From contig JAUIFH010000011.1 of assembly GCA_030429495.1 (NCBI GenBank), positions 1-64,000 on the forward strand: DNA of 64,000 nucleotides. The letters run 5' to 3'. The notes beneath the pieces are model-generated. The model had not been told where the DNA came from and searched no databases. It was given only the letters and a program-made list of their open reading frames with translations. This document shows, one piece after another, positions 1 to 64,000 of the stretch (position 1 is its first letter; each line of letters starts with the position of its first letter). The stretch comes from Alphaproteobacteria bacterium. Its GTDB lineage: Bacteria; Pseudomonadota; Alphaproteobacteria; Rhodobacterales; Rhodobacteraceae. The position numbers and the translations under genes are program-made.

Positions 1-411
1 GGCGTCGCCGTCGGCACGCCCACCGGCCTCGTCGTGCCGGTGGTGCGCGACGCCGACCAGATGAGCTTTGCCGCGATCGAAAAGAAGATCGGTGAACTGG
101 GCCTGCGCGCACGCGACGGGAAACTGTCGATGGCCGAAATGCAGGGCGGTTCCTTCACCATCTCGAACGGCGGCGTCTATGGCTCGCTCATGTCCTCGCC
201 GATCCTCAACCCGCCGCAGTCGGGCATCCTCGGCATGCACAAGATCCAGGACCGCCCGGTGGTCGTGAACGGCCAGATCGTCATCCGCCCGATGATGTAC
301 CTGGCATTGAGCTACGACCACCGCATCGTCGACGGAAAGGGCGCGGTGACCTTCCTCGTCCGGGTCAAGGAGGCATTGGAGGACCCGAGAAGGCTGCTGA
401 TGGATCTGTGA
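1..411 (+). CDS. odhB: Dihydrolipoamide succinyltransferase (2-oxoglutarate dehydrogenase E2), C-terminal part
   Basis: The reading frame is open from the first base, so this is the 3' end of a gene that begins outside the window. The visible 136 residues are the end of the E2 catalytic domain. The signature [13 protein letters not shown] carries the catalytic His and Asp of the acyltransferase family, and the segment [11 protein letters not shown] is typical of the succinyl-transferring branch rather than the acetyl-transferring one. The enzyme moves succinyl groups from lipoamide to CoA in the TCA cycle. lpdA, which encodes the E3 partner, lies about 850 bases downstream on the same strand. 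This supports the OdhB call over PdhC. Confidence 0.93.
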
Positions 412-414
412 GGA

Positions 415-630
415 ATGATGCGTGGCGCGATCATTTTCATGCTTCTCGCGGCTTTGGTGTGGTTTGGATCTGTGATCGTCAGGTTGGAAAACACGCGCTA
501 CGCATACTCACTAGGAATGTGTAGTGAGTTCGAGCCCGGTAAAGTGCTCGAGAAACAAATGTGCCTGGACAACGTGCAAACTCGTACGAATTGGGCTTGG
601 CATCTTTACTATGCGCTATTCAAGCGCTGA
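415..630 (+). CDS. Small single-pass membrane protein, unknown function
   Basis: This is a 71-residue frame starting 3 bases after the odhB stop, with a second ATG directly following the first. Residues about 3-22 form one hydrophobic membrane segment, followed by a charged tail with two cysteines. I do not recognise a family. The close spacing suggests translational coupling to odhB. Codon use is unlike the neighbours (CTA, TCA, AGT, AGG and GGA all occur), so it may be a recent arrival or weakly expressed. It could be a chance frame, but its position between two metabolic genes and its clear membrane segment favour a real gene. Confidence 0.5.
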   Translation: MMRGAIIFMLLAALVWFGSVIVRLENTRYAYSLGMCSEFEPGKVLEKQMCLDNVQTRTNWAWHLYYALFKR

Positions 631-686
631 CAACTGGCGAGAACAGATGCCGTCGCCAGAGTCGGAAGAACCTTCGGGAGATACCC

Positions 687-1082
687 ATGTCCAGCGAACT
701 GAACATCCTCGCGCTTTACGGGCTCTACACCGCCCTTATCCTGATCCTGAAGGTGACGGGCGCGACCGGCCAGCTCGGCATGGGCTACCTCATGTCTGCT
801 CGCGACGAACACCGCACCCTCACCGGAATCACCGCCCGCCTCGATCGGGCGCTGACGAACGCTGTCACCGCGATGGCGCTCTTCGCCCCCGCCATCCTGA
901 TCCTTGCCCTCAAGGACGGGTTCAGCCCCGCGACGCTCACCGCCGCGCAGGCTTTCCTTATCGCGCGCGTCCTCTACGTTCCGGCCTACGGGCTCGGTAT
1001 CACCGGCATCCGCACACTTCTCTGGCTCATCGGCTTCGCCGCGACCGTGTTCCTCTACATCATCGCCCTGATGGCCGCATGA
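687..1082 (+). CDS. MAPEG family membrane protein
   Basis: The 131-residue product is almost entirely hydrophobic, with about four membrane segments. Its fold matches the MAPEG family (membrane-associated proteins in eicosanoid and glutathione metabolism): an N-terminal helix, the polar RLDRALTNAVTAM region, then RVLYVPAYGLGI near the third helix. Bacterial members are often annotated as glutathione-transferase-like, but the substrate here cannot be told. The ATG at 687 is preceded by GGGAG at 676-680, and an in-frame ATG at 561 lies inside the upstream gene, so 687 is the better start. It lies between odhB and lpdA on the same strand. Confidence 0.8.
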   Translation: MSSELNILALYGLYTALILILKVTGATGQLGMGYLMSARDEHRTLTGITARLDRALTNAVTAMALFAPAILILALKDGFSPATLTAAQAFLIARVLYVPAYGLGITGIRTLLWLIGFAATVFLYIIALMAA

Positions 1083-1089
1083 CTTCTTC

Positions 1090-1162
1090 TGTTCGAAAAT
1101 ACTCTCGGGGGGAGCGCACCCCGGACCCGGTCCGGGGTGCGGCGGGGGGCAGACAGCCCCCC
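1090..1162. repeat. Intergenic GC-rich double hairpin (REP-like)
   Basis: The stretch after the MAPEG stop holds an 11-bp perfect stem (1116-1126 with 1130-1140, loop CCG), then a G/C-block stem (1144-1150 with 1156-1162). Before them is the short motif TTCGAAAATACTC. This layout resembles dispersed intergenic palindromes known from Rhodobacteraceae genomes. A related G6/C6 hairpin sits at 36893-36915. No long T-run follows either stem, so a classic terminator is not obvious. Confidence 0.5.
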
Positions 1163-1186
1163 GACCGCCGGTGCCGTGGTGCGACG

Positions 1187-1211
1187 TCCGTAGTTACGGA
1201 TGTACTACGGA
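1187..1211. promoter_or_regulatory. Candidate operator upstream of lpdA with three TACGGA half-sites
   Basis: The sequence holds an inverted TCCGTA (1187-1192), a TACGGA (1195-1200) and a second TACGGA (1206-1211). The first two form the palindrome TCCGTAGTTACGGA. The two direct copies are 11 bases apart, about one helical turn, so a protein could bind them on one face. It lies 55-80 bases before the lpdA start. The regulator is unknown. Confidence 0.35.
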
Positions 1212-1265
1212 AAACCGACGCACAACCGACCGAGACCCCACGCCACATTTCTGAAGGAGACCCCC

Positions 1266-2654
1266 ATGGCTGAGTTCGACGTGATCGTGATCGGGGCCGG
1301 CCCCGGCGGCTATGTCTGCGCCATCCGCTGCGCCCAGCTCGGGCTGAAAACCGCCGTCGTTGAGGGGCGCGAAACCCTCGGCGGCACCTGCCTCAACGTG
1401 GGCTGCATCCCCTCGAAAGCGCTCCTCCATGCCAGCCACTCGCTCCACGAGGCCGAGCATAACTTCGCCAAGATGGGCCTCAAGGGAAAGGCCCCCTCGG
1501 TCGACTGGAAACAGATGCTCGCGTACAAGGACGAGGTCATCGGACAGAACACAAAGGGCATCGAATTCCTGTTCAAGAAGAACAAGATAACCTGGCTGAA
1601 AGGCTGGGGCACGATCCCCGAAGCGGGCAAGGTCAAGGTCGGCGACGAGGTGCATGAGGCGAAGAATATCGTCATCGCCACGGGGTCCGAACCCTCCTCT
1701 CTTCCCGGCGTCACGGTCGACGAAAAGACCGTCGTCACCTCCACCGGCGCCTTGGAACTGGGCAAGATCCCGAAGGAAATGGTTGTGATCGGGGCGGGCG
1801 TGATCGGTCTTGAACTCGGTTCCGTCTATGCCCGCCTTGGCACCAAGGTGACGGTCGTCGAATTCCTCGACGCGATCACCCCGGGCATGGATGGCGAGGT
1901 GCAGAAGACCTTCCAGAGATTGCTGAAAAGACAAGGGCTTGACTTCATCATGGGCGCCGCCGTCCAGGGCGCGAGCGTGAAGGGGGGCAAGGCGAAAGTG
2001 ACCTACAAGCTCCGCAAGGACGACAGTGAGGGAACGCTCGACGCCGACTGCGTTTTGGTCGCCACCGGGCGTAAACCCTATACCGATGGCCTCGGCCTCG
2101 AGGCGCTTGGCGTCGAGATGGAGAAGCGCGGGCAGGTGAAGACCGACGCCCACTGGCAGACCAACGTCAAGGGCATCTACGCCATCGGGGATGCTATCGT
2201 GGGCCCGATGCTGGCCCACAAGGCCGAAGATGAGGGCATGGCGGTCGCCGAGGTCCTCGCCGGCAGGCACGGCCACGTTAACTACAACGTCATCCCCGGG
2301 GTGATATATACCGCCCCCGAGGTCGCCACCGTCGGCAAGACCGAGGAACAGTTGAAGGAAGAGGGCCGCACCTACAAGGTCGGCAAGTTCGCCTTCATGG
2401 GCAATGGCCGCGCCAAGGCGGTGTTCCAGGGTGACGGCTTCGTCAAACTGCTCGCCGACAAGGAAACCGACCGCATCCTCGGCGCCCATATCATCGGACC
2501 CGCAGCGGGCGAGCTGATCCACGAGATCTGCGTCGGTATGGAATTCGGCGCGGCTGCCGAAGACATCGCCCTGACCTGCCACGCCCATCCGACCTTCTCG
2601 GAAGCGGTGCGCGAGGCCGCGCTGGCGTGCGGGGATGGCCCGATCCACTCCTGA
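1266..2654 (+). CDS. lpdA: Dihydrolipoyl dehydrogenase (E3)
   Basis: The 462-residue flavoprotein re-oxidises dihydrolipoamide in 2-oxo-acid dehydrogenase complexes, using FAD and NAD+. The N-terminal GxGPGG FAD motif is in [16 protein letters not shown]. The redox-active disulfide is in [17 protein letters not shown] second Rossmann motif, [14 protein letters not shown], binds NAD, and the C-terminal HAHPTFSEA holds the His-Glu pair. Length is normal. The ATG at 1266 follows GAAGGAG; an upstream in-frame ATG at 1200 falls in the palindromic region and is unlikely. Placement downstream of odhB suggests it serves the OGDH complex, though E3 is often shared. Confidence 0.97.
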
Positions 2655-2676
2655 TCGCGGGTCGGAGCAGAAGAAA

Positions 2677-2697
2677 GCCCCGCCCGGCGGGCGGGGC
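2677..2697 (-). terminator. Rho-independent terminator of the DUF4405 gene
   Basis: An 8-bp perfect GC stem (2677-2684 with 2690-2697, five-base loop) lies between two convergent genes. Read on the minus strand it is followed by TTTCTTCT, which fits termination of the minus-strand gene ending at 2704. On the plus strand no T-run follows, so lpdA may use it only weakly. Confidence 0.6.
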
Positions 2698-2703
2698 CAC
2701 CGT

Positions 2704-3207
2704 TCAGGATTTCAGGGCCAGAAGCGCAACCGCCAGGTCGGCGTCGGTCTTGCCCGACGCCGCAGCAATCTCTCGCAGCGACTGGCCGGGAAGATCCGTC
2801 AGCATTCCCGATGCCCGCAATTGTTCCATAAGGGTTTCATGCGTTACCCCGAACAGGTCGGCCACGGTTTCCGGCGAGGCGGCGAGAACCTGTTGCGCGA
2901 TCTGGAACTGCGGTGGCCCGCCCCGCCCCTCGCCCTCGCCCGCTGGCAAGAAGAAGACGGCAGAGGCCGCGACCGACAGCGCCAGGGCAACCGCCATCGG
3001 CACGCGTCTGAAATAGCCGGTCATCGCCCGCCAGTTCTTCCAGATATGAAGAACGAACGGGACGATCAGAACCATGCTCAGCCACTCATGCATCCCGTGG
3101 AATGCAGACGGTCCGATATGGAAGAAAAGTGCCACGCCGGAGACGAGCGACACGAGAAAAAGCCCGGTGATGAGCGGCGTGGCGTAGCGGTTCAGAAGAC
3201 TTGGCAT
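2704..3207 (-). CDS. DUF4405-type membrane protein
   Basis: The 167-residue product starts with membrane segments (about residues 8-28, 38-52 and 65-85). Several histidines (FHIG, FHGMHEWL, LHIWKNW) resemble the haem-binding helices of small cytochrome b561-like membrane proteins grouped as DUF4405. The C-terminal half is a soluble region rich in Ala, Glu and Leu that looks like a repeated helical 'does the residue lead to the next stage' type domain (AASPETVADLFGVTHETL), often seen in such proteins. The start at 3207 was chosen because residues before it are not membrane-like. Function is unknown; binding of haem or a role in electron transfer is an inference. Confidence 0.65.
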   Translation of the reverse strand: MPSLLNRYATPLITGLFLVSLVSGVALFFHIGPSAFHGMHEWLSMVLIVPFVLHIWKNWRAMTGYFRRVPMAVALALSVAASAVFFLPAGEGEGRGGPPQFQIAQQVLAASPETVADLFGVTHETLMEQLRASGMLTDLPGQSLREIAAASGKTDADLAVALLALKS

Positions 3208-3322
3208 GGGATGATCCTGAATGAAGGCCGGACAGTGTCCGCACCTTCCTTCCACGCCCGCCACGCGCCTATCCGTCGGCCGCTCCGGATCTTTTTTGCA
3301 ACCGCGGTAAGCGGGTCGGCGA

Positions 3323-4072
3323 CTACGGTGTGATCTTCTCGGGCACCAGCGCCAGCGCCTCATCCTGCCGCAGGGACGCGAAAAGCGGCCAGCCGGCAGC
3401 GGTGAATTCGCGCGCATCGGTGAAACTGAATTGATCGTAGAAGGTCTTTACCCCGAACGTGTCGATCCCCATTTCCGTATAGCGGTGGAGGATCTCGTCA
3501 TAGTTCTCCTCAAGAACCCGGTTGTCGGGCGAAAGGCCGGAGACGAGGACCAGCCCCGTCGGCGCGCAGTCCAGCACGGTGACAGTAAGGTCCGGTCGGT
3601 ATTCCTTCAGGATCGGGATCAGTTTCCAGACATCGCCGGTCCAGGCGCCCTTCGGCAGATTGTCGAGATCGCGGGAAGTCATCTCGACCGAGAACGGGCA
3701 GCAATCATGCAGGGCGATGACGCCGTCGGGCCGCGAATTGCGTTCGGTGTTGATGAAGTCACGCAAAAGAAACTCGAAAAGATGCATCCCGTCCAGGAAC
3801 GAAAACGAGAAGCGAATCCCAAGTTTCTCGATAAAGCCCTCGCGGAAGAAGTCGTCGCTGGTCATCTGGAAGACATGCAGGGCGGGCTTGGAGCCGATCA
3901 CGTTCGTCTCGACCCGAAAATACGGGTCCACCGCGATGGTACGGCTTCTTACCGGGGCAAAGGACGCCCCCGTGCGGCACCCGACCTCCAGATACCAGTC
4001 GAAGAGATGCCGGGCATGCAGCCGGCCGAGGAATTTCCGGTACCGCATCCCCTCAACCTTGGTGAGTTCCAT
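3323..4072 (-). CDS. Class I SAM-dependent methyltransferase-like protein
   Basis: The 249-residue protein has a Rossmann-like methyltransferase core. Motif I is LEVGCRTGASF, with the acidic residue of the next strand in IAVDPYF. SFLDGMHLFEF and IALHDCCPF match the Methyltransf_24 group, whose LHD segment follows strand 4. The substrate is unknown; relatives act on sugars or small molecules, and some are linked to surface polysaccharide genes. The GntR gene upstream on the same strand ends 47 bases before this start, so the two may be co-transcribed. Confidence 0.7.
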   Translation of the reverse strand: MELTKVEGMRYRKFLGRLHARHLFDWYLEVGCRTGASFAPVRSRTIAVDPYFRVETNVIGSKPALHVFQMTSDDFFREGFIEKLGIRFSFSFLDGMHLFEFLLRDFINTERNSRPDGVIALHDCCPFSVEMTSRDLDNLPKGAWTGDVWKLIPILKEYRPDLTVTVLDCAPTGLVLVSGLSPDNRVLEENYDEILHRYTEMGIDTFGVKTFYDQFSFTDAREFTAAGWPLFASLRQDEALALVPEKITP

Positions 4073-4119
4073 CCTGAATCGTCCTTCTCTTCGCGCCGTC
4101 TTGCGTTGCTCAGGCAGCC

Positions 4120-4770
4120 CTAAGTTGCGATGTGGCGCAACCCTTGCGTGACATCGGTCCGGATCGCAAGGCGAAGCGCCGGTTCGTCGCCGGCCTTCAA
4201 CGCGGCAATGATCATCCGGTGGTGTTGCGGCGGCTCTGACCGGGCAATCCGCGTGTAAAGCGATCGCATCGTCGGGCCAAGCTGGAGCCAGACCGTCTCG
4301 GCGACAGCGAGCATTGCGGGCGCCTGCGCACGTAGATAAAGCGTCCGGTGAAATTCCAGATTGGTGCGGATATAGGCCACCGCGTCGCGCTTCACTGCCG
4401 CCTCGGCATTGGCCATGTTGATCGCCTGAAGGCGCTCAATCAGCGCTATATGCGCGCGCGGCAATGCACGTGTGGCAAGTTCGGTCTCGATCAGCGCACG
4501 CAGGGTCGCAAGTTCCTCGATCCGCTCGGTCGACAGGTCCGGCGTCGATACCCGGCCCGAGGCGGAGAGCGTCAGCGCCCCCTCTGCCGAGAGCCGCCGC
4601 AGTGCTTCCCGCGCCGGTGTCATCGAGACGCCATAGCTCCGCGCCAGCCCGCGCAGTGTCAGGGCCTGGCCGGGCGCAAGTTCGCCATGCATGATCTGCT
4701 GGCGCAGCGACCGGTAGAGCCGGTCATGCGCCGCGATCCCTGTATCGGTTGCGCGCGGGGTGTTCAGCAT
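4120..4770 (-). CDS. GntR family transcriptional regulator (FCD/FadR subfamily)
   Basis: The 216-residue protein has an N-terminal winged helix-turn-helix (residues about 15-75; LRGLARSYGVSMTPAREALRRL is the recognition region) and a helical C-terminal FCD ligand domain with metal-binding-type residues (EFHRTLY and the later HHRMI). FadR-like regulators of this class usually repress genes for organic acid or amino-acid-derived compounds and are released by a ligand. The target cannot be named. A perfect palindrome, TGTGATCACA, lies 8 bases before the start codon and suggests autorepression. Confidence 0.85.
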   Translation of the reverse strand: MLNTPRATDTGIAAHDRLYRSLRQQIMHGELAPGQALTLRGLARSYGVSMTPAREALRRLSAEGALTLSASGRVSTPDLSTERIEELATLRALIETELATRALPRAHIALIERLQAINMANAEAAVKRDAVAYIRTNLEFHRTLYLRAQAPAMLAVAETVWLQLGPTMRSLYTRIARSEPPQHHRMIIAALKAGDEPALRLAIRTDVTQGLRHIAT

Positions 4771-4777
4771 GGGCGAT

Positions 4778-4787
4778 TGTGATCACA
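4778..4787. promoter_or_regulatory. Palindromic operator candidate for the GntR regulator
   Basis: TGTGATCACA is a perfect 10-base palindrome in the 54-base gap upstream of the GntR gene. FCD-type GntR proteins commonly bind short palindromes around their own promoters, so autoregulation is a reasonable guess. It is short enough to occur by chance. Confidence 0.35.
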
Positions 4788-4824
4788 CGGCCGGATCGAG
4801 GTCAATTGCATCGGCACCCGACCG

Positions 4825-5517
4825 TCATCCGCCGAAATCCACCCGATGCAGCGCCGGTCCGTGCGTCCTGAGCCAGCGCCGATGCCGGCTATAGTCCGGC
4901 ATCAGCCCCTCGACCACCGCCCAGAATGCCGGCGAATGGTTCATCTCGACCAGATGGGCCACCTCATGCGCCGCGACGTAGTCGAGCACTTCGGGCGGCG
5001 CCATGATCAGACGCCATGAATACATGAGCCGGCCATCGGCCGTGCACGACCCCCAGCGCGACCGTGTGTCGCGCAACGTGATTCGGGAAAACCGCCGGCC
5101 CAGCGCCACGGCATGGCTTTCGCTTGCCGTCAGAAGCCGCTGGCGGGCCGCAAGTTTCAGGAAGGCCAGGACCCGCGGTGCAACCCGGTCGGCGCCGGCC
5201 GGAACAACCAGGCGGTCGCCCTCGACCCGCGCTGCCCGCACCTGCGCCTCCGCTATCCGCAAGGCGCGGCCCTCGAACCGGATCTCGCCACCGGCGACGA
5301 CCGTCTCGCGCCCCGCCGCGTCCCGCAGCATCCGCCGAACCCACTCGGCCTTTTCCGCAGCGAAGGCGAGCGCCTCGCGCTCCTTCGCGCGGGCCGGCAT
5401 CGACAGCGTCACCCGACCGTCGAGCCGCGATACGCGCAGCGAAAACCGCCGCGCCCGTGCCGTACGGCGAAGCGTGATTTCGACCGGCGGCTCTCCGGGC
5501 AGGACGTGCTGGCTCAT
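4825..5517 (-). CDS. YgjP/DUF45-type zinc metallopeptidase
   Basis: The 230-residue protein ends in a SprT/YgjP-like peptidase domain. The zinc motif HEVAH is followed by LVEMNHSPAFW, which supplies the third metal ligand, and RSRWGSC is the conserved family segment before it. The N-terminal half (ITLRRTARARRFSLRVS) is the usual beta-rich part of this family. Length is normal. Physiological substrates are poorly known; it is taken to be cytoplasmic. It is followed on the same strand by the GntR gene after 54 bases. Confidence 0.85.
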   Translation of the reverse strand: MSQHVLPGEPPVEITLRRTARARRFSLRVSRLDGRVTLSMPARAKEREALAFAAEKAEWVRRMLRDAAGRETVVAGGEIRFEGRALRIAEAQVRAARVEGDRLVVPAGADRVAPRVLAFLKLAARQRLLTASESHAVALGRRFSRITLRDTRSRWGSCTADGRLMYSWRLIMAPPEVLDYVAAHEVAHLVEMNHSPAFWAVVEGLMPDYSRHRRWLRTHGPALHRVDFGG

Positions 5518-5672
5518 GTGGACCCTCCGGGGCCGAGATTACCGCCCTTGGCGGCGGGGAAAAGGACAAAGCGGTAGACCGCGCACGATGCTGCCGAAAG
5601 CCTTTGACAGCCCCGTGCACTTGTGGCAGTTGGCACCGACTCTCGAACAGACGTGCACGGAAGGAGTTTTCC

Positions 5673-6002
5673 ATGCCCAAGGACGAATGGGGCGTCAAGC
5701 GCCTCTGCCCGCATTGCGCCAGCCGTTTCTACGACCTGCAGCGCGACCCGATGACCTGCCCCGAATGCGGGCACACCTTCACGGCGGAAAGCCTGGTCTC
5801 CGGCCGCGGCCGGACACTGGTCAGCGACAAGACGGCGGCAAAATCCCGTGACCTCGATGTCGACGACATGTCCGACGACGCGGTTCTCGACGACGACAGC
5901 AACGATTCCGATCTCGACGACGACCTCCTTGAAGATGACGAGGATGACGATGTTTCGCTCGACGACATCGCGGATGTCGCAGGCAACGATGATGATAGCT
6001 GA
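5673..6002 (+). CDS. FYDLN acid domain protein (TIGR02300)
   Basis: The 109-residue protein begins with a small zinc-ribbon-like part: CPHC at about residue 12, then RFYDLQRDPMTCPECG with the FYDLN-type signature. The C-terminal half is a long run dominated by Asp with a few Glu and Ser. This pattern defines TIGR02300, a protein of unknown function conserved in alphaproteobacteria. The ATG at 5673 is preceded by AAGGAG at 5661-5666. It sits just upstream of tRNA-Ala. The acidic tail suggests binding of a basic partner or cation, but that is only inference. Confidence 0.85.
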   Translation: MPKDEWGVKRLCPHCASRFYDLQRDPMTCPECGHTFTAESLVSGRGRTLVSDKTAAKSRDLDVDDMSDDAVLDDDSNDSDLDDDLLEDDEDDDVSLDDIADVAGNDDDS

Positions 6003-6128
6003 GCGATCACAGGCCGGATGATTCCGGTCCGTGGCGGTTCCGAACGGGCGCGGCACGACCGCGCCCGTTTCCGTTTCCGGCCCTGCCGCGGCCATCCGGC
6101 CGATCTTTCATAAACACCCACTTTTCGC

Positions 6129-6157
6129 TTGCGCCCGCTTTCCGCCTTGCCTATATC
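6129..6157 (+). promoter_or_regulatory. Sigma-70-type promoter for tRNA-Ala
   Basis: TTGCGC (6129-6134) and TATATC (6152-6157) are separated by 17 bases and lie about 37 bases before the mature tRNA 5' end. A start near 6164 would give a leader of about 30 bases for processing. Confidence 0.45.
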
Positions 6158-6193
6158 GCCCGTCACGCGGGCGGCGACGCCCGGACCTCCGGT

Positions 6194-6269
<76 letters not shown>

Positions 6270-6324
6270 ATTCTCGTACTGTCCGTCGTCAGATGATCTG
6301 GGACAGGAGGGGTTTCCTAAACGG

Positions 6325-6353
6325 AGAATTCGAACGAGAAAGGTTCGAATTCT
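6325..6353. repeat. Perfect 11-bp inverted repeat beside tRNA-Ala
   Basis: AGAATTCGAAC (6325-6335) and GTTCGAATTCT (6343-6353) are exact reverse complements separated by 7 bases. It lies between the tRNA and the 3' end of the aminotransferase gene. It is AT-richer than a normal terminator here and lacks a T-run. It could be a weak terminator of the minus-strand operon or a recombination scar. Confidence 0.45.
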
Positions 6354-6461
6354 GATTCAACGCAAGCTCGAAACTCCGTGGGCGACAGCGGATCGGTGCT
6401 GCAACCGGCGTGCCGGGGCTCGGGGGCGTGACGCTGGCGGACAGCGCGGCCGTACCGGCAT

Positions 6462-7778
6462 CTACCAGCCCCCGAACGCAGCAACTTTGGTATCGTCCAC
6501 GCGCCCCGAACAGGCATCGTCGATTGCCTGCGCAAGGATTGTTGCGCCGTTCTCGGCCTGTCTTTCGGACAGGATCAGCGGCGGTGTCAGTTCGATCACG
6601 TTCGACCCCGTTCCTACATAGTAAGCAATGACGCCATGCTCCCAAGCGCGGTAGACTGCGCGGCGGGCAAGAAGGGCGGCTGCCCCCCCTTTCTCGTCGA
6701 CAAGTTCTATCCCGATCGCGAGTCCCCTGCCGCGAATATCCCCGACATGGAAATTGCCGTGCAAGGCCGCCCGCAAGCAGGCAATCAGACGGCTCCCGCT
6801 CCTCGCGGCATTCTCCGCCAGACCATCTCTCTCGATCACGTCCAGAACCGCGAGTGCCGCGCTGGCCGAAATCGGATTCCCGTGCGTCGTCTGCATCGAG
6901 AAGGCAGTGGCATGGTTCAGGATCGCTTTCGGGCCGACCGCCGCCGAAACCGGGATCCCGCCGCCAAGCCCCTTGCCGAAAACCACTATATCGGGTGTCC
7001 AGTCGTCGTGTTCGAACGCGTGCATCCGCCCCGTGCGGCCCAACCCGACCTTCACTTCGTCGCAGACCGTGAGTATCCCGTACTTGGCGCAAAGGGCGGC
7101 AAGCCCTTTCAAGAAGCCGGCAGGAGGGATCAGCAATCCGCCGTCAGCCTGGACAGGCTCGATGAAGAACGCCGCGACCTCATCGCCCGGGCTGGTAGTG
7201 CGCAGCAGCCCGGCAATATGCTCAAGCAGCGCAGCGCCGCTTGGATCGGCTGCAAAAGGACGAAGCGGATCGGGAAATGGCACCGCCGTGACCCCTCCGT
7301 CACGCGCGGCGTGGGCCTGGACCGGGTGTGCGGAGACGGCCATCGATCCTTCGGTGCCACCGTGGTAGGCGCCGATGAAAGAGATGATGCGGGGACGCCC
7401 GGTCGCAGCCACAACAGACCGCGCTACGGTTTCGTTGGCGTCACTTCCCGAATGCCCGAGCCAGACGCACCGATCATGCCCGCCGGGCGTGATCCGAAGC
7501 AACCGTTCGCCAAGCTCGACCGCCGGAGCGATGGCTGATGACAGGCCCGTCGCACCAGCCTGCGTTCTCAGCGCCTCGTATACGCGCGAAACCCATTCCG
7601 GATGCGCGTAGCCAAGGCTCGCGGCCCCCCAGCTTGCGGCCAGATCCAGAAACTCCCGTCCTTCGGAGTCGTAGAGGTGGCAACCCGCCCCCCGCGTGAC
7701 CTCCTGCGGGAAGAAGCGCAGCTTCTGCAGGTCCGACAAGGCGGCCGCATCGCGCGCATAAAGGCGGCCACCGGTCAT
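6462..7778 (-). CDS. Class III (omega) aminotransferase
   Basis: The 438-residue PLP enzyme shows the fold-type I landmarks: a glycine-rich substrate region (LDLAASWGAASLGYAHP), GAYHGGTEGS near the phosphate site, the Asp that contacts the pyridine nitrogen in VCDEVKVGLGRTG, and the Schiff-base lysine in VVFGKGLGGG. Family members move amino groups from omega-amino acids, diamines or glutamate semialdehyde-like compounds. It is the last gene of the minus-strand operon starting near 13.8 kb and overlaps the upstream cysteine hydrolase by 4 bases. In context it probably deaminates a breakdown product of the imported compound; the exact substrate is unknown. Confidence 0.88.
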   Translation of the reverse strand: MTGGRLYARDAAALSDLQKLRFFPQEVTRGAGCHLYDSEGREFLDLAASWGAASLGYAHPEWVSRVYEALRTQAGATGLSSAIAPAVELGERLLRITPGGHDRCVWLGHSGSDANETVARSVVAATGRPRIISFIGAYHGGTEGSMAVSAHPVQAHAARDGGVTAVPFPDPLRPFAADPSGAALLEHIAGLLRTTSPGDEVAAFFIEPVQADGGLLIPPAGFLKGLAALCAKYGILTVCDEVKVGLGRTGRMHAFEHDDWTPDIVVFGKGLGGGIPVSAAVGPKAILNHATAFSMQTTHGNPISASAALAVLDVIERDGLAENAARSGSRLIACLRAALHGNFHVGDIRGRGLAIGIELVDEKGGAAALLARRAVYRAWEHGVIAYYVGTGSNVIELTPPLILSERQAENGATILAQAIDDACSGRVDDTKVAAFGGW

Positions 7779-8422
7779 CGCGCGGCCTGATGAAGCTCCT
7801 CAACAAGCTCGTCGCTCGTCACCTGGCGGCAGTATCCCTGGATCGTGCGCAACGAGTTGTCGTGACGCTCCTGACTGTAGGTCAGGCAGGCATCCGTCAC
7901 CTGAGTCACGAGGTAGCCAAGGTCACAAGCGTCGCGGATCGCGCTTTCGACGCACTGATCCGTGATAAGCCCGCTGATCACCAATTGGCGGACACCGAGA
8001 TTGCGCAGGACGTAGTCGATATGGGTCGAGACGAAGACCGATGACGATGATTTCGGCAACACGATCTCGTCGCCGACCGGCGCGATTTCATCAATTACCC
8101 TTCCGTCCCAGGAGCCTTTTGCAACATTGAAACCCGTGATCTTGTAGTCGAGGCTCCGATCTCGTCCATCAAGGGTCAGGCTTTCGATCGTGGTGTACAT
8201 CACTTCGACGCCGACATTCCGGCAAGCGGACTGGATCGACTGCATGTTCGGAATGACACGTGAGTAGAGTTGATCGAAGAACCACTCATACTTCTCCCGG
8301 AACTCCGCTTCAGGCAGGTCAACGAATTCGGCGCCTTGCCGGTGGGCGCTGAAATTCTGGACGTCGATAAAGAGCAGTGCCGATTGCGAAGGCACCAGCG
8401 GGAGGTTGCGGGTAAGCGTCAT
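7775..8422 (-). CDS. Isochorismatase-like cysteine hydrolase
   Basis: The 215-residue protein carries the family triad: Asp20 (LLFIDVQN), Lys124 (IVLPKSSSS) and Cys157 (ITDQCVESA). Members hydrolyse amides, ureides and related C-N bonds (nicotinamidase, RutB, biuret hydrolase) or isochorismate. Surrounding genes for transport, transamination and a second amidohydrolase make an amide or ureide substrate more likely than isochorismate. The start overlaps the stop of the amidohydrolase gene by 4 bases (ATGA), as does its own stop with the aminotransferase start, so translation is probably coupled. Confidence 0.85.
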   Translation of the reverse strand: MTLTRNLPLVPSQSALLFIDVQNFSAHRQGAEFVDLPEAEFREKYEWFFDQLYSRVIPNMQSIQSACRNVGVEVMYTTIESLTLDGRDRSLDYKITGFNVAKGSWDGRVIDEIAPVGDEIVLPKSSSSVFVSTHIDYVLRNLGVRQLVISGLITDQCVESAIRDACDLGYLVTQVTDACLTYSQERHDNSLRTIQGYCRQVTSDELVEELHQAAR

Positions 8423-9183
8423 GTCTTGAGTTCCTTGATGAAACTATGGATGGCCTCGGTCAGCAGCGCAGCCCAGCGTGCGCGCCCTTCGGCGGTTTGC
8501 AGGTGATCGTTGCGAATCTCGATCAGGCTGTGGGGCAGGCCCGACGGCTCGCCATGGCGGGGCACGAACCAGTCCGAGTCATCTTCGATCTGATAGGGCT
8601 GGTTCATGCCAATGACCATTGCAGGGTCGCGCGCCACGAGATGGCCTGCCAGCGCGGCCGATGTCTCGGTGTCGGCGCGGAACAGGAAACCGACATCCCA
8701 CGGCCGCTCGATCCGGTTCATGCGGGGCGTGAAGCTGTGGATTGAAAAGACGGCGCGCAGCCCGGGTCGTTTCAGCCGGACAGCGACCTCCGCCTGAAAC
8801 GGTTCGAAAATAGCGTTGATGCGCGCGGCGCGATCCTCGGCGGTGATGGATACATTTCCCGGAACGACATGACCATCGCTGCATTCCGGTATCGAGTCGG
8901 AGGCCCTTGGCGGGCGGTTACAGTCAATGACCAGGCGGCTGTATGGTTGTAGAACCGCCGGTGCGTCAAGCGCCATGGCCATATGCCGTGTCACCGCCGC
9001 GGCGCCGACATCCCAGCCAATATGCTCGTCCATCTGCGCCCGAGACATGCCCAGTACCGACAGCTTTTCCGGCACTGCCTGCCCGGCATGTTCGCAAACA
9101 AGCAGGAGCGACGCGCGGCCGTCGGCATTGAAGACCTCCACCGGCGCGGGGTCGCCGCGCCCCAGAAGCGAACCTTTCGTCAT
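8419..9183 (-). CDS. N-formylglutamate amidohydrolase family protein
   Basis: The 254-residue protein matches the FGase fold. VCEHAGQAVPE near the N-terminus, HIGWDVGAA, and the NRP segment (VIDCNRPPRASD) are family landmarks, and HSFTPRMN carries a metal-binding histidine. Classical members release formate from N-formylglutamate at the end of histidine breakdown. No hut genes are present, so it may act on another N-acylated or gamma-glutamyl amide. The start at 9183 overlaps the livH stop by 4 bases. A longer upstream frame is open but runs through livH and was discarded. Confidence 0.82.
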   Translation of the reverse strand: MTKGSLLGRGDPAPVEVFNADGRASLLLVCEHAGQAVPEKLSVLGMSRAQMDEHIGWDVGAAAVTRHMAMALDAPAVLQPYSRLVIDCNRPPRASDSIPECSDGHVVPGNVSITAEDRAARINAIFEPFQAEVAVRLKRPGLRAVFSIHSFTPRMNRIERPWDVGFLFRADTETSAALAGHLVARDPAMVIGMNQPYQIEDDSDWFVPRHGEPSGLPHSLIEIRNDHLQTAEGRARWAALLTEAIHSFIKELKT

Positions 9184-10073
9184 ACTTTTTGCGCCTTTAG
9201 GGACGCCGCCGGGATCAGGCCGTTGGGACGTAGCAACAGCACACCGACAACAATGCCCAAGCCGATCGGGTCGCGGAATTCCTGCCATGCGGCCGGCAGG
9301 AAAGCAGCGAGGTAGATTTCGATGAAGCCAAGCGCAAAGCCCCCGGCAACCGCCCCGCGCAAGGATCCGAGCCCGCCAAGGATCGCGGCGATGAACGCCT
9401 TCAGGACGGGCGTGAACCCCATGAGCGGGTCCACCGAGGCGCGCTGGGAGACCCAGAGAACAGCGGCAACACCCGCCAGCAACCCGGACAGGGCGAAAGC
9501 CCCGGCGATGACGCTGTTGGCGCGGATTCCCATGAGCCGTGCGACCGCGAAGTCTTCCGCCGCGGCGCGCATCGCGATTCCGGTCTTCTGGTGCTTCATG
9601 AACCAGTCGAGGAAGACGAGCATCACCACAGTTGCCGCGATGGCGAGCAGTTTGTTGACCCCGATGATAAAGCCACCGACCCGTACGCTGTCCGAGAGAA
9701 GCTGAGGGAGCAGAACCGGCTGCGACCGGACCGAAATGAAGTTCTGAAACAGCACTTGCAGTATCATCGAAACGGCGAAGGACGTTATCAACATCGTTGC
9801 GCCCGAGGCGTTTCGAACCGGACGGAAGGCGATGCGTTCCATCAGCATCGCGGCCAATGTCGTGGAGAGGATGGCAAGCCCGACGGTCAGTGCGAAAGGC
9901 AGCCCGGCCAGCCCGCAATACATCAGGACGTATCCGCCGATCGTCATCAGTTCTCCATGGGCGAAGTTGATGAGACCCATGATGGAGAACACGATCGCCA
10001 GCCCCAGCGCGAGCAACGCATAGGTCCCTCCGAGCGCGAAGGCGTTAACGGTTTGCTGCAGCAGGATCTCCAT
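9180..10073 (-). CDS. Branched-chain-type ABC transporter permease (LivH-like)
   Basis: The 297-residue product is an integral membrane protein with about eight hydrophobic segments. The early LGLAIVFSIMGLINFAHGE segment is the hallmark of LivH permeases, and RAAAEDFAVARLMGI is the EAA-like loop that contacts the ATPase. It pairs with the permease part of the fused gene at 11997-13775. The ATG at 10073 overlaps the livF stop (TGATG); a GTG one codon earlier is also possible. Substrates of this transporter class include amino acids, amides and urea. Confidence 0.9.
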   Translation of the reverse strand: MEILLQQTVNAFALGGTYALLALGLAIVFSIMGLINFAHGELMTIGGYVLMYCGLAGLPFALTVGLAILSTTLAAMLMERIAFRPVRNASGATMLITSFAVSMILQVLFQNFISVRSQPVLLPQLLSDSVRVGGFIIGVNKLLAIAATVVMLVFLDWFMKHQKTGIAMRAAAEDFAVARLMGIRANSVIAGAFALSGLLAGVAAVLWVSQRASVDPLMGFTPVLKAFIAAILGGLGSLRGAVAGGFALGFIEIYLAAFLPAAWQEFRDPIGLGIVVGVLLLRPNGLIPAASLKAQKV

Positions 10074-10789
10074 CACTCACCCCCAAGATAGACGTTCTGG
10101 ACCTGTCCGGAGGTGGCCAGTTCGGCGGCGCTGCCCTGAGTGGCGATCCGCCCCCCGGCCAGAACATAGACGCGATCGGCAATTTCAAGCGAACGGGCGA
10201 CGTTCTGCTCGACGACACCCAGTGTGACGCCCTGCCGGCGCAGGGTCTCCATGAGTTCGAACACCTGATCCACGATCTTCGGCGCCAGGCCAAGCGACGG
10301 CTCATCAAGAAGCAGAAGCCGCGGTTCGCACATCAGGGCGCGCCCGATGGCAAGCATCTGTTGTTGCCCCCCGGACAATGTGCCGGCGAACTGTTCCCGC
10401 CGCTCGAAGAGAATGGGAAAGAGACTGTAGACACGGTCCCACGCCGCCGCGATCCGTTCCTTGTCCCGGATGGCGTAAACGCCCATCTTCAGGTTATCCG
10501 CCACGCTCAGGGTTCCGAAAACACGGCGCCCCTCGGGAACGAGGGTAATGCCCGCCGGCGCGAGGGTTTCGGCGGGCGCATCCGTTATGTCCTTGCCCGC
10601 GAAGGCCACCTTGCCGCCGGCGACGGGAACAAGGCCGACCAGCGCGTTCAGCGTCGACGACTTGCCCGCCCCGTTGGCACCGAGGAAGGCGACGATTTCG
10701 CCTTCCCCGATTTCGAAATCGACCCCGCGCACCGCCTCCACGGGCCCGTAGCGGACCTGAAGACTGCTGGATGTCAGAAGCGGTGTCAT
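10073..10789 (-). CDS. Branched-chain-type ABC transporter ATPase (LivF-like)
   Basis: The 238-residue ATPase has Walker A GANGAGKSS, the signature LSGGQQQMLAIGRAL and Walker B LLLLDEPSLGL, followed by the LivF-typical GVTLGVVEQN. I place the start at the ATG of 10789 because AGGAG lies 6 bases before it. A GTG at 10807, overlapping the livJ stop by 4 bases, would add six residues. It powers import together with LivH, the fused LivM-LivG and the binding protein. Confidence 0.92.
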   Translation of the reverse strand: MTPLLTSSSLQVRYGPVEAVRGVDFEIGEGEIVAFLGANGAGKSSTLNALVGLVPVAGGKVAFAGKDITDAPAETLAPAGITLVPEGRRVFGTLSVADNLKMGVYAIRDKERIAAAWDRVYSLFPILFERREQFAGTLSGGQQQMLAIGRALMCEPRLLLLDEPSLGLAPKIVDQVFELMETLRRQGVTLGVVEQNVARSLEIADRVYVLAGGRIATQGSAAELATSGQVQNVYLGGE

Positions 10790-10803
10790 CGGGGTCTCCT
10801 GCG

Positions 10804-11958
10804 TCACTGCATTCGCGCGGCCGGCACGAGATCAGCCGTCGGGCTCGGCTGGCCGACAAGTTCGCGCTCCCCGCCCTTCACCCGGATGAGGGAGACCTGG
10901 CGGACCGGCATGCCATCCGTGCCCTTGTAGGTGATCATGCTGGTTGCGCCCTGAACGTTCTCAAGGTCCGCGATCGCATCGCGCAGCGCCTGCGGTTCGG
11001 TCGAGCCTGCCGCAAGCGCAGCGGCCTCGATGACCTTGATCAGATCGTAACCCACCGCGTTGAACACGGTTTCCGTGGGGTGCCCCATCACCTCTTCATA
11101 CTTCGCGTTGAAGGCTTCCAGCGGGCTTCCCGGCGTCGCGTGTCCGGCGGTCGAGAAGACAACGCCTTCTGCCGCATCGCCGAGCGAGAAGGTCGTCGGG
11201 CTGTCGATCCCATCAGAGCCGATGACCTGAGAGGTAACGCCCGCCGCGCGCAACGCTTTCAGGAAAGACGGGAAGTCGGGCTCATAGGCCGACGTCATGA
11301 CGACGTCCGGCTGCGGCGAAAGAGCGGCGATCCGCGTGGTGATTGCCGAGAAATCCTGCTGACCGATGGAATAGGTGTCCTCTCCCAGCATCTGGCCTCC
11401 GAGCTTCTCGAAAACTTCAGCGAAGTAGAGCGGCATCGTCGTGTACTGGGTGTCCGGAGAATAGAGGATGTATCCGGTCTTCATCCCCTCGCCCCAGGCC
11501 CATTCGGCGGAAACGGTCGCCTGGACGTTGTCCCCGGGGAAGTTGGCGAACATGTAGTCCCCCCCGATCAGCGGGAGTGTCGGCGATGACGCGCAGGTCG
11601 AGATTGCCGGGACCTGGGCAGCGGCGACGATGCCGATGGCGGCAAGCGCCGGGTCTGCATCGCAGGGCAGGACCAGTACCGACACACCGTCGTCCACCAG
11701 TTCCTGCGCAGCGATAGAGGTTTGGGCGGGATCCGACCGGACGTCCCTTTCCACAAGCTCGATCGGTGTCGTGCCGCCGATCCCGCCGGTTGCGTTGATT
11801 TCGTCGACCGCGATATGGACGCCCTCGATGACGGGTGCGTCATAGGGCGCCAGACCACCGGTCTGGGCGGTTGCAAGCCCGATGCGCAGCGTTTCCGCCG
11901 AAGCGGTCGTGGCTGTGGCCATGGCGATCAGTGCGGTCGTGGAAAGCAGGCGTTTCAT
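10804..11958 (-). CDS. ABC transporter substrate-binding protein (LivJ/LivK-like)
   Basis: The 384-residue protein begins with a clear Sec signal peptide (MKRLLSTTALIAMATATTASA), then the type I periplasmic-binding fold: IGLATAQTGGLAPYDAP, an INATGGIGG loop and VSVLVLPCDADPALA. It would capture the substrate in the periplasm and deliver it to the LivH/LivMG channel. AGAGGAG precedes the start. A small hairpin separates it from the fused permease gene upstream, perhaps raising its level relative to the membrane parts. Confidence 0.9.
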   Translation of the reverse strand: MKRLLSTTALIAMATATTASAETLRIGLATAQTGGLAPYDAPVIEGVHIAVDEINATGGIGGTTPIELVERDVRSDPAQTSIAAQELVDDGVSVLVLPCDADPALAAIGIVAAAQVPAISTCASSPTLPLIGGDYMFANFPGDNVQATVSAEWAWGEGMKTGYILYSPDTQYTTMPLYFAEVFEKLGGQMLGEDTYSIGQQDFSAITTRIAALSPQPDVVMTSAYEPDFPSFLKALRAAGVTSQVIGSDGIDSPTTFSLGDAAEGVVFSTAGHATPGSPLEAFNAKYEEVMGHPTETVFNAVGYDLIKVIEAAALAAGSTEPQALRDAIADLENVQGATSMITYKGTDGMPVRQVSLIRVKGGERELVGQPSPTADLVPAARMQ

Positions 11959-11979
11959 GTCATCTCCTCTATTGGTTGT

Positions 11980-11994
11980 CCCCCTTTCCGGGGG
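11980..11994 (-). other. Intercistronic hairpin between livMG and the binding-protein gene
   Basis: A CCCCC/GGGGG stem with a 5-base loop sits in the 38-base gap between the livMG stop and the binding-protein start. It is too small and lacks a T-run to be a strong terminator. Such hairpins often protect the downstream message from degradation. Confidence 0.35.
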
Positions 11995-11996
11995 TT

Positions 11997-13775
11997 TCAG
12001 TCGTTCCTCCGTCCGAGATAGGCTTCGATCACGGCCGGGTCTTCCCGGATCATGTCCGGTGCGCCCTCGGCAATCAGGTTGCCCTCGTTCAGCACCAGAA
12101 TGCGATCGCAGAGGCGGTTGATGAGACCAAGGTCGTGATCCACCAGAAGGATGCCGATCCCGAGATCACGCGACAATGCGCGCAGCGTTTCCATAAGGGC
12201 ATCGGTCTCTTCCCGGTTCATCCCCGCCGCCGGCTCATCGAGAAACAGCAGAGACGGCTGGCAGGCGAGGGCGCGCGCGATCTCGACGCGGCGCTGGTCG
12301 CCGTAGGACAGTGTGCCGGCATCGCTGCCGGAATGCTCAGCAATCCCGAGGTTCTCAAGCGCGGCGGCCGCCCTGCCCTCGGCGTCTCGCCCCCCTCCCG
12401 TAGAAAGGGCGGCGACCAACACGTTCTGATGGACAGTCAGCGAAGGGAACAGCCGGATGTTCTGGAAAGTGCGCGCAATACCGAGATCAGCAATGCGGTA
12501 TGTGGGCTCGCCGTTCAGCACCTTTCCGGCGAGCGAGAACTCGCCTTCGCTCGGCGCGATGATGCCGGACAGCATGTTCAGAAGTGTTGTCTTCCCGGAA
12601 CCGTTCGGACCAATCAGACCGACGATTTCGCCGGGCGTGAGTTTCAGCGAGACGTCGTTCACGGCCGTCAGGCCACCGAACCGCATGGTCATTGCCTTGG
12701 CGGTCAGCGCGGCCCTGTCTGAAACTTTCGTCAGCCTGCCGTCGCCCACATCCGCCGTGCGCGGCGGAAACAGACGTTCTTCCCATTCCTTCAGGCCCGC
12801 GATCCCGTCTGCCTTACGGAACATGGCGATGAGAATGATCGCAGCGATGCCGATCTGGGTGGTGCCGAACACTTGCGGCGTCGTGAACCCGGCGATGTCA
12901 ATTCCGCTTTCAAGCCGGCGCAGAAACTCGGTCACTACGGTGATCGCTACAGCTCCGACGACAGCGCCGGTCGTCGTGGTCATCCCCCCGACAATCAGCA
13001 TCGCGAGCAGTTGGAACGTGTCGACGAAATAGAATTTCTTCGGACTGAACGCGCCGAGGAAATGCGCGATCAGCGCGCCCGATACGGCCATCAGCGCGGC
13101 ACTCAGAACCCATGAGATCAGCCTTTCCCGCCTCAGGTTCACGCCGACGGCGCCGGCGGCGATGGCATTTTCGCGTGTGGCGCGCAACCTCAGGCCAGAG
13201 ATTGAGTCACGATAGAGGCGCGCGACGATCAGCGCCACAAGGCACCCTGCGGCTGCGATCCAAAGTGAGGTGTCCCGAGGGACCCCAAAGAACGTCCCCG
13301 AACCCCGCGTCACGTCGCGCCAACCGATGATGATGCCGTGCACGATAATCAGCAACCCCAGCGTTGCGATCGTGGCCGCAGATCCGTCCAGCCGACCGAG
13401 CGCAAGGCCGACCACCAGCGCCACCAATGCCGTCACCGCGACCGCGACCGCAATTGCGGGCAGCAACCCAAGCTCTGTCGCAGCAAGCCATTCCGGCAGT
13501 TTCGGCAGCGTTGCGGCCTTCACTGCGGCGGGCAGCGTCAACAAGGATGAGACATATGCCCCGATCGCGACGAACGACATGTGTCCGAAGCTCAGGATAC
13601 CGCTATTCCCGGAATAAACGCCGATCCCCAGAACGGCGATCAGCGAGATGAAGAACACGGTCAGAACCCGTTCGCCCGCCGGGCCGACTATCGTTGCGCC
13701 CACTGCAGCGATGACGACGAAGGCCAAGGCCGCAAGAATTGAGAGCACTATGTGTCTTGGCGAAGCAGTGATCAT
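11997..13775 (-). CDS. Fused branched-chain-type ABC permease-ATPase (LivM-LivG)
   Basis: This 592-residue protein joins two transporter parts. Residues about 1-320 are a LivM-type permease (GNSGILSFGHMSFVAIGAY, and the EAA loop RATRENAIAAGAVGV). Residues about 350-592 are a LivG-type ATPase with Walker A GPNGSGKTTLL, signature LSYGDQRRVEIARALA and Walker B LLFLDEPAAGM. Fusions of this kind are known but less common than separate genes. The ATG at 13775 is preceded by AGAGGA at a good distance; a longer frame up to 13832 would invade the divergent promoter region. It is the first gene of the operon. Confidence 0.9.
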   Translation of the reverse strand: MITASPRHIVLSILAALAFVVIAAVGATIVGPAGERVLTVFFISLIAVLGIGVYSGNSGILSFGHMSFVAIGAYVSSLLTLPAAVKAATLPKLPEWLAATELGLLPAIAVAVAVTALVALVVGLALGRLDGSAATIATLGLLIIVHGIIIGWRDVTRGSGTFFGVPRDTSLWIAAAGCLVALIVARLYRDSISGLRLRATRENAIAAGAVGVNLRRERLISWVLSAALMAVSGALIAHFLGAFSPKKFYFVDTFQLLAMLIVGGMTTTTGAVVGAVAITVVTEFLRRLESGIDIAGFTTPQVFGTTQIGIAAIILIAMFRKADGIAGLKEWEERLFPPRTADVGDGRLTKVSDRAALTAKAMTMRFGGLTAVNDVSLKLTPGEIVGLIGPNGSGKTTLLNMLSGIIAPSEGEFSLAGKVLNGEPTYRIADLGIARTFQNIRLFPSLTVHQNVLVAALSTGGGRDAEGRAAAALENLGIAEHSGSDAGTLSYGDQRRVEIARALACQPSLLFLDEPAAGMNREETDALMETLRALSRDLGIGILLVDHDLGLINRLCDRILVLNEGNLIAEGAPDMIREDPAVIEAYLGRRND

Positions 13776-13805
13776 CACGAATCCTCTTGTCGCCACCAGA
13801 GGGGA

Positions 13806-13859
13806 TGACATTTCATTTTCATAAGCAATCATTTTTTTGTGTTTGACATTTTTTTTTCA
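13806..13859. promoter_or_regulatory. Divergent promoter region with 16-base direct repeats
   Basis: Between livMG and the RpiR gene, TGACATTTCATTTTCA (13806-13821) is repeated at 13844-13859 as TGACATTTTTTTTTCA with two mismatches, 38 bases apart. The second copy contains a perfect TTGACA (13843-13848), a likely -35 element for the RpiR-GS transcript. The area is strikingly T-rich for this genome. The repeats are good candidates for RpiR binding sites controlling both directions. Confidence 0.5.
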
Positions 13860-13891
13860 CTGCGCATCCTCAACATGCAGCGGAGGTGAAG

Positions 13892-14746
13892 ATGCAGGTA
13901 CGAGAGAGAATCGAAAATGTCTCGTCCGAGATGACGACAACCGAACGTCGGATCAGCGCCGCCATTCTTCTCGACTATCCCTTCGCCGGTCTCGCGCCGA
14001 TCCAGGAACTCGCCACAAACACGAATACCTCTCCGCCAACGATTTCGCGCTTCGTGTCGAAACTTGGCTTCCAGGGGTTTCAGGACTTCCAGCGCAGCCT
14101 GATAGGCGAACTGAAGGAACGGGAGCGTTCACCCGTCGATCTTCAGCGCACCGCGCAACCGGTCGACGGCGCGTATCTGGAAAACTTCCTCACCCGCGCC
14201 GGCAAGATCGTGACAAACGCGACCACCGCGATCTCCGAAGGGCAATTCGACCGGGTCTGCGATCTCTTGGGGGATCCGCGCCGGGCGCTCTTCGTCATCG
14301 GCGGCCGAATGAGCGACACGATCGCCGGCTACCTGTCCCGCCACCTGCGCCAGACCCGCGACAAGGTCTATCACATGCCCCCCGATCCCGAAGTCTGGCC
14401 GGAATACCTGCTTCGGATGAAACCGCGCGACATCCTTTTCGTAGCCGATTTCAGGCGCTACCAGAAAAGCTTGGAACGGCTTGCCGAACGCGCGGCGCGC
14501 GACAGGAGGGTACAGACCATCCTGCTGACCGACCGCTGGCTTTCGCCCGTGTCGCAGCATGCGACGGAAATCCTTGCGGTTCCGATCGAAAGCAACACGC
14601 TTTGGGACAGCTACTCGGGCGCGTTCGCGGTGATCGAGGCAACCGTGACCCGGATTGCAGAAAACAACTGGAAAACCACCAAGGCGCGCATCGAATCCTG
14701 GGATTCGCTCCGCCTCGACGCCGGAGAGAACGCGCATGATCTCTAA
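13892..14746 (+). CDS. MurR/RpiR family transcriptional regulator
   Basis: The 284-residue protein has an RpiR-type N-terminal helix-turn-helix (residues about 1-75; TTERRISAAILLDYPF, then the NTNTSPPTISRFVSKLGF recognition helix) and a C-terminal SIS domain (LFVIGGRMSDTIAGYLSRHL) that binds phosphosugars or related ligands. The ATG at 13892 lies 5 bases after GGAGG; a GTG at 13886 overlaps that ribosome site and is less likely. It is divergent from the transporter operon and overlaps the downstream synthetase gene by 11 bases, so it very likely regulates the cluster. Confidence 0.9.
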   Translation: MQVRERIENVSSEMTTTERRISAAILLDYPFAGLAPIQELATNTNTSPPTISRFVSKLGFQGFQDFQRSLIGELKERERSPVDLQRTAQPVDGAYLENFLTRAGKIVTNATTAISEGQFDRVCDLLGDPRRALFVIGGRMSDTIAGYLSRHLRQTRDKVYHMPPDPEVWPEYLLRMKPRDILFVADFRRYQKSLERLAERAARDRRVQTILLTDRWLSPVSQHATEILAVPIESNTLWDSYSGAFAVIEATVTRIAENNWKTTKARIESWDSLRLDAGENAHDL

Positions 14747-16049
14747 TCCTCTTATCTTCGTCGCAACTTCGGACATTGCCGGCAAGACCCGTGGCAAGTC
14801 GTTTCCCGTTGCCGATCTCGACAAGCGGCTGAAGCGGGGCGTCGGATGGACGCCGACGAACGTTCAGATCACCTGTTTCGATGCCATCGCTGAAAGCCCG
14901 TTCGGCGCGCTTGGTGATCTGCTTCTCATTCCCGACGCCGAAGCTGCCGTCAGCGTCGACTTCGAGGATGGAGGACCGCCCGAGCGCTTCGTGCTGGGTG
15001 ACATCACCGATCTCGACGGTGAACCCTGGTCATGTTGCACCCGTTCGATCCTCAAGGCGGCGCTTGAGCGTTTGAGACGCGTAGGGGGTGTCGAGCTTGT
15101 CGCGGCGTTCGAGCATGAGTTTCAGTTCCTGCCAACCGCCCCAACGCCCGGTCAGGGCTATGCGTTTGGCGCGTTCGCCCGCAGGCGCGCCTTTGGCGAG
15201 GCGTTGATGGCCGCGCTGGAGCAGGGTGGGCTGAAGCCCGATACCTTCATGAAGGAATACGGGCCGGATCAGTATGAGATCACGAATGATCCTTCCCGTG
15301 GTCACGTGGCCGCCGACCACGCGGTGATGCTGAGGGAACTGACACGCCAAACTGCTTTGCGCATGGGCGAAACTGCGACCTTCGCTCCGATCCTCGATCC
15401 GGCCAGTGTCGGCAATGGCGTTCACATCCACATGAGTTTCGTCAGAGCCGATGGTACTCCGGCCACCCATGATCCCGCACATCCTGCGGGTATGTCGCCA
15501 CTCACCGGCAGTTTCATCGCAGGCATCCTGAAGTATCTGGATTCCATCGTCGCGCTGACGGCCCCATCCGATATCTCTTACCTGCGCCTGACGCCGCACC
15601 GCTGGAGTGCCGCTTTCAACAATCTCGGTTTTCGCGATCGGGAAGCCTCGGTCCGCATTTGCCCGGTGACATCGACCGCCCCCGACAGCGTCGCCCGCCA
15701 GTACAACTTCGAGTATCGCGCCGCCGACGCCGCCGCCTCGCCGCACCTGGCACTTGCCGCGATCGTCCATGCCGGCGCGCAGGGGATCGAGGAGACGCTC
15801 GCCATACCGTCAGTGACGGAAGAGGATCTTTCGCTGCTATCCCCGTCGGAGTTGGAAAAACGCGGATATGTCCGCCTGCCGAAATCGCTGCCCGAAGCCC
15901 TTGACCGTTTCGCCGGAAACCCGACCGTCACCGGCTGGTTCCCCGAAGGTTTTGCAAAAGTCTACTGCGCCCACAAACGCGGCGAACTCGCATGGCTCGA
16001 AGGCAAGGATACCGCCGAGCGCTGCGCGGCATACGCGAAAACCTATTGA
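14736..16049 (+). CDS. Glutamine synthetase-like gamma-glutamyl ligase
   Basis: The 437-residue protein has the glutamine synthetase C-terminal catalytic domain. Visible landmarks are FEHEFQFL (metal Glu), EYGPDQYEI, the NGVHIHMSF helix with the ATP/metal His, REASVRICP, and FEYRAADAAASPHLA with the substrate Arg/Glu region. It differs from housekeeping GlnA (no adenylylation-site segment seen) and resembles the PuuA/GlnT-like enzymes that attach glutamate to amines. Such an enzyme would start breakdown of an imported amine by gamma-glutamylation. Its start lies inside the RpiR gene, preceded by GGAGAG. Confidence 0.85.
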   Translation: MISNPLIFVATSDIAGKTRGKSFPVADLDKRLKRGVGWTPTNVQITCFDAIAESPFGALGDLLLIPDAEAAVSVDFEDGGPPERFVLGDITDLDGEPWSCCTRSILKAALERLRRVGGVELVAAFEHEFQFLPTAPTPGQGYAFGAFARRRAFGEALMAALEQGGLKPDTFMKEYGPDQYEITNDPSRGHVAADHAVMLRELTRQTALRMGETATFAPILDPASVGNGVHIHMSFVRADGTPATHDPAHPAGMSPLTGSFIAGILKYLDSIVALTAPSDISYLRLTPHRWSAAFNNLGFRDREASVRICPVTSTAPDSVARQYNFEYRAADAAASPHLALAAIVHAGAQGIEETLAIPSVTEEDLSLLSPSELEKRGYVRLPKSLPEALDRFAGNPTVTGWFPEGFAKVYCAHKRGELAWLEGKDTAERCAAYAKTY

Positions 16050-16103
16050 CGATCGTCTGCGGCCGGCACCGCACGCCCTAGCCTGCCCAAACCTGAAAAC
16101 GCT

Positions 16104-17528
16104 TTAGTGCTTGATCATCACGTGCCGTACAGCGGTGTAGTCCTCCAACGCATACATTGACATGTCCTTGCCGTAGCCCGAGCTTTTAAGCCCTCCGTGC
16201 GGCATTTCGTTCACCAGCATGAAATGTGTGTTCACCCAGGTGCATCCGTAACGCAGCCGGGCCGCCGTGGACATGGCGCGGCCGATATCCTTGGTCCAGA
16301 CCGATGAGGCGAGGCCGTAGTCGCTGTCATTGGCCCATTGCACAGCCTGATCGACCTCTTTGAATGGTGTGATCGAAACGACCGGCCCGAAGACTTCACG
16401 CTGAACAATCTCGTCCTCCTGCCGCGCGCCCGCGATGACGGTCGGCGCGTAGTAGAAGCCGTTTTCACCATACGCGCTGCCGCCCGTCGTAACGTCGATA
16501 TGCCTCAGCTCGCGGGCACGTTCGACAAAACTCGCCACCCGGTCGCGCTGGCGGGCCGAGATGAGGGGGCCGATCTCGTTCGTGGTGTCGTCATCCTGCG
16601 CGAAAGCGATGCCGCTGACGGCGGAGGTCAGATCGGCGACGAGGTTCTCGTAGGTCTTTTCGGCCGCGTAGATGCGGCAGGCGGCGGTGCAGTCCTGCCC
16701 GGCATTGTAATAACCGAAGGCGCGGATGCCCTCGACCACTTCGGCGATATCCGCATCGTCGAACACGATGACTGGGGCTTTGCCGCCAAGTTCCAGATGC
16801 GTGCGCTTTACCGATTTCGACGCGGCCTGCAGCATCTTTTTGCCCGTCGCCACATCGCCGGTCAGCGAGATCATGTCGATGCCGGGATGGGTGACGAGCG
16901 TATTGCCCACCGTCTCACCCCGCCCGGTGATGACATTGACCACGCCCTTCGGGAGTTCCTCGGCCAGAATGCGTGCCAGTTTCAGCGCCGTCAGCGGGGT
17001 CTGCTCAGAGGGCTTGAAGACCACCGTGTTGCCGCCCGCCAGTGCTGGCGCCAGCTTCCACGCCATCATCATCGCCGGATAGTTCCACGGCGCGACTGAA
17101 GCGATCACACCGACCGGGTCGCGGCGGATCATCGAGGTGAAGCCTTCCATGTATTCGCCCGCCAAGGGTCCGTGCATGTTGCGCACCGCGCCTGCGAAGT
17201 AGCGGTAGGTATCGACGATGGCGGGAACCTCATCGCCGATGGCGGCATTGATCGGCTTGCCGCAATTCAGCGCCTCCAGCGCGCCAAAGGCCTCGGCATC
17301 GGCCTCGATCCGGTCGGCGATCCTCAGAAGCGCTGCGGAGCGTTCGGCGGGCGTGGTGCGGGACCAGCCGTCGAAGGCGTCATTCGCCGCCGCAACAGCC
17401 GCTTCCACCTGTTCCGCCGATGCCTCTGGCAGGTCGAGGATCGTCTCACCCGTGCGCGGATTGAGGATCGCCTCGGCGGCGCCTGTGCCGCCGGTGAACG
17501 TGCCGTTGATCAGGAATTCAGTGTCCAT
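16104..17528 (-). CDS. patD: 4-aminobutyraldehyde dehydrogenase-like aldehyde dehydrogenase
   Basis: The 474-residue enzyme oxidises an aldehyde to the acid with NAD+. The catalytic cysteine is in [13 protein letters not shown], a segment nearly diagnostic of PatD/YdcW enzymes, and the general-base Glu is in LELGGKAP. The N-terminal part has the NAD-binding PWNYPAMMM and KPSEQTP segments. In E. coli ydcW closes the ydcSTUV operon, and the same order is seen here. It would convert 4-aminobutyraldehyde from putrescine to GABA. Other omega-amino aldehydes are possible substrates. Confidence 0.88.
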
Positions 17529-17550
17529 GTCAGATACCTCGCAGATCGGA

Positions 17551-18357
17551 TCATTTGCCGCCCCCGGCGGTGTCGGTGCCGCCGCGGGTCAGGTAATAGG
17601 CGCCCAGAATGGGCAGGAAAGTCACAAGAACGACGATCATCGCCACGACGTTCGTCACGGGCCGCTGCCGGGGCCGCACCAGTTCCTCCAGCATCCAGAT
17701 TGGCAGGGTCTGCTGCTGACCGGCGGTGAAGGTCGTCACGATCACCTCGTCGAACGAGAGTGCAAAAGCCAGCATCCCGCCTGCCAGAAGCGCGGTCGAG
17801 ATATTCGGCAGGATCACATGCCGGAAGGTCTGGAACCCGTTCGCGCCGAGATCGGCAGAAGCCTCGATGAGGGACCCCGAAAGCCGCCGGAACCGCGCAA
17901 CCGCGTTATTATAGACGACGACAATGCAGAACGTGGCATGGCCAAGCACGATGGTCAGCGTCGAAAACGGTATCTCGCCGAGGCTGAAGGCGGAGCGGAG
18001 CGAGATACCGGTGATGATGCCGGGCAGCGCGATGGGCAGGATCACCAGAAGCGACACCGCCTCTCGCCCGAAGAACTTCGCACGGCTGACGGCGGCGGCG
18101 CAGAGCGTGCCGAGGATCATCGCGACAAGGGTCGAAATCGCGGCGACCTTCAGCGACAGCCGAAGCGCTGCCCAGACATCGGGCCGGTTCCAGGTGACGG
18201 CGAACCATTTCAGCGTCAGGCCGGGGGGCGGCCATTGGTAGGAGCGGTCCTCGGTCGTGAAGGCATAGACGAAGATCAGAAGCAGCGGCAGGTGCAGGAA
18301 GGCAAGGCCCGCGAAGGCCGCGATCTTCAGTGCGATGGGCGTGCGGTCAGAGTGCAT
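17551..18357 (-). CDS. Polyamine-type ABC transporter permease (YdcV/PotC-like)
   Basis: The 268-residue permease has about six membrane segments and the EAA-type loop ([22 protein letters not shown]). It matches the second permease of spermidine/putrescine importers. Its start overlaps the end of the other permease gene by 11 bases, and patD follows 22 bases later, so all are likely on one message. It would form the membrane channel with the protein encoded at 18347-19276. Confidence 0.88.
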
Positions 18358-19276
18358 CGAACGCCCCCTGCCGTTTGGCCATCCAGAGATAGAGGCCCAT
18401 GATCACGATGGGCACGACGGCAAAGGCGGCGGCCAGCGGGATATTCCCGGCGGTGCCCTGATGGGCATAGACCGCCTGTCCGATGAAGAGACGTGAGGAG
18501 CCGACAATCTGGGGAATGATGTAGTCGCCCAAGGTCAGCGAGAACGTGAAGATCGACCCTGCGATGATGCCGGGCATCGCCAAGGGCAGGATGACGTGGC
18601 GCAGGGTCTGGCCCGGACGCGCGCCAAGGTCGTTCGACGCCTCCAGGAGGTTCGCAGGCACCCGTTCCAGTGCGGCCTGAACCGGCAGGATCATGAAGGG
18701 CAGCCAGACATAGAGGAAGACAAGGAAGGTGCCGATATAGCTGACCGAAAGCGAGCCCCCGCCGATCACCGGCAAAGCGAGGATGGCGTTCAGGGCTGCA
18801 CTTGCGCCCACACCGTCCACCGCCCAGGTCAGGATACCTTCCTTGGCAAGGATCAGTTTCCAGGCATAGACCTTGACTAGATAGCTCGACCACAGGGGCA
18901 GCATGACGCCAAGATAGAACAGCGCCTTCATATGCCCCTTGGCGAAGCGGGCGGCGTAGTAGGCGATGGGAAAGGCAATGATTGCGGCGGCCACGGTGAC
19001 GGCGGCAGCCATCAGCGTCGTGCGCAGGATGATGTCGAAATTCGCAGGCCGCAGCAGTTCGGCATAGGTCTTCAGCGTGAACTCGTAATTGATGAGGCCC
19101 GAGAACTCGTCGATGGAAAAGAAGCTCTGGACCAGAAGTGCTGCGAGTGAGCCGATATATATGACGCCAAGCCAGAGAAGCGGCGGGATCAGAAGGACCG
19201 CAAGCAGGACCTTTGGCCGCCTCCAGAAGAGGTCCGACAGGCCCTGCGCGATGCCGGGGCGGGCCGCGGCCATCAC
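18347..19276 (-). CDS. Polyamine-type ABC transporter permease (YdcU/PotB-like)
   Basis: The 309-residue permease has six or more hydrophobic segments and an EAA loop ([22 protein letters not shown]). The N-terminal cytoplasmic stretch ([14 protein letters not shown]) and the long periplasmic loop ([18 protein letters not shown]) are as in PotB-like proteins. Its start overlaps the end of the ATPase gene by 4 bases (ATGA). Confidence 0.88.
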
Positions 19277-20265
19277 GCGTCCTCCATCCGGTGCATGGCG
19301 GCGGCGGTCCAGTTCAGCCCTACGGCCGCGCCTTCGGCAGGGGCATCCTGACCAGCGGGAATGGCCACGGTAAGCTCGTCGCCACCCACATCCACTGTGA
19401 TCCGCTTGATGGCGCCAAGGTAACGTACTGTCGTCACGGTTCCCGAAATCCGGCCCGCTTCCGAGGCAACCGCTTCCATCGCCTCGGCCCTCAGGCTGTG
19501 CCAGGCCTCCGGCCCGCCCGCCCGGCGGCTGAGCGCGGGCGAGAGGACATTGGCCGAGCCTACGAAATCCGCGACAAATCGGGTGCGGGGCCGCTGGTAG
19601 ATATCTTCGGGGCTGCCTTCCTGCACGATACGGCCATCGTTGAAAACGGCAACGCGGTCAGCCATCGAAAGGGCCTCGCCCTGATCATGGGTAACGAAGA
19701 CAAACGTGATGCCGAGTTGCCGTTGCAGCGCCTTCAGTTCGTCCTGCATCGCCTCGCGCAGCTTGAGGTCAAGCGCACCGAGGGGTTCATCGAGCAGAAG
19801 CACGCGCGGGTGGTTCACGAGCGCGCGGGCGAGCGCCACCCGCTGGCGTTGCCCACCCGAAAGCTGCGCGGGTTTCCGGTCGCCGTAGCTGTCAAGTTTG
19901 ACGAGCGCGAGCATCTCTTCCGCGCGGGCGTGGCGCGTGCGTTTTTCGATGCCCTGAACCATCAGCCCGTAGGCCACGTTGTCGCGCACGCTCAGATGCG
20001 GAAAAAGTGCGTAGTCCTGAAAGACCGTGTTCACCGGGCGGCGGTTCGGGGGCAGGTCTTCCGACGTTTCACCGAAGATCCGGACATGGCCCGCCGTGGG
20101 GCGCTCAAAGCCCGAAATCAGCCGCAGGCAGGTGGTTTTGCCAGAGCCGGACGGGCCAAGCATGGCGAAGAACCCGCCTTCCTCGATGGCGATGGAGACA
20201 TCGTCCACGGCGCGAACCGTGCCGAAATGGCGCGAGACGTGGTCGAATTCAACGGCGTAGGACAT
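19273..20265 (-). CDS. Polyamine-type ABC transporter ATPase (YdcT/PotA-like)
   Basis: The 330-residue ATPase has Walker A GPSGSGKTTCLR, the Q-loop VFQDYALFPHLS, signature LSGGQRQRVALARAL and Walker B LLLDEPLGALD. Its C-terminal 100 residues form the TOBE domain found in PotA-type ATPases (VRYLGAIKRITVDV). It powers uptake through the two permeases downstream. The gene is separated from the binding-protein gene by 158 bases with hairpins. Confidence 0.92.
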   Translation of the reverse strand: MSYAVEFDHVSRHFGTVRAVDDVSIAIEEGGFFAMLGPSGSGKTTCLRLISGFERPTAGHVRIFGETSEDLPPNRRPVNTVFQDYALFPHLSVRDNVAYGLMVQGIEKRTRHARAEEMLALVKLDSYGDRKPAQLSGGQRQRVALARALVNHPRVLLLDEPLGALDLKLREAMQDELKALQRQLGITFVFVTHDQGEALSMADRVAVFNDGRIVQEGSPEDIYQRPRTRFVADFVGSANVLSPALSRRAGGPEAWHSLRAEAMEAVASEAGRISGTVTTVRYLGAIKRITVDVGGDELTVAIPAGQDAPAEGAAVGLNWTAAAMHRMEDA

Positions 20266-20304
20266 TGGCTATTCCGGGATGCAGGGGCGACGTTCTCCAC
20301 CGCG

Positions 20305-20415
20305 CCCCTCCCCCGTAACGGGGGAGGGAGACGGGAAGGGTAAATGCGGGTTGAGTGGTGGCGTTCCATGCCACACTTCCCCTCGCCGTGTGGAGGTCGG
20401 GGCCGCAAGGCCCCG
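20305..20415 (-). other. Intercistronic hairpins between the ydcS-like and ydcT-like genes
   Basis: Two stems lie in the 158-base gap. One (20398-20415) pairs CGGGGCC with GGCCCCG around a GCAA tetraloop, right after the binding-protein stop. The other (20306-20328) pairs CCCTCCCCCG with its complement. Neither is followed by a T-run. They probably stabilise the upstream binding-protein message or partly stop transcription, so that more binding protein than permease is made. Confidence 0.5.
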
Positions 20416-20423
20416 GTCAGGGT

Positions 20424-21584
20424 TCAGCGTCCGCCGATCACGCCGATATAGTCAGAGACCCAGCGGTAATAGGGCACACAGGCCCCTTCACCCTGCGAGC
20501 AGTTGGAGACCGGCGTGGTCCAGAAACGGATCTTCTCGAAATCGGCCAGACCGTTGGCGTCACAGCCTTCCTGGTTCTGCATTCCGCGTCCGTCGGAACA
20601 GGCGGCGGGTACGGAGGGCACCGCACCGAACCAGACCGAAAGGTCAGATTGCAGGTTCGAGGCGAGCGAATGCTCCATCCACATATAGGCGCAGTTGGGA
20701 TGGGCGGCATCGACATGCATCATCGTCGTGTCGGCCCAGCCGGTGGCCCCTTCCTCGGGCACGACCGAGGCGATGGGTTGACCTTCGCTTTGCAGGATAT
20801 TGACCTGGAACGGCCAGGAGCCGGAGGCCACGACACCCTCGTTCTTGAAGTCGTCCATCTGGATGAAGGCGTCATGCCAGTAACGGTTCACCAGTTCCCG
20901 CTGCCCGCGCAGAAGGTCGAGCGCCGCCTTGTATTGATCCTCGTTCAACTCGTAGGGCGAGGTGATACCTAGCTCGGGCTTGTGCGCCATCAGGTATTGC
21001 GCCGCGTCAGCAATGTGGATCGGCCCGTCATAGGCCTGCACCCGGCCCTTGTTCGACTGTCCGTCGGGCAGGGTCATTTCCTCAAAGACCACGTTCCAGG
21101 ATGTGGGCGGCGTGTCGCCGAAGGCGTCCTTGTTGTACATCAGCACGTTCGGGCCCCACATATAGGGCGTGCCGTAATGGGTGCCATCGACCGTATGCCA
21201 TGGTGCGTCTTTCAGCCGGTCGTCGACCGAGGCCCAGGAGGGGATCAGGTCCACATTGACCGGCTGCACTCGCTTGCCAGCGATCAGGCGCAGGGATGCG
21301 TCGCCCGAGGCGGTAACGAGGTCGAAGCCGCCCTCGTTCATCAGCGCCACCATCTCGTCCGAGGTGTTGGCGGTCTTGACGTTGACCTTGCAGCCCGAGG
21401 TCTCCTCGAACTTCGTGACCCAGTCGAAGGCGGCGTCGGTTTCGCCGCGTTCGATGTAGCCCGGCCATGCGACGATATCGACCTGTCCTTCGCCGGCGCC
21501 GATCTCGGTCGCCATCTGCGCCAGAACAGGCTGCGCCGCGATCAGCGCAGCAACACTCGCGGTCACAAGAATGCGTACGGACAT
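20424..21584 (-). CDS. Polyamine-type ABC transporter substrate-binding protein (YdcS/PotD-like)
   Basis: The 386-residue protein starts with a Sec signal peptide (residues 1-22, ending VLAQ) and continues as a type II periplasmic-binding fold. VDIVAWPGYIERGE and VTKFEETSGCKVNV resemble YdcS/PotD proteins. Six cysteines in the C-terminal third (for example CSDGRG, CDANG, CSQGEGAC) are unusual and could form disulfides in the periplasm. With the downstream genes it makes a complete importer. Confidence 0.88.
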   Translation of the reverse strand: MSVRILVTASVAALIAAQPVLAQMATEIGAGEGQVDIVAWPGYIERGETDAAFDWVTKFEETSGCKVNVKTANTSDEMVALMNEGGFDLVTASGDASLRLIAGKRVQPVNVDLIPSWASVDDRLKDAPWHTVDGTHYGTPYMWGPNVLMYNKDAFGDTPPTSWNVVFEEMTLPDGQSNKGRVQAYDGPIHIADAAQYLMAHKPELGITSPYELNEDQYKAALDLLRGQRELVNRYWHDAFIQMDDFKNEGVVASGSWPFQVNILQSEGQPIASVVPEEGATGWADTTMMHVDAAHPNCAYMWMEHSLASNLQSDLSVWFGAVPSVPAACSDGRGMQNQEGCDANGLADFEKIRFWTTPVSNCSQGEGACVPYYRWVSDYIGVIGGR

Positions 21585-21696
21585 CCCAATTCTCCCTGTT
21601 TGCTGTGAAAACGCGCGCGGGTTCTCCCGTCTTCGCGGATTGGGGGAAGTCTGCCCTCCTGCAGGATTTTCGCAAACTCAAAATTCAGAAGAGTGT

Positions 21697-21713
21697 TATC
21701 GGTTTTGCCGATA
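21697..21713. promoter_or_regulatory. Candidate LysR-type operator upstream of the ydcS-like gene
   Basis: TATCGG-TTTTG-CCGATA is a perfect 6-bp inverted repeat in the 150-base gap between the LysR gene and the transporter operon. Its interrupted dyad fits LysR-type recognition sites. It lies about 115 bases upstream of the first transporter gene. Confidence 0.4.
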
Positions 21714-21734
21714 TCTCTAGCGCTGCGGTCCGGG

Positions 21735-22628
21735 TCAGAACGAACTTTGCGCCAGCCGCACGAAATCGCGCGCGATTTCGGACAAGGGGGCACCGCGCCG
21801 CCAGGCCATACCGACCTGCACCGTGGGCAGGTCGCCCGAAACATCCCTGATCTCGATCCGGTCACCTTCCAGCGACCATGGCCGGTAGATAAGATCGGGC
21901 AGAATGGCGAGTCCGACGCCGGTCGCGACAAGGCTGCGCACCGCCTCCACGGACCGGGTGCGGAATGCCACTTCGGGCCGGACGCGGAGCGAGGCCATGA
22001 GCCGCTCGGTGCTTTCCTCAATCTCCTCCAGCGACAGCATGATCAGCGGTTCGCGGGCGACCTCGTCAAGTTCAATCGCCTCTTTCGCGGCGAGCGGATG
22101 ACCCAGCGGCAACCAGAGCCGCATAGCCGAGGCCGCAATGCTTTCGACCTGAAAGGCGTGGCGGTTGTGCAGGTTGGACACAAGAAGGAATGCCACGTCT
22201 ATCTCGCCCCCGATCAGCAGGTGTTCGAGATACTCCCCGGAATCCTCGATGGCAGAGATACGCACCGCCGGAAAAGTCCGCCGGAACCGCGACAGCGTCT
22301 CGGCCAGCCCGTAGCCGGCAACAAGCGAGGTAACGCCGAGCCTGAGCTCTCCTGTCCGGTCGGCCCCCTCGATCTGGAAGGCACGCCGGGCGTCCGAGAC
22401 GTCATCCCGGATCTTCCGCGCATGGCGCAGGAACTGGTGTCCGGCATTGGTGATCGCGATGCCGCGCGCGCGGCGTTCAAACAGCGTTATCCCGAGATCG
22501 GCTTCCAGCGCCTTGATTGCCTCGGTTACGGAGGATTGCGATATGGTCAGTGCCTTGGCCGCGCCAGACACGCTGCCATGCTCCGCGGCAGCGACGAAGA
22601 ACTGAAGCTGTCTGAGCGTGAATGCCAT
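21735..22628 (-). CDS. LysR family transcriptional regulator
   Basis: The 297-residue protein has the LysR N-terminal helix-turn-helix (residues 1-60, with GSVSGAAKALTISQSSVTEA) and a two-lobed effector domain (GELRLGVTSLVAGYGLAETL; VRSLVATGVGLAILPDLI). The ATG at 22628 gives the standard MAFTLRQLQFF start, so an upstream ATG at 22673 was rejected. The polyamine-type operon begins 150 bases downstream on the same strand with a dyad between, so it probably activates that operon in response to a polyamine-related ligand; this is inferred from position. Confidence 0.88.
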   Translation of the reverse strand: MAFTLRQLQFFVAAAEHGSVSGAAKALTISQSSVTEAIKALEADLGITLFERRARGIAITNAGHQFLRHARKIRDDVSDARRAFQIEGADRTGELRLGVTSLVAGYGLAETLSRFRRTFPAVRISAIEDSGEYLEHLLIGGEIDVAFLLVSNLHNRHAFQVESIAASAMRLWLPLGHPLAAKEAIELDEVAREPLIMLSLEEIEESTERLMASLRVRPEVAFRTRSVEAVRSLVATGVGLAILPDLIYRPWSLEGDRIEIRDVSGDLPTVQVGMAWRRGAPLSEIARDFVRLAQSSF

Positions 22629-23013
22629 TCCCAGGTCCGTTGACGCACAGCCCAAGGGACTTCGGTGTCCCACTGAGTTCGGGGATCATGTTCCCGTCAG
22701 GCGTTCCGGATAGGTTTAGCTACGAATGATCCGGTTGGACAGCAAAGTCTGGCGATATGCCGGACGGGGGAAAGACCGGATATCAGGCCTTCTCTGTCAC
22801 CCGGCCCGCGTTGTTGCGCCCGGGTTCCGTTCCGAGCCTGGCGCCCCGAAACGGCCGTGGATATCCGGCACTACATGGGACCGGTGCGTCGTCAACCAGC
22901 TACCGCTCCGATCATCACATTCCGGTTTCGAACGTCATGGCATCCGGCGGTCCCGGTTGGCGAGTTCCAGCACTGCACGAACGTTCCGGCCGCCGGACGG
23001 CGACGCCCGCAGG
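22629..23013. other. 385-base intergenic stretch without a recognisable gene
   Basis: Frames on both strands are either short or consist of the low-complexity Arg/Ser/Pro composition of shadows. I see no RNA fold, repeat or remnant of a known protein. It holds the LysR promoter and marks the right border of the accessory region. Confidence 0.5.
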
Positions 23014-23307
23014 TCAGCTCTCGCCGATCACCGCCTCTTCGCGGGCGATCGACCAGTCGATGAGCCGCCGCCAGAGCGCGTCGACCAGTCCGGGGTCGAG
23101 TCCTTCGCTTGCGGCGCGGGTGCGGACCTTCGCCAGCACCTCCTCGACCCGCTCGTCGATCCGCGCGGGCAGACCCAGATCGGGCTTGAGTTCGCTTGCG
23201 CGGTCGATATAGCCAGCGCGTTCGGACAGCAGTTTCACGAGCGCAGCATCGATCCGGTCGATCTCCGCCCGGAGATCCGCCATCGTCGCACATTCGGCCG
23301 GCTTCAT
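23014..23307 (-). CDS. Chorismate mutase (AroQ class)
   Basis: The 97-residue helical protein matches the stand-alone AroQ fold. MADLRAEIDRIDAALVKLL is the first helix with the active-site arginine, RIDERVEEVL the second, and the end carries the RLIDWSIAREE helix. It turns chorismate into prephenate for Phe and Tyr synthesis. The ATG at 23307 is preceded by a GGAGG-type site; the longer frame is untypical. The separate prephenate dehydratase at 53.1 kb completes the phenylalanine route. A salicylate-type isochorismate-pyruvate lyase is a less likely alternative. Confidence 0.85.
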   Translation of the reverse strand: MKPAECATMADLRAEIDRIDAALVKLLSERAGYIDRASELKPDLGLPARIDERVEEVLAKVRTRAASEGLDPGLVDALWRRLIDWSIAREEAVIGES

Positions 23308-23390
23308 CACTCCGCCTCCGCTACCCGTTCGCCGGTTGTCATAGCGGGCAAGGGCCGGCTTCACAATGCGCCAAGATAGCCCGCTCGGCG

Positions 23391-24281
23391 TCAAATCCAC
23401 TTGGCAAGCGGCGGCAGGCTCATCAGGACGGCATTGGCGTCATGGCCGGTCTCCAGGCCGAATTTCGTACCCCGGTCATAGACCAGGTTGTATTCTGCAT
23501 AGAGACCACGATGCACCAGCTGCGTCTCGCGCTCTGCCTCGCCCCACGGCATGTCGCGCCGCCGCTCGGTCACCGGCACGAAGGCCGGCAGGAAAGCGCG
23601 GCCGACGGCTTCGGTGAAGGCGAAGTCGGCCTCCCAGTCGCCGCTGTTCAGATCGTCGTAGAAGATGCCGCCGACGCCACGTGCACGCCCGCGATGGGGG
23701 ACGAAGAAATACTCGTCAGCCCAGGACTTGAAGCGGGGATAATAGCCCGGATCATGTGCGTCACAGGCGGCTGCAAGTGCTGCATGGAAATGGCTGGTAT
23801 CCTCGGCATATTCGATGCAGGGGTTGAGGTCTGCGCCGCCGCCGAACCACCAGGCATGGGGCGTCCAGAACATGCGTGTGTTCATGTGGACGGCCGGCGT
23901 GTGCGGGTTCTGCATGTGCGCGACAAGGCTGATGCCGGATGCCCAGAAGCGCGGGTCGTCCGCCATTCCCGGGACGCCGCGCGCGGCCATCGCGCCTTGC
24001 GCTTTCTGCGACAGCGCACCGTGAACGGTCGAGACGTTGACGCCGACCTTCTCGAACACCCTGCCGCCGCGCATGACACTCATGATCCCGCCGCCGGCAT
24101 CCTCGCCGTTCCCGCCTGCCCGGCGCGTCTTGCTGACCTCGAACCGCCCGGCGGCGTGGTCCGCAAAAGGACCCGTTGTCTGGCTGTCCTCGAGCGCCTC
24201 GAAGGCCGCGACGATCTCGTCCCGGAGCGCCCGGAACCAGGCCGAGGCGTGGTGTTTGTGGATTTCGCAATCAGTCGTCAT
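23391..24281 (-). CDS. hemF: Oxygen-dependent coproporphyrinogen III oxidase
   Basis: The 296-residue protein shows the HemF signature region: WFGGGADLNPCIEYAED, the long insert GYYPRFKSWADEYFFVPHR, and FYDDLNSGDWEADFAFTEAVG, followed by LYAEYNLVYDRGTKFGL. It decarboxylates two propionates of coproporphyrinogen III in air. The ATG at 24281 starts a normal-length protein. The oxygen-independent counterpart hemN lies at 43.9 kb in the FnrL-controlled block, so the two enzymes likely divide labour by oxygen level. Confidence 0.96.
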   Translation of the reverse strand: MTTDCEIHKHHASAWFRALRDEIVAAFEALEDSQTTGPFADHAAGRFEVSKTRRAGGNGEDAGGGIMSVMRGGRVFEKVGVNVSTVHGALSQKAQGAMAARGVPGMADDPRFWASGISLVAHMQNPHTPAVHMNTRMFWTPHAWWFGGGADLNPCIEYAEDTSHFHAALAAACDAHDPGYYPRFKSWADEYFFVPHRGRARGVGGIFYDDLNSGDWEADFAFTEAVGRAFLPAFVPVTERRRDMPWGEAERETQLVHRGLYAEYNLVYDRGTKFGLETGHDANAVLMSLPPLAKWI

Positions 24282-24478
24282 AGGGCTTTCTCGGTGTCGC
24301 GAACGCGCGAACGGCCTATCACCATTGCATAGGGCCGGCCAGAATGACAATTCCGCGCAGCCCACCGTCCCCGGACCGTTCCGCCGCGGGGACGCTGCGA
24401 CAGGCCGCTCGTGATTTGGTTGTGCCGTCCAACCCGGCTATGCTTTCCCGAAGAACCCTTGCCAGTGAGTCGTGTGTG

Positions 24479-24853
24479 ATGCCCGTTCCCGCCCGCTTCC
24501 TTCCGCTGCTGTTCGTCCTGAGTCTCGCCGCCTGCACCGATCCTGTGGCACGCTGTGCGGGGCCGGAGACGCGGGAACTCAGGACCGTCGAAAAGCTCAT
24601 TGTCGAGACGCGGGAACGGCTGGACCGGGGCTATGTGCTTGAACGCCGTGATACCGGTGCGGCCTTGAATCTCTGCGTCGGAAGCCGCCGCTCGAATGTC
24701 GGCGTCAGCTTCTGCACCGATCCCGGCACCCGCACGCAGGCGGTCGCGATCGACACCGAGGCGGAGAAGCGTAAACTTGCTTCGCTGACGGCGCGACGGG
24801 AAGCATTGCTGGCGCGGATCAACGCGCTGACCGCCCAATGCGCGCCGCGCTGA
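24479..24853 (+). CDS. Small lipoprotein, paralogue A of a tandem pair
   Basis: The 124-residue product begins with a lipoprotein signal ending LSLAAC, a good lipobox with Cys18 as the lipidated residue. The mature part has five further cysteines and a C-terminal helix ([18 protein letters not shown]). It resembles the next gene's product: both share the patterns C-x5-TRELRT-x3-LI-ET, RGY, and VAIDT/P-E-RKLA-L-RR-AL. I know no named family. The ATG at 24479 was chosen as it opens the signal peptide; a weak upstream purine stretch precedes it. Confidence 0.65.
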
Positions 24854-24867
24854 GCCGGAGAAGCGAC

Positions 24868-25269
24868 ATGCGCAATCAATCCGCCTTTGCCCTCGCCCTC
24901 ATCACCCTGCTCGCGGCCTGCGGCACACCACAGGAACAGTGCATCCGCACCGCCACGCGCGAACTACGTACGCTCGACATGCTGATCGCCGAAACCGAAG
25001 CCAGCCTTGCCCGTGGTTACACCTACGAAACGCGCGAGGTGGTACGCCATGTCTGGACCCGCTGCGACGATTTCGTCGGCCTCGGCCCCCATCACCACCG
25101 CCGGATGTGTTTTGAGCCGGTAACGGACACCGTCCGCCACCCGGTCGCGATCGACCCGACGGTCGAGAACCGCAAGCTCGCCGCGCTGAAGGATCGGCGC
25201 GCGGCACTCGCAGCCCGCGCACGGGTCGAGGTCGATGCCTGCCGTGCACGCTTTCCCGAGGATCAGTAG
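24868..25269 (+). CDS. Small lipoprotein, paralogue B of a tandem pair
   Basis: The 133-residue product has a lipoprotein signal ending LITLLAAC with a GTP mature start. The mature protein shares [18 protein letters not shown] and [19 protein letters not shown] with paralogue A, so the pair arose by tandem duplication. A histidine cluster (GPHHHRRMC) in B is absent from A. GGAGAAG precedes the start, 14 bases after the end of A. Function is unknown; both are predicted to be envelope-anchored. The 3' end overlaps the convergent SDR gene by 7 bases. Confidence 0.72.
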
Positions 25270-26072
25270 GCGGGCGCAGCCACCGGGTCGATAAGACCGC
25301 GGCCGCCGTCGATGGTCAGGATCTGACCGGTCACGAAGCCGGACCCTTCGGAAGCGAGGAATTGTGCGGCGTTGGCCAGTTCCGAAGGCGGTGCGATTTT
25401 TCCAAGCGGCGTTCCCCCGGCAATCACGTCATGCCAGTCGGGGTTCTCACCCAGCCTTTCCTGCAGGCTCGCGCTCATGATGCTGGCGATGGCGATCCCG
25501 TTTACCCGGATCCGTTCCGGCGCGAGAACCACCGCCAATGTGCGGGTCGCCTGATCGAGCGCGGCGCCCGCGATCGAATAGGAAAGAAGCTCCGGCTGGA
25601 CGAGGCGGGCAGCGAGTGTCGAGATATTGATGATCGACCCGATCTGCCCCTCTTCACGCCCTTCCTTTTCGGCCTGCGCGATCATCCGTTTCGCGGCCAT
25701 CTGGCTCAGCCGCAGCGCCCCCATCAGATTTTGGCGCAGCATCGCGTCAAGCGCCGGATCGTCCGGATTGAGCGGGTCGGAGGTCAGGAAACCGCGCTGC
25801 GCGTTCACGACGATGTCGATCCGTTCGAATGCGTCGACCGTCGCCGAGAGCAGGTTCGCAACCGTCAGCTTCTGGCTCAGATCGCCGCCAAAGCTGCGGA
25901 TGTTGCCCTCTTCGGCCGCCTCGGCGCCGATTTCCTCGGCAAGTTTCGCCTCGTCGCTGTCGGCGAACATGACCCGCGCGCCGCGATCGACGAAGTGGCG
26001 CGCGATGGCAAGGCCGATGCCGCGCGCGGCCCCGGTGACGATGGCGGTTTTGCCGGAGATGGTCAGTGACAT
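25263..26072 (-). CDS. Short-chain dehydrogenase/reductase-like protein lacking the catalytic lysine
   Basis: The 269-residue protein has an SDR Rossmann fold with [10 protein letters not shown] at the cofactor site and the catalytic Ser region [11 protein letters not shown]. In place of YxxxK it has YSIAG ([11 protein letters not shown]), so the usual active-site lysine is a glycine, and NNAG reads NAQRG. It may therefore bind a nucleotide without normal oxidoreductase chemistry, or use a different base. The C-terminal [11 protein letters not shown] is typical of SDRs. Confidence 0.8.
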
Positions 26073-26114
26073 GTGGGTTCCGAGTATGATTCTGCCGCGG
26101 CAGGTTAGTGGATT

Positions 26115-27131
26115 TCAGCGGCCCGGGCGAGGCGCCGGGACCGGGCGCGCGGCCCTGAGGACCTTGAAGCCGCCGTCTCCGCCGATCTCCACCGTCTCGC
26201 GGAAATGCCGCGCCAACACGGCTTCATAAGGCAGATGCCGGTTGGCAACCATGCAGAACACACCCGCCGGGGCAAGCATTCGCGCCGCGGTACCGATGAA
26301 GGCGGCGCCTAGCGCCGGGTCCGCCGCGCGGCCCGCATGGAACGGCGGATTGCTGATGACCGCGTCGAAGCGTTGATCGGTGTTGAACCGCGTCGCATCG
26401 GCCCAGTGGAACCGCGCACGCGGATCAGTGACGTTCCGGCGCGCGCAGCCAAGCGCCGCATGGTCCGCTTCGATCAGGTGCATCTCGCCGATGTCGGGCC
26501 GCGCGAGAGCCTGCGCCGACAGCCAGCCCCAGCCGGCGCCCAGATCGGCCACCCGCCGCACCGCCCCACCCATGGCTGCCGGAAGCGCCGCCGCAAGGAG
26601 TGCGGAGCCGTGATCGACCTTCTCGGCAGAGAACACACCCGGCCGCGTCACGAAGTCGGGGGTCGGGAAAAGGTCGGCCGCCGCCCAATCATCAAAAACC
26701 GGGGCGGCGGCGAAGCTGAAGATCTTGCCGTGCGCCTTGGCTATCGGGGCAGAGATCACCGTGCGGCCACGCACGTCCCGGGCAATCGTGTCGATGCCAT
26801 CGGTCTTCTGGCCATCCACCCAGATCCGGCCACCTGGCACGACCCTGCGCGACGCATCGGCGACAAGTGCGCGGGCGGCGGCGCGGGCGCGCGGAACGAA
26901 GATCAACGCGGCGGCATGCCCGTCGCCCGCCTCCTGCGGCTCGGGCACAACTTTCCATCCGGCGGCTGAAAGCGCGTCATGGTCGGGCCGGAACCCCTGG
27001 ACGACGACGGTACGGTCCTTGTCCAGCAGCGGCAGGTCGGCCCCGGCGCGCGGCCCGATGACCAGAATACCGCCCGACGGCGGCAGCGCCTCGGCGCCTT
27101 CGAGCGCAAGGGAGAGTCGCGGATGTGTCAT
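26115..27131 (-). CDS. RsmC-like class I methyltransferase
   Basis: The 338-residue protein has two methyltransferase-like halves, as in RsmC (16S rRNA guanine N2-methyltransferase). The C-terminal half carries the SAM motif VADLGAGWGWLS and the SNPPFHAG motif of N2-guanine methyltransferases; the N-terminal half is a degenerate copy (GGILVIGPRAGADLPLL). It probably modifies rRNA. clpS ends 18 bases upstream on the same strand, so they may share a transcript. Confidence 0.85.
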   Translation of the reverse strand: MTHPRLSLALEGAEALPPSGGILVIGPRAGADLPLLDKDRTVVVQGFRPDHDALSAAGWKVVPEPQEAGDGHAAALIFVPRARAAARALVADASRRVVPGGRIWVDGQKTDGIDTIARDVRGRTVISAPIAKAHGKIFSFAAAPVFDDWAAADLFPTPDFVTRPGVFSAEKVDHGSALLAAALPAAMGGAVRRVADLGAGWGWLSAQALARPDIGEMHLIEADHAALGCARRNVTDPRARFHWADATRFNTDQRFDAVISNPPFHAGRAADPALGAAFIGTAARMLAPAGVFCMVANRHLPYEAVLARHFRETVEIGGDGGFKVLRAARPVPAPRPGR

Positions 27132-27149
27132 GAGGTCCGGGCGCCCGCC

Positions 27150-27491
27150 CTATTCCTTTTCCATCGTGCATTGCAGCGGATGCTGATGGCGCCGCGCGAA
27201 GTCCATCACCTGCGCGACCTTCGTCTCGGCCACTTCGAAGGAAAACACGCCGACCACGGCAAGGCCTTTCTTGTGAACCGTCAGCATGATCTCGAATGCC
27301 TGCGAATGGTTCATGCCGAAGAACCGCTCCAGCACGTGCACGACGAACTCCATCGGCGTGTAGTCGTCGTTCAGCAACATCACCTTGTAGAGCGGCGGTC
27401 GCTGCGTCTTCGGACGTGTCTTGGTGACGACGGAAGTGTCGTTGTCATTGCCGTCATCGCGGTCCGACATCATGATGGGGCGCAAAGACAA
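27150..27491 (-). CDS. clpS: ATP-dependent Clp protease adaptor ClpS (TTG start)
   Basis: The 113-residue protein has the ClpS core: [20 protein letters not shown], the acidic NDD loop that binds N-degron residues, [19 protein letters not shown], and [18 protein letters not shown]. It delivers N-degron proteins to ClpAP. I start it at the TTG of 27491 because AGGAG lies 7 bases upstream (27499-27503). ATGs six and seven codons later have no such site. Confidence 0.93.
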
Positions 27492-27641
27492 CGGAACACT
27501 CCTTGAGGCGCGGCGACCGGATTCGGGTGCAGCGGTTTCGGGTTCTCAATATAATCTCAAAGCCCCGCGAAGGAAGGGTGCAATACCCCGGATTGATCCC
27601 GCCCCGCGGATTCGGCAAATTGACTTAGCCAGAGACGCCCC

Positions 27642-28355
27642 ATGCCGACCCTTTCAACCATCGCCTTCGATGCCGACGACACGTTGTGGCACAACGAACG
27701 GTTTTTCCGCCTGACGCAGGACCGGTTCGCGGCGCTTCTTGCCGATCACGCCGACCGTGACCACCTTGAGGAACGGCTTCTGGCGGCCGAGCGCCGCAAT
27801 CTCGGCCGCTACGGTTTCGGGATCAAGGGCTTCGTCCTGTCGATGATCGAAACCGCGATCGAAGTGACGGATGACCGGGTGCCCGCCGGCGTCATCCGGG
27901 AACTGATCGCCGCGGGCCAGGACATGCTTGACCATCCGATCGAGCTTCTTCCCGACGCCCGACAATCCATCGAGGTCCTCGGACGCGATCATCGCATCCT
28001 CCTGATTACAAAGGGTGATCTTCTGGATCAGGAGCGCAAGCTGGCGCAGTCCGGCCTTGGCGACCTCTTTGACGGCGTGGAGATTGTGTCGGACAAGACC
28101 GCGCCCGTCTACGCCGCGATCTTCGCCCGGCACGGAACCGATCCGGCCGGTGCGATGATGGTCGGGAATTCCCTGAAATCCGACGTCCTTCCTGTGCTGG
28201 AGATCGGTGGCTGGGGAGTGCACGTGCCCCATGACCTCACCTGGGCGCTGGAGCGGGACACGGTGCCGGAAAGTCACACCCGCTTCCGAACGCTCCGCGA
28301 TCTTGGCGGGCTTGGCGACCTTGTCCGCGGCCTCGGCGCCGATAACGCTCCGTGA
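27642..28355 (+). CDS. HAD family hydrolase
   Basis: The 237-residue protein has the haloacid dehalogenase motifs: FDADDTLW (nucleophile and acid Asp), LLITKGDLLDQ (Thr and Lys region) and VGNSLKSDV (acidic motif near the C-terminus). A helical cap lies at about residues 15-95. Such proteins are usually phosphatases on small metabolites; the substrate is not evident. It is divergent from clpS. Confidence 0.85.
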   Translation: MPTLSTIAFDADDTLWHNERFFRLTQDRFAALLADHADRDHLEERLLAAERRNLGRYGFGIKGFVLSMIETAIEVTDDRVPAGVIRELIAAGQDMLDHPIELLPDARQSIEVLGRDHRILLITKGDLLDQERKLAQSGLGDLFDGVEIVSDKTAPVYAAIFARHGTDPAGAMMVGNSLKSDVLPVLEIGGWGVHVPHDLTWALERDTVPESHTRFRTLRDLGGLGDLVRGLGADNAP

Positions 28356-28551
28356 TCTGGTAGCGCTGCGGCCGGCTGCGGCTAGATATGCGACACGCGA
28401 TGCGCCGATCGGAACACTATCGGGTAATTGTCTCAGGAGTCGCGACAAAGACGTTGAAATTAAGCTGTTTTCGCGCGCGCCTGCCTATGCTATCGTTGCG
28501 CAAATCAATGAAGTTCCGGCGCAAATGACCGGGGCGTGAGGCAGGTTATAG

Positions 28552-30318
28552 GTGAGACAGGTGTTCGCTTGTCCGGGGCAGTGCGTCCATCGCACGTTAG
28601 TCCGATTCGTCTTCGCGTTGGCGCTGGCCATCGCGCCAATCGGGGTATTCGCAGCCCCCTATGCCGATTTCGTGGTCGATGCGCGAACCGGCGAGGTTCT
28701 GCATCAGGACAACGCGGACACGCGGTTGCATCCTGCATCGCTGACCAAGATGATGACGCTCTACATCGCTTTCGAAGCGATCGAGCGCGGCGAGATTTCG
28801 CTCGACAGCAAGGTCACGATTTCCAAGCACGCCGCGTCGCAGCCGCCCTCCAAGCTCGGTCTGCGTGCCGGCCAGACGATTGCGCTGCGCTACCTTATCC
28901 GCGCTGCCGCGATCAAGTCCGCGAACGACGCGGCGACCGCGATCGGCGAAGCCATCGAAGGGTCCGAGTCCGCCTTCGCCAAGCGCATGAACCGCACTGC
29001 CAAGGCGCTCGGCATGTCGCGCTCCACCTTCGCCAACGCCAACGGGCTGACGGCGAAGGGGCACCTCTCCACCGCGCGTGACATGACGACACTCGGACGG
29101 CACCTGTTCTTCGACTATCCGCAGTATTACAACCTGTTCTCACGCACGTCGGCGGATGCCGGCGTCGCTCAGGTCGCCTCGACCAACCGCCGTTTCCTTG
29201 GCGCGTACAAGGGCGCGGATGGCATCAAGACCGGGTATACCTCGGCGGCGGGCTTCAACCTGACCGCCTCGGCCCAGCGCGGCAACAAGCGCATCATCGC
29301 AACCGTGTTCGGCGGTAAATCCACCGCGACGCGGAACGCCCGTGTGGCGGAACTGCTGGACCTCGGCTTCGGCAAGGCGCCGAACCGTGTCGCCGTCCAG
29401 AAGCCGGCGCGCCCCGTCTATGTTGCGCAGGCAGAAGACTACGGCGACGATGTGGTGCGGGTGGTGGCCGAGGCGGTTTCCGGCAGCCGCAACCTGCCTG
29501 CTGGCAAGACGATCCGTCTCGATACCGCCGTCAAGCAAAGCCCGATGCCGAAACCTCGCCCGGTGGCGCGCAACGACGCACCGCCCGAAGACCTGCTTCT
29601 CGCGATGCAGGACACGATCAACGCCGTCCTTGCCGAGGCGCAGACTGAGCCAGCCGCGTCCGTGGATTCCGAAAAGGAGGTGGCAGAACCCATAGAGGTG
29701 ACCGAAGCGCCGAAAACTGAGGCGGAAGCCGAAGCCGCCGCGCCAGAGGAAACCGTCGTCGCGGCAGCACCATCCGCGCCCCCGGCCCCCGCATTCGTAC
29801 AGACGACGACGCCGCAGCCGGAATCGCTCGCGGCCATCGCACCTGGCATCGCACCGGAAGATACGCCGGAAGAAACCGTCATCGCCGCCGCGCCGGAGAC
29901 CTCGCCGCAGCCAGCGCCGGCACCCCGCGCAGAGCCGGCACCAGCTGAGGAGACCATCGTCATCGCCCGCCCGGCGCCCGCGCCGAAGGCTGCCGAGCAG
30001 ATCGTCCTGGCGTCCCTGACGACCTCCGATCCCGTGGATGAAGCGGAAGAGCTTGAAGTCGTCACCCGCGTCTCGACCTCTGGCGGACGCCAGTGGTCGA
30101 TCAATGTCGGCCACTTCCCCTCCCGCTACAATGCCGAGCGCCAGCTTCTGCGCACCGCGCTGGTGGAGATGAACACGCTCGACGAGGCGCTTCGCAAGGT
30201 CGTGGCGCGGCGTGGCGGCTACGACGCGAACTTCGTCGGCATGACCGAAGAGATGGCTGAACTGGCCTGCCGCAGGCTTCAGGCCCGGCAGACCGAGTGC
30301 ACGGTCATCGGTCCCTGA
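28552..30318 (+). CDS. D-alanyl-D-alanine carboxypeptidase (DacC-type) with SPOR domain
   Basis: The 588-residue protein trims peptidoglycan stem peptides in the periplasm. A signal peptide covers residues about 1-34. The serine peptidase motifs are in place: Ser63-x-x-Lys66 (ASLTK), Ser123-Ala-Asn125 and Lys226-Thr-Gly228. After residue about 300 comes a long low-complexity Pro/Ala/Glu linker, and the last 80 residues form a SPOR domain (WSINVGHF) that binds septal glycan. Start is a GTG preceded by GAGGCAGG. The extended linker is longer than in simple PBP5 proteins. Target to the division site is the likely role. Confidence 0.92.
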   Translation: MRQVFACPGQCVHRTLVRFVFALALAIAPIGVFAAPYADFVVDARTGEVLHQDNADTRLHPASLTKMMTLYIAFEAIERGEISLDSKVTISKHAASQPPSKLGLRAGQTIALRYLIRAAAIKSANDAATAIGEAIEGSESAFAKRMNRTAKALGMSRSTFANANGLTAKGHLSTARDMTTLGRHLFFDYPQYYNLFSRTSADAGVAQVASTNRRFLGAYKGADGIKTGYTSAAGFNLTASAQRGNKRIIATVFGGKSTATRNARVAELLDLGFGKAPNRVAVQKPARPVYVAQAEDYGDDVVRVVAEAVSGSRNLPAGKTIRLDTAVKQSPMPKPRPVARNDAPPEDLLLAMQDTINAVLAEAQTEPAASVDSEKEVAEPIEVTEAPKTEAEAEAAAPEETVVAAAPSAPPAPAFVQTTTPQPESLAAIAPGIAPEDTPEETVIAAAPETSPQPAPAPRAEPAPAEETIVIARPAPAPKAAEQIVLASLTTSDPVDEAEELEVVTRVSTSGGRQWSINVGHFPSRYNAERQLLRTALVEMNTLDEALRKVVARRGGYDANFVGMTEEMAELACRRLQARQTECTVIGP

Positions 30319-30477
30319 TCAGGACTTGGGCCGGTCGTCGTAGTCGGTTCCGAGGATACGGTTGGCGTCGCCGTCCGGATCCTCGTACTGCCGGTTTTTC
30401 AACGTCCAGAGAAACGCCACGAGCCCGACGCCACCCAGAAACAGCGAGATCGGAATCAGAAGGGCGAGCATCTCCAT
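30319..30477 (-). CDS. ccoS: cbb3 oxidase assembly protein CcoS
   Basis: This 52-residue gene is easy to miss by length cut-offs. The protein starts MEMLALLIPISLF with one membrane segment, then the conserved tail FLWTLKNRQYEDPDGDANRIL, which matches CcoS/FixS. It follows ccoI by 9 bases, with GAGG upstream of its ATG overlapping the ccoI stop. CcoS is needed to assemble haem and copper in cbb3 oxidase. Its stop codon directly adjoins the convergent carboxypeptidase gene. Confidence 0.93.
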   Translation of the reverse strand: MEMLALLIPISLFLGGVGLVAFLWTLKNRQYEDPDGDANRILGTDYDDRPKS

Positions 30478-30486
30478 CGCAGGACC

Positions 30487-32670
30487 TCACTTCAACCGGA
30501 GCGCGTTCAGCGACACCGTGATCGAAGATGTGGACATCGCCAGCGCCGCGATCAAGGGCGTGGCCAGACCGGCGAGCGCGATGGGCACCGCGATGAGGTT
30601 GTACGCGAAGGACAAGCCGAAATTCTCCTTGATCCGCCGGCGCGTCTGCCGTGCGATCCGGACCGCATCCGACAACGGTGCAAGGTCCTGCCCGAGCAGC
30701 ACGATATCCGAGGCGACGCGCGCGGCATCAAGGGCGGAGGCAGGAGAGATGGAGACATGGGCCGAAGCGAGCGCAGCAGTGTCATTCAGGCCGTCACCGA
30801 CCATCAGAACCTTTGCGCCGTCGTCCTGCAGGGCCGCGATACGCGACGCCTTCTCCTCTGGTCGCTGACCCGACCGCCATTCCGTGATGCCAAGTTCCCG
30901 GGCAAGCTGCGCAACCGGCACTTCGGTATCGCCGGAAAGCAGGATGACCCGCTTGCCGGCCGCCTTGAGCGCCTCGACGGCTTCTTCCGCGCCCGGGCGC
31001 AGCCGGTCGGTAAAAGCGAAGGCTTCCGGCCGACCGCTCCCGATCCGCAAATAGGTAGCGGTTCCGGCAGCCGGTTCCGCCCCAACCCATTCGGCGCGGC
31101 CGAGCCGGACAGATTGGCCGTTCCACTCGCCCTCGACGCCGAAACCCGGCACCTCGCGGATCGCAGCAACGGTGGCGGGGATGATACCGTCGGCGGACAG
31201 CGCCGCCGACAGGCTGCGCGACAGCGGATGGGCCGAGCCCCCCGCAAGCGCCGCCGCCACTTCCTTCGCCTCGCGGGGATGACCGCCGAGACCGGCGGCC
31301 TCCGGCGCGCCGAGCGTCAGCGTCCCGGTCTTGTCGAAGACGACCGTGTCGACTTCAGCGAGCCGCTCAAGCGCGGTGCCGTCCTTGATGAGAAGGCCCT
31401 TGCGGAACAGCTTTCCCGAAGCCGCCGTCACGACGGCTGGAACAGCAAGGGCCAGCGCGCAGGGGCAGGTAATGATGAGAACCGCCGCCGCGATATTAAC
31501 CGACAGCCGGACATCCCTGGTCAGATACAGCCAGACCGAGAATGCGGCCAGCGCCAGAATGTGCACCGACGGCGAATAAGCCCGCGCCATGCGGTCGGCA
31601 AGCGAGGTGTAGCGCGTCTTGGCACTTTCTGCGACAGCGACAAGATCGGCCATCCGGTGCAGCGAGGTCTCGCGTCCCGCCGCCGTCACCTGCAAGAGCA
31701 GCGGGCCGGTCAGGTTGACCTCACCCGCGCTCACGGCCGTGCCGGTAGCGGCCGGAACCGGCAGCGTCTCGCCGGTCAGGAGGGAGCGGTCAATCTCTGA
31801 CGCGCCTTCGATGACGATACCGTCGACCGGCATCCGCGCACCCGGCCGAACCCGGACGAAATCACCGACCACCAGTTCCGCGATCGGCACGACGGCCTCT
31901 TCCCCGCCCGCCACCTTCGTCGCGCGCGGCACTTCCAGCGCGGTCAGTTCCTCTGCCGCCGACCGCGCGGCGGCACGGCTGCGGTAGTCGAGATAGCGTC
32001 CCGCAAGAAGGAAGAAACAGAGCGAGACGGCTGCGTCGAAATAGGCGTGATGACCGCTCGCGAAGGTCTCGTAGAGCGAGATAGACGAGGCGAGGATCAG
32101 TGCCAGCGAGATCGGCACATCCATCCCCAGCCGGCGCGCCCTGAGCGAGGCCCAGGCCGACGCGAAGAACGGCTGCCCGGAAAAGGCCAGCGTGGGCAGC
32201 GCGATGGCGGCGGAAATCCAGTGGAACAGGTCGCGCGTCGCGGCTTCGGCGCCCGACCAGACCGCGACCGACAGCAGCATGATGTTCATCATCGCGAAGC
32301 CCGCAACGCCCAGCCGCATCAGAAGATCGCGGCCCCGCTTGTCGGTCTCCGTCGCCGAAAGCAGGCCGGGATCGAGTTCATGTGCTGGGTAGCCTATCGA
32401 CTTGAGCCGCGCGATCAGCGTGTCGGCCATGACATCGGACGACGCCGCGACAGAGACCCGTTTCAGCGTCAGGTTCACGCGGGCAGAGCGGACACCCGGC
32501 ATCGTCACCAGCGCACGCTCGACATCCGAGATACAGACCGCGCAATGCGCGGTCGGCAGCGACAGGACCAACCCTGCCTCCTTCTCGGCACGGCGGTCAG
32601 CGAGCGCCTCGGCGGCGGGCGCCGCGACGCAAGCCGGACAGGCCGAGAGGGAGGGCGCGAGCGTCGCCAT
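30487..32670 (-). CDS. ccoI: Copper-transporting P-type ATPase CcoI/FixI
   Basis: The 727-residue pump supplies copper for cbb3 oxidase. The N-terminus has CPAC (about residue 11) and a metal-binding domain with HCAVC. The core has LTGET in the actuator, CPC in the sixth membrane helix (ITCPCALAL), the phosphorylation motif DKTGT and the hinge VGDGLND. Length and order match FixI. It overlaps ccoH by one base. Confidence 0.95.
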   Translation of the reverse strand: MATLAPSLSACPACVAAPAAEALADRRAEKEAGLVLSLPTAHCAVCISDVERALVTMPGVRSARVNLTLKRVSVAASSDVMADTLIARLKSIGYPAHELDPGLLSATETDKRGRDLLMRLGVAGFAMMNIMLLSVAVWSGAEAATRDLFHWISAAIALPTLAFSGQPFFASAWASLRARRLGMDVPISLALILASSISLYETFASGHHAYFDAAVSLCFFLLAGRYLDYRSRAAARSAAEELTALEVPRATKVAGGEEAVVPIAELVVGDFVRVRPGARMPVDGIVIEGASEIDRSLLTGETLPVPAATGTAVSAGEVNLTGPLLLQVTAAGRETSLHRMADLVAVAESAKTRYTSLADRMARAYSPSVHILALAAFSVWLYLTRDVRLSVNIAAAVLIITCPCALALAVPAVVTAASGKLFRKGLLIKDGTALERLAEVDTVVFDKTGTLTLGAPEAAGLGGHPREAKEVAAALAGGSAHPLSRSLSAALSADGIIPATVAAIREVPGFGVEGEWNGQSVRLGRAEWVGAEPAAGTATYLRIGSGRPEAFAFTDRLRPGAEEAVEALKAAGKRVILLSGDTEVPVAQLARELGITEWRSGQRPEEKASRIAALQDDGAKVLMVGDGLNDTAALASAHVSISPASALDAARVASDIVLLGQDLAPLSDAVRIARQTRRRIKENFGLSFAYNLIAVPIALAGLATPLIAALAMSTSSITVSLNALRLK

Positions 32671-33125
32671 CAGCCCGCGACGAACAGGTCGAGCCGCTGG
32701 AGGAACCGGGTGCCGTCAGCCGCGAAGGCTTCAAGAAGGATCATCCATTTTCCGGGGGCGAGCGTGGCCTCGGCGACGTAGTCGCCATCCTTCCAGACGA
32801 AATCGGGCGTCAGGTCATCGGCCGCTTCCGTCGTCCGGCCGACCGTCGCCGTCAGCCGCTCCACCTGCACCGGAAGCCCGTCCGCATCGCGGAAGGACAG
32901 GCGCAGTTCGCCGTCGTCATAGGCTTCGCTCAGAGTCCAGCCAAGCGCGGTCTGGGCGGCGCGCTGCGCCTCGAACGCCTGCGAGGCGACATAGGAATTC
33001 CGGACTTCGAGACCGGGGAAGGTCCGGATCGCCTGCGTCGCCATCACGACATTCACCCCGATGATGATAGCGAAGGCGCCAGCGGTGATCAGGAACACCT
33101 TGCGTCCGGTCAGTTCGCCCTTCAT
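32670..33125 (-). CDS. ccoH: cbb3 oxidase assembly protein CcoH/FixH
   Basis: The 151-residue protein has one N-terminal membrane helix (VFLITAGAFAIIIGVNVVMA) followed by a periplasmic domain of FixH type (QALGWTL-like segment, LSFRDADGLPV). It is essential for assembly of the oxidase in relatives. The ATG at 33125 lies one base after the ccoG stop; a longer frame into ccoG was rejected. It sits second in the ccoGHIS operon. Confidence 0.9.
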   Translation of the reverse strand: MKGELTGRKVFLITAGAFAIIIGVNVVMATQAIRTFPGLEVRNSYVASQAFEAQRAAQTALGWTLSEAYDDGELRLSFRDADGLPVQVERLTATVGRTTEAADDLTPDFVWKDGDYVAEATLAPGKWMILLEAFAADGTRFLQRLDLFVAG

Positions 33126-33126
33126 C

Positions 33127-34554
33127 TCAGCCCCCTGCCCCGTTGAAGACGGTGTCCGCGTTGACCCGGTCGGCGCTGACGGCATCGTCGATCCAGAACC
33201 GGATTTCCGTGCGTTCCGACGCCGCTTCCGCGCTTCCCGCCGGGGCCGTTATATAGAGCCGCTGCGTCAGCGTCGAATCCGCCGGCACGATCACTTCAAG
33301 CCCTTCCGCCCCCTCGATCCCCATCACGAAGTCCGCCTCGGAGGCGAGCGATATCCGGAAGGGGCGATCCTCGCCATGCTTGTTGCGCAGGCGCAGCGTG
33401 TAGGTGTTGCGGATCGAGCCGTCCGACAGCGTGACGAACAGCGGATTGCGTTCCGGCGTCACGTTCACGTCGATGGGCGAGCGGATGAACAGCGCCACGA
33501 TCATGGCGATACCCACTGCCGACCAGAGCGTGGTGTAGAGGATGGTGCGCGGGCGGAAGATGTGCTTCCACACATTCTTCGGATGGCCGCCGGCGCGCTC
33601 CGCCGCCTCATCCTTCAGCGCCATGTAGCTGATCAGGCCGCGCGGTTTGCCGATGCGGTCCATGACCTCGTCACAGGCGTCGATGCAGAGTGCGCAGGTG
33701 ATGCATTCAAGCTGCTGGCCGTCGCGGATGTCGATACCCATCGGGCAGACGTTCACGCATGCCATGCAGTCGATGCAGTCGCCCTGCTGCACATCCTCCT
33801 GCCCCTTCTTGAGCTTGCCTCGCGGCTCGCCCCGCCAGTCGCGATAGGCGACGACGAGAGTGTCCTCGTCCATCATTGCGGCCTGAATTCGCGGCCACGG
33901 GCAGGCATAGATGCAGATCTGTTCGCGCGCGAAACCGCCGAAGAAGAAGGTTGTCGCGGTCAGGATCGCCATAGTCGTGTAGGCGATGGGATGCGCATTT
34001 CCGGTCACAAGGTCGCGCGCCAGCGTCGGCGCGTCGGTGAAATAGAAAATCCAGGCACCGCCGGTCGCAAGACCGATCAGCAGCCAGACCACCCACTTCG
34101 TAACCCGCAGGCGAACCTTCCGCGCATCCCATTTCGCGTTCCAAAGCCGGACGCGTGCGTTGCGGTCGCCTTCGATCCAGCGCTCGACGAGGATATAAAG
34201 ATCGGTCCAGACGGTCTGCGGGCAGGCATAGCCGCACCAGACCCGGCCGAGCGCCGAGGTGAACAGGAAAAGCCCAAGCCCGGCCATGATGAGAAGACCC
34301 GCGATGAAATAGAACTCATCGGGCCAGATCTCGATCATGAAGAAGAAGAAGCGCCGGTTGGCAAGGTCGACGAGGACCGCCTGATCCGGCAGGTTCGGGC
34401 CACGGTCCCAGCGAAGCAGGGGCGTGATGTAGTAGATGCCGAGGGTGACGATCATGATCACCCATTTCAGATTGCGGAACGCTCCGCTTACCCTGCGTGG
34501 GAAAACGGGTTCGCGCGCCGCATAGAGCGACGGAGGGGTTTGTATCTCGTTCAT
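33127..34554 (-). CDS. ccoG: cbb3 oxidase accessory iron-sulfur protein CcoG/FixG
   Basis: The 475-residue membrane protein has about five membrane helices and two ferredoxin-type [4Fe-4S] motifs, CIDCMACVNVCP and CITCALCIDACD. The N-terminal half includes WCGYACPQTVW and IYACPWPRIQ, typical of RdxA/FixG. It is thought to reduce copper for oxidase assembly. An FnrL box lies 59 bases upstream. Confidence 0.95.
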   Translation of the reverse strand: MNEIQTPPSLYAAREPVFPRRVSGAFRNLKWVIMIVTLGIYYITPLLRWDRGPNLPDQAVLVDLANRRFFFFMIEIWPDEFYFIAGLLIMAGLGLFLFTSALGRVWCGYACPQTVWTDLYILVERWIEGDRNARVRLWNAKWDARKVRLRVTKWVVWLLIGLATGGAWIFYFTDAPTLARDLVTGNAHPIAYTTMAILTATTFFFGGFAREQICIYACPWPRIQAAMMDEDTLVVAYRDWRGEPRGKLKKGQEDVQQGDCIDCMACVNVCPMGIDIRDGQQLECITCALCIDACDEVMDRIGKPRGLISYMALKDEAAERAGGHPKNVWKHIFRPRTILYTTLWSAVGIAMIVALFIRSPIDVNVTPERNPLFVTLSDGSIRNTYTLRLRNKHGEDRPFRISLASEADFVMGIEGAEGLEVIVPADSTLTQRLYITAPAGSAEAASERTEIRFWIDDAVSADRVNADTVFNGAGG

Positions 34555-34612
34555 GTGCTCGAATATCCGTCTGTTCGCGCATTGTATATCGCAGTGCGGT
34601 CAATCGGAGGCA

Positions 34613-34626
34613 TTGACCCAGATCAA
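34613..34626 (-). promoter_or_regulatory. FnrL box upstream of ccoG
   Basis: TTGACCCAGATCAA matches the TTGAT-N4-ATCAA Fnr consensus at 9 of 10 bases. Its centre lies 41.5 bases ahead of a start near 34578, which suits class II activation of ccoGHIS with a short 5' leader. Read on the minus strand it is identical to the boxes at 40430 and 43901. Confidence 0.85.
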
Positions 34627-34762
34627 ACAGCAAATTCGCTTTCGCCGCGTCATTTTGGCCCCCGGTTCGATTAACACTTAGAAACGCCGGGCATTTTCGT
34701 TTTGATGTCCGGGCTGCGGCGCGATTCGCCACAGGGCAGACGGAACGGCAGGACGAAACGGG

Positions 34763-36058
34763 ATGCAGGACGACAACGGCAAGGGCTTCGGCAGGATCAT
34801 CGGCGGCGTTGCGGCGATATTTCTGGTGTTCGTCCTGGGCCTGACCTTCGGCGTTCGCTCATGGCCGCCGGCGCGGCAACTGGAATCGGTCTTCGACTCC
34901 GCGGGAGAGATCAAGTCGCTCGCCGTCGCGGCGCTGAAAAATACGCCGAACCAGCACCTCGGCCGCCGGGTCCACGAGGGCGACGGGGTGATCGTCACCC
35001 GGCCCGAAGCCATGGCGCCTGGTGTCACGTTCATCTCCGGCCTGTTCGGCCAGCGCCTCGGGTTCCGCCTTTTCGGCACGGACGGGCAGGTGCTTTACGA
35101 CTGGCCGATCGACTTCTTCAAGATCGCGCCGGAGAAGATGCAGCACCGCTATCATGCCCTTATCCACGGCGCGCTGCTCTATCCCGGAGGCGAGGTCGTC
35201 GCCAATCTCGACGGTCGTGGCATGGTGCGCTTCGACGCGTGCGGGCGCATCAAGTGGATGAACGAGGGGCGTAGCCACCACTCGATCTTCGCTGATGACG
35301 ACGGGGTGCTCTGGGCGCCGATCGCCGGGCCGGAATACAGGAACCCTGCCTTCACCCGCGGTCCCTTCAAACTCGACCGGATCGGCGCGTTCGATCCGGA
35401 GACCGGGCAGCAGGTGGCGGAGATCGACCTGGTCGACGTGCTGGAGAAATCTGATCGGATCGGCCTAATCCAGGACATCATCCGGCTGCGCGACGATGTC
35501 GTCCATCTCAACGATGTCGAGGTGCTGAGCGAGGAACTCGCACCGGCCTTCCCGATGTTCGCTGCGGGCGACCTGATGCTGTCATTGCGCAACCTCAACC
35601 AGATCTGGGTGCTCGACGGCACATCGCACGAAATCAAATGGGTCTCTGCCGGGCCGACGATCGGTCAGCACGATCCCGACTTCCAGCCCGACGGCACGAT
35701 CTCGGTGCTCGACAACCGCCCGCTTTCACCGTTCGGCGCACCCGATGGGTATCCCGGCGCACATGGCGGTAGCCGCATCATCTCCATCGATCCGGCCAGC
35801 GGCGCGCTGCACACCGACGTCCGCTCGACCGAAGAAGCCCCCTTCTACACGCCCTATCGCGGCAAGCACGAAGTCCTTGCCAACGGCGACATCCTGATCG
35901 CCGAAACCGATGCCGGGCGCGCTTTCGAAGTCACGCCGGGGGGAGAGGTTGTCTGGTCCTTCATCAACGGCTGGGACACGGACCAGACCGCCTGGATCCT
36001 CGATATCGGCCGTTATCCCGCCGAATACGCGGACTTCGCCCCGACTTCGTGCAATTGA
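34763..36058 (+). CDS. Arylsulfotransferase-family (ASST-like) membrane-anchored protein
   Basis: The 431-residue protein has one N-terminal membrane segment (about residues 11-32) and a beta-propeller-like remainder with repeated LDG, IDP and HxxH-type turns; it matches the arylsulfotransferase (PF14269-like) group. These are often annotated by fold alone, and a sulfotransfer reaction here is not shown. Its position between ccoGHIS and ccoNOQP is conserved-looking but unexplained. It is divergent from ccoG, sharing the FnrL-box region. Confidence 0.72.
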   Translation: MQDDNGKGFGRIIGGVAAIFLVFVLGLTFGVRSWPPARQLESVFDSAGEIKSLAVAALKNTPNQHLGRRVHEGDGVIVTRPEAMAPGVTFISGLFGQRLGFRLFGTDGQVLYDWPIDFFKIAPEKMQHRYHALIHGALLYPGGEVVANLDGRGMVRFDACGRIKWMNEGRSHHSIFADDDGVLWAPIAGPEYRNPAFTRGPFKLDRIGAFDPETGQQVAEIDLVDVLEKSDRIGLIQDIIRLRDDVVHLNDVEVLSEELAPAFPMFAAGDLMLSLRNLNQIWVLDGTSHEIKWVSAGPTIGQHDPDFQPDGTISVLDNRPLSPFGAPDGYPGAHGGSRIISIDPASGALHTDVRSTEEAPFYTPYRGKHEVLANGDILIAETDAGRAFEVTPGGEVVWSFINGWDTDQTAWILDIGRYPAEYADFAPTSCN

Positions 36059-36143
36059 CACTTGCCCGAAAGCCCCCGGAGCGGCTCAATTGCGGGGGCA
36101 GGCGCGCAGGCCGCTAACACCTCCGCGCCGAGGGAGGGCCGCC

Positions 36144-36827
36144 ATGTCAGACAAACGCCAGGCTCACGCAGCCTCGGAATTCTCGGCCGCCGAGATCGGC
36201 GCCCTAGCCCATCTCTACCGGGCCGAGGTCTACCGCAGCACGATCTGGCGGACGCGCCTTGATACAACCACGAACTGGGCGGTGGTTACGCTCGGTGTGG
36301 CGCTCTCGATCACGTTCTCGGCGCCGAATGCCTCGCCCGTGCCGCTGCTGCTCGTTGGCATCCTGATCATGCTGTTCCTCGCGCTGGAGGCACGTCGCTA
36401 CCGTTACTTCAACGTTTTTCGTGCGCGGTCGCGCTGGCTGGAGCGCTTCTTCTACACACCGATGCTGCGCGACGGCGATCTGCACACCGAGGATGACTGG
36501 CAGACAGTGCTGGCCGAGGACTACTTCACACCGCGCTACCACGTCTCCTTCCCGGTGGCCGTGGCCCGCCGGGTGCGTCACAACTACCTGTGGATACTGC
36601 TGATCCAGTCGGTCGCCTATATTGGCAAGCTGGTCGTTCACCCGTTTCCTGTCTCGTCGCTGGACAACTTCATCCACCGCGCGCGGATCGGTCCCCTCAT
36701 ACCGGGGGAAGTCGTGCTGGGGCTTGGGGGGGCTTACATCCTGGCCTGGGTCGCGCTTGCCGTCTGGGTCGGCCGGAGAGACGCAATGCTTGCAAACCGG
36801 CGCGGAGGGTTGCCAACGATGGGCTGA
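36144..36827 (+). CDS. DUF2270 membrane protein
   Basis: The 227-residue protein matches DUF2270: an N-terminal cytoplasmic part (LAHLYRAEVYRSTIWRTRLD), two central membrane helices, the EARRYRYFNVFRARSRWLE loop, and further helices near the C-terminus. AGGGAGG precedes the ATG at 36144. Function is unknown. It is 85 bases after the ASST-like gene on the same strand, and convergent with ccoP. Confidence 0.85.
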   Translation: MSDKRQAHAASEFSAAEIGALAHLYRAEVYRSTIWRTRLDTTTNWAVVTLGVALSITFSAPNASPVPLLLVGILIMLFLALEARRYRYFNVFRARSRWLERFFYTPMLRDGDLHTEDDWQTVLAEDYFTPRYHVSFPVAVARRVRHNYLWILLIQSVAYIGKLVVHPFPVSSLDNFIHRARIGPLIPGEVVLGLGGAYILAWVALAVWVGRRDAMLANRRGGLPTMG

Positions 36828-36841
36828 AAAGAGAAAGGCAC

Positions 36842-36915
36842 CGGCACCCCCAGGAAACGCGCGAACAGGACGGGGTGCCGATGCTCTCTACCCGGGGGGC
36901 GGATACCGCCCCCCG
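36842..36915. other. Two hairpins between convergent DUF2270 and ccoP genes
   Basis: CGGCACCCC (36842-36850) pairs with GGGGTGCCG (36872-36880), and CGGGGGGCGG (36893-36902) pairs perfectly with CCGCCCCCCG (36906-36915). The second lies 14 bases after the ccoP stop and the first 15 bases after the DUF2270 stop. Lack of T-runs leaves their strength uncertain; they are probable terminators of the two converging messages. Confidence 0.5.
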
Positions 36916-36928
36916 AATTCGTTTGCGG

Positions 36929-37798
36929 TTACTCGCCGCCGCCGCGTCCGTGTACCCAAGCGGCAACCGCGCGGATGTCGGCTTCGCTCAGGCGGCCCTG
37001 CCACGAGGGCATGACGCCGAAGCGGGCGTTGGTGACGGTCTCGGTCAATGCCGCATGATCCCCGCCGTAGAGCCAGATCGGGTCGGTCAGGTTCGGCGCG
37101 CCCTGATAGCGGTCGCCGGTGCCATCCTCAGCGTGGCAGGCCGCGCAGTTGTCGGCGAAGACCACGGCACCTTCGGTCGCGAGCGCCGCGTCATGCTCCT
37201 GCCCCGAAATCTGGAGCACATAGTTCACGACCTGGTCGATCTGCTCCGGCTCCAACAGCTCGTCGGCGCCGAAACGCGGCATTTCGGAATAGCGCGCGTC
37301 GTCATCCTCGGTGTTGCGGATGCCGTGGCTGATCGTGGTGTGGATGTCCTCGATCGTGCCACCCCAGAGCCAGTCGTTGTCCAGCAGGTTCGGGTAGCCG
37401 ACCGCGCCGGCCGCGCCCGAGCCGTGGCACTGCGCGCACCACGTGCGGAAAATCGCCCCACCCGCGTTCTGGGTGTAGTTCACCAGTTCCGGGTCATCCC
37501 CGATCGCCGCGAGGTCGGCCGCGACCAGTTTCGCCTCGACCGGCGCGTTGGCGTCCTCGAAACGCTTGATCTCGGCCGCGACGTCGGAGCGCATCGTATT
37601 ACCGAAGATGCCCTGCGTCGCCGCATTGACAAGCGGCCAGGCCGGGTAGGCGATCGTGTAGAGAACGCCCCAGAAGATCGTGAGGTAGAACGTCCAGAGC
37701 CACCAACGCGGAAGCGGGTTGTTGTATTCCTCGATGCCGTCCCAGGAGTGACCCGTGGTTTCCGGTTCCACACGCTGCTTGATCGGTTTCTTGCTCAT
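36929..37798 (-). CDS. ccoP: cbb3-type cytochrome c oxidase subunit III (dihaem cytochrome c)
   Basis: The 289-residue subunit has one membrane helix near residue 45 and two haem c sites, CAQCH (121-125) and CAACH (218-222), each with a distal methionine. It takes electrons from soluble or membrane cytochrome c and passes them to ccoO/ccoN. Its start overlaps the ccoQ stop by 4 bases. Confidence 0.96.
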
Positions 37799-37980
37799 TT
37801 GCAGGCCTCCTCCGCCGGGGCGGGTCTGTCTTCATGCCGGAAGGGGATGTTCGAGATGTCTTCGTGAACGCGCCGCGATCCGGGCCGGAAGGCCCAAAGG
37901 ACGACGCCGAGGAACAGCAGGAACAGTGCCAGCAGCGCCCAGCTGTCGGCAAACTCCCTCAGTAGCGAATAGAAATCCAT
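37795..37980 (-). CDS. ccoQ: cbb3 oxidase small subunit CcoQ
   Basis: The 61-residue protein has one membrane helix ([17 protein letters not shown]) and a short charged tail ending in PAEEACK, as in CcoQ/FixQ. It stabilises the complex. It lies between ccoO and ccoP, overlapping ccoP by 4 bases. Confidence 0.92.
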
Positions 37981-37992
37981 GACGCGGCCTCC

Positions 37993-38718
37993 TCAGCGTG
38001 CCGGGTCAGGCTGGAAGGTCGTGAAATCGACCATCGTGCCCAACACCTGCAGATAGGCGACAAGCGCGTCCATCTCGGTGATGCCCGGCTGGCCGTCGAA
38101 GTTCGACACGACCGCGCCAGGATAGCGTTCCACCAGCCCGTCGGTATCGGCGTCGGGATCTGCCTGCGCGGCGAAGTCTGCCTTGGCAAGTTCGATCATC
38201 TCCGACGTGTACGGCACGCCGACCATCGCATCCGTCTCAAGCCGGATTTCGATGTGCTCCGGCTCGATCAGCCGGTTGGACAGGAAGCCGTATTTCGGCA
38301 TCACCGATTCCGGCACCACCGATTGCGGATCGGTCAGGTGGTCGACATGCCACTCGTCCGAGTAGCGGCCTCCCACGCGGGCAAGGTCAGGCCCCGTCCG
38401 CTTCGAGCCCCACTGGAACGGGTGGTCGTACATCGACTCCGCCGCCAGGCTGTAGTGGCCGTAGCGCTCCACCTCGTCGCGCATCGGGCGGATCATCTGG
38501 CTGTGGCAGACGTAGCAGCCTTCGCGGATGTAGATGTCGCGGCCCGTCAGTTCCAGCGGCGTGTAGGGACGTACCCCTTCCACCTTCTCGATCGTGTTCT
38601 CGAGGTAGAAGAGTGGCGCGATCTCGACGATGCCGCCGATCGTGACCACAGCGAAGGCACCGATCAGAAGGGCCGTCGCGTTCGTCTCAAGGAACTTGTG
38701 CTTGTCAAGAATACCCAT
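37993..38718 (-). CDS. ccoO: cbb3-type cytochrome c oxidase subunit II (monohaem)
   Basis: The 241-residue subunit has an N-terminal anchor (residues about 15-35) and one haem c motif, CYVCH (68-72), with the ligand region [10 protein letters not shown]. The ATG at 38718 gives the usual [11 protein letters not shown] start; the longer frame runs into ccoN and was rejected. Confidence 0.96.
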
Positions 38719-38731
38719 GATCCGGGCCCCC

Positions 38732-40333
<1,602 letters not shown>

Positions 40334-40429
40334 GTCAGCGTTCCCTCGTCATGCCTTCTCCGCCCGATTCGTGAGCGTCCGGGCGGTCTTTGACTGGTCG
40401 GGTTTTGGACGTGAGGGGGGACAGACGCA

Positions 40430-40443
40430 TTGATCTGGGTCAA
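40430..40443. promoter_or_regulatory. FnrL box upstream of ccoN
   Basis: TTGATCTGGGTCAA sits 97 bases from the ccoN start. Class II spacing toward ccoN puts its start site near 40395, giving a leader of about 60 bases. The 14-mer is the same as that of the hemN box. Confidence 0.85.
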
Positions 40444-40461
40444 ATGCGCGCAGGCGCGGAG

Positions 40462-40475
40462 TTGATCCTTGTCAA
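40462..40475. promoter_or_regulatory. Second Fnr-type box, facing the universal stress gene
   Basis: TTGATCCTTGTCAA keeps both TTGAT and the complementary GTCAA arm. Class II spacing to the right gives a start near 40510, about 30 bases before the usp ATG. With the box 32 bases away it suggests each operon has its own site. Confidence 0.7.
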
Positions 40476-40539
40476 AGCGGGCGGCAGCACCACGCGGATA
40501 CCGTCATGTTGCACCCCAAGGCGCGAAGGAGATGCGACG

Positions 40540-41379
40540 ATGGCCTACAAATCGATACTCACGATCACAACCGACCCGGACGGCGCAGCCGCGCAGATCG
40601 ACGCCGCCGTGGCGCTTGCCCGCCGCGAGGACGCACATCTCGACGTTCTCTGCATTGGCGTGGACCAGACCCAGACCGGATACTACTACGCCGGCGCTAC
40701 CGCGATCCTGACGCAGGAAGCGTATAACCAGGCGAAGGAGGAAGCCGCCGCCGCCGAAGCCGCGGTGCGCAAGCGCCTTGCCGCCGAGGATATCCGCTGG
40801 GCAGTCGACACCGCGGTCGGCCAGATCGGCGCCCTGTCCCGGCCGGTCGCGCTGCAGGCGCGCTTTTCCGATCTGGTCGTCCTGTCCAAGCCCTACGGCG
40901 CTCAGGGCGGCGCGGCGGCCGAGGCAATCGTCGAAGCAGCACTTTTCGAGGGTCGCGCACCGGTCCTTGTCCTGCCGGAAGGTTATTCCGGGGCCGACTA
41001 TGGCCAGCGCATCGCACTCGCCTGGAACCAGAGCGACGAGGCGCTGATCGCAACCCGCGCGGCACTGCCGATCCTGAAATCGGCCGCGGCCGTGGACATC
41101 ACCATCATCGACCCGCCGGCGCATGGCCCGGAGCGGTCCGATCCGGGCGGAATGCTCTCGCAGCTCCTGTCGCGCCATGGCGTTCATGCCGAGGTTTCCG
41201 TTCTTGCCAAGACCCTGCCCCGGACATCGGAAATCCTGTCCCGCCATGTCCGCGACATCAATGCCGACATGGTCGTGATGGGCGCCTACAGCCATTCCCG
41301 CTTCCGCGAGGCGATCCTCGGCGGAACCACGCGGAACATGCTCGAACATACCGAGGTGCCCGTCTTCATGGCGCATTGA
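40540..41379 (+). CDS. Two-domain universal stress protein
   Basis: The 279-residue protein has two Usp domains. The C-terminal one has the ATP-binding-type pattern MGAYSHSRFREAILGGTTRNML. AAGGAG precedes the ATG at 40540. It is divergent from ccoNOQP, with the Fnr-type boxes between, so it is probably induced under low oxygen. Relatives in this setting are linked to anaerobic or stationary survival. Confidence 0.9.
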   Translation: MAYKSILTITTDPDGAAAQIDAAVALARREDAHLDVLCIGVDQTQTGYYYAGATAILTQEAYNQAKEEAAAAEAAVRKRLAAEDIRWAVDTAVGQIGALSRPVALQARFSDLVVLSKPYGAQGGAAAEAIVEAALFEGRAPVLVLPEGYSGADYGQRIALAWNQSDEALIATRAALPILKSAAAVDITIIDPPAHGPERSDPGGMLSQLLSRHGVHAEVSVLAKTLPRTSEILSRHVRDINADMVVMGAYSHSRFREAILGGTTRNMLEHTEVPVFMAH

Positions 41380-41447
41380 AGGGGCGACCTTTTCAGGACC
41401 GGAGAGCAATCATCCCATACCGGCAAGCGCCTGACCCGTTCTCCGGC

Positions 41448-43010
41448 TCAGATCACCTCGACAGCGCCGGCATAGGCCGCGACGATGTGTTCGTCGGCGT
41501 GGGCCGCCAGCGCCGCGATCTCGCGCAGCGCGTCCTCGCCCAGAACACCCTCTTCCGGCGCCGACGCGATGGCGGCAAGCGCCGCGTCGCGCGCCTCGTC
41601 GAAGGCGGCGCGCCGGCCCGATTTCTCGTAGTCGTCGCGCCCCTGGCGCAGGAACACCTGAGGCGAAAGCTGGTCGCGGCAGGTGGCAATCGTGTGGGCG
41701 CTGTCAAGGAAATGCCCGCCGGTCCGGATGCGCATCATCTCGTCCCAGTTCAGATCCTCTTCGGCCAGTGACGGCTTCCGGACGAAGCGCCGCATCATCG
41801 CGCCGATCTCATTGTCCAGCACCGCCTGAACCGGGCTGAAAACCGTGGCGCATTCCAGCTGGCCGACGCCGCCGAGGATATCGGCCCCCGCCAGCGCGAC
41901 GGTCTGCCCGATCAGGGCACGCTCGGCCATCGACTGGTGATCCGCATCCGGCGTGTCGGAGCCCGACCCGTAGGTATGCGCCAGCATCCCGAAGCCCCGC
42001 TTCATCAGCTGGATCGACATGTTCGCCGCCTGAAGGCTTTCCACGCAGGATTGCAGTGCCGAGCCGGTCCGCATGTCGAGCGTGAACATCAGCGGCGTCG
42101 CGATGACCGGCGTTCCGGGCGCAAGGATATGTGCCATCACAGTCATGCCGACGATTTCGGCCGCCGCCATGATCGCCATCGACGGCACCGAGAGCGGCGC
42201 GGTCCCCCCGGACGAGGGCAGCGAACAGGCATGAAGCGGCACACCGTATTTGCCTGCCTCGATGATGACCTGCGTGTCCATGAACTTGAATTCCAAGGGC
42301 GTGAACGAACAGGTGATCGCACTGGTGATCGGGTTGGCGCGCAGTTCCGCCTCGCCGCCGGCCGCGATGGCAGCGATCTTCATCAGGTATTCGATGTTCT
42401 GCCACTGGTAGGGCTGCATCCAGACATGCTTGTGGGTCCGCGCGATGAGGCGGCCGAAGCTGTGGATGTCGGCGGTCTTCTCCGGCACGCCGTGAACGAA
42501 GGGATGGGCGATGAAGCCCACCTGGTCGAGCGTGTTGGCGACCGCCGCGATCTCGCTGACCGCCGTCAGGTCCATGTTGCGATAGCTCGCGTCGCGCGGG
42601 TTCACATAGCCATGCGCGCCGGTGCCCGTGCGCATGACGAAGCCGCCGTCCGGGCGCGGCAGGTCGAGGTCAAGCGCCCGCTTCTTTCCGGCCAGCCGCA
42701 CCGATTTCGGCGTCGCGGAAAGTGCTTCAAGCGTCAGTTCGCGCGGCAGGCGCAGGCGATCGGCATCCCGGCCGGGTTTCGCGCCCGCCTTCAGAAAGGA
42801 TGCGCGTGCCTCGGGGTGCAGCACGACAACACCGTAGTCGGCCAACAGGTCGATGACCTTGCCGCGCAGCATGCCGATATCGGCATCGCTGAGAAATCCG
42901 AACAGGGCGCGTTCATGGTGTTGTGCCTCCTGCCGGAAAGCGCTGGCAGTGTCAGAATGGCGCTGCGGGCGGTCGCGGCGTGTGGCGCGGGATGTGGAGC
43001 GGCGTTCCAT
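41448..43010 (-). CDS. MttB-superfamily (trimethylamine methyltransferase-like) protein, no pyrrolysine
   Basis: The 520-residue protein matches the MttB/COG5598 fold along its length, including the N-terminal LLADYGVVVLHPEARASFLKAG region and SLPSSGGTAPLSVPSM. The frame is read through without an in-frame amber codon, so it is a non-pyrrolysine member, and those tested in other species demethylate quaternary amines such as glycine betaine to a corrinoid protein. No corrinoid protein or activase is in the window. A strong AGGAGGT precedes the ATG at 43010. It lies in the FnrL neighbourhood, same strand as fnrL. Confidence 0.82.
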   Translation of the reverse strand: MERRSTSRATRRDRPQRHSDTASAFRQEAQHHERALFGFLSDADIGMLRGKVIDLLADYGVVVLHPEARASFLKAGAKPGRDADRLRLPRELTLEALSATPKSVRLAGKKRALDLDLPRPDGGFVMRTGTGAHGYVNPRDASYRNMDLTAVSEIAAVANTLDQVGFIAHPFVHGVPEKTADIHSFGRLIARTHKHVWMQPYQWQNIEYLMKIAAIAAGGEAELRANPITSAITCSFTPLEFKFMDTQVIIEAGKYGVPLHACSLPSSGGTAPLSVPSMAIMAAAEIVGMTVMAHILAPGTPVIATPLMFTLDMRTGSALQSCVESLQAANMSIQLMKRGFGMLAHTYGSGSDTPDADHQSMAERALIGQTVALAGADILGGVGQLECATVFSPVQAVLDNEIGAMMRRFVRKPSLAEEDLNWDEMMRIRTGGHFLDSAHTIATCRDQLSPQVFLRQGRDDYEKSGRRAAFDEARDAALAAIASAPEEGVLGEDALREIAALAAHADEHIVAAYAGAVEVI

Positions 43011-43145
43011 ATGTACCTCCTGGGTCAGAGAGATAGATACGGCACACACCGATTATGCTGACTGCCTGCCGACTTCAGCACCGCCGAAAATATCAAAGGC
43101 CGTGCCCTGCGGCAAAGAAAATCCGACGACCGCGCGGCAGGCTTT

Positions 43146-43898
43146 CTATCCGACGATCCCGCCATCCGAATCGTCGCCTGCCTCTTCCACCAGGCGGTCG
43201 AAATCCGGAATGACGACATGGCGCTTGCCCTCAAGCTCGATCACACCGTCGCGTTTGAGCGCCGATATCTGCCGGCTCACCGTTTCCAGCGTCAGGCCCA
43301 GATAGTCCGCCATCGCTTCCCGCGTCAGCGGCAGATCGACGACGATCTTTCCTTGCGGAGCCTTCATCTTCAGGCCGGCATCCCGACGGGCGACGATCGC
43401 CAGCAGGCTCGCGATCTTCTCGCGCGCGGTCTTGCGGCCCAGAAGCAGCATCCATTCCCGCGCCACGTCCAGTTCGTCCAGCGTCATCTCAAGCAGGCGT
43501 TGCCCGATATGCGGTGTCTTCACCATCAGCTCTTCGAACGGCTTCTTGCGGAAGCAGCACATCAGCAGGTCGGTGGTCGCGACGACGTTGTAGGGTGCCG
43601 TGTCGCGCCCCGGCCGACCGACGAAATCAGACGGGAACAGCAGCCCCACCGTCTGGGTCCGCCCGTCCTCCATCACCTGGCTCAGTGTCGCGACCCCGGT
43701 AACGACGGACGCCACGAAATCCATCCGGTCTCCCGACCAGATCAGCGTCTGCCCGGCCTCGAAGCTGCGGTAGAACTTGATCTGGTCAAGCGACGCGAGT
43801 TCGTCGGCCTCGCAGCGCGCGCAGACGGCCTTGTGGCGAATCGGGCAATTCCCGCAGCTCGGCGCCGAAAGTGGAACGTCGTGAAGGGTCATCTGCAT
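43146..43898 (-). CDS. fnrL: Fnr-type oxygen-sensing transcriptional regulator FnrL
   Basis: The 250-residue protein senses oxygen through a [4Fe-4S] cluster. Likely ligands are Cys15, 18 and 26 or 29 in CGNCPIRHKAVCARC, with a central Cys114/115 (LLMCCF). The C-terminal Crp-type helix-turn-helix reads YLGLTLETVSRQISALKRDG, with the E-x-x-S-R that recognises TTGAT. It would activate ccoGHIS, ccoNOQP, usp and hemN. The start at 43898 (or 43892) is 3 bases from an FnrL box, so autorepression is plausible. Confidence 0.95.
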   Translation of the reverse strand: MQMTLHDVPLSAPSCGNCPIRHKAVCARCEADELASLDQIKFYRSFEAGQTLIWSGDRMDFVASVVTGVATLSQVMEDGRTQTVGLLFPSDFVGRPGRDTAPYNVVATTDLLMCCFRKKPFEELMVKTPHIGQRLLEMTLDELDVAREWMLLLGRKTAREKIASLLAIVARRDAGLKMKAPQGKIVVDLPLTREAMADYLGLTLETVSRQISALKRDGVIELEGKRHVVIPDFDRLVEEAGDDSDGGIVG

Positions 43899-43900
43899 CT

Positions 43901-43914
43901 TTGATCTGGGTCAA
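43901..43914. promoter_or_regulatory. FnrL box between fnrL and hemN
   Basis: TTGATCTGGGTCAA lies 3 bases before the fnrL start and 35 bases before the hemN ATG. Class II spacing to the right puts the hemN transcript start at about 43949, next to that ATG. To the left the site would cover the fnrL leader. Confidence 0.88.
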
Positions 43915-43949
43915 TGTAAGGGCCTGCACCCGTGCATAACGCTAGGCTC

Positions 43950-45305
43950 ATGGCAACTGAATCGCAACTCTCGCGGCTCGGACTCTTTGACGCGCGCGTG
44001 CCGCGTTATACGAGCTACCCGACGGCGCCGCATTTCAATTCGAACACGGGCGAGGAAGATTTCCGTCGCTGGATCGAGGCTATTGATCCGGGCGCCCGGA
44101 TTTCGCTTTACCTGCATGTCCCGTTCTGCCGCCGCCTGTGCTGGTTCTGCGCCTGCCGCACGCAGGGGACGACGTCGGACGAACCCGTCCGCGCCTATGT
44201 GGAAACGCTGAAGGCAGAACTGGCCCTGCTGAAGGCACATCTGCCATCGGGTGTCACCCTGTCGCGCCTGCACTGGGGCGGCGGCACACCGACCCTCCTG
44301 TCGCCCGCCGCGATGAGCGACCTCGCCGGCGCGGTGTTCGACGTCGTGCCGATGGGCGACGATGCGGAGTTCTCGGTCGAGATCGACCCGAATGAAATCG
44401 ACGCGGGCCGTCTTGACGCGCTGGCTGCGGCGGGAATGAACCGTGCCTCGATCGGGGTGCAGGATTTCGATCCGCAGATCCAGAAGACGATCGGCCGGGA
44501 TCAGAGCTTCGAGATTACGAAGATCGCAGTGGATATGATCCGCGAACGCGGCATCCGCTCGCTCAATGCCGATATCCTGTTCGGGTTGCCGGGCCAATCG
44601 ACGGCCCGGATCGCGGCATCGGTCCAGAAGCTCCTGTCGCTCGGCCCGGACCGGGTTGCCCTCTACGGCTACGCCCATGTTCCGTGGATGGCCCGTCGGC
44701 AGGTGATGATCCCGTCCGACACGCTGCCCCGCCCCGAGGAACGGCTCCAGCTCTTTGAAACGGCGCGCGAGCTTTTCGTGGCGGACGGCTATGCCGAGAT
44801 CGGGATCGACCACTTTGCCCTGCCCGGCGACGGGCTTGCGGTAGCCGCGCGCGAAGGCCGGCTGCGGCGGAACTTCCAGGGCTATACGGACGACACGGCA
44901 CCGGTTCTGGTCGGGCTCGGCGCATCGTCTATCTCGCGTTTCCCGCAAGGATATGCGCAGAACGCCCCCGCGACGTCGGCCTATGCCCGCGCCATCCGCG
45001 AGGGCCGCTTCGCGACCGCCCGTGGCCACGAGTTCAGTGGAGAGGATCGCCTGCGCGCGCGGATGATCGAGGCGTTGATGTGCGATTTCCGCATCGACTC
45101 TGCCGAGTTGCAGCGCGATTTCGGTGTGGCCGCGACGCGGATCAGAGCACTGTTCGACATCGCGATGCGTGAGTTCGGCGACATGCTGGAAGTCGCGGAC
45201 GGTGACCTCGTCATTCCCGAACGCGCCCGCCCGCTTACCCGCATGATCGCCCGGGCCTTCGACGCCTACGACCTTTCGAAGGCCGGACACAGCCCCGCCG
45301 TCTAA
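43950..45305 (+). CDS. hemN: Oxygen-independent coproporphyrinogen III oxidase (radical SAM)
   Basis: The 451-residue enzyme makes protoporphyrinogen without oxygen. The radical SAM cluster motif is CRRLCWFC at about residue 63, preceded by LYLHVPF, and LHWGGGTPTLLS follows. The YTSYPTAPHF start is typical of bacterial HemN. The ATG at 43950 is favoured; a GTG at 43932 is possible. No good ribosome site precedes either, consistent with a leaderless message. It partners with hemF. Confidence 0.95.
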   Translation: MATESQLSRLGLFDARVPRYTSYPTAPHFNSNTGEEDFRRWIEAIDPGARISLYLHVPFCRRLCWFCACRTQGTTSDEPVRAYVETLKAELALLKAHLPSGVTLSRLHWGGGTPTLLSPAAMSDLAGAVFDVVPMGDDAEFSVEIDPNEIDAGRLDALAAAGMNRASIGVQDFDPQIQKTIGRDQSFEITKIAVDMIRERGIRSLNADILFGLPGQSTARIAASVQKLLSLGPDRVALYGYAHVPWMARRQVMIPSDTLPRPEERLQLFETARELFVADGYAEIGIDHFALPGDGLAVAAREGRLRRNFQGYTDDTAPVLVGLGASSISRFPQGYAQNAPATSAYARAIREGRFATARGHEFSGEDRLRARMIEALMCDFRIDSAELQRDFGVAATRIRALFDIAMREFGDMLEVADGDLVIPERARPLTRMIARAFDAYDLSKAGHSPAV

Positions 45306-45334
45306 GGCGTCTCGGGTATCAACCCAAGCAGCAC

Positions 45335-45365
45335 GTATCCGAACCGGGAAGACCCGGGTTCCGAT
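45335..45365. terminator. Weak hairpin between hemN and the glycosyltransferase gene
   Basis: GAACC-GGG and CCC-GGGTTC pair with one bulged base, in the gap between two converging genes. It has no T-run and may be a shared weak terminator. Confidence 0.3.
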
Positions 45366-45386
45366 GCGTCCGCTCTTCGGACCGGT

Positions 45387-46604
45387 TCAGGTGGAAGCGC
45401 GCCCTTCGACAAAGTCGATCAGCCGCGGCAGGCAGCGGCGCTTGAGATCGTATTCCGCTACGATCGTTTCGCGCGCGGCCGCGCGCAGCGGGGCGCCCGC
45501 GCCCGGATCGGCCAGCGCCGCGATCAAGGCCCGCGACCATCCCGCGACATCGAAGAAATCTACCAGCCGGCCATTCTCGCCGTCGCGGATCAGTTCCTCG
45601 ACCGGCGCCGTCTTCGATCCGATGACAAGCGCACCCGCGCTCATGGCTTCCAGCATCGACCACGACAGGACGAAGGGGTAGGTCAGATAGGCATGGACCC
45701 GCGTCACCTGCATCAGCGCGAGGAACTGGTCGTAAGGCACCCGCCCGAGGAAATGGACACGGGACGCGTCGATCCGGTTGCCGACCTCGTCGAGCAATTC
45801 CTGCTTCCACGTCCGGTCCTTCCCCGGTGCGGTGCCGTAACTGCTGCCATCCCCGCCGACGATCACGACCTGAGCATCGGGACGGGCGGCCATCACTTCG
45901 GGCAGCGCGCGCATGAAGATGTGGTAGCCGCGATAGGGTTCGAGATTGCGGTTCACGAAGCTCAGCACCGCATCGCCCGGCGCGAGGACACGGCCACCCG
46001 GCAGCGTCAGGCGCGCAGCAGGGTCGGGGCGCACCTTGTCGGTGTCGATCCCGTCATGGATCACGCTGATCTTTCGCCGCAGGTCCCCGGGGAAAGTCGA
46101 CGCCTGCCACTCCGTCGGCGCAAGCGCGGCATCCGCCTCGGAGATCGCCTGAAGCAGATGGGCGCGGCGCGCAACAACGGAAACGCGCGACGAGAACTCA
46201 TCGCGCGGGAATTCCGGGTCAAAACCGGTATCGGCCCCGCTTGAGCGGTAATAGAACTCCGCGTAGGTCAGGTGCCGCGCATCCGGCCAGATTTCCCGCA
46301 GGAATAGCGTCTCGCCCCAGCCGCCATGGCCGAAGACGATGTCGGGCACATAACCCTTTTCGGCGCGAAGCTGCTCTGCCGCCCGCGCCACGACGACACC
46401 GCGACCGGCCATTTCCGCATAGGTGCGGGCAACGCCCGTCCCCTTGCTTTCCGGTGGGGTCCGGTATCGCGCGACGGGTACCGGCGAGGGGCGCCGGTTG
46501 TTCTCCGTCGTCAGGCCCAGCACGTGATGGCCGCGCGCGACCAGGGCCGGCGCCAGATGCAGGAACTGGCCCGGAAAGTTCTGATGGACGAAAAGGATCT
46601 TCAT
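45387..46604 (-). CDS. Glycosyltransferase (GT4-like)
   Basis: The 405-residue protein has two Rossmann-like halves. The N-terminal half starts MKILFVHQNFPGQFLHLAPAL, as in GT4 enzymes; the C-terminal half has NRNLEPYRGYHIFM and the SMLEAMSAGALVIGSKTAPVEE nucleotide-sugar motif. Sugar donor and acceptor are unknown; cell-surface glycan or exopolysaccharide synthesis is typical. Its start overlaps the transporter ATPase stop by 4 bases, an unusual coupling. Confidence 0.85.
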   Translation of the reverse strand: MKILFVHQNFPGQFLHLAPALVARGHHVLGLTTENNRRPSPVPVARYRTPPESKGTGVARTYAEMAGRGVVVARAAEQLRAEKGYVPDIVFGHGGWGETLFLREIWPDARHLTYAEFYYRSSGADTGFDPEFPRDEFSSRVSVVARRAHLLQAISEADAALAPTEWQASTFPGDLRRKISVIHDGIDTDKVRPDPAARLTLPGGRVLAPGDAVLSFVNRNLEPYRGYHIFMRALPEVMAARPDAQVVIVGGDGSSYGTAPGKDRTWKQELLDEVGNRIDASRVHFLGRVPYDQFLALMQVTRVHAYLTYPFVLSWSMLEAMSAGALVIGSKTAPVEELIRDGENGRLVDFFDVAGWSRALIAALADPGAGAPLRAAARETIVAEYDLKRRCLPRLIDFVEGRAST

Positions 46605-48199
46605 GCCGGCCGCGCCGTGCCGAACGCCGCCGCCATCAGCTCGCGGGTATAGTCGGTCTGCGGCCGGTCGAAGACCGCGTCGCCATCGCCAGTCTCTACC
46701 ACGTCGCCCGCCTTCATCACGATGATCTTGTGAGCAAGCGCGCGGACCACGCGCAGGTCATGGCTGATGAACAGATAGGCCAGCCCGTAGCGGCGCTGGA
46801 GATCGCGCAGAAGGTCGACGATCTGCACCTGCACCGTCATGTCGAGCGCGGATGTCGGCTCATCCAGCACGACGACCTTCGGGCGCAGGATCATGGCGCG
46901 CGCGATGGCGATCCTCTGCCGCTGCCCGCCGGAGAATTCGTGCGGATAGCGTTCCATCGTCGCCGGGTCGAGGCCGACCTCCGCCATGATCTCCGCGACC
47001 ATCTCGCGCCGGTCGCGGCCTTTCTCCACACCGTGAACACTCAGACCCTCGGCGATGATCTCCTCGGCCGTCATGCGCGGCGACAGGCTGCCATAGGGGT
47101 CCTGAAAGACGATCTGCATGTCGCGGCGCAGCCGCCGCAGCTCGCGCGGACGCCAGCCGGATATGTCCTGGCCGAGATAGACGATCGGCCCGTCGCTCGC
47201 GATCAGCCGCATGATGCCCAGTGCGAGCGTCGTCTTGCCCGACCCGCTTTCGCCGACGATGCCCAGCGTCTCGCCCGCGCGGACCGAGATCGTCGCGGCA
47301 TTCACCGCCTTTACGTGGCCGACCGTGCGCCGAAGCAGGCCGCGCTGGATCGGGAACCAGACGCGCAGGTTGTCGGTGCGCACGATTTCCTCGGCGCCCT
47401 CGGGCACCGGGTCGGGCCGTCCCTTCGGCTCGGCGGCCAGCAGCTTACGGGTATAGGGGTGCTGCGGATTGGCGAAAATCTCGGCGACGGCGCCCTGTTC
47501 GACGATCTCGCCGCCCTGCATCACGCAGACACGGTCCGCGATGCGCCGCACGATGCCCAAATCATGGCTGATGAACAGAAGGCTCAACTTCTCCCGTTCC
47601 TTCAGCTCCGCCAGAAGCTCAAGGATCTGCGCCTGAATCGTGACATCCAGCGCAGTCGTCGGCTCGTCCGCGATCAGCAGGTCGGGCCGGTTGGCCAGTG
47701 CCATCGCGATCATGACCCGCTGACGCTGTCCGCCCGAAAGCTGGTGCGGATAGTCGGCAAGCCGGCTTTCCGGGTCTCGGATTCCGACCTCGTCGAGAAG
47801 TTCGACGATCCGCGCCCGCGCCGCCGCGCCGCCGATACCCTGATGCAAGGCAAGGCTTTCGGCCAGCTGCTTTTCGATCGTGTGGAGCGGATTGAGCGAT
47901 GTCATCGGCTCCTGGAAGATGAAGCTGATATCGTTGCCGCGCACCTCGCGCAGATGATCTTCGGAGGCGCCGACCATTTCCCGGCCGCGATAGCTTACCG
48001 AGCCGGACACATCCGCATTTCCGCCCAAGAGCGACACCGTGGACAGCGCCGTAACCGACTTGCCCGAGCCGCTTTCGCCGACCAGGGCCACGGTTTCGCC
48101 GGCACCGACGGTGAAGCTCACGCCTTTCACGGCATGGATCACCTTCCCGTCCTGAAGGAAATCGACCTTCAGGTCGCGGATGTCGAGGACCGCGCTCAT
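46601..48199 (-). CDS. yejF: Peptide ABC transporter ATPase with two nucleotide-binding domains (YejF)
   Basis: The 532-residue ATPase has two complete cassettes: Walker A GESGSGKSVTALS and GESGSGKTTLALG, each with an LSGGQRQRVMIAMAL- or FSGGQRQRIAIARAM-type signature and Walker B. This is the YejF arrangement of yejABEF oligopeptide importers. The ATG at 48199 is the standard MSAVLDIRDLKV start; it overlaps the yejE stop by 4 bases. Confidence 0.93.
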   Translation of the reverse strand: MSAVLDIRDLKVDFLQDGKVIHAVKGVSFTVGAGETVALVGESGSGKSVTALSTVSLLGGNADVSGSVSYRGREMVGASEDHLREVRGNDISFIFQEPMTSLNPLHTIEKQLAESLALHQGIGGAAARARIVELLDEVGIRDPESRLADYPHQLSGGQRQRVMIAMALANRPDLLIADEPTTALDVTIQAQILELLAELKEREKLSLLFISHDLGIVRRIADRVCVMQGGEIVEQGAVAEIFANPQHPYTRKLLAAEPKGRPDPVPEGAEEIVRTDNLRVWFPIQRGLLRRTVGHVKAVNAATISVRAGETLGIVGESGSGKTTLALGIMRLIASDGPIVYLGQDISGWRPRELRRLRRDMQIVFQDPYGSLSPRMTAEEIIAEGLSVHGVEKGRDRREMVAEIMAEVGLDPATMERYPHEFSGGQRQRIAIARAMILRPKVVVLDEPTSALDMTVQVQIVDLLRDLQRRYGLAYLFISHDLRVVRALAHKIIVMKAGDVVETGDGDAVFDRPQTDYTRELMAAAFGTARPA

Positions 48200-49299
48200 T
48201 TGAACGTTTTCCGCGGATCGAAAGCATCGCGCACGCCCTCGAAGATGAAGACGAGAAGCGACAGCATGATGGCGAAGGTGAAGAAGGCCGAGAAGCCAAG
48301 CCACGGCGCCTGAAGGTTCGACTTGCCCTGAAGTGCCAGTTCGCCCAGCGAGGGCAGCGACGACGGCAGCCCGTAGCCGAGATAGTCGAGCCCGGCCAAG
48401 GTGCTGATACCCCCGGTGATCATGAACGGCATCAGGGTGAGCGTCGCCACCATCGCGTTCGGCAGGATGTGGCGGGCCATGATCACCCTGTCACTGACGC
48501 CGAGCGCACGCGCGGCGCGGACGTATTCGAAGTTCCGCGCCCGCAGGAATTCCGCCCGCACGACGCCGACCAGTGCAGGCCAGCCGAAGAGGACGACGAT
48601 GAAGGCCAGAAGCCCGAAACTTCGCCCCAGAACCGCGAACAGGATGATGATGACGTAGATCGAGGGCGTCGACCCCCATATCTCCAGCAGCCGCTGGAAG
48701 GTCAGGTCCACCCAGCCACCGAAATAGCCCTGCACCGCGCCCGCCGCGATGCCCAGAAGGCTGGCGCAGGCGGTCACGATCAGCGTGAAGAGGATGGAGA
48801 TGCGGAAACCGTAGATGATCCGCGCCAGAACATCGCGGGACGTGTCATCGGTGCCAAGCCAGTGGTCGCCGTCGGGCGCGGAGGGGGCGGTGCCGACATT
48901 GTTGATCGTGTTGTAGCTGTAGGGGATCGGCGGCCAGAGGATCCAGCCCTTCTCGATCGCCTCGCCCTCGACCACGCCGTCAGCGGCATCCTCGATCACC
49001 GCTTCCGGGTCGTCGAAGCAGGCCTCAAGCCCGCCGCTGACGATCAGGCAGCGCACTTCCGGCTCGCGGTAGATCGCCTCCGTCCGGAAATCGCCGCCAA
49101 AGGCGGTTTCGGGATAGAACTTGTAGACCGGGACATGCAGCGCGCCACGATAGCTGACGAGGATCGGCTTGTCGTTCGCGATGAACTCCGCAAACAGCGA
49201 CAGCACGAACAGGACGGTGAATATCCACAGCGACCAGAACGCCCGCCGGTTCGCGGTGAAGTTGCGCCAGCGGCGCTGGTTGAGAGGGGACAGCCGCAT
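48196..49299 (-). CDS. yejE: Peptide ABC transporter permease YejE
   Basis: The 367-residue permease has the long N-terminal region before the first core helix that YejE shows, followed by DPP-type permease helices and the EAA loop (RAARALGVSDRVIMARHILPNAM). It joins YejB to form the peptide channel. Confidence 0.92.
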   Translation of the reverse strand: MRLSPLNQRRWRNFTANRRAFWSLWIFTVLFVLSLFAEFIANDKPILVSYRGALHVPVYKFYPETAFGGDFRTEAIYREPEVRCLIVSGGLEACFDDPEAVIEDAADGVVEGEAIEKGWILWPPIPYSYNTINNVGTAPSAPDGDHWLGTDDTSRDVLARIIYGFRISILFTLIVTACASLLGIAAGAVQGYFGGWVDLTFQRLLEIWGSTPSIYVIIILFAVLGRSFGLLAFIVVLFGWPALVGVVRAEFLRARNFEYVRAARALGVSDRVIMARHILPNAMVATLTLMPFMITGGISTLAGLDYLGYGLPSSLPSLGELALQGKSNLQAPWLGFSAFFTFAIMLSLLVFIFEGVRDAFDPRKTFK

Positions 49300-50384
49300 C
49301 AGCCCGCCCGCTTCTCGAAGTCGATCCGGGGATCGACGAAGACATACATCAGGTCCGACAGGATGCCGATCAGCAGGCCGAGCAGGCCGAAGGCATAGAG
49401 CGTGCCGAAGACGATCGGATAGTCGCGCGCCACCACCGCCTCGAAGCCGAGCCGCCCCAGCCCGTCGAGCGAGAAGATGGTTTCGATCAGCAGGCTCGAC
49501 CCGAACAGGACCGCGAGGAAGAGGCCCGGAAAGCCCGCGATGATGATCAGCATCGCATTGCGGAACACATGGCCGTAAAGCACACGGCCCTCGGTCAGCC
49601 CCTTGGCCTTCGCGGTCAGGACATACTGTTTGTTGATCTCGTCGAGGAAGCTGTTCTTGGTCAGCAGCGTCAGGGTGGCGAAACTGGAAATCGTGGTGGC
49701 GACGATCGGCAGAGTGATGTGCCAGAAATAGTCCACCGTCTTGCCGATCATGGTCAGATCGTCCCAGTTGTCCGAGACGAGGCCGCGCAGCGGGAAGATG
49801 CGCCAGTAACTGCCGCCCGCGAACAGGACGATCAGCAGCACCGCGAAGAGGAACCCCGGTATCGCGTAGCCGACGATGATCGCGCCCGAGGTCCAGGTAT
49901 CGAACCGCGACCCGTCGCGCACCGCCTTGCGGATGCCGAGCGGGATCGAGATGAGATAGGCCAGCAAGGTTGACCAGAGCCCCAGCGTGATCGAGACCGG
50001 CATCTTCTCGATTACGAGGTCCACGACCGAAATCTTGCGGAAATAGCTTTCCCCGAAATCGAAGCGCAGGTAGTCGCCGATCATCTTGAAGAACCGCTCG
50101 TGCGCCGGTTTGTCGAGGCCGAACTGCTTCTCCAGCTGGTCAATGAATTCCGGCGGCAGGCCGCGCGCACCCATGTAACGCTCGTCGCCGCCGATCTGTT
50201 CCTGCGCGCCGCCGTCGCCGCCGCCGGCGATGTTGCGGAACACGTCGCCCTCGCCCTCCAGCCGGGCGATGATCTGTTCGACCGGACCGCCCGGCACGAA
50301 TTGCGTGAGCGTGAAGTTGATCAGCATGATCCCGAACAAGGTCGGGATCATCAGCAGCAGTCTTCGCAGGATATACGCGCCCAT
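49299..50384 (-). CDS. yejB: Peptide ABC transporter permease YejB
   Basis: The 361-residue permease begins [24 protein letters not shown], a typical DppB/YejB start, and carries an insert (residues about 40-80) seen in YejB. The EAA loop is [23 protein letters not shown]. It is preceded by yejA 30 bases upstream. Confidence 0.92.
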
Positions 50385-50414
50385 CGGCCGGTCTGCTCTT
50401 TCCCCGTCTGGCGC

Positions 50415-52322
50415 CTAGTTCAGCGCGCCCGCCGCCTTCAGCTTCGCGGCCTTTTCGGCGTTGTACCACCAGAAGTCCAGTTCGCCCAGCGCGTAGGGCG
50501 GTAATGCCTCGGGGTGCTCGAACATGTCGTAGTAGGCGACGGTATGGGTATCCTTGTACCATTGCGGCACCCAGAACCGATAAGCGCGCAGCACCCGGTC
50601 AAGTGCCCGCGCGCCGACTTTGATTTCCTCGCTGGACTGCGCGGCGATGATCTGGGTGATGATCTGGTCGACCGCCTCGCTCTGAAGCCCCATGAGGTTG
50701 AAGGCATCGCCCGTCGATTCGGAACCGAAGACCTGCAAAAGTTCCGACCCGGGGATCAGGTCCTGGCCCAGATGACCCGTGAGGATGTCGAAATCATGCG
50801 ACCGGGTACGGTTGGTCATCTGCGCGTCGTCGACCCTGTTCAACGTCGCGTCGACGCCCAGCGCGCGCAGGTTCTCGATGAAGGGGTTGAACACCCGGTC
50901 GAAGGTCTGGCTGTCGTTCAGCATCTCCACCCGCAGAGTCTCACCCTTCTCGTTGCGTCGTATGCCGTCATTGCCCACGGCCCATCCCGCCTCGTCGAGA
51001 AGTGCCGAAGCGCGGCGCAGGTTTTTGCGGTCAAGCTGACGCTCGCCTGAAACCGGTGCCATCACCGGCTCCTGATCGAGCACGCCGGGCGGCAGCAGGT
51101 CGGCGAGCGGTTCAAGGATCGCGAGCTCCTCCGGCGACGGCAGGCCCGTCGCCTCCAACTCGCTGTTTTCCCAGAACGAATTCACCCGCTCGTAAAGCCC
51201 GTAGAATAATGAGGCATTCGACCATTCGAAGTTGAACATCAGCGCGATCGCCTCGCGGACGCGCGGGTCCTGGAACTTCTCGCGGCGCAAGTTGATGATA
51301 TAGGCCTGACCGCTCGCGACGTTGCCGTTGGCCAGTTCGTCCTTTTTCACCCATCCGTTCAGAAGCGCCGGGAAATCGTAGCGCGTCGCCCAGATCAGCG
51401 AGGATGCCTCGTTCCGGAACGTGTAGGCACCGCCCTTGAACCCCTCGAACGCGGCGTCGTAGTCGCCAAAATATTCGATGCGGATGCGGTCGAAATTATG
51501 CCTGCCCCGGTTCTTCGGAAGATCGCGGCCCCAGTAGTCCGGGTTGCGGCGATAGATGATGCGGGTGCCCACATCCATCCTGTCGAAGAGGTAGGGGCCC
51601 GACCCAAGAAACGGGTCGAGCGAGGTCGCCTCAAGGTCACGGCCCTTCGCCTCGAAATCAGCCTTGGAGAAGACCGGCAATCCGCCGACCGACTGGATCA
51701 GGTCCCGCTTGGGGTAATCGGCCTTGAAACTGAACTTGATCCGCCGCTCGTCCAGAACCTCGGCGCTCTCGACCTGCTGCGCCAAGACGGCCCGGAAACT
51801 GGACAGACCTTTTGCGAGAAACGTCTCGTAGGAAAACTGAACGTCCGCCGCCGTGACGGGCGATCCGTCGGAGAACTGCGCTTCCGGTCTCAGGGTAAAG
51901 ATCACCCAGGACCGGTCCTCGGGATACTCGATCGTGTCGCAAAGCAGGCAATAGGCCGCTCCGACCTCGTCCGCCGTGCCCTCCATCAGCCCTTCAAGCA
52001 TGACCGTCGAAAGCGCGGCGGCGCGGCCTTTGATGGTATAGGGGTTCATCGTGTCGAACCCGCCGAACGCCCATTCGGAGATTTCGCCGCCCTTCGGCGC
52101 GTCTAGGTTGACGTAATCGAGCGGAGCGTCGGGGCCGTATTTCAGATCGCCGAAGGTCGAGATGCCATGGGCAGTTCGCACATCCTCTGCCGCGTGAAGC
52201 GCGGGCGCGACACCGAGCACAACCGCGGCCACTACCGCCGCCACACCCCGGCTCAACGTCTGCGTCAGAGCGTGATCCGGTCGGCTTTGCGCGCCGATAT
52301 GGCCCGTTCGATCAATGCCCAT
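50415..52322 (-). CDS. yejA: Peptide ABC transporter substrate-binding protein YejA
   Basis: The 635-residue protein has a signal peptide (to about residue 45, ending ALHAAE) and a large oligopeptide-binding fold with the family segment AFGGFDTMNPYTIKG. It captures peptides, and some relatives import microcin C-like peptides. GGAGGG precedes its ATG. It leads the yejABEF operon. Confidence 0.93.
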   Translation of the reverse strand: MGIDRTGHIGAQSRPDHALTQTLSRGVAAVVAAVVLGVAPALHAAEDVRTAHGISTFGDLKYGPDAPLDYVNLDAPKGGEISEWAFGGFDTMNPYTIKGRAAALSTVMLEGLMEGTADEVGAAYCLLCDTIEYPEDRSWVIFTLRPEAQFSDGSPVTAADVQFSYETFLAKGLSSFRAVLAQQVESAEVLDERRIKFSFKADYPKRDLIQSVGGLPVFSKADFEAKGRDLEATSLDPFLGSGPYLFDRMDVGTRIIYRRNPDYWGRDLPKNRGRHNFDRIRIEYFGDYDAAFEGFKGGAYTFRNEASSLIWATRYDFPALLNGWVKKDELANGNVASGQAYIINLRREKFQDPRVREAIALMFNFEWSNASLFYGLYERVNSFWENSELEATGLPSPEELAILEPLADLLPPGVLDQEPVMAPVSGERQLDRKNLRRASALLDEAGWAVGNDGIRRNEKGETLRVEMLNDSQTFDRVFNPFIENLRALGVDATLNRVDDAQMTNRTRSHDFDILTGHLGQDLIPGSELLQVFGSESTGDAFNLMGLQSEAVDQIITQIIAAQSSEEIKVGARALDRVLRAYRFWVPQWYKDTHTVAYYDMFEHPEALPPYALGELDFWWYNAEKAAKLKAAGALN

Positions 52323-52433
52323 CCGGCCCTCCGTTCTGCGCGCCGCCTCACGCCGCGCTTCGTTCCGCCAAAGCTAGAACGGCGCGGGGCGGGGCATCAA
52401 GTTGCGAATTTGTGAGTTTTCGCGTGAGCGACG

Positions 52434-52459
52434 AAAAAGGCCGCCCGGAACGGACGGCC
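52434..52459 (-). terminator. Rho-independent terminator downstream of cycM
   Basis: Read on the minus strand, GGCCGTCCG-TTC-CGGGCGGCC forms a 9-bp stem with one G-U pair followed by five Ts. It lies 24 bases after the cycM stop. Confidence 0.85.
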
Positions 52460-52482
52460 CAATGTCGCGGTGTGCCCTAGGA

Positions 52483-53007
52483 TCAGCCGCCGAGCGACTG
52501 AAGATAGGCGATGATATTCGCACGGTCCTCGGGCTTCTTCAGACCGGCGAAGGACATTTTGGTGCCCGGAACGAAACCCTTGGGGTTTTCGAGGAAATGG
52601 CTCAGCGTCTCGGGGTCCCAGTTGCCGCCATGGCCCGCCATTCCGTCGGAATAGCCGAAGCCCGCGACCCCGCCCACGGCACGATTGACGACGCCGTCAA
52701 GGTGCGGACCGGTGCCGTTGGTGCCGTCAAGCTTGTGACAGGCCTTGCACTTGCCAAAGACCTTCTCGCCCGCACCGGCATCCGCCGAGGCGAGAAGCGT
52801 CGCGAAGTCCGGCCCCTCTGCGGCGGCCTCGTCGCCGCCCGCTTCGGCGCCGGTGTCGATGACATAGGCCTGCGCCACTTCCTCTCCGCCATGGGCCACC
52901 GGCCCGGTATGGTAAAGCGACTCGGCCGCCCATTTGCCCAGAAGGAAGATCAGGAACGCGCCGCAGAGCGCGCCGCCGGCCTTCGTTACAGTCATCGTGT
53001 CGAACAT
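52483..53007 (-). CDS. cycM: Membrane-anchored cytochrome c (CycM/c-y-like)
   Basis: The 174-residue protein has one N-terminal membrane helix ([17 protein letters not shown]) without a cleavage site, a charged linker, and a cytochrome c domain with CKACH. A distal Met lies in [15 protein letters not shown]. Such anchored cytochromes link the bc1 complex to terminal oxidases such as cbb3. It is divergent from pheA. Confidence 0.9.
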
Positions 53008-53128
53008 GTCGCGCCTCTACCCTGGCATGGTTTCGCGGCGTATCTACCCGCTTCCCCTATCCGGTTTCAAGGTATAGTTAGCGCGGCGTATCGCCCGGAT
53101 CACGGGCCGTCGCCAAGGAGCCACCCTC

Positions 53129-53962
53129 ATGACCGGACGGATTGCCTTCCAGGGAGAGCCCGGAGCCTATTCGCATCAGGCCTGCCGCGAAGCCTATCCG
53201 GATATGGAGGCGCTGCCTTGCCGCACCTTCGAAGACACGATCGAGGCCGTCCGCAAGGGCGAGGCGGAACTGGCCATGCTGCCGGTCGAGAATTCCACCT
53301 ACGGCCGGGTCGCCGACATCCACCGGCTGCTGCCGGAAAGCGGGCTGCATATCGTCAACGAGGCCTTCGTGCGGGTGCATATCAACGTTCTCGGTGTGCC
53401 CGGCGCGAAGCTATCGGATGTGAAAGAGGCCTACAGCCACCTCGTGCTCCTGCCGCAATGCGCCGACTTCTTGCGCGAACACGGTATCCAGGGCCGGATC
53501 AGTTCCGACAATGCCCGCGCCGCGCGCGATGTGGCGGAACGGGGCGATCCCAGTGTCGCGGCGCTCGCCTCGGAGCTTGCCGGCGAGATCTACGGTCTGA
53601 ACGTGCTCGCCCGCCACATCGAGGACGCCGAACACAACACGACGCGCTTTCTGGTCATGGCCCGCCAGCCCGACCTCAAGCGGCGCGGCACGGCCGGGAT
53701 GATGACCACCTTCGTCTTCCAGGTCCGCAACATCCCCGCCGCGCTCTACAAGGCGATGGGCGGGTTCGCCACGAACGGCGTCAACATGACCAAGCTTGAA
53801 AGCTACATGGTCGACGGCTCGTTCACCGCGACGCAGTTCTATGCCGACATCGAAGGCCATCCCGACGACGCCAATGTGCGCCGGGCACTGGACGAGCTTG
53901 ACTACTTCACCTCGACCATGTCGCTGCTCGGGGTCTATCCGGCCGATCCCAGCCGCCACTGA
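53129..53962 (+). CDS. pheA: Prephenate dehydratase
   Basis: The 277-residue protein is a stand-alone dehydratase with an ACT domain. The N-terminal RIAFQGEPGAYSHQAC and VENSTYGRV are family hallmarks, and HNTTRFLVMARQP ends the catalytic part. GGFATNGVNMTKLESYM is the Phe-binding ESRP-like segment. It makes phenylpyruvate. Confidence 0.95.
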   Translation: MTGRIAFQGEPGAYSHQACREAYPDMEALPCRTFEDTIEAVRKGEAELAMLPVENSTYGRVADIHRLLPESGLHIVNEAFVRVHINVLGVPGAKLSDVKEAYSHLVLLPQCADFLREHGIQGRISSDNARAARDVAERGDPSVAALASELAGEIYGLNVLARHIEDAEHNTTRFLVMARQPDLKRRGTAGMMTTFVFQVRNIPAALYKAMGGFATNGVNMTKLESYMVDGSFTATQFYADIEGHPDDANVRRALDELDYFTSTMSLLGVYPADPSRH

Positions 53963-53968
53963 TCCCGC

Positions 53969-54442
53969 TCAGGGCATCCGCTGTCCGATATGGCGCAGTT
54001 CCATTTCGGATGCGTATTTCTGCACCCGCGCCTCGAACCGGCGGGCGTAGGATGCCTTATTTAGACGGATCGACTGCATGGTCAGCCGCGCCGTCAACGT
54101 CCGCGGCTTGATCTCGAACACGACGGTAAGACGCGTCCTGCCTCGCGACAGTGCCATCAGGTTCAGCGTAAGCCACAGGTTGAAACCGGTGCTTTCGCCG
54201 GTGAAATTCATCGCCTCCGGCCGCTCGAAGCGTTCGAGTTCGCAGACAATCCGCCGCATCTTCCCGCGCACCGGAAACCGCAGGCTCCATGTCAGCCCGA
54301 CGCCCGGCTCGGCCAGCCGGTCGACGCGCGCCACTTCCGCGCCGCGCCGCATCGCCGCGCGCTCGAACTTGGCGAAATCCGACAGCGAGTCGAAGACCTG
54401 TTCCGCCGGCGCCTCAATATCCTCCTTGGCGGAGAACTTCAC
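53969..54442 (-). CDS. SRPBCC-family protein
   Basis: The 157-residue product has the lipid-binding-type SRPBCC fold (KEDIEAPAEQVFDSLSDFAKFE). A GTG start at 54442 with GAGAGG upstream is preferred over an ATG at 54499, which would overlap nudC. The ligand is not known. Confidence 0.75.
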   Translation of the reverse strand: MKFSAKEDIEAPAEQVFDSLSDFAKFERAAMRRGAEVARVDRLAEPGVGLTWSLRFPVRGKMRRIVCELERFERPEAMNFTGESTGFNLWLTLNLMALSRGRTRLTVVFEIKPRTLTARLTMQSIRLNKASYARRFEARVQKYASEMELRHIGQRMP

Positions 54443-54479
54443 GCTCGCACCTCTCCCGTCCCTTTTCGGACTATTGGCC

Positions 54480-55439
54480 TCAATCCAGCCGGTCCGCAAC
54501 CCAGTTGGTCAACAGAAAACCCGCGATCGCGCCGTTGCGCGGGCGGCGGATCGACGGATGCGTTCCCGCAAGCGCCGCCGCCGCCTCCTCGCGCGTGACC
54601 CACAGCGCCGCTTCCAGTTCCGCCGGGTCGAGCGTGATCTCGTCGCTCACCGCTTCGCCATGGCATCCGATCATCAGCGAGGACGGATAGGGCCAGGGCT
54701 GGCTCGCCAGATAGCGGACGGCGCCGACGGCCACGCCGGCCTCCTCCGCGACCTCGCGGCGCACGGCGGCCTCAAGCGTTTCGCCCGGCTCCACGAACCC
54801 GGCGAGGCAGGAATACATGCCGTCCGGCCAGCCCGGAGACCGGCCCAGAAGCGTCCGGTTGCCCCGCGTGACCAGCATGATGACGACCGGGTCCGTGCGG
54901 GGGAAATGCTGTGCGCCGCAGGCACCGCAGCGGCGCTGCCAGCCGGCCTCGACCGCCATGCTCGGCGCGCCGCAAGCGGAACAGAACCGATGGCTCCGGT
55001 GCCAGCCGAGCAGCGCCTTGGCGGTCGCGACGAGTTCCGCGTCGCGCGCCGTCAGCGCGGCCATGACGCCGCGCAGTTCCGCAAAGCGGTGATCGTCCGG
55101 CAGCGCGGGATGGTACTGCTCGGTCGGGTCGAAGAAGACACCCGCTGGGGGCGGATCGCCCTCCACCGGTTGCCAGGATGAAATGTCGGCGGCAAACCGC
55201 GCGCCGGCCTCGTCCAGCCCGAGGAAAACCGGCGCTTCGGCCGCATCTGCCAGAACCGGATGGTCCGGCTCTACCCATCCGGCAGCCGTCCCCGAGAACA
55301 GGGGCTTGCCGCGCCAGATCGGAAGGACCCGCGTCGCACTGTCCCCCAGCCGCGCGGCAATCTCGTCCGGCCGGCCGCGCAACCACGCCGCCCGGTCAAG
55401 CGCCGATCCCCCGAATGTCACCGTTTCCGCAAGCCGCAT
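54480..55439 (-). CDS. nudC: NAD(H) pyrophosphatase NudC
   Basis: The 319-residue hydrolase has a zinc ribbon (CSACGAP and CGACGAQHFP) followed by the Nudix box GFVEPGETLEAAVRREVAEE and the downstream SQPWPYPSSLM sequence typical of NudC. It cleaves NADH and can decap NAD-RNA. AAGGAGG precedes its ATG. Confidence 0.93.
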   Translation of the reverse strand: MRLAETVTFGGSALDRAAWLRGRPDEIAARLGDSATRVLPIWRGKPLFSGTAAGWVEPDHPVLADAAEAPVFLGLDEAGARFAADISSWQPVEGDPPPAGVFFDPTEQYHPALPDDHRFAELRGVMAALTARDAELVATAKALLGWHRSHRFCSACGAPSMAVEAGWQRRCGACGAQHFPRTDPVVIMLVTRGNRTLLGRSPGWPDGMYSCLAGFVEPGETLEAAVRREVAEEAGVAVGAVRYLASQPWPYPSSLMIGCHGEAVSDEITLDPAELEAALWVTREEAAAALAGTHPSIRRPRNGAIAGFLLTNWVADRLD

Positions 55440-55652
55440 CCGACCCTCCTTGTGCGCAACATGTGGCACGGTGCGGGATTGGTTGCAAATGTATCAACAA
55501 CAGTCTCAGCGGGGTGGGATTGAACAACCTATACGTGTTATTTGTGGTATCGCTATTCCCATGCGAGTGCAACCTGATAGAAACCCGACATAGATTCGTT
55601 GCCACGTCGTGATATCCTTGGCCAACCCCGAAACCCATGATGGGAGGCCACC

Positions 55653-57632
55653 ATGACCACCGTGACTCAGAACTTCCTGACCCGCCGGGATTTCCTCGCC
55701 GGGACCGCTGCCGGAGCCTCCTTGATCGCCCTTCACCCCTACTCCGCCTTCGCCGCCGCCAATCAGGCCCATCTACGGATCATGGAAACCACGGACCTGC
55801 ACGTTCACGTCTTCCCCTACGACTACTATTCCGACAAGGCGGTCGACACCGTCGGCCTTGCCCGCACCGCCGCGATCATCGAACAGATCCGGGCTGAGGC
55901 GACGAACGCGATGCTCGTCGACAATGGCGACTTCCTTCAGGGCAACCCGATGGGCGACTACATCGCCTATGAGCGGGGCATGAAGGAGGGCGACATGCAC
56001 CCCGTCATCACCGCGATGAACACTTTGAATTTCGATGCCTCGACGCTCGGCAATCACGAATTCAACTACGGGCTCGATTTCCTGATGAAATCGCTCGCAG
56101 GGGCGAATTTCCCGGTTGTCTGCGCGAACGTGGCCAAGACGCTCGGGGCCTCCCCGCGCGAGGATGAGACGCTGCTGAAGCCCTATATCATTCTCGACAG
56201 GCAGGTGACCGACGGATCGGGCGAAACCCATCCGATCCGCGTCGGCCTCATCGGTTTCGTGCCGCCGCAGGTCATGAACTGGGACCGCAAGCACCTTGAA
56301 GGCAACGTTCAGGCCCGCGACATCGTGGCGACCGCCCAGGCCTGGGTGCCGCAGATGCTGGAAGAGGGTTGCGACATCATCGTGGCGCTCTCACACTCCG
56401 GCATCGGCGCCGCGGAGCATGCCGACGGAATGGAGAACGCCTCCACCCCCCTCGCCCGGGTCGAGGGGATCGACGCCCTGATGACGGGCCACAGCCATCT
56501 CGTCTTCCCCTCGCCCGCCTATGACGGTTTCGCCGAGGTGGACGTGGCGACCGGCACCATTTCCAGCAAACCCGCCGTGATGGGCGGGTTCTGGGGCTCT
56601 CACATGGGGCTTATCGACCTGCTTCTCGAACGCGACGGCAACCGCTGGAAAGTGGTCTCCTCCACCTCCGAGGCGCGGCCGATCTCGCAGCGGAACGAGG
56701 ATCGCTCCGTCACCGCGCTCGTCGAAAGCGTGCCCTCCGTCCTGGCCTCGGTTCAGAAGGAACATGACGAGACGCTCGCCTATGTCCGTCAGGCGGTCGG
56801 CAAGACCGCAGCGCCCCTGCATTCCTACTTCGCCCTCGTGGCCGACGACCCGTCGGTCCAGATCGTCTCCATCGCCCAGAAATGGTATATCGAGGAGATG
56901 ATGAAAGGCACCGAATACGAGGGCCTGCCGATCCTCTCGGCGGCCGCGCCCTTCAAGGCGGGCGGTCGCGGCGGGCCGGAATACTACACCGACGTGCCGG
57001 CGGGCGACGTGGCGATCAAGAACGTGGCCGACCTCTACCTCTATCCGAACACGATCCGCGCGGTGAAGGTGACGGGTGCGCAACTGAAGGACTGGCTCGA
57101 ACGTTCGGCCGGGATGTTCAACCAGATCACGCCGGGCGAGGCCGACCAGGTGCTCCTCAACCCCGACTTCCCCAGCTACAACTTCGACGTCATCGACGGG
57201 GTGAGCTATGAGATCGACCTCAGCCAGCCCTCGAAATACGGACCGAAGGGCGAGGATCTGAACCCCGACGCCAACCGCATCGTCAACCTGATGCATGACG
57301 GCAACCCGGTCGATCCGGCCGCCGAATTCGTCATCGCGACGAACAATTACCGCGCCTCCGGCGGCGGCGATTTTCCCGGCGCCAAGGGCGACACGGTCAT
57401 CTTCGAAGGGCCGGACACCAACCGCGACATCATCGTGCGCTACATCGTCGAACAGGGCACGATCAACCCGACCGCCGATTCCAACTGGCATTTCAAGCCG
57501 CTGCCGGGGACGAGCGTGCTCTTCGACACCGGACCGAAGGCCGCCGACCACATCGCCGACGTTAAGGCGGTGGTGATCGAACCGGCGGGCGACGGGCCGG
57601 ATGGCTTCGCGCGGTTCCGCATCACGCTCTGA
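55653..57632 (+). CDS. cpdB: Bifunctional 2',3'-cyclic-nucleotide phosphodiesterase/3'-nucleotidase (CpdB-like)
   Basis: The 659-residue enzyme has a Tat signal (TRRDFLAG) ending near residue 36. The metallophosphoesterase domain carries [34 protein letters not shown] and TGHSH. A C-terminal nucleotidase domain follows ([10 protein letters not shown]). It degrades cyclic nucleotides and 3'-nucleotides in the periplasm. GGGAGG precedes the ATG. Confidence 0.93.
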
Positions 57633-57696
57633 CCGGACTCGACGGCGGGGCGCGCACGCGGCATAACCGGGGCGCAATCTGCCGGGAGGTTTCGCT

Positions 57697-58044
57697 GTGC
57701 GTCTTATCCTTTGGGCCTTCGCTCTGGTCGTCATCGTTGCCAGTGCGGCCTATGCCACGCGCCCTGGAGTGGCGGATTTCGACGCGCTCCTGCGCACCGC
57801 GATCGAACAGCGCATCGCCACGACCGACGTCACCACGGATGGCGACGCACTGTCGACGATCGCGCTTGTCGGCTGCAAGCTGCGTCCCTCCGACTGCTTC
57901 AACCTCGTCCGCAAGAGCCTGGACGTCTCGGCCGAAGACCGGACCTTGTTCACCCGGTTCACGGTCGTCGCGGGAGAACGCCGCGCAACCTGCACCGGTG
58001 CCTTCACGAAGATCTGGTGCGAAAAGGGCGTGCTGGAGGACTGA
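57697..58044 (+). CDS. Small exported protein, unknown function
   Basis: The 115-residue product has an N-terminal signal or anchor (ILWAFALVVIVASAAYA) and a short mature part with four cysteines. It resembles DUF4359-like small proteins, without certainty. A GTG start follows GGGAGG. It is 65 bases after cpdB. Confidence 0.6.
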   Translation: MRLILWAFALVVIVASAAYATRPGVADFDALLRTAIEQRIATTDVTTDGDALSTIALVGCKLRPSDCFNLVRKSLDVSAEDRTLFTRFTVVAGERRATCTGAFTKIWCEKGVLED

Positions 58045-58054
58045 CGGCCCGGTT

Positions 58055-58540
58055 CTAGCCCGTTCGCGTCGCCCATACCTCCTGCGCCGCCGTCTCCACC
58101 GCGCAGGGGCGGACCACGCGCAACCGCGCCAACGCCGATGCGGGTTCCTCACCCACATCGACCATCAGACGAAGCACGGCCATGCCCGACCGCCCGCAAC
58201 CGCCAAGGCAATGCGCCAGAACTCCGCGGCCCGCAGCAAGGCGTTCGCGCGCAACTGTCGAGGCCCCCGCCCAACCTTCGCGCAACGCCGGGCTGTCCGC
58301 GCCAAAATCCGCGACCGGCAGGTGCAGCCAGCCGACCCCTTGCGCCGCGAGGTTGGCTGAAAGGCCAAGCGCTCCGTGCGCCGCCAGTTCAGGCCCCGTC
58401 GCCATTGTCAGGACAAGTGCCGGTCGCCACGCCAGAACCTGCGCCAGATCGCGCGAGTAGTCCCCGCTCCGACCCGGCATCGGGCAAAGCGCCAGCCGCC
58501 CGCCGCCAGCCTCCAGCTCCGCGATGATGAAATCGGTCAT
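58055..58540 (-). CDS. Dual-specificity-type protein phosphatase
   Basis: The 161-residue protein has the HCxxGxGRS catalytic loop (AHCLGGCGRSGM) of cysteine phosphatases, with general acid VADFGADSP upstream. The ATG at 58540 is the standard start. Substrate is unknown; it is convergent with the small exported protein. Confidence 0.85.
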   Translation of the reverse strand: MTDFIIAELEAGGGRLALCPMPGRSGDYSRDLAQVLAWRPALVLTMATGPELAAHGALGLSANLAAQGVGWLHLPVADFGADSPALREGWAGASTVARERLAAGRGVLAHCLGGCGRSGMAVLRLMVDVGEEPASALARLRVVRPCAVETAAQEVWATRTG

Positions 58541-58642
58541 TGCCCTCCCCGGCGGCAGCGACAGCGCCCGGCATTCACGGAGCATAGGCCCGCGAAACCG
58601 ACCGGGCCAGCCCCGCCGTCAATCACCCGCGCGAGAAAAGAC

Positions 58643-58670
58643 TCGACATAACTAGGATAGTGGTTATTTT
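58643..58670 (+). promoter_or_regulatory. Promoter and overlapping operator of the arsR gene
   Basis: TCGACA (58643-58648) and TATTTT (58665-58670) are 16 bases apart, placing the transcript start at or near the ATG of 58677. ATAACTAGGATAGTGGTTAT (58648-58667) is an imperfect dyad of the ArsR type between them, so repressor binding would block the promoter. Confidence 0.55.
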
Positions 58671-58676
58671 GACCTC

Positions 58677-58994
58677 ATGACCATAGTCAGCCCCAACGCC
58701 CGCGCCCTTGCCGCTCTCGGCCACGATGCCCGCCTGTCGATCTTCCGCCTTCTCGTCCGGGCGGGCGAGGACGGGCTTCGGGTGGGCGATATCGGCGACC
58801 ATCTGGGCCTGCCGCCATCGACGCTGGCGCACCATCTCTCGACCCTCGTCGCCTCCGGCCTCGTCCTGCAAGACCGGCACGGGCGCGAGGTCTTCAACAA
58901 GGTCGACTATCCAGCGATGCGCCAGGTGCTGTCGTTCCTGACCTCTGAATGCTGCGCCGGCGTGGTGGTCCGCCGCGAAACCGACGCCGCCTGA
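58677..58994 (+). CDS. ArsR family transcriptional regulator
   Basis: The 105-residue protein has the winged helix of ArsR proteins (VGDIGDHLGLPPSTLAHHLSTL) and a C-terminal CC pair (LTSECCAGV) that could bind metal or thiol ligand. There is no ribosome site, in line with a leaderless message. It controls the permease that follows. Confidence 0.9.
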   Translation: MTIVSPNARALAALGHDARLSIFRLLVRAGEDGLRVGDIGDHLGLPPSTLAHHLSTLVASGLVLQDRHGREVFNKVDYPAMRQVLSFLTSECCAGVVVRRETDAA

Positions 58995-59024
58995 CCACCC
59001 GGTCCGATCCAAGGAGAAAGCGCC

Positions 59025-60074
59025 ATGGCCGACACGACCCTCTCGCCCCACGGTTCGCGCCCAACCTTTGGCCCGCTCTGGCGTGACCACCGTGTCTGGC
59101 TGACCTCGGCACTGATCCTCGCGCTTCTCGCAGTCTTCGACCTGGCACAGGCCGCGGCCAGCGCCCGCTTCGCAGCGGACTCGCTTCTGCACACGGCGCC
59201 TTATCTCGTGCTTTCGATTGCCATTGCCGCCTGGGCCGGCGCAACGGGCGCCGACAACCTGATCGCGCGCGCCTTCACTGGCGCGCCGCTCCTGATGATC
59301 GTGCTCGGCGCGCTGGCGGGCGGCCTGTCGCCGTTCTGCTCCTGCGGTGTCATCCCGCTGATCGCCGCGCTTCTGGCGATGGGTGTCCCGCTTTCGGCAG
59401 TGATGGCGTTCTGGCTGGCCTCGCCGATCATGGACCCTTCGATGTTCTTCCTGACCGCCGGCGTCCTCGGCCTTCCCTTCGCGATCGCCAAGACCGCCGC
59501 CGCCATCGGTCTCGGTCTTTTCGGCGGCATCGCCGTGCACCTCCTGTCGCGCGGCGGCGCGCTGGCCGATCCCCTCAGGGACGGCGTCGGCAATGGCGGC
59601 TGCGGCGGCGCGCGGGTCCGTGCGCCGAAGCCCGTCGTTTGGCGCTTCTGGTCCGAGCCGGAGCGCCGCGCCCGTTTCCTGAGCGATGCCCGCAAGACGA
59701 CGCTCTTCCTCGCGAAATGGTTGCTCCTGGCCTTCCTGCTCGAAAGCCTGATGCTGGCCTGGATTCCGGCCGAAACCGTGACGACCGCACTTGGCGGCGA
59801 CGGCATCGTGCCCATCGTCACCGCGACGCTTGTGGGCGTACCGGCCTATCTGAACGGATACGCGGCCCTTCCCCTTGTCGGCGGGCTGATCGAACAGGGC
59901 ATGGCGCCGGGCGCCGGGATGGCGTTCCTCGTCGCGGGCGGCGTGACCTCAATCCCCGCCGCGATGGCCGTCTGGGCGCTGGCCCGTCCACACGTCTTCG
60001 CGCTCTACATCGCGCTCTCGCTCTCCGGGGCGTTCCTTTCCGGGCTGGCGTTCCAGCTCTGGCAGATCGCCTGA
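59025..60074 (+). CDS. Permease of the PF03773 (ArsP-like) family
   Basis: The 349-residue protein has about ten membrane segments in two halves. SPFCSCGVIPL is the family's metal- or thiol-binding motif. A short cytoplasmic Gly/Cys segment (GNGGCGG) joins the halves. Relatives export organoarsenicals or metals, but the substrate cannot be told. AAGGAG precedes its ATG. Confidence 0.88.
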   Translation: MADTTLSPHGSRPTFGPLWRDHRVWLTSALILALLAVFDLAQAAASARFAADSLLHTAPYLVLSIAIAAWAGATGADNLIARAFTGAPLLMIVLGALAGGLSPFCSCGVIPLIAALLAMGVPLSAVMAFWLASPIMDPSMFFLTAGVLGLPFAIAKTAAAIGLGLFGGIAVHLLSRGGALADPLRDGVGNGGCGGARVRAPKPVVWRFWSEPERRARFLSDARKTTLFLAKWLLLAFLLESLMLAWIPAETVTTALGGDGIVPIVTATLVGVPAYLNGYAALPLVGGLIEQGMAPGAGMAFLVAGGVTSIPAAMAVWALARPHVFALYIALSLSGAFLSGLAFQLWQIA

Positions 60075-60130
60075 TCGCACTGGCCCCGCCCGACTTGCGA
60101 ATCCGCACCGGGCGGCCTATATCGACCGAT

Positions 60131-60224
60131 GAGAGGTTGGCGCGGGCGAGCGCCTCGCCAACCCGGTCAGGTCCGGAAGGAAGCAGCCGTAACGAGCCCC
60201 GCTTGGGTCGTTGTCCAGCCTCTC
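60131..60224 (+). ncRNA. ffs: Bacterial small SRP RNA (4.5S)
   Basis: The sequence pairs GAGAGGTTGG (60131-60140) with CCAGCCTCTC (60215-60224) and holds the core GGTCAGGTCCGGAAGGAAGC, which binds Ffh. Size is about 94 bases, normal for the 4.5S form. rsgA follows about 160 bases on. It acts in membrane protein targeting. Confidence 0.95.
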
Positions 60225-60383
60225 ACCCTCGTAACCCCGCGCAGGAGATGGACATGTCAGAGCTTGTTTTCCTCCGGGCCGGGGCTGTCTGAGACCGAAA
60301 GACCTGTCCCGCCCGTCCCGACATCACCCGCCCGCAGCCGACGCTGCCGGGCACCGGTATCGGACTGACCTGAGGACAGATCA

Positions 60384-61424
60384 TTGACTTCCAATTCCCA
60401 AACTCTCCGCGACCTTGGATGGTCGTCGGACTTCCTGCGCCAGCTTTCGCCTGATGAGCTGGACAGCCTCACCCCCGCCCGCGTCACGGGCGTTCACCGC
60501 ACCCGACTTGCGGTCCTGACGGCGGACGGCCCCGCAGAGCTCACCCTGCCGCCCAACCTTTCCGCCGGCGACATAGCCGTCGGCGACTGGGTGCTGGCCG
60601 ACCCGGCCACCCTGCGGGCCGAACGGCTTCTCGATCGCCGTTCCCGCATCTTCCGCCGGGCGGCGGGGGACGCGGCGCGCGAACAGCTCATCGTCGCCAA
60701 TGTCGACGCGGTCTTCATCACCACCTCCTGTTCGGACGAATTCAACGAGGCGCGGCTGGAACGCTACCTTGCGCTCTGCCATGCTGGCGGCGTGCCGCCC
60801 GTCTTCGTCCTGACAAAGGTCGACACGACCCCGGACCCCGACAGTTACATCGACCGCCTTCGTGCCATCGGCCCGAAAGTTCCCGCCATCGCGATCAACG
60901 CCAAATCGCCCGAAGCGGCGGCGGCGCTGAAACCCTGGTGCGGGCCTGGCCAGACGGTCGCCTTCCTCGGCATGTCCGGGGTCGGCAAATCGACCCTCGC
61001 CTCGGCGCTGACCGGTCTCGACCTTGAAACCGGCGTGCTCAGCGCCGACGACATGCGCGGCCGCCACACGACGACCGCGCGCGAGATGCATGGCATTCCC
61101 GGCGGCGGCTGGCTTATCGACACGCCGGGGATGCGCGAGCTGCGCCTCACCGACATGGCCGAGGGCATCGACGAGGCCTTTGCCGAGATCGCGGAGCTTG
61201 CCGGCAACTGCCGCTTCCGCGACTGCGCCCACGATACCGAACCCGGCTGCGCGGTGCAGGCCGCCGTCACCGCAGGCGCCATCGACGCCGCCCGTGTCGA
61301 ACGCTGGAAGAAACTCCGCAGCGAAGACGCCGAACACTCCGCCCTCGCGCTCGACCGCAAGCGGAAAGGCAAGGCGCTCTCGAAGCTCGTGAAGCAGGTT
61401 AAAAAGTCAAAACGGCCCGGCTAA
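60384..61424 (+). CDS. rsgA: Ribosome small-subunit-dependent GTPase RsgA (TTG start)
   Basis: The 346-residue GTPase helps 30S maturation. An OB domain at the N-terminus is followed by the circularly permuted GTPase domain: LTKVD (G4), GMSGVGKSTL (G1), DTPGMRE (G3), then the zinc motif CRFRDCAHDTEPGC. It starts at a TTG with GAGGA 7 bases upstream (60372-60376); no ATG is near. Confidence 0.93.
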   Translation: MTSNSQTLRDLGWSSDFLRQLSPDELDSLTPARVTGVHRTRLAVLTADGPAELTLPPNLSAGDIAVGDWVLADPATLRAERLLDRRSRIFRRAAGDAAREQLIVANVDAVFITTSCSDEFNEARLERYLALCHAGGVPPVFVLTKVDTTPDPDSYIDRLRAIGPKVPAIAINAKSPEAAAALKPWCGPGQTVAFLGMSGVGKSTLASALTGLDLETGVLSADDMRGRHTTTAREMHGIPGGGWLIDTPGMRELRLTDMAEGIDEAFAEIAELAGNCRFRDCAHDTEPGCAVQAAVTAGAIDAARVERWKKLRSEDAEHSALALDRKRKGKALSKLVKQVKKSKRPG

Positions 61425-61431
61425 GCTGCGC

Positions 61432-61473
61432 GGTGGCCGAAAAGCAATCGATAATTGAGTCTTTTCGGCCACC
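61432..61473. repeat. Perfect 13-bp inverted repeat after rsgA
   Basis: GGTGGCCGAAAAG (61432-61444) pairs exactly with CTTTTCGGCCACC (61461-61473), with an AT-rich 16-base loop that itself can pair (CAAT/ATTG). It starts 8 bases after the rsgA stop. Its T-run lies inside the stem rather than after it. Terminator, RNA-processing site or protein-binding site are all possible. Confidence 0.6.
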
Positions 61474-61587
61474 TTCGCGGGCCGCGTCGGCGTGATGGCG
61501 CTCATTTTTCTTCCACGGTTGCACCACGCGCTTTAGCCTGACCCCCGGGAAATCGCCCGCCAAGCGGCGATACCGGAGGCAGGCCGA

Positions 61588-62574
61588 ATGGCAACGATCG
61601 TCGTCACGACGGACGGTACAACCGTCGTCGTGGGCAATAACGACACTGTGGTCATCAACATCCCCGGCGGGGGGCCGGTGAACATTGTCGCCGACCCCAA
61701 TATGAAGGTGAAGAAACTCGCCGTTCAGTTCGGCAACGACAACGAGTCCGACACGGTCAAGATCGACCTGCACACCTTTTCCGAGAACAAGCTCCATATC
61801 GACGTCTGGGACTACGACCCCTCGGACAACGTGCAGTTGGTCGGCGGGTTCAACAAGCATGTCGATCCCCAGCATGACGACCTATTCGACTTCAACTACA
61901 TCGGGTCGACCGGAAACACCTATACCGGGGAAGTACGCGCCCGCGACCGGGGCGAGAACGACTTCAACACGACACCCCGTCCGATCGCGATCTGTTTCGC
62001 CGAGGGCAGCGTGATCGACACCGATCTTGGCCCGCGCCCGATCGAGACCCTTCGCGAAGGCGATCTGGTGGTGACGCAGAACAATGGCCTCCAACCTGTG
62101 CGCTGGATCGGCCGGCGCGCGCTTGACAGCATCGACCTCGCGCGCCATCCGCAGCTTCTGCCCATCAGGATCACGGCCGGCGCGCTTGGCGGCGGGTTAC
62201 CCTGGACCGACCGCACCGTCTCGCCGCAGCACCGGATTCAGATCGCGGACTGGCGGGCCGAGGTCCTGTTCGGCACCGATGGCATTCTCGTTGCCGCCAA
62301 GCATCTGGTCGACGGACGGTCCATCGAGGTTGTCGATGACACCGCCGCGGTCGTCTATTATCACCTGCTTTTCGACCGGCACGAGATCGTTCGGGCTAAC
62401 GGTGTCTGGAGCGAGAGCCTTTACCTTGGCGAAATGGCCATGGAGGCCCTGACAGACGAGGCGCGCGCCGAGATCGATCTGCTCTTCCCCGACGCACCCG
62501 CCTCTCGCCGTGGGGGTCACACCGCGTCGATGGTGATCAAGGCCTCAGAGGCCGCAGCGTTGAGGGCCGCCTGA
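61588..62574 (+). CDS. Stand-alone Hint-domain protein
   Basis: The 328-residue protein has an acidic beta-rich N-terminal domain (residues 1-130) and then a Hint (Hedgehog/intein) domain that begins with a cysteine (ICFAEGSVIDTD) and includes VRWIGRR and the TVSPQHRI histidine. Such modules can cut or ligate proteins at the Cys. No signal peptide is seen. Many Rhodobacteraceae have such proteins, but function is unproven. Confidence 0.85.
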   Translation: MATIVVTTDGTTVVVGNNDTVVINIPGGGPVNIVADPNMKVKKLAVQFGNDNESDTVKIDLHTFSENKLHIDVWDYDPSDNVQLVGGFNKHVDPQHDDLFDFNYIGSTGNTYTGEVRARDRGENDFNTTPRPIAICFAEGSVIDTDLGPRPIETLREGDLVVTQNNGLQPVRWIGRRALDSIDLARHPQLLPIRITAGALGGGLPWTDRTVSPQHRIQIADWRAEVLFGTDGILVAAKHLVDGRSIEVVDDTAAVVYYHLLFDRHEIVRANGVWSESLYLGEMAMEALTDEARAEIDLLFPDAPASRRGGHTASMVIKASEAAALRAA

Positions 62575-62682
62575 CCGGCGCGGCGAACTTTCCACGACAA
62601 CAGACCTTCGGAACCCCCCGGACGGTTTACGCCGCGCCCGGCGCAACCTAGGTTATGGCTGGCACGATTCCCACGAGGCGCC

Positions 62683-64000
62683 ATGACCGAGACCAACGGG
62701 ACCAAGTATCAGGTCCTCGCCCGCAAGTACCGCCCCGAGACCTTCGCCGACCTCGTCGGGCAGGATGCGATGGTGCGCACCCTGAAGAACGCGTTCGAAG
62801 CCGACCGGATCGCGCAGGCCTTCATCATGACCGGCATCCGGGGGACCGGAAAGACCACCACCGCGCGGATCATCGCCAAGGGGATGAACTGCGTCGGGCC
62901 CGACGGCCAGGGCGGCCCCACGACCGACCCCTGCGGCAAGTGCGAACACTGCGTGGCGATCATGGAAGGCCGCCATGTCGATGTGATGGAGATGGACGCG
63001 GCGTCCCGGACCGGCGTGAACGACATCCGCGAGATCATCGAAAGCGTGCACTACCGGGCGGCCAGCGCGCGCTACAAGATCTACATCATCGACGAGGTTC
63101 ACATGCTGTCGACAAGCGCGTTCAACGCGCTTCTGAAGACGCTTGAGGAACCGCCCGCCCATGTGAAGTTCATCTTCGCCACGACCGAGATCCGCAAGGT
63201 TCCGGTCACGGTCCTGTCCCGCTGCCAGCGCTTCGATCTGCGCCGGATCGAGCCCGAAGTGATGATCGCGCTTCTGAAAAAGATCGCCGGCGCCGAGAAG
63301 GCCGAGATCACCGACGACGCGCTCGCCCTAATTACCCGGGCAGCCGAAGGCTCCGCCCGCGATGCCACATCGCTCCTCGATCAGGCGATCAGCCACGGCG
63401 CGGGGGAAACCACGGCGGAGCAGGTCCGCGCGATGCTGGGCCTTGCCGACCGGGGCCGGGTCCTCGACCTCTTCGACCTGATCCTGAAGGGCGATGCAGC
63501 GGGTGCCCTGAACGAGCTTGGTGCGCAGTATTCCGACGGCGCGGATCCGTTGGTGGTGCTGCGCGATCTGGCCGAGATCACACATTGGGTCAGCGTCATA
63601 AAGATCACGCCCGAGGCCGCCGAAGACCCGACCATCGCGCCGGACGAACGGTTGCGCGGGCTTGCCATGGCCGGGGCGCTGCCGATGCGGGTTCTCACCC
63701 GAATGTGGCAGATGCTCCTGAAATCGCTGGAGGAAGTGGCCGCCGCCCCGAACGCGATGATGGCGGCCGAGATGGCGGTGATCCGGCTGACCCATGTCGC
63801 CGACCTGCCCGATCCGGAACAGCTTCTCCGCCGCCTGTCCGACGGCCCCGGCCCCAGCGCGCCCGCACCGCAGGGGCGCGGCCCCGCACCGGCAGGCAGC
63901 GCCCCGCATGCGGCACCGCGCGCGCAGGCGTCGTCCGCACCGGCAGGTAACGGCACGGCGACCGCCCGCGCGCTTGCCCCGGAGGTCGCGCTTGCCCGCT
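62683..64000 (+). CDS. dnaX: DNA polymerase III subunits tau/gamma, N-terminal part
   Basis: The reading frame runs off the window after 439 codons. The AAA+ domain has Walker A TGIRGTGKTTTAR, a zinc-binding set CGKCEHC, Walker B-type IYIIDEVHML and sensor FIFATTEIRKVP. A Pro/Ala-rich stretch begins near residue 390. It loads the sliding clamp. GAGG precedes the ATG. Confidence 0.97.
   Translation, partial: MTETNGTKYQVLARKYRPETFADLVGQDAMVRTLKNAFEADRIAQAFIMTGIRGTGKTTTARIIAKGMNCVGPDGQGGPTTDPCGKCEHCVAIMEGRHVDVMEMDAASRTGVNDIREIIESVHYRAASARYKIYIIDEVHMLSTSAFNALLKTLEEPPAHVKFIFATTEIRKVPVTVLSRCQRFDLRRIEPEVMIALLKKIAGAEKAEITDDALALITRAAEGSARDATSLLDQAISHGAGETTAEQVRAMLGLADRGRVLDLFDLILKGDAAGALNELGAQYSDGADPLVVLRDLAEITHWVSVIKITPEAAEDPTIAPDERLRGLAMAGALPMRVLTRMWQMLLKSLEEVAAAPNAMMAAEMAVIRLTHVADLPDPEQLLRRLSDGPGPSAPAPQGRGPAPAGSAPHAAPRAQASSAPAGNGTATARALAPEVALAR

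Follow-up and report, generated by a model that had tools for sequence, protein, structure and literature searches.

Gene content and conservation of the locus

The window analysed in this work is a stretch of 64,000 nucleotides from an alphaproteobacterium of the Rhodobacteraceae (contig JAUIFH010000011.1). According to the open reading frames and their Pfam and NCBIfam matches, nine genes are present at positions 6462-16049 and form one unit (Table 1). This agrees with the first-pass annotation, which had described nine genes as a single unit with minus-strand genes mostly overlapping by a few bases: with the revised FGA start at 9183, the successive minus-strand gaps are -4, -4, -4, -4, -4 and +38 bp, and the unit is conserved. 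The RpiR and GS genes overlap by 11 bp. The LivM-LivG fusion probably starts at 13775 rather than at 13832, because several of ten relatives' upstream sequences preserve the Met-Ile-Thr start and a copy of the operator motif would fall within the opening codons if the longer frame were used.

Table 1. Genes and intergenic region of the locus, in window coordinates
Feature	Position	Strand	Basis
RAC, ACL/amino-acid-amide racemase-like PLP enzyme, class III fold	6462..7778	-	Solved-structure matches, active-site residues
ISO, isochorismatase-family cysteine amidohydrolase, probable carboxamide hydrolase	7775..8422	-	PF00857
FGA, FGase-family hydrolase, proposed gamma-glutamyl amide hydrolase	8419..9183	-	PF05013
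LivH-type permease	9180..10076	-	PF02653
LivF-type ATPase	10073..10807	-	Best NCBIfam match LivF, under its cut-off
Substrate-binding protein, branched-chain amino acid/amide type	10804..11958	-	Peripla_BP_6
LivM-LivG fusion (open frame reaches 13832)	11997..13775	-	PF02653 + PF00005; probable start from conserved Met-Ile-Thr
Divergent intergenic region, two candidate operator copies	13776..13891	.	Pattern counts in RpiR upstream regions
RpiR/MurR-type regulator, HTH_6 + SIS	13892..14746	+	PF01418, PF01380; start from SD-like GGAGG
GS, PA5508-like gamma-glutamyl amine ligase	14736..16049	+	4hpp match

In alpha- and gammaproteobacteria, the core of the unit (RpiR, GS, FGA, ISO and an importer) is found together far more often than chance would give. 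Across the phylum, a GS homologue lies near 20 of the 22 ISO-anchored places, against about 4% expected for scattered genes (binomial 2e-26; the expectation is a rough one from this genome alone, and the loci are related, so that the binomial overstates their independence). Within one order, GS and ISO are found together at no less than 40% identity in 31/36 FGA-anchored loci, taken from the 38 best non-window places with G089 and G104 left out. Scattered homologues, which the first-pass annotation had named as the observation that would speak against it, are thus not what these loci show. The order RpiR-ISO-GS-FGA with an importer is present in all of the best 80 loci out of 580, 77 of which are from Pseudomonas. 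One of the 80 is the P. aeruginosa PA7 locus (RpiR-ISO-GS-FGA-APC), whose ligase shares 96% identity with PA5508, a glutamyl-amine ligase of known crystal structure; we infer that PA5506-PA5510 of strain PAO1 has the same layout. Clusters were also found in rhizobia and bacteria akin to them, among marine and other relatives of the window's order, and on Klebsiella and Pantoea plasmids. Strains that carry one include Shinella zoogloeoides ATCC 19623 (L228) and Pseudomonas fluorescens FW300-N2E3 (L203). The literature searched, outside which most subscription journals lie, yielded no account of the function of this gene set and no paper containing both "formylglutamate amidohydrolase" and "isochorismatase".

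The substrate-binding protein resembles LIV and HAAT-family proteins weakly, with a best E of 1e-25. The importer type varies among loci between LIV, APC and Pot, and an importer is part of nearly every locus examined. The latter observation argues for uptake of the substrate as food, and hence against a role in detoxification, in which the ligase would cap a toxic amine or antimetabolite, the hydrolases would inactivate it and nutrition would be secondary. We regard such a role as quite unlikely, even though it would agree with the patchy distribution of the cluster, its carriage on plasmids, and the overexpression of PA5506-PA5509 in PAO1 with all tested plasmids but one, as stated in the available parts of one report (PMC6246594).

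As for regulation, the candidate operator form TTGAC-N6..12-TTTCA occurs in 24/57 RpiR upstream regions (0.2 expected) and the form TGACA-N5-TTTTCA in 11/57 (0.02 expected), both being loose patterns picked after viewing the same 57 sequences. The TTGAC element may be just a -35 box, and a scan of the 57 regions for exact inverted repeats returned none for the window.

The class III protein RAC

The first-pass annotation regarded the first gene of the minus-strand operon as a class III aminotransferase. The fold assignment stands; the function is probably a different one. In a search among solved structures, RAC matched most strongly the alpha-amino-epsilon-caprolactam (ACL) racemase (ACLR) structures 2zuk and 3dxw (E 2e-132) and the amino acid amide racemase 6gio (2e-122), followed by an alanine/serine racemase (4e-75), a hypothetical 4-aminobutyrate aminotransferase (1e-66) and a GABA transaminase (2e-56). 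Four structures scoring similarly to ACLR are titled just "Aminotransferase class-III" (5m46 and kin), presumably a Rhizobium ACLR. RAC is 50-51% identical to the Achromobacter obae ACLR, and in the alignment it retains the Tyr, the Asp and both Lys residues of that enzyme (YDKK), including the extra Lys of the DEVK motif; by their alignment positions we take these to be Y137, D210, K241 and K267 of ACLR, with the catalytic roles assigned to them. The YDKK set is present in 22/25 class III proteins of cluster loci, the other three having YT[VI]K and only 26-29% identity to ACLR, while in ordinary aminotransferases encoded next to related clusters the Asp and one of the Lys residues are missing. 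In Shinella zoogloeoides and Ensifer sp. PDNC004, the racemase of the cluster operon is 84% and 77% identical, respectively, to the A. obae enzyme. Judged by its best matches and active-site residues, RAC looks like an ACL/amino-acid-amide racemase, and on these grounds we rejected the aminotransferase assignment. ACLR has been reported to racemise amino acid amides (PMC7431475, in the part available).

RAC is not confined to the cluster: five of the ten places found in a class-wide search have no GS nearby (two in housekeeping contexts with TDKK in place of YDKK, and one on an 11-kb contig). Nor is it a constant member, since it is missing from 32/53 full-core loci and was not found within the flanks (up to 10 kb) of any of the 77 Pseudomonas loci among the best 80 of 580; the core may therefore act on a substrate that is neither chiral nor an alpha-amino amide. 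RAC is present in 21/53 full-core loci and an FmdA-type gene in 11/53, never together (hypergeometric 0.0017, a value that overstates independence because the loci are related). Locus L046 has both RAC and FmdA, but there the clade ISO is absent. At locus L221 an amidase-signature gene adjoins RAC.

The ligase and the two hydrolases

The closest solved relative of GS is 4hpp, the structure of PA5508 (E 9e-104, 43% identity). In the alignment, the columns that we take to be D50, S53, N264 and E327 of glutamine synthetase read T, Q, V and W; PA5508 shares the V for N264 and the W for E327, and has V and S at the first two positions. The genome's own GlnA (L003) retains D, S and E at the ammonium-site columns D50, S53 and E327, while its five further GS-like genes (L002, L004-L007) likewise deviate there. 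GS scores 161 bits against the GlnA equivalog cut-off of 429, and its best NCBIfam match is GGputSyn (PuuA), at 231 bits against a cut-off of 650. We rejected membership in PuuA on this score, and identity with glutamine synthetase because the ammonium-site residues are lost; by its residues the ligase appears to be PA5508-like. A gamma-glutamyl intermediate, as suggested in the first-pass annotation, is plausible for the same reason, and the loss of the ammonium-site residues speaks against an enzyme that makes glutamine only, an outcome which that annotation had set against itself. At locus L084 of S. meliloti Ak57, the reading frame of GS is split in two and unannotated.

In the available parts of the literature, PA5508 reportedly attaches glutamate to bulky amines (PMC6478659, PMC11335346), favours catecholamines over polyamines, and is not induced by polyamines (PMC6478659 for both). 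PMC11335346, at odds with PMC6478659, cites spermidine and putrescine as "aromatic" examples of PA5508 substrates, and PMC6235884 labels PA5508 as pauA7, a homologue of glutamylpolyamine synthetase. These data bear on a puu-like polyamine route, in which GS would form gamma-glutamylputrescine, the class III enzyme would transaminate, and the aldehyde dehydrogenase (ALDH) and Pot-type transporter genes adjoining at 16104-21584 would be included. Besides the pauA7 name and the GGputSyn match, such a route could draw on the ALDH, which passes the cut-off of the aminobutyraldehyde dehydrogenase subfamily model, and on the Pot-type importers in L074, L075 and L077. On the other hand, ALDH-like matches occur in just 7/36 FGA-anchored loci, and in the closest relative (L227) the 14 kb that follow GS contain no ALDH and matched none of the queries, which is why the genes at 16104-21584 were rejected as members of the unit. 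Furthermore, neither a PuuB-type oxidase nor a PuuD-type hydrolase was found among the nine genes by NCBIfam and Pfam, and polyamines reportedly did not induce PA5508. The puu-like logic of the first-pass annotation (glutamylate, transaminate, hydrolyse) is not supported, given the racemase-type RAC and the low GGputSyn score, and we consider a polyamine route improbable.

The triad D20, K124, C157 of ISO is invariant in all 23 aligned sequences, including that of the window, and in 28 of the 31 FGA-anchored loci having ISO the protein is 69-89% identical to the window's. The predicted structure is nearest in fold to 3kl2 and to the amidohydrolases RutB, BiuH and TrtA, the last three of which act on ureido-type substrates. 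Membership in RutB was rejected (83 bits against 378 for TIGR03614), and the score is far under the BiuH cut-off as well.

The predicted structure of FGA is closest to 2odf, then to 2q7s; its modelled fold is that of N-formylglutamate amidohydrolases, with weak M14/aspartoacylase-like neighbours. Identity with the deformylase HutG was rejected (26 bits against 279 for TIGR02017). We know of no FGase-family enzyme that cuts gamma-glutamyl bonds. One relative's FGA (L126) has an internal stop and was counted as present. FmdA-type genes occur in 12/64 loci and M20 deacylases in 6/64. At L112 and L114, ISO is found with an M20 gene and an importer, with neither GS nor FGA within the stretch, as expected if deacylation replaced decapping; both genomes also have a complete cluster at another place (in G533 on the same contig, some 16 kb off), so the ISO-M20 arrangement may not be independent. 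The Pfam family of FGA and the FmdA-like genes at cluster loci could also be read as signs of a true deformylase in a pathway for an N-formyl compound, in which FmdA-type enzymes would hydrolyse formamide. We find this very improbable, given the HutG score, the scores of the FmdA-like genes under their own cut-off (136, 80 and 116 bits against 500), and the fact that no formyl-generating step is seen.

Proposed pathway and comparison with known systems

We tentatively propose that the locus comprises two regulated operons whose products use a primary amine bearing an amide group as a source of nitrogen and carbon via a gamma-glutamyl cap, the substrate being most likely an alpha-amino-acid amide or an alpha-aminolactam. 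It is the likely racemase identity of the supposed aminotransferase that suggests breakdown of an amide by way of an intermediate capped with glutamate. The LIV-type importer would take up the amino-acid amide or aminolactam, whose D- and L-enantiomers RAC would interconvert by way of a Schiff base with PLP. The amine would then be capped with glutamate by the GS-like ligase at the cost of ATP, ISO would hydrolyse the carboxamide (or lactam) of the capped compound and release ammonia, and FGA would cut the N-gamma-glutamyl bond, giving back glutamate along with the uncapped amino acid. RpiR, whose gene shares an operon with that of the ligase, would sense a metabolite and control the divergent promoters. 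The gene content, its conservation, the racemase-type and non-GS active sites and the intact ISO triad are observed; the substrate, the order of the steps, and the roles of ISO and FGA are what we infer.

The amide model agrees with the recurrence of amide-type accessory genes (FmdA-type, M20, amidase-signature) among cluster loci; the reported preference of PA5508 for catechol-type or aromatic amines rather than amides stands against it. This preference suggests another scheme, in which the core serves to break down an amine of bulky aromatic or catechol type with an amide or ureido group: GS would cap it, ISO would cut the amide or ureide, FGA would remove the cap, and the racemase would be an add-on for amino-acid amides in some lineages. 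The full-core loci without RAC and the ureido-type substrates of the ISO fold neighbours are in line with this scheme, but in the window RAC belongs to the same operon, with a 4-bp overlap, and other lineages have FmdA-type or other amide-hydrolase genes. We regard an aromatic substrate as rather unlikely and prefer the amide model. In either case the general claim of the first-pass annotation, one catabolic unit for an amine or amide substrate, is supported.

It is possible, although we would not press the point, that the cluster encodes a route not described before, one that degrades amino-acid amides or alpha-aminolactams behind a temporary gamma-glutamyl cap, that it is also the natural setting of ACL racemase, and that it gives the PA5506-PA5510 type of cluster a function. 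We found no description of the physiological role of bacterial ACL racemases in the literature searched, and the cluster could explain why bacteria have this enzyme. Where genes of such loci are annotated as "aminotransferase" or "N-formylglutamate amidohydrolase", these names probably mislead. The link to a racemase of known chemistry and a crystallised ligase makes an unnamed operon open to a few assays.

The core of the window is not new to genomes, as it matches the PA5506-PA5510 type of cluster, with which it shares all five components: RpiR, ISO, a PA5508-like ligase, FGA and an importer. However, that type has an APC permease, lies on one strand and lacks the racemase, whereas the window has a LIV importer, two divergent operons and a racemase, and its ligase is just 43% identical to PA5508, the only member of PA5506-PA5510 for which we found published biochemistry. 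In the E. coli puu, AtdA1 and NpaA1 routes a GS-like ligase caps an amine using ATP, as proposed here (PMC11335346, in the part available), but the nine genes include no amine oxidase or dioxygenase, and instead a racemase and two amide-hydrolase-type genes. With RutB, BiuH and TrtA the window ISO has in common the isochorismatase-family fold and the D-K-C triad. Finally, RAC has the same fold as the A. obae ACL racemase (EC 5.1.1.15) and 6gio; these racemases are known as biotechnology enzymes, whereas the RAC of the window sits inside a conserved catabolic operon.

The gene unit and its conservation

The nine genes that the first-pass annotation had joined into one unit, encoding an RpiR regulator, a glutamine synthetase-like ligase (GS), an FGase-family hydrolase (FGA), an isochorismatase-family hydrolase (ISO), a class III fold protein (RAC) and a branched-chain-type (LIV) importer, were all found as described, and we propose with moderate confidence that the cluster breaks down an amide behind a gamma-glutamyl cap. 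The six minus-strand junctions measure -4 bp in five cases and +38 bp in the sixth; the RpiR and ligase genes overlap by 11 bp in the window, and 30 of the 33 listed loci (window counted) have a spacing of -14 to +2 bp at this junction.

With FGA as the anchor (292 genomes of one order searched; of the 38 best places outside the window, 36 fetched), GS and ISO, each at no less than 40% identity, were both found nearby in 31 of 36 places and RpiR likewise in 31, while RAC (at least 45% identity) accompanied six. The FGAs of the five places without GS and ISO (L078, L079, L081, L082, L083) are 38-42% identical to that of the window. All of these except L079 display another layout, possibly a related amine pathway, in which a distant FGA and RpiR occur with a distant GS-like gene, an aldehyde dehydrogenase (ALDH) gene and TRAP-type transporter genes, the latter called from the appearance of the sequence. 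Anchoring on ISO across the phylum gave 22 places in 19 of 398 genomes (two share locus L123), with GS near 20, FGA near 17 and RAC near 7. At a crude chance level of 4% for GS (7 GS-like matches in 3.8 Mb, times about 20 kb), 20 of 22 corresponds to P 2e-26, a value that ignores the relatedness of the loci. ISO also served as the anchor in named genomes, where it gave 580 confirmed stretches, of which the best 80 were taken (77 from Pseudomonas, the others from Ventosimonas, Halomonas and Marinomonas). All 80 carry RpiR-ISO-GS-FGA in the same order on a single strand, followed by an APC permease in 79 and by a LIV importer and RAC in one (L140, Ventosimonas). Eight annotated plasmid stretches also carry this core together with a LIV or APC importer; they come from Sinorhizobium (where the GS frame is split in two pieces), Klebsiella, Phyllobacterium, Pantoea, Shinella (two), Maritalea and Ensifer.

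The tRNA-Ala gene near the cluster end is a possible insertion point of this genus-patchy cluster. The unit on the other side contains an ALDH that exceeds the PRK13473 cut-off and probably serves putrescine-type amine catabolism; its adjacency to the nine genes is not conserved. A polyamine reading of the cluster is not supported.

Upstream of RpiR, TTGAC-N6..12-TTTCA was found in 24 of 57 regions, window included (0.2 expected from block shuffles), and the related TGA[AC]A-N5-TTTTCA in 11 of 57, again with the window, at a different position; L121, L122 and L125 have a TGTAG-N6-CTACA palindrome instead. All are only candidate operators, since the choice of patterns followed inspection of the regions and TTGAC could be a -35 box.

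Coordinates of the features within their stretches
Feature	Stretch	Position	Observation
GntR/FCD regulator gene	window	4120-4770	beyond the tRNA
YgjP-like metallopeptidase gene	window	4825-5517	beyond the tRNA
tRNA-Ala(GGC)	window	6194-6269	just outside the unit
Nine-gene unit	window	6462-16049
Aminobutyraldehyde dehydrogenase-like ALDH and Pot-type ABC transporter	window	16104-21584	separate minus-strand unit
Second cluster version, same genus	L047	2858-4159	RpiR-ISO-GS-FGA-RAC, LIV divergent
Second cluster version, same genus	L048	9237-10535	RpiR-ISO-GS-FGA-RAC, LIV divergent
ACLR-type racemase and amidase-signature gene (PF01425)	L221	7721-10493	about 35 bp apart, outside the cluster
Racemase-like gene	L224	10529-11917	housekeeping context; Thr replaces catalytic Tyr
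Racemase-like gene	L226	6431-7756	housekeeping context; Thr replaces catalytic Tyr

The class III protein and the ligase

The transamination step proposed earlier is not supported: comparison with solved structures places the class III protein with alpha-amino-epsilon-caprolactam (ACL) racemases (E 2e-132) and an amino acid amide racemase (2e-122), with GABA transaminase far behind (2e-56); four entries of similar score bear only the name "Aminotransferase class-III". When 25 class III proteins of cluster loci were aligned with the A. obae ACL racemase (ACLR), the Tyr, Asp, Lys, Lys (YDKK) set was kept in 22, including the window, at 47-67% identity to ACLR. The other three, with YT[VI]K and 26-29% identity, serve as an internal control. 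Identity to the A. obae enzyme is 50-51% in the window, higher in the second cluster version of its genus (67% in L047, 61-62% in L048), and reaches 84% and 77% in Shinella zoogloeoides (L228) and Ensifer sp. PDNC004 (L229), where the operon RpiR-ISO-GS-FGA-RAC ends in the racemase; the best match of the Klebsiella copy is also ACLR. ACLR is reported to racemise amino acid amides, and an Ochrobactrum form to act on esters as well (PMC7431475).

A class-wide RAC search yielded 10 places in 9 of 385 genomes, half of them with GS nearby. YDKK is present in three of the remaining five: L221, L222 (FGA about 3.6 kb distant) and L223 (a contig of only 11 kb). L224 and L226 have TDKK and may represent a different subfamily. 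RAC is patchy (6 of 61 relatives, own genome counted); in its five other carriers GS and FGA always adjoin it, and ISO of the window's type (clade ISO) does so in four. According to the main rival explanation, the same chemistry acts on an aromatic or ureido amine, and the racemase is an add-on.

The nearest solved structure of the ligase is 4hpp (PA5508, 43% identity). At the columns of the glutamine synthetase residues D50, S53, N264 and E327, the ligase has T, Q, V, W and PA5508 has V, S, V, W, as against D, S, N, E in GlnA of the same genome (L003), so the ligase should not be a glutamine synthetase. The genome's five other GS-like proteins also differ there, one of them (L006) sharing the W. 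The checked metal and nucleotide Glu, His and Arg residues are retained in the window ligase.

Hydrolases, accessory genes and the putative substrate

In most order-level loci, ISO is better conserved than any other enzyme; of the 31 FGA-anchored loci having it, 28 show 69-89% identity, and its D-K-C triad is invariant in 23 aligned sequences. The predicted ISO model (pLDDT 90) is closest to 3kl2, RutB, BiuH and TrtA, and that of FGA (pLDDT 93) to 2odf (Atu2144), followed by an N-formylglutamate amidohydrolase and, weakly, by M14/aspartoacylase-like matches. Neither protein reaches the equivalog cut-offs of RutB, BiuH or HutG.

Among 64 loci (window counted), accessory genes comprise FmdA-type amidases (12), M20 deacylases (6), a second ISO (5) and a kinase-M23-aminotransferase fusion (PRK06148; 9). 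The fusion, of 1000 residues, adjoins the cluster in L044, L051, L060-L064, L067 and L071. In the 53 loci with the full core (RpiR, GS, FGA, ISO and importer), RAC (21) and FmdA (11) never occur together (P 0.0017, uncorrected); L046 carries both genes but is without clade ISO. RAC, FmdA, M20 and the fusion are all missing from 15 of the 53. L112 and L114 contain ISO, M20 and an importer, with GS and FGA absent within the stretch; their genomes each hold a full cluster elsewhere, in G533 about 16 kb away. An L-amino-acid amidase of Ochrobactrum is a member of the acetamidase/formamidase family. Combined, the accessory-gene hints point to a substrate with a carboxamide and a removable N-acyl group.

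In the literature searched, no account of the function of this cluster was found; every enzyme type in it is already known, and the cluster is common in genomes.
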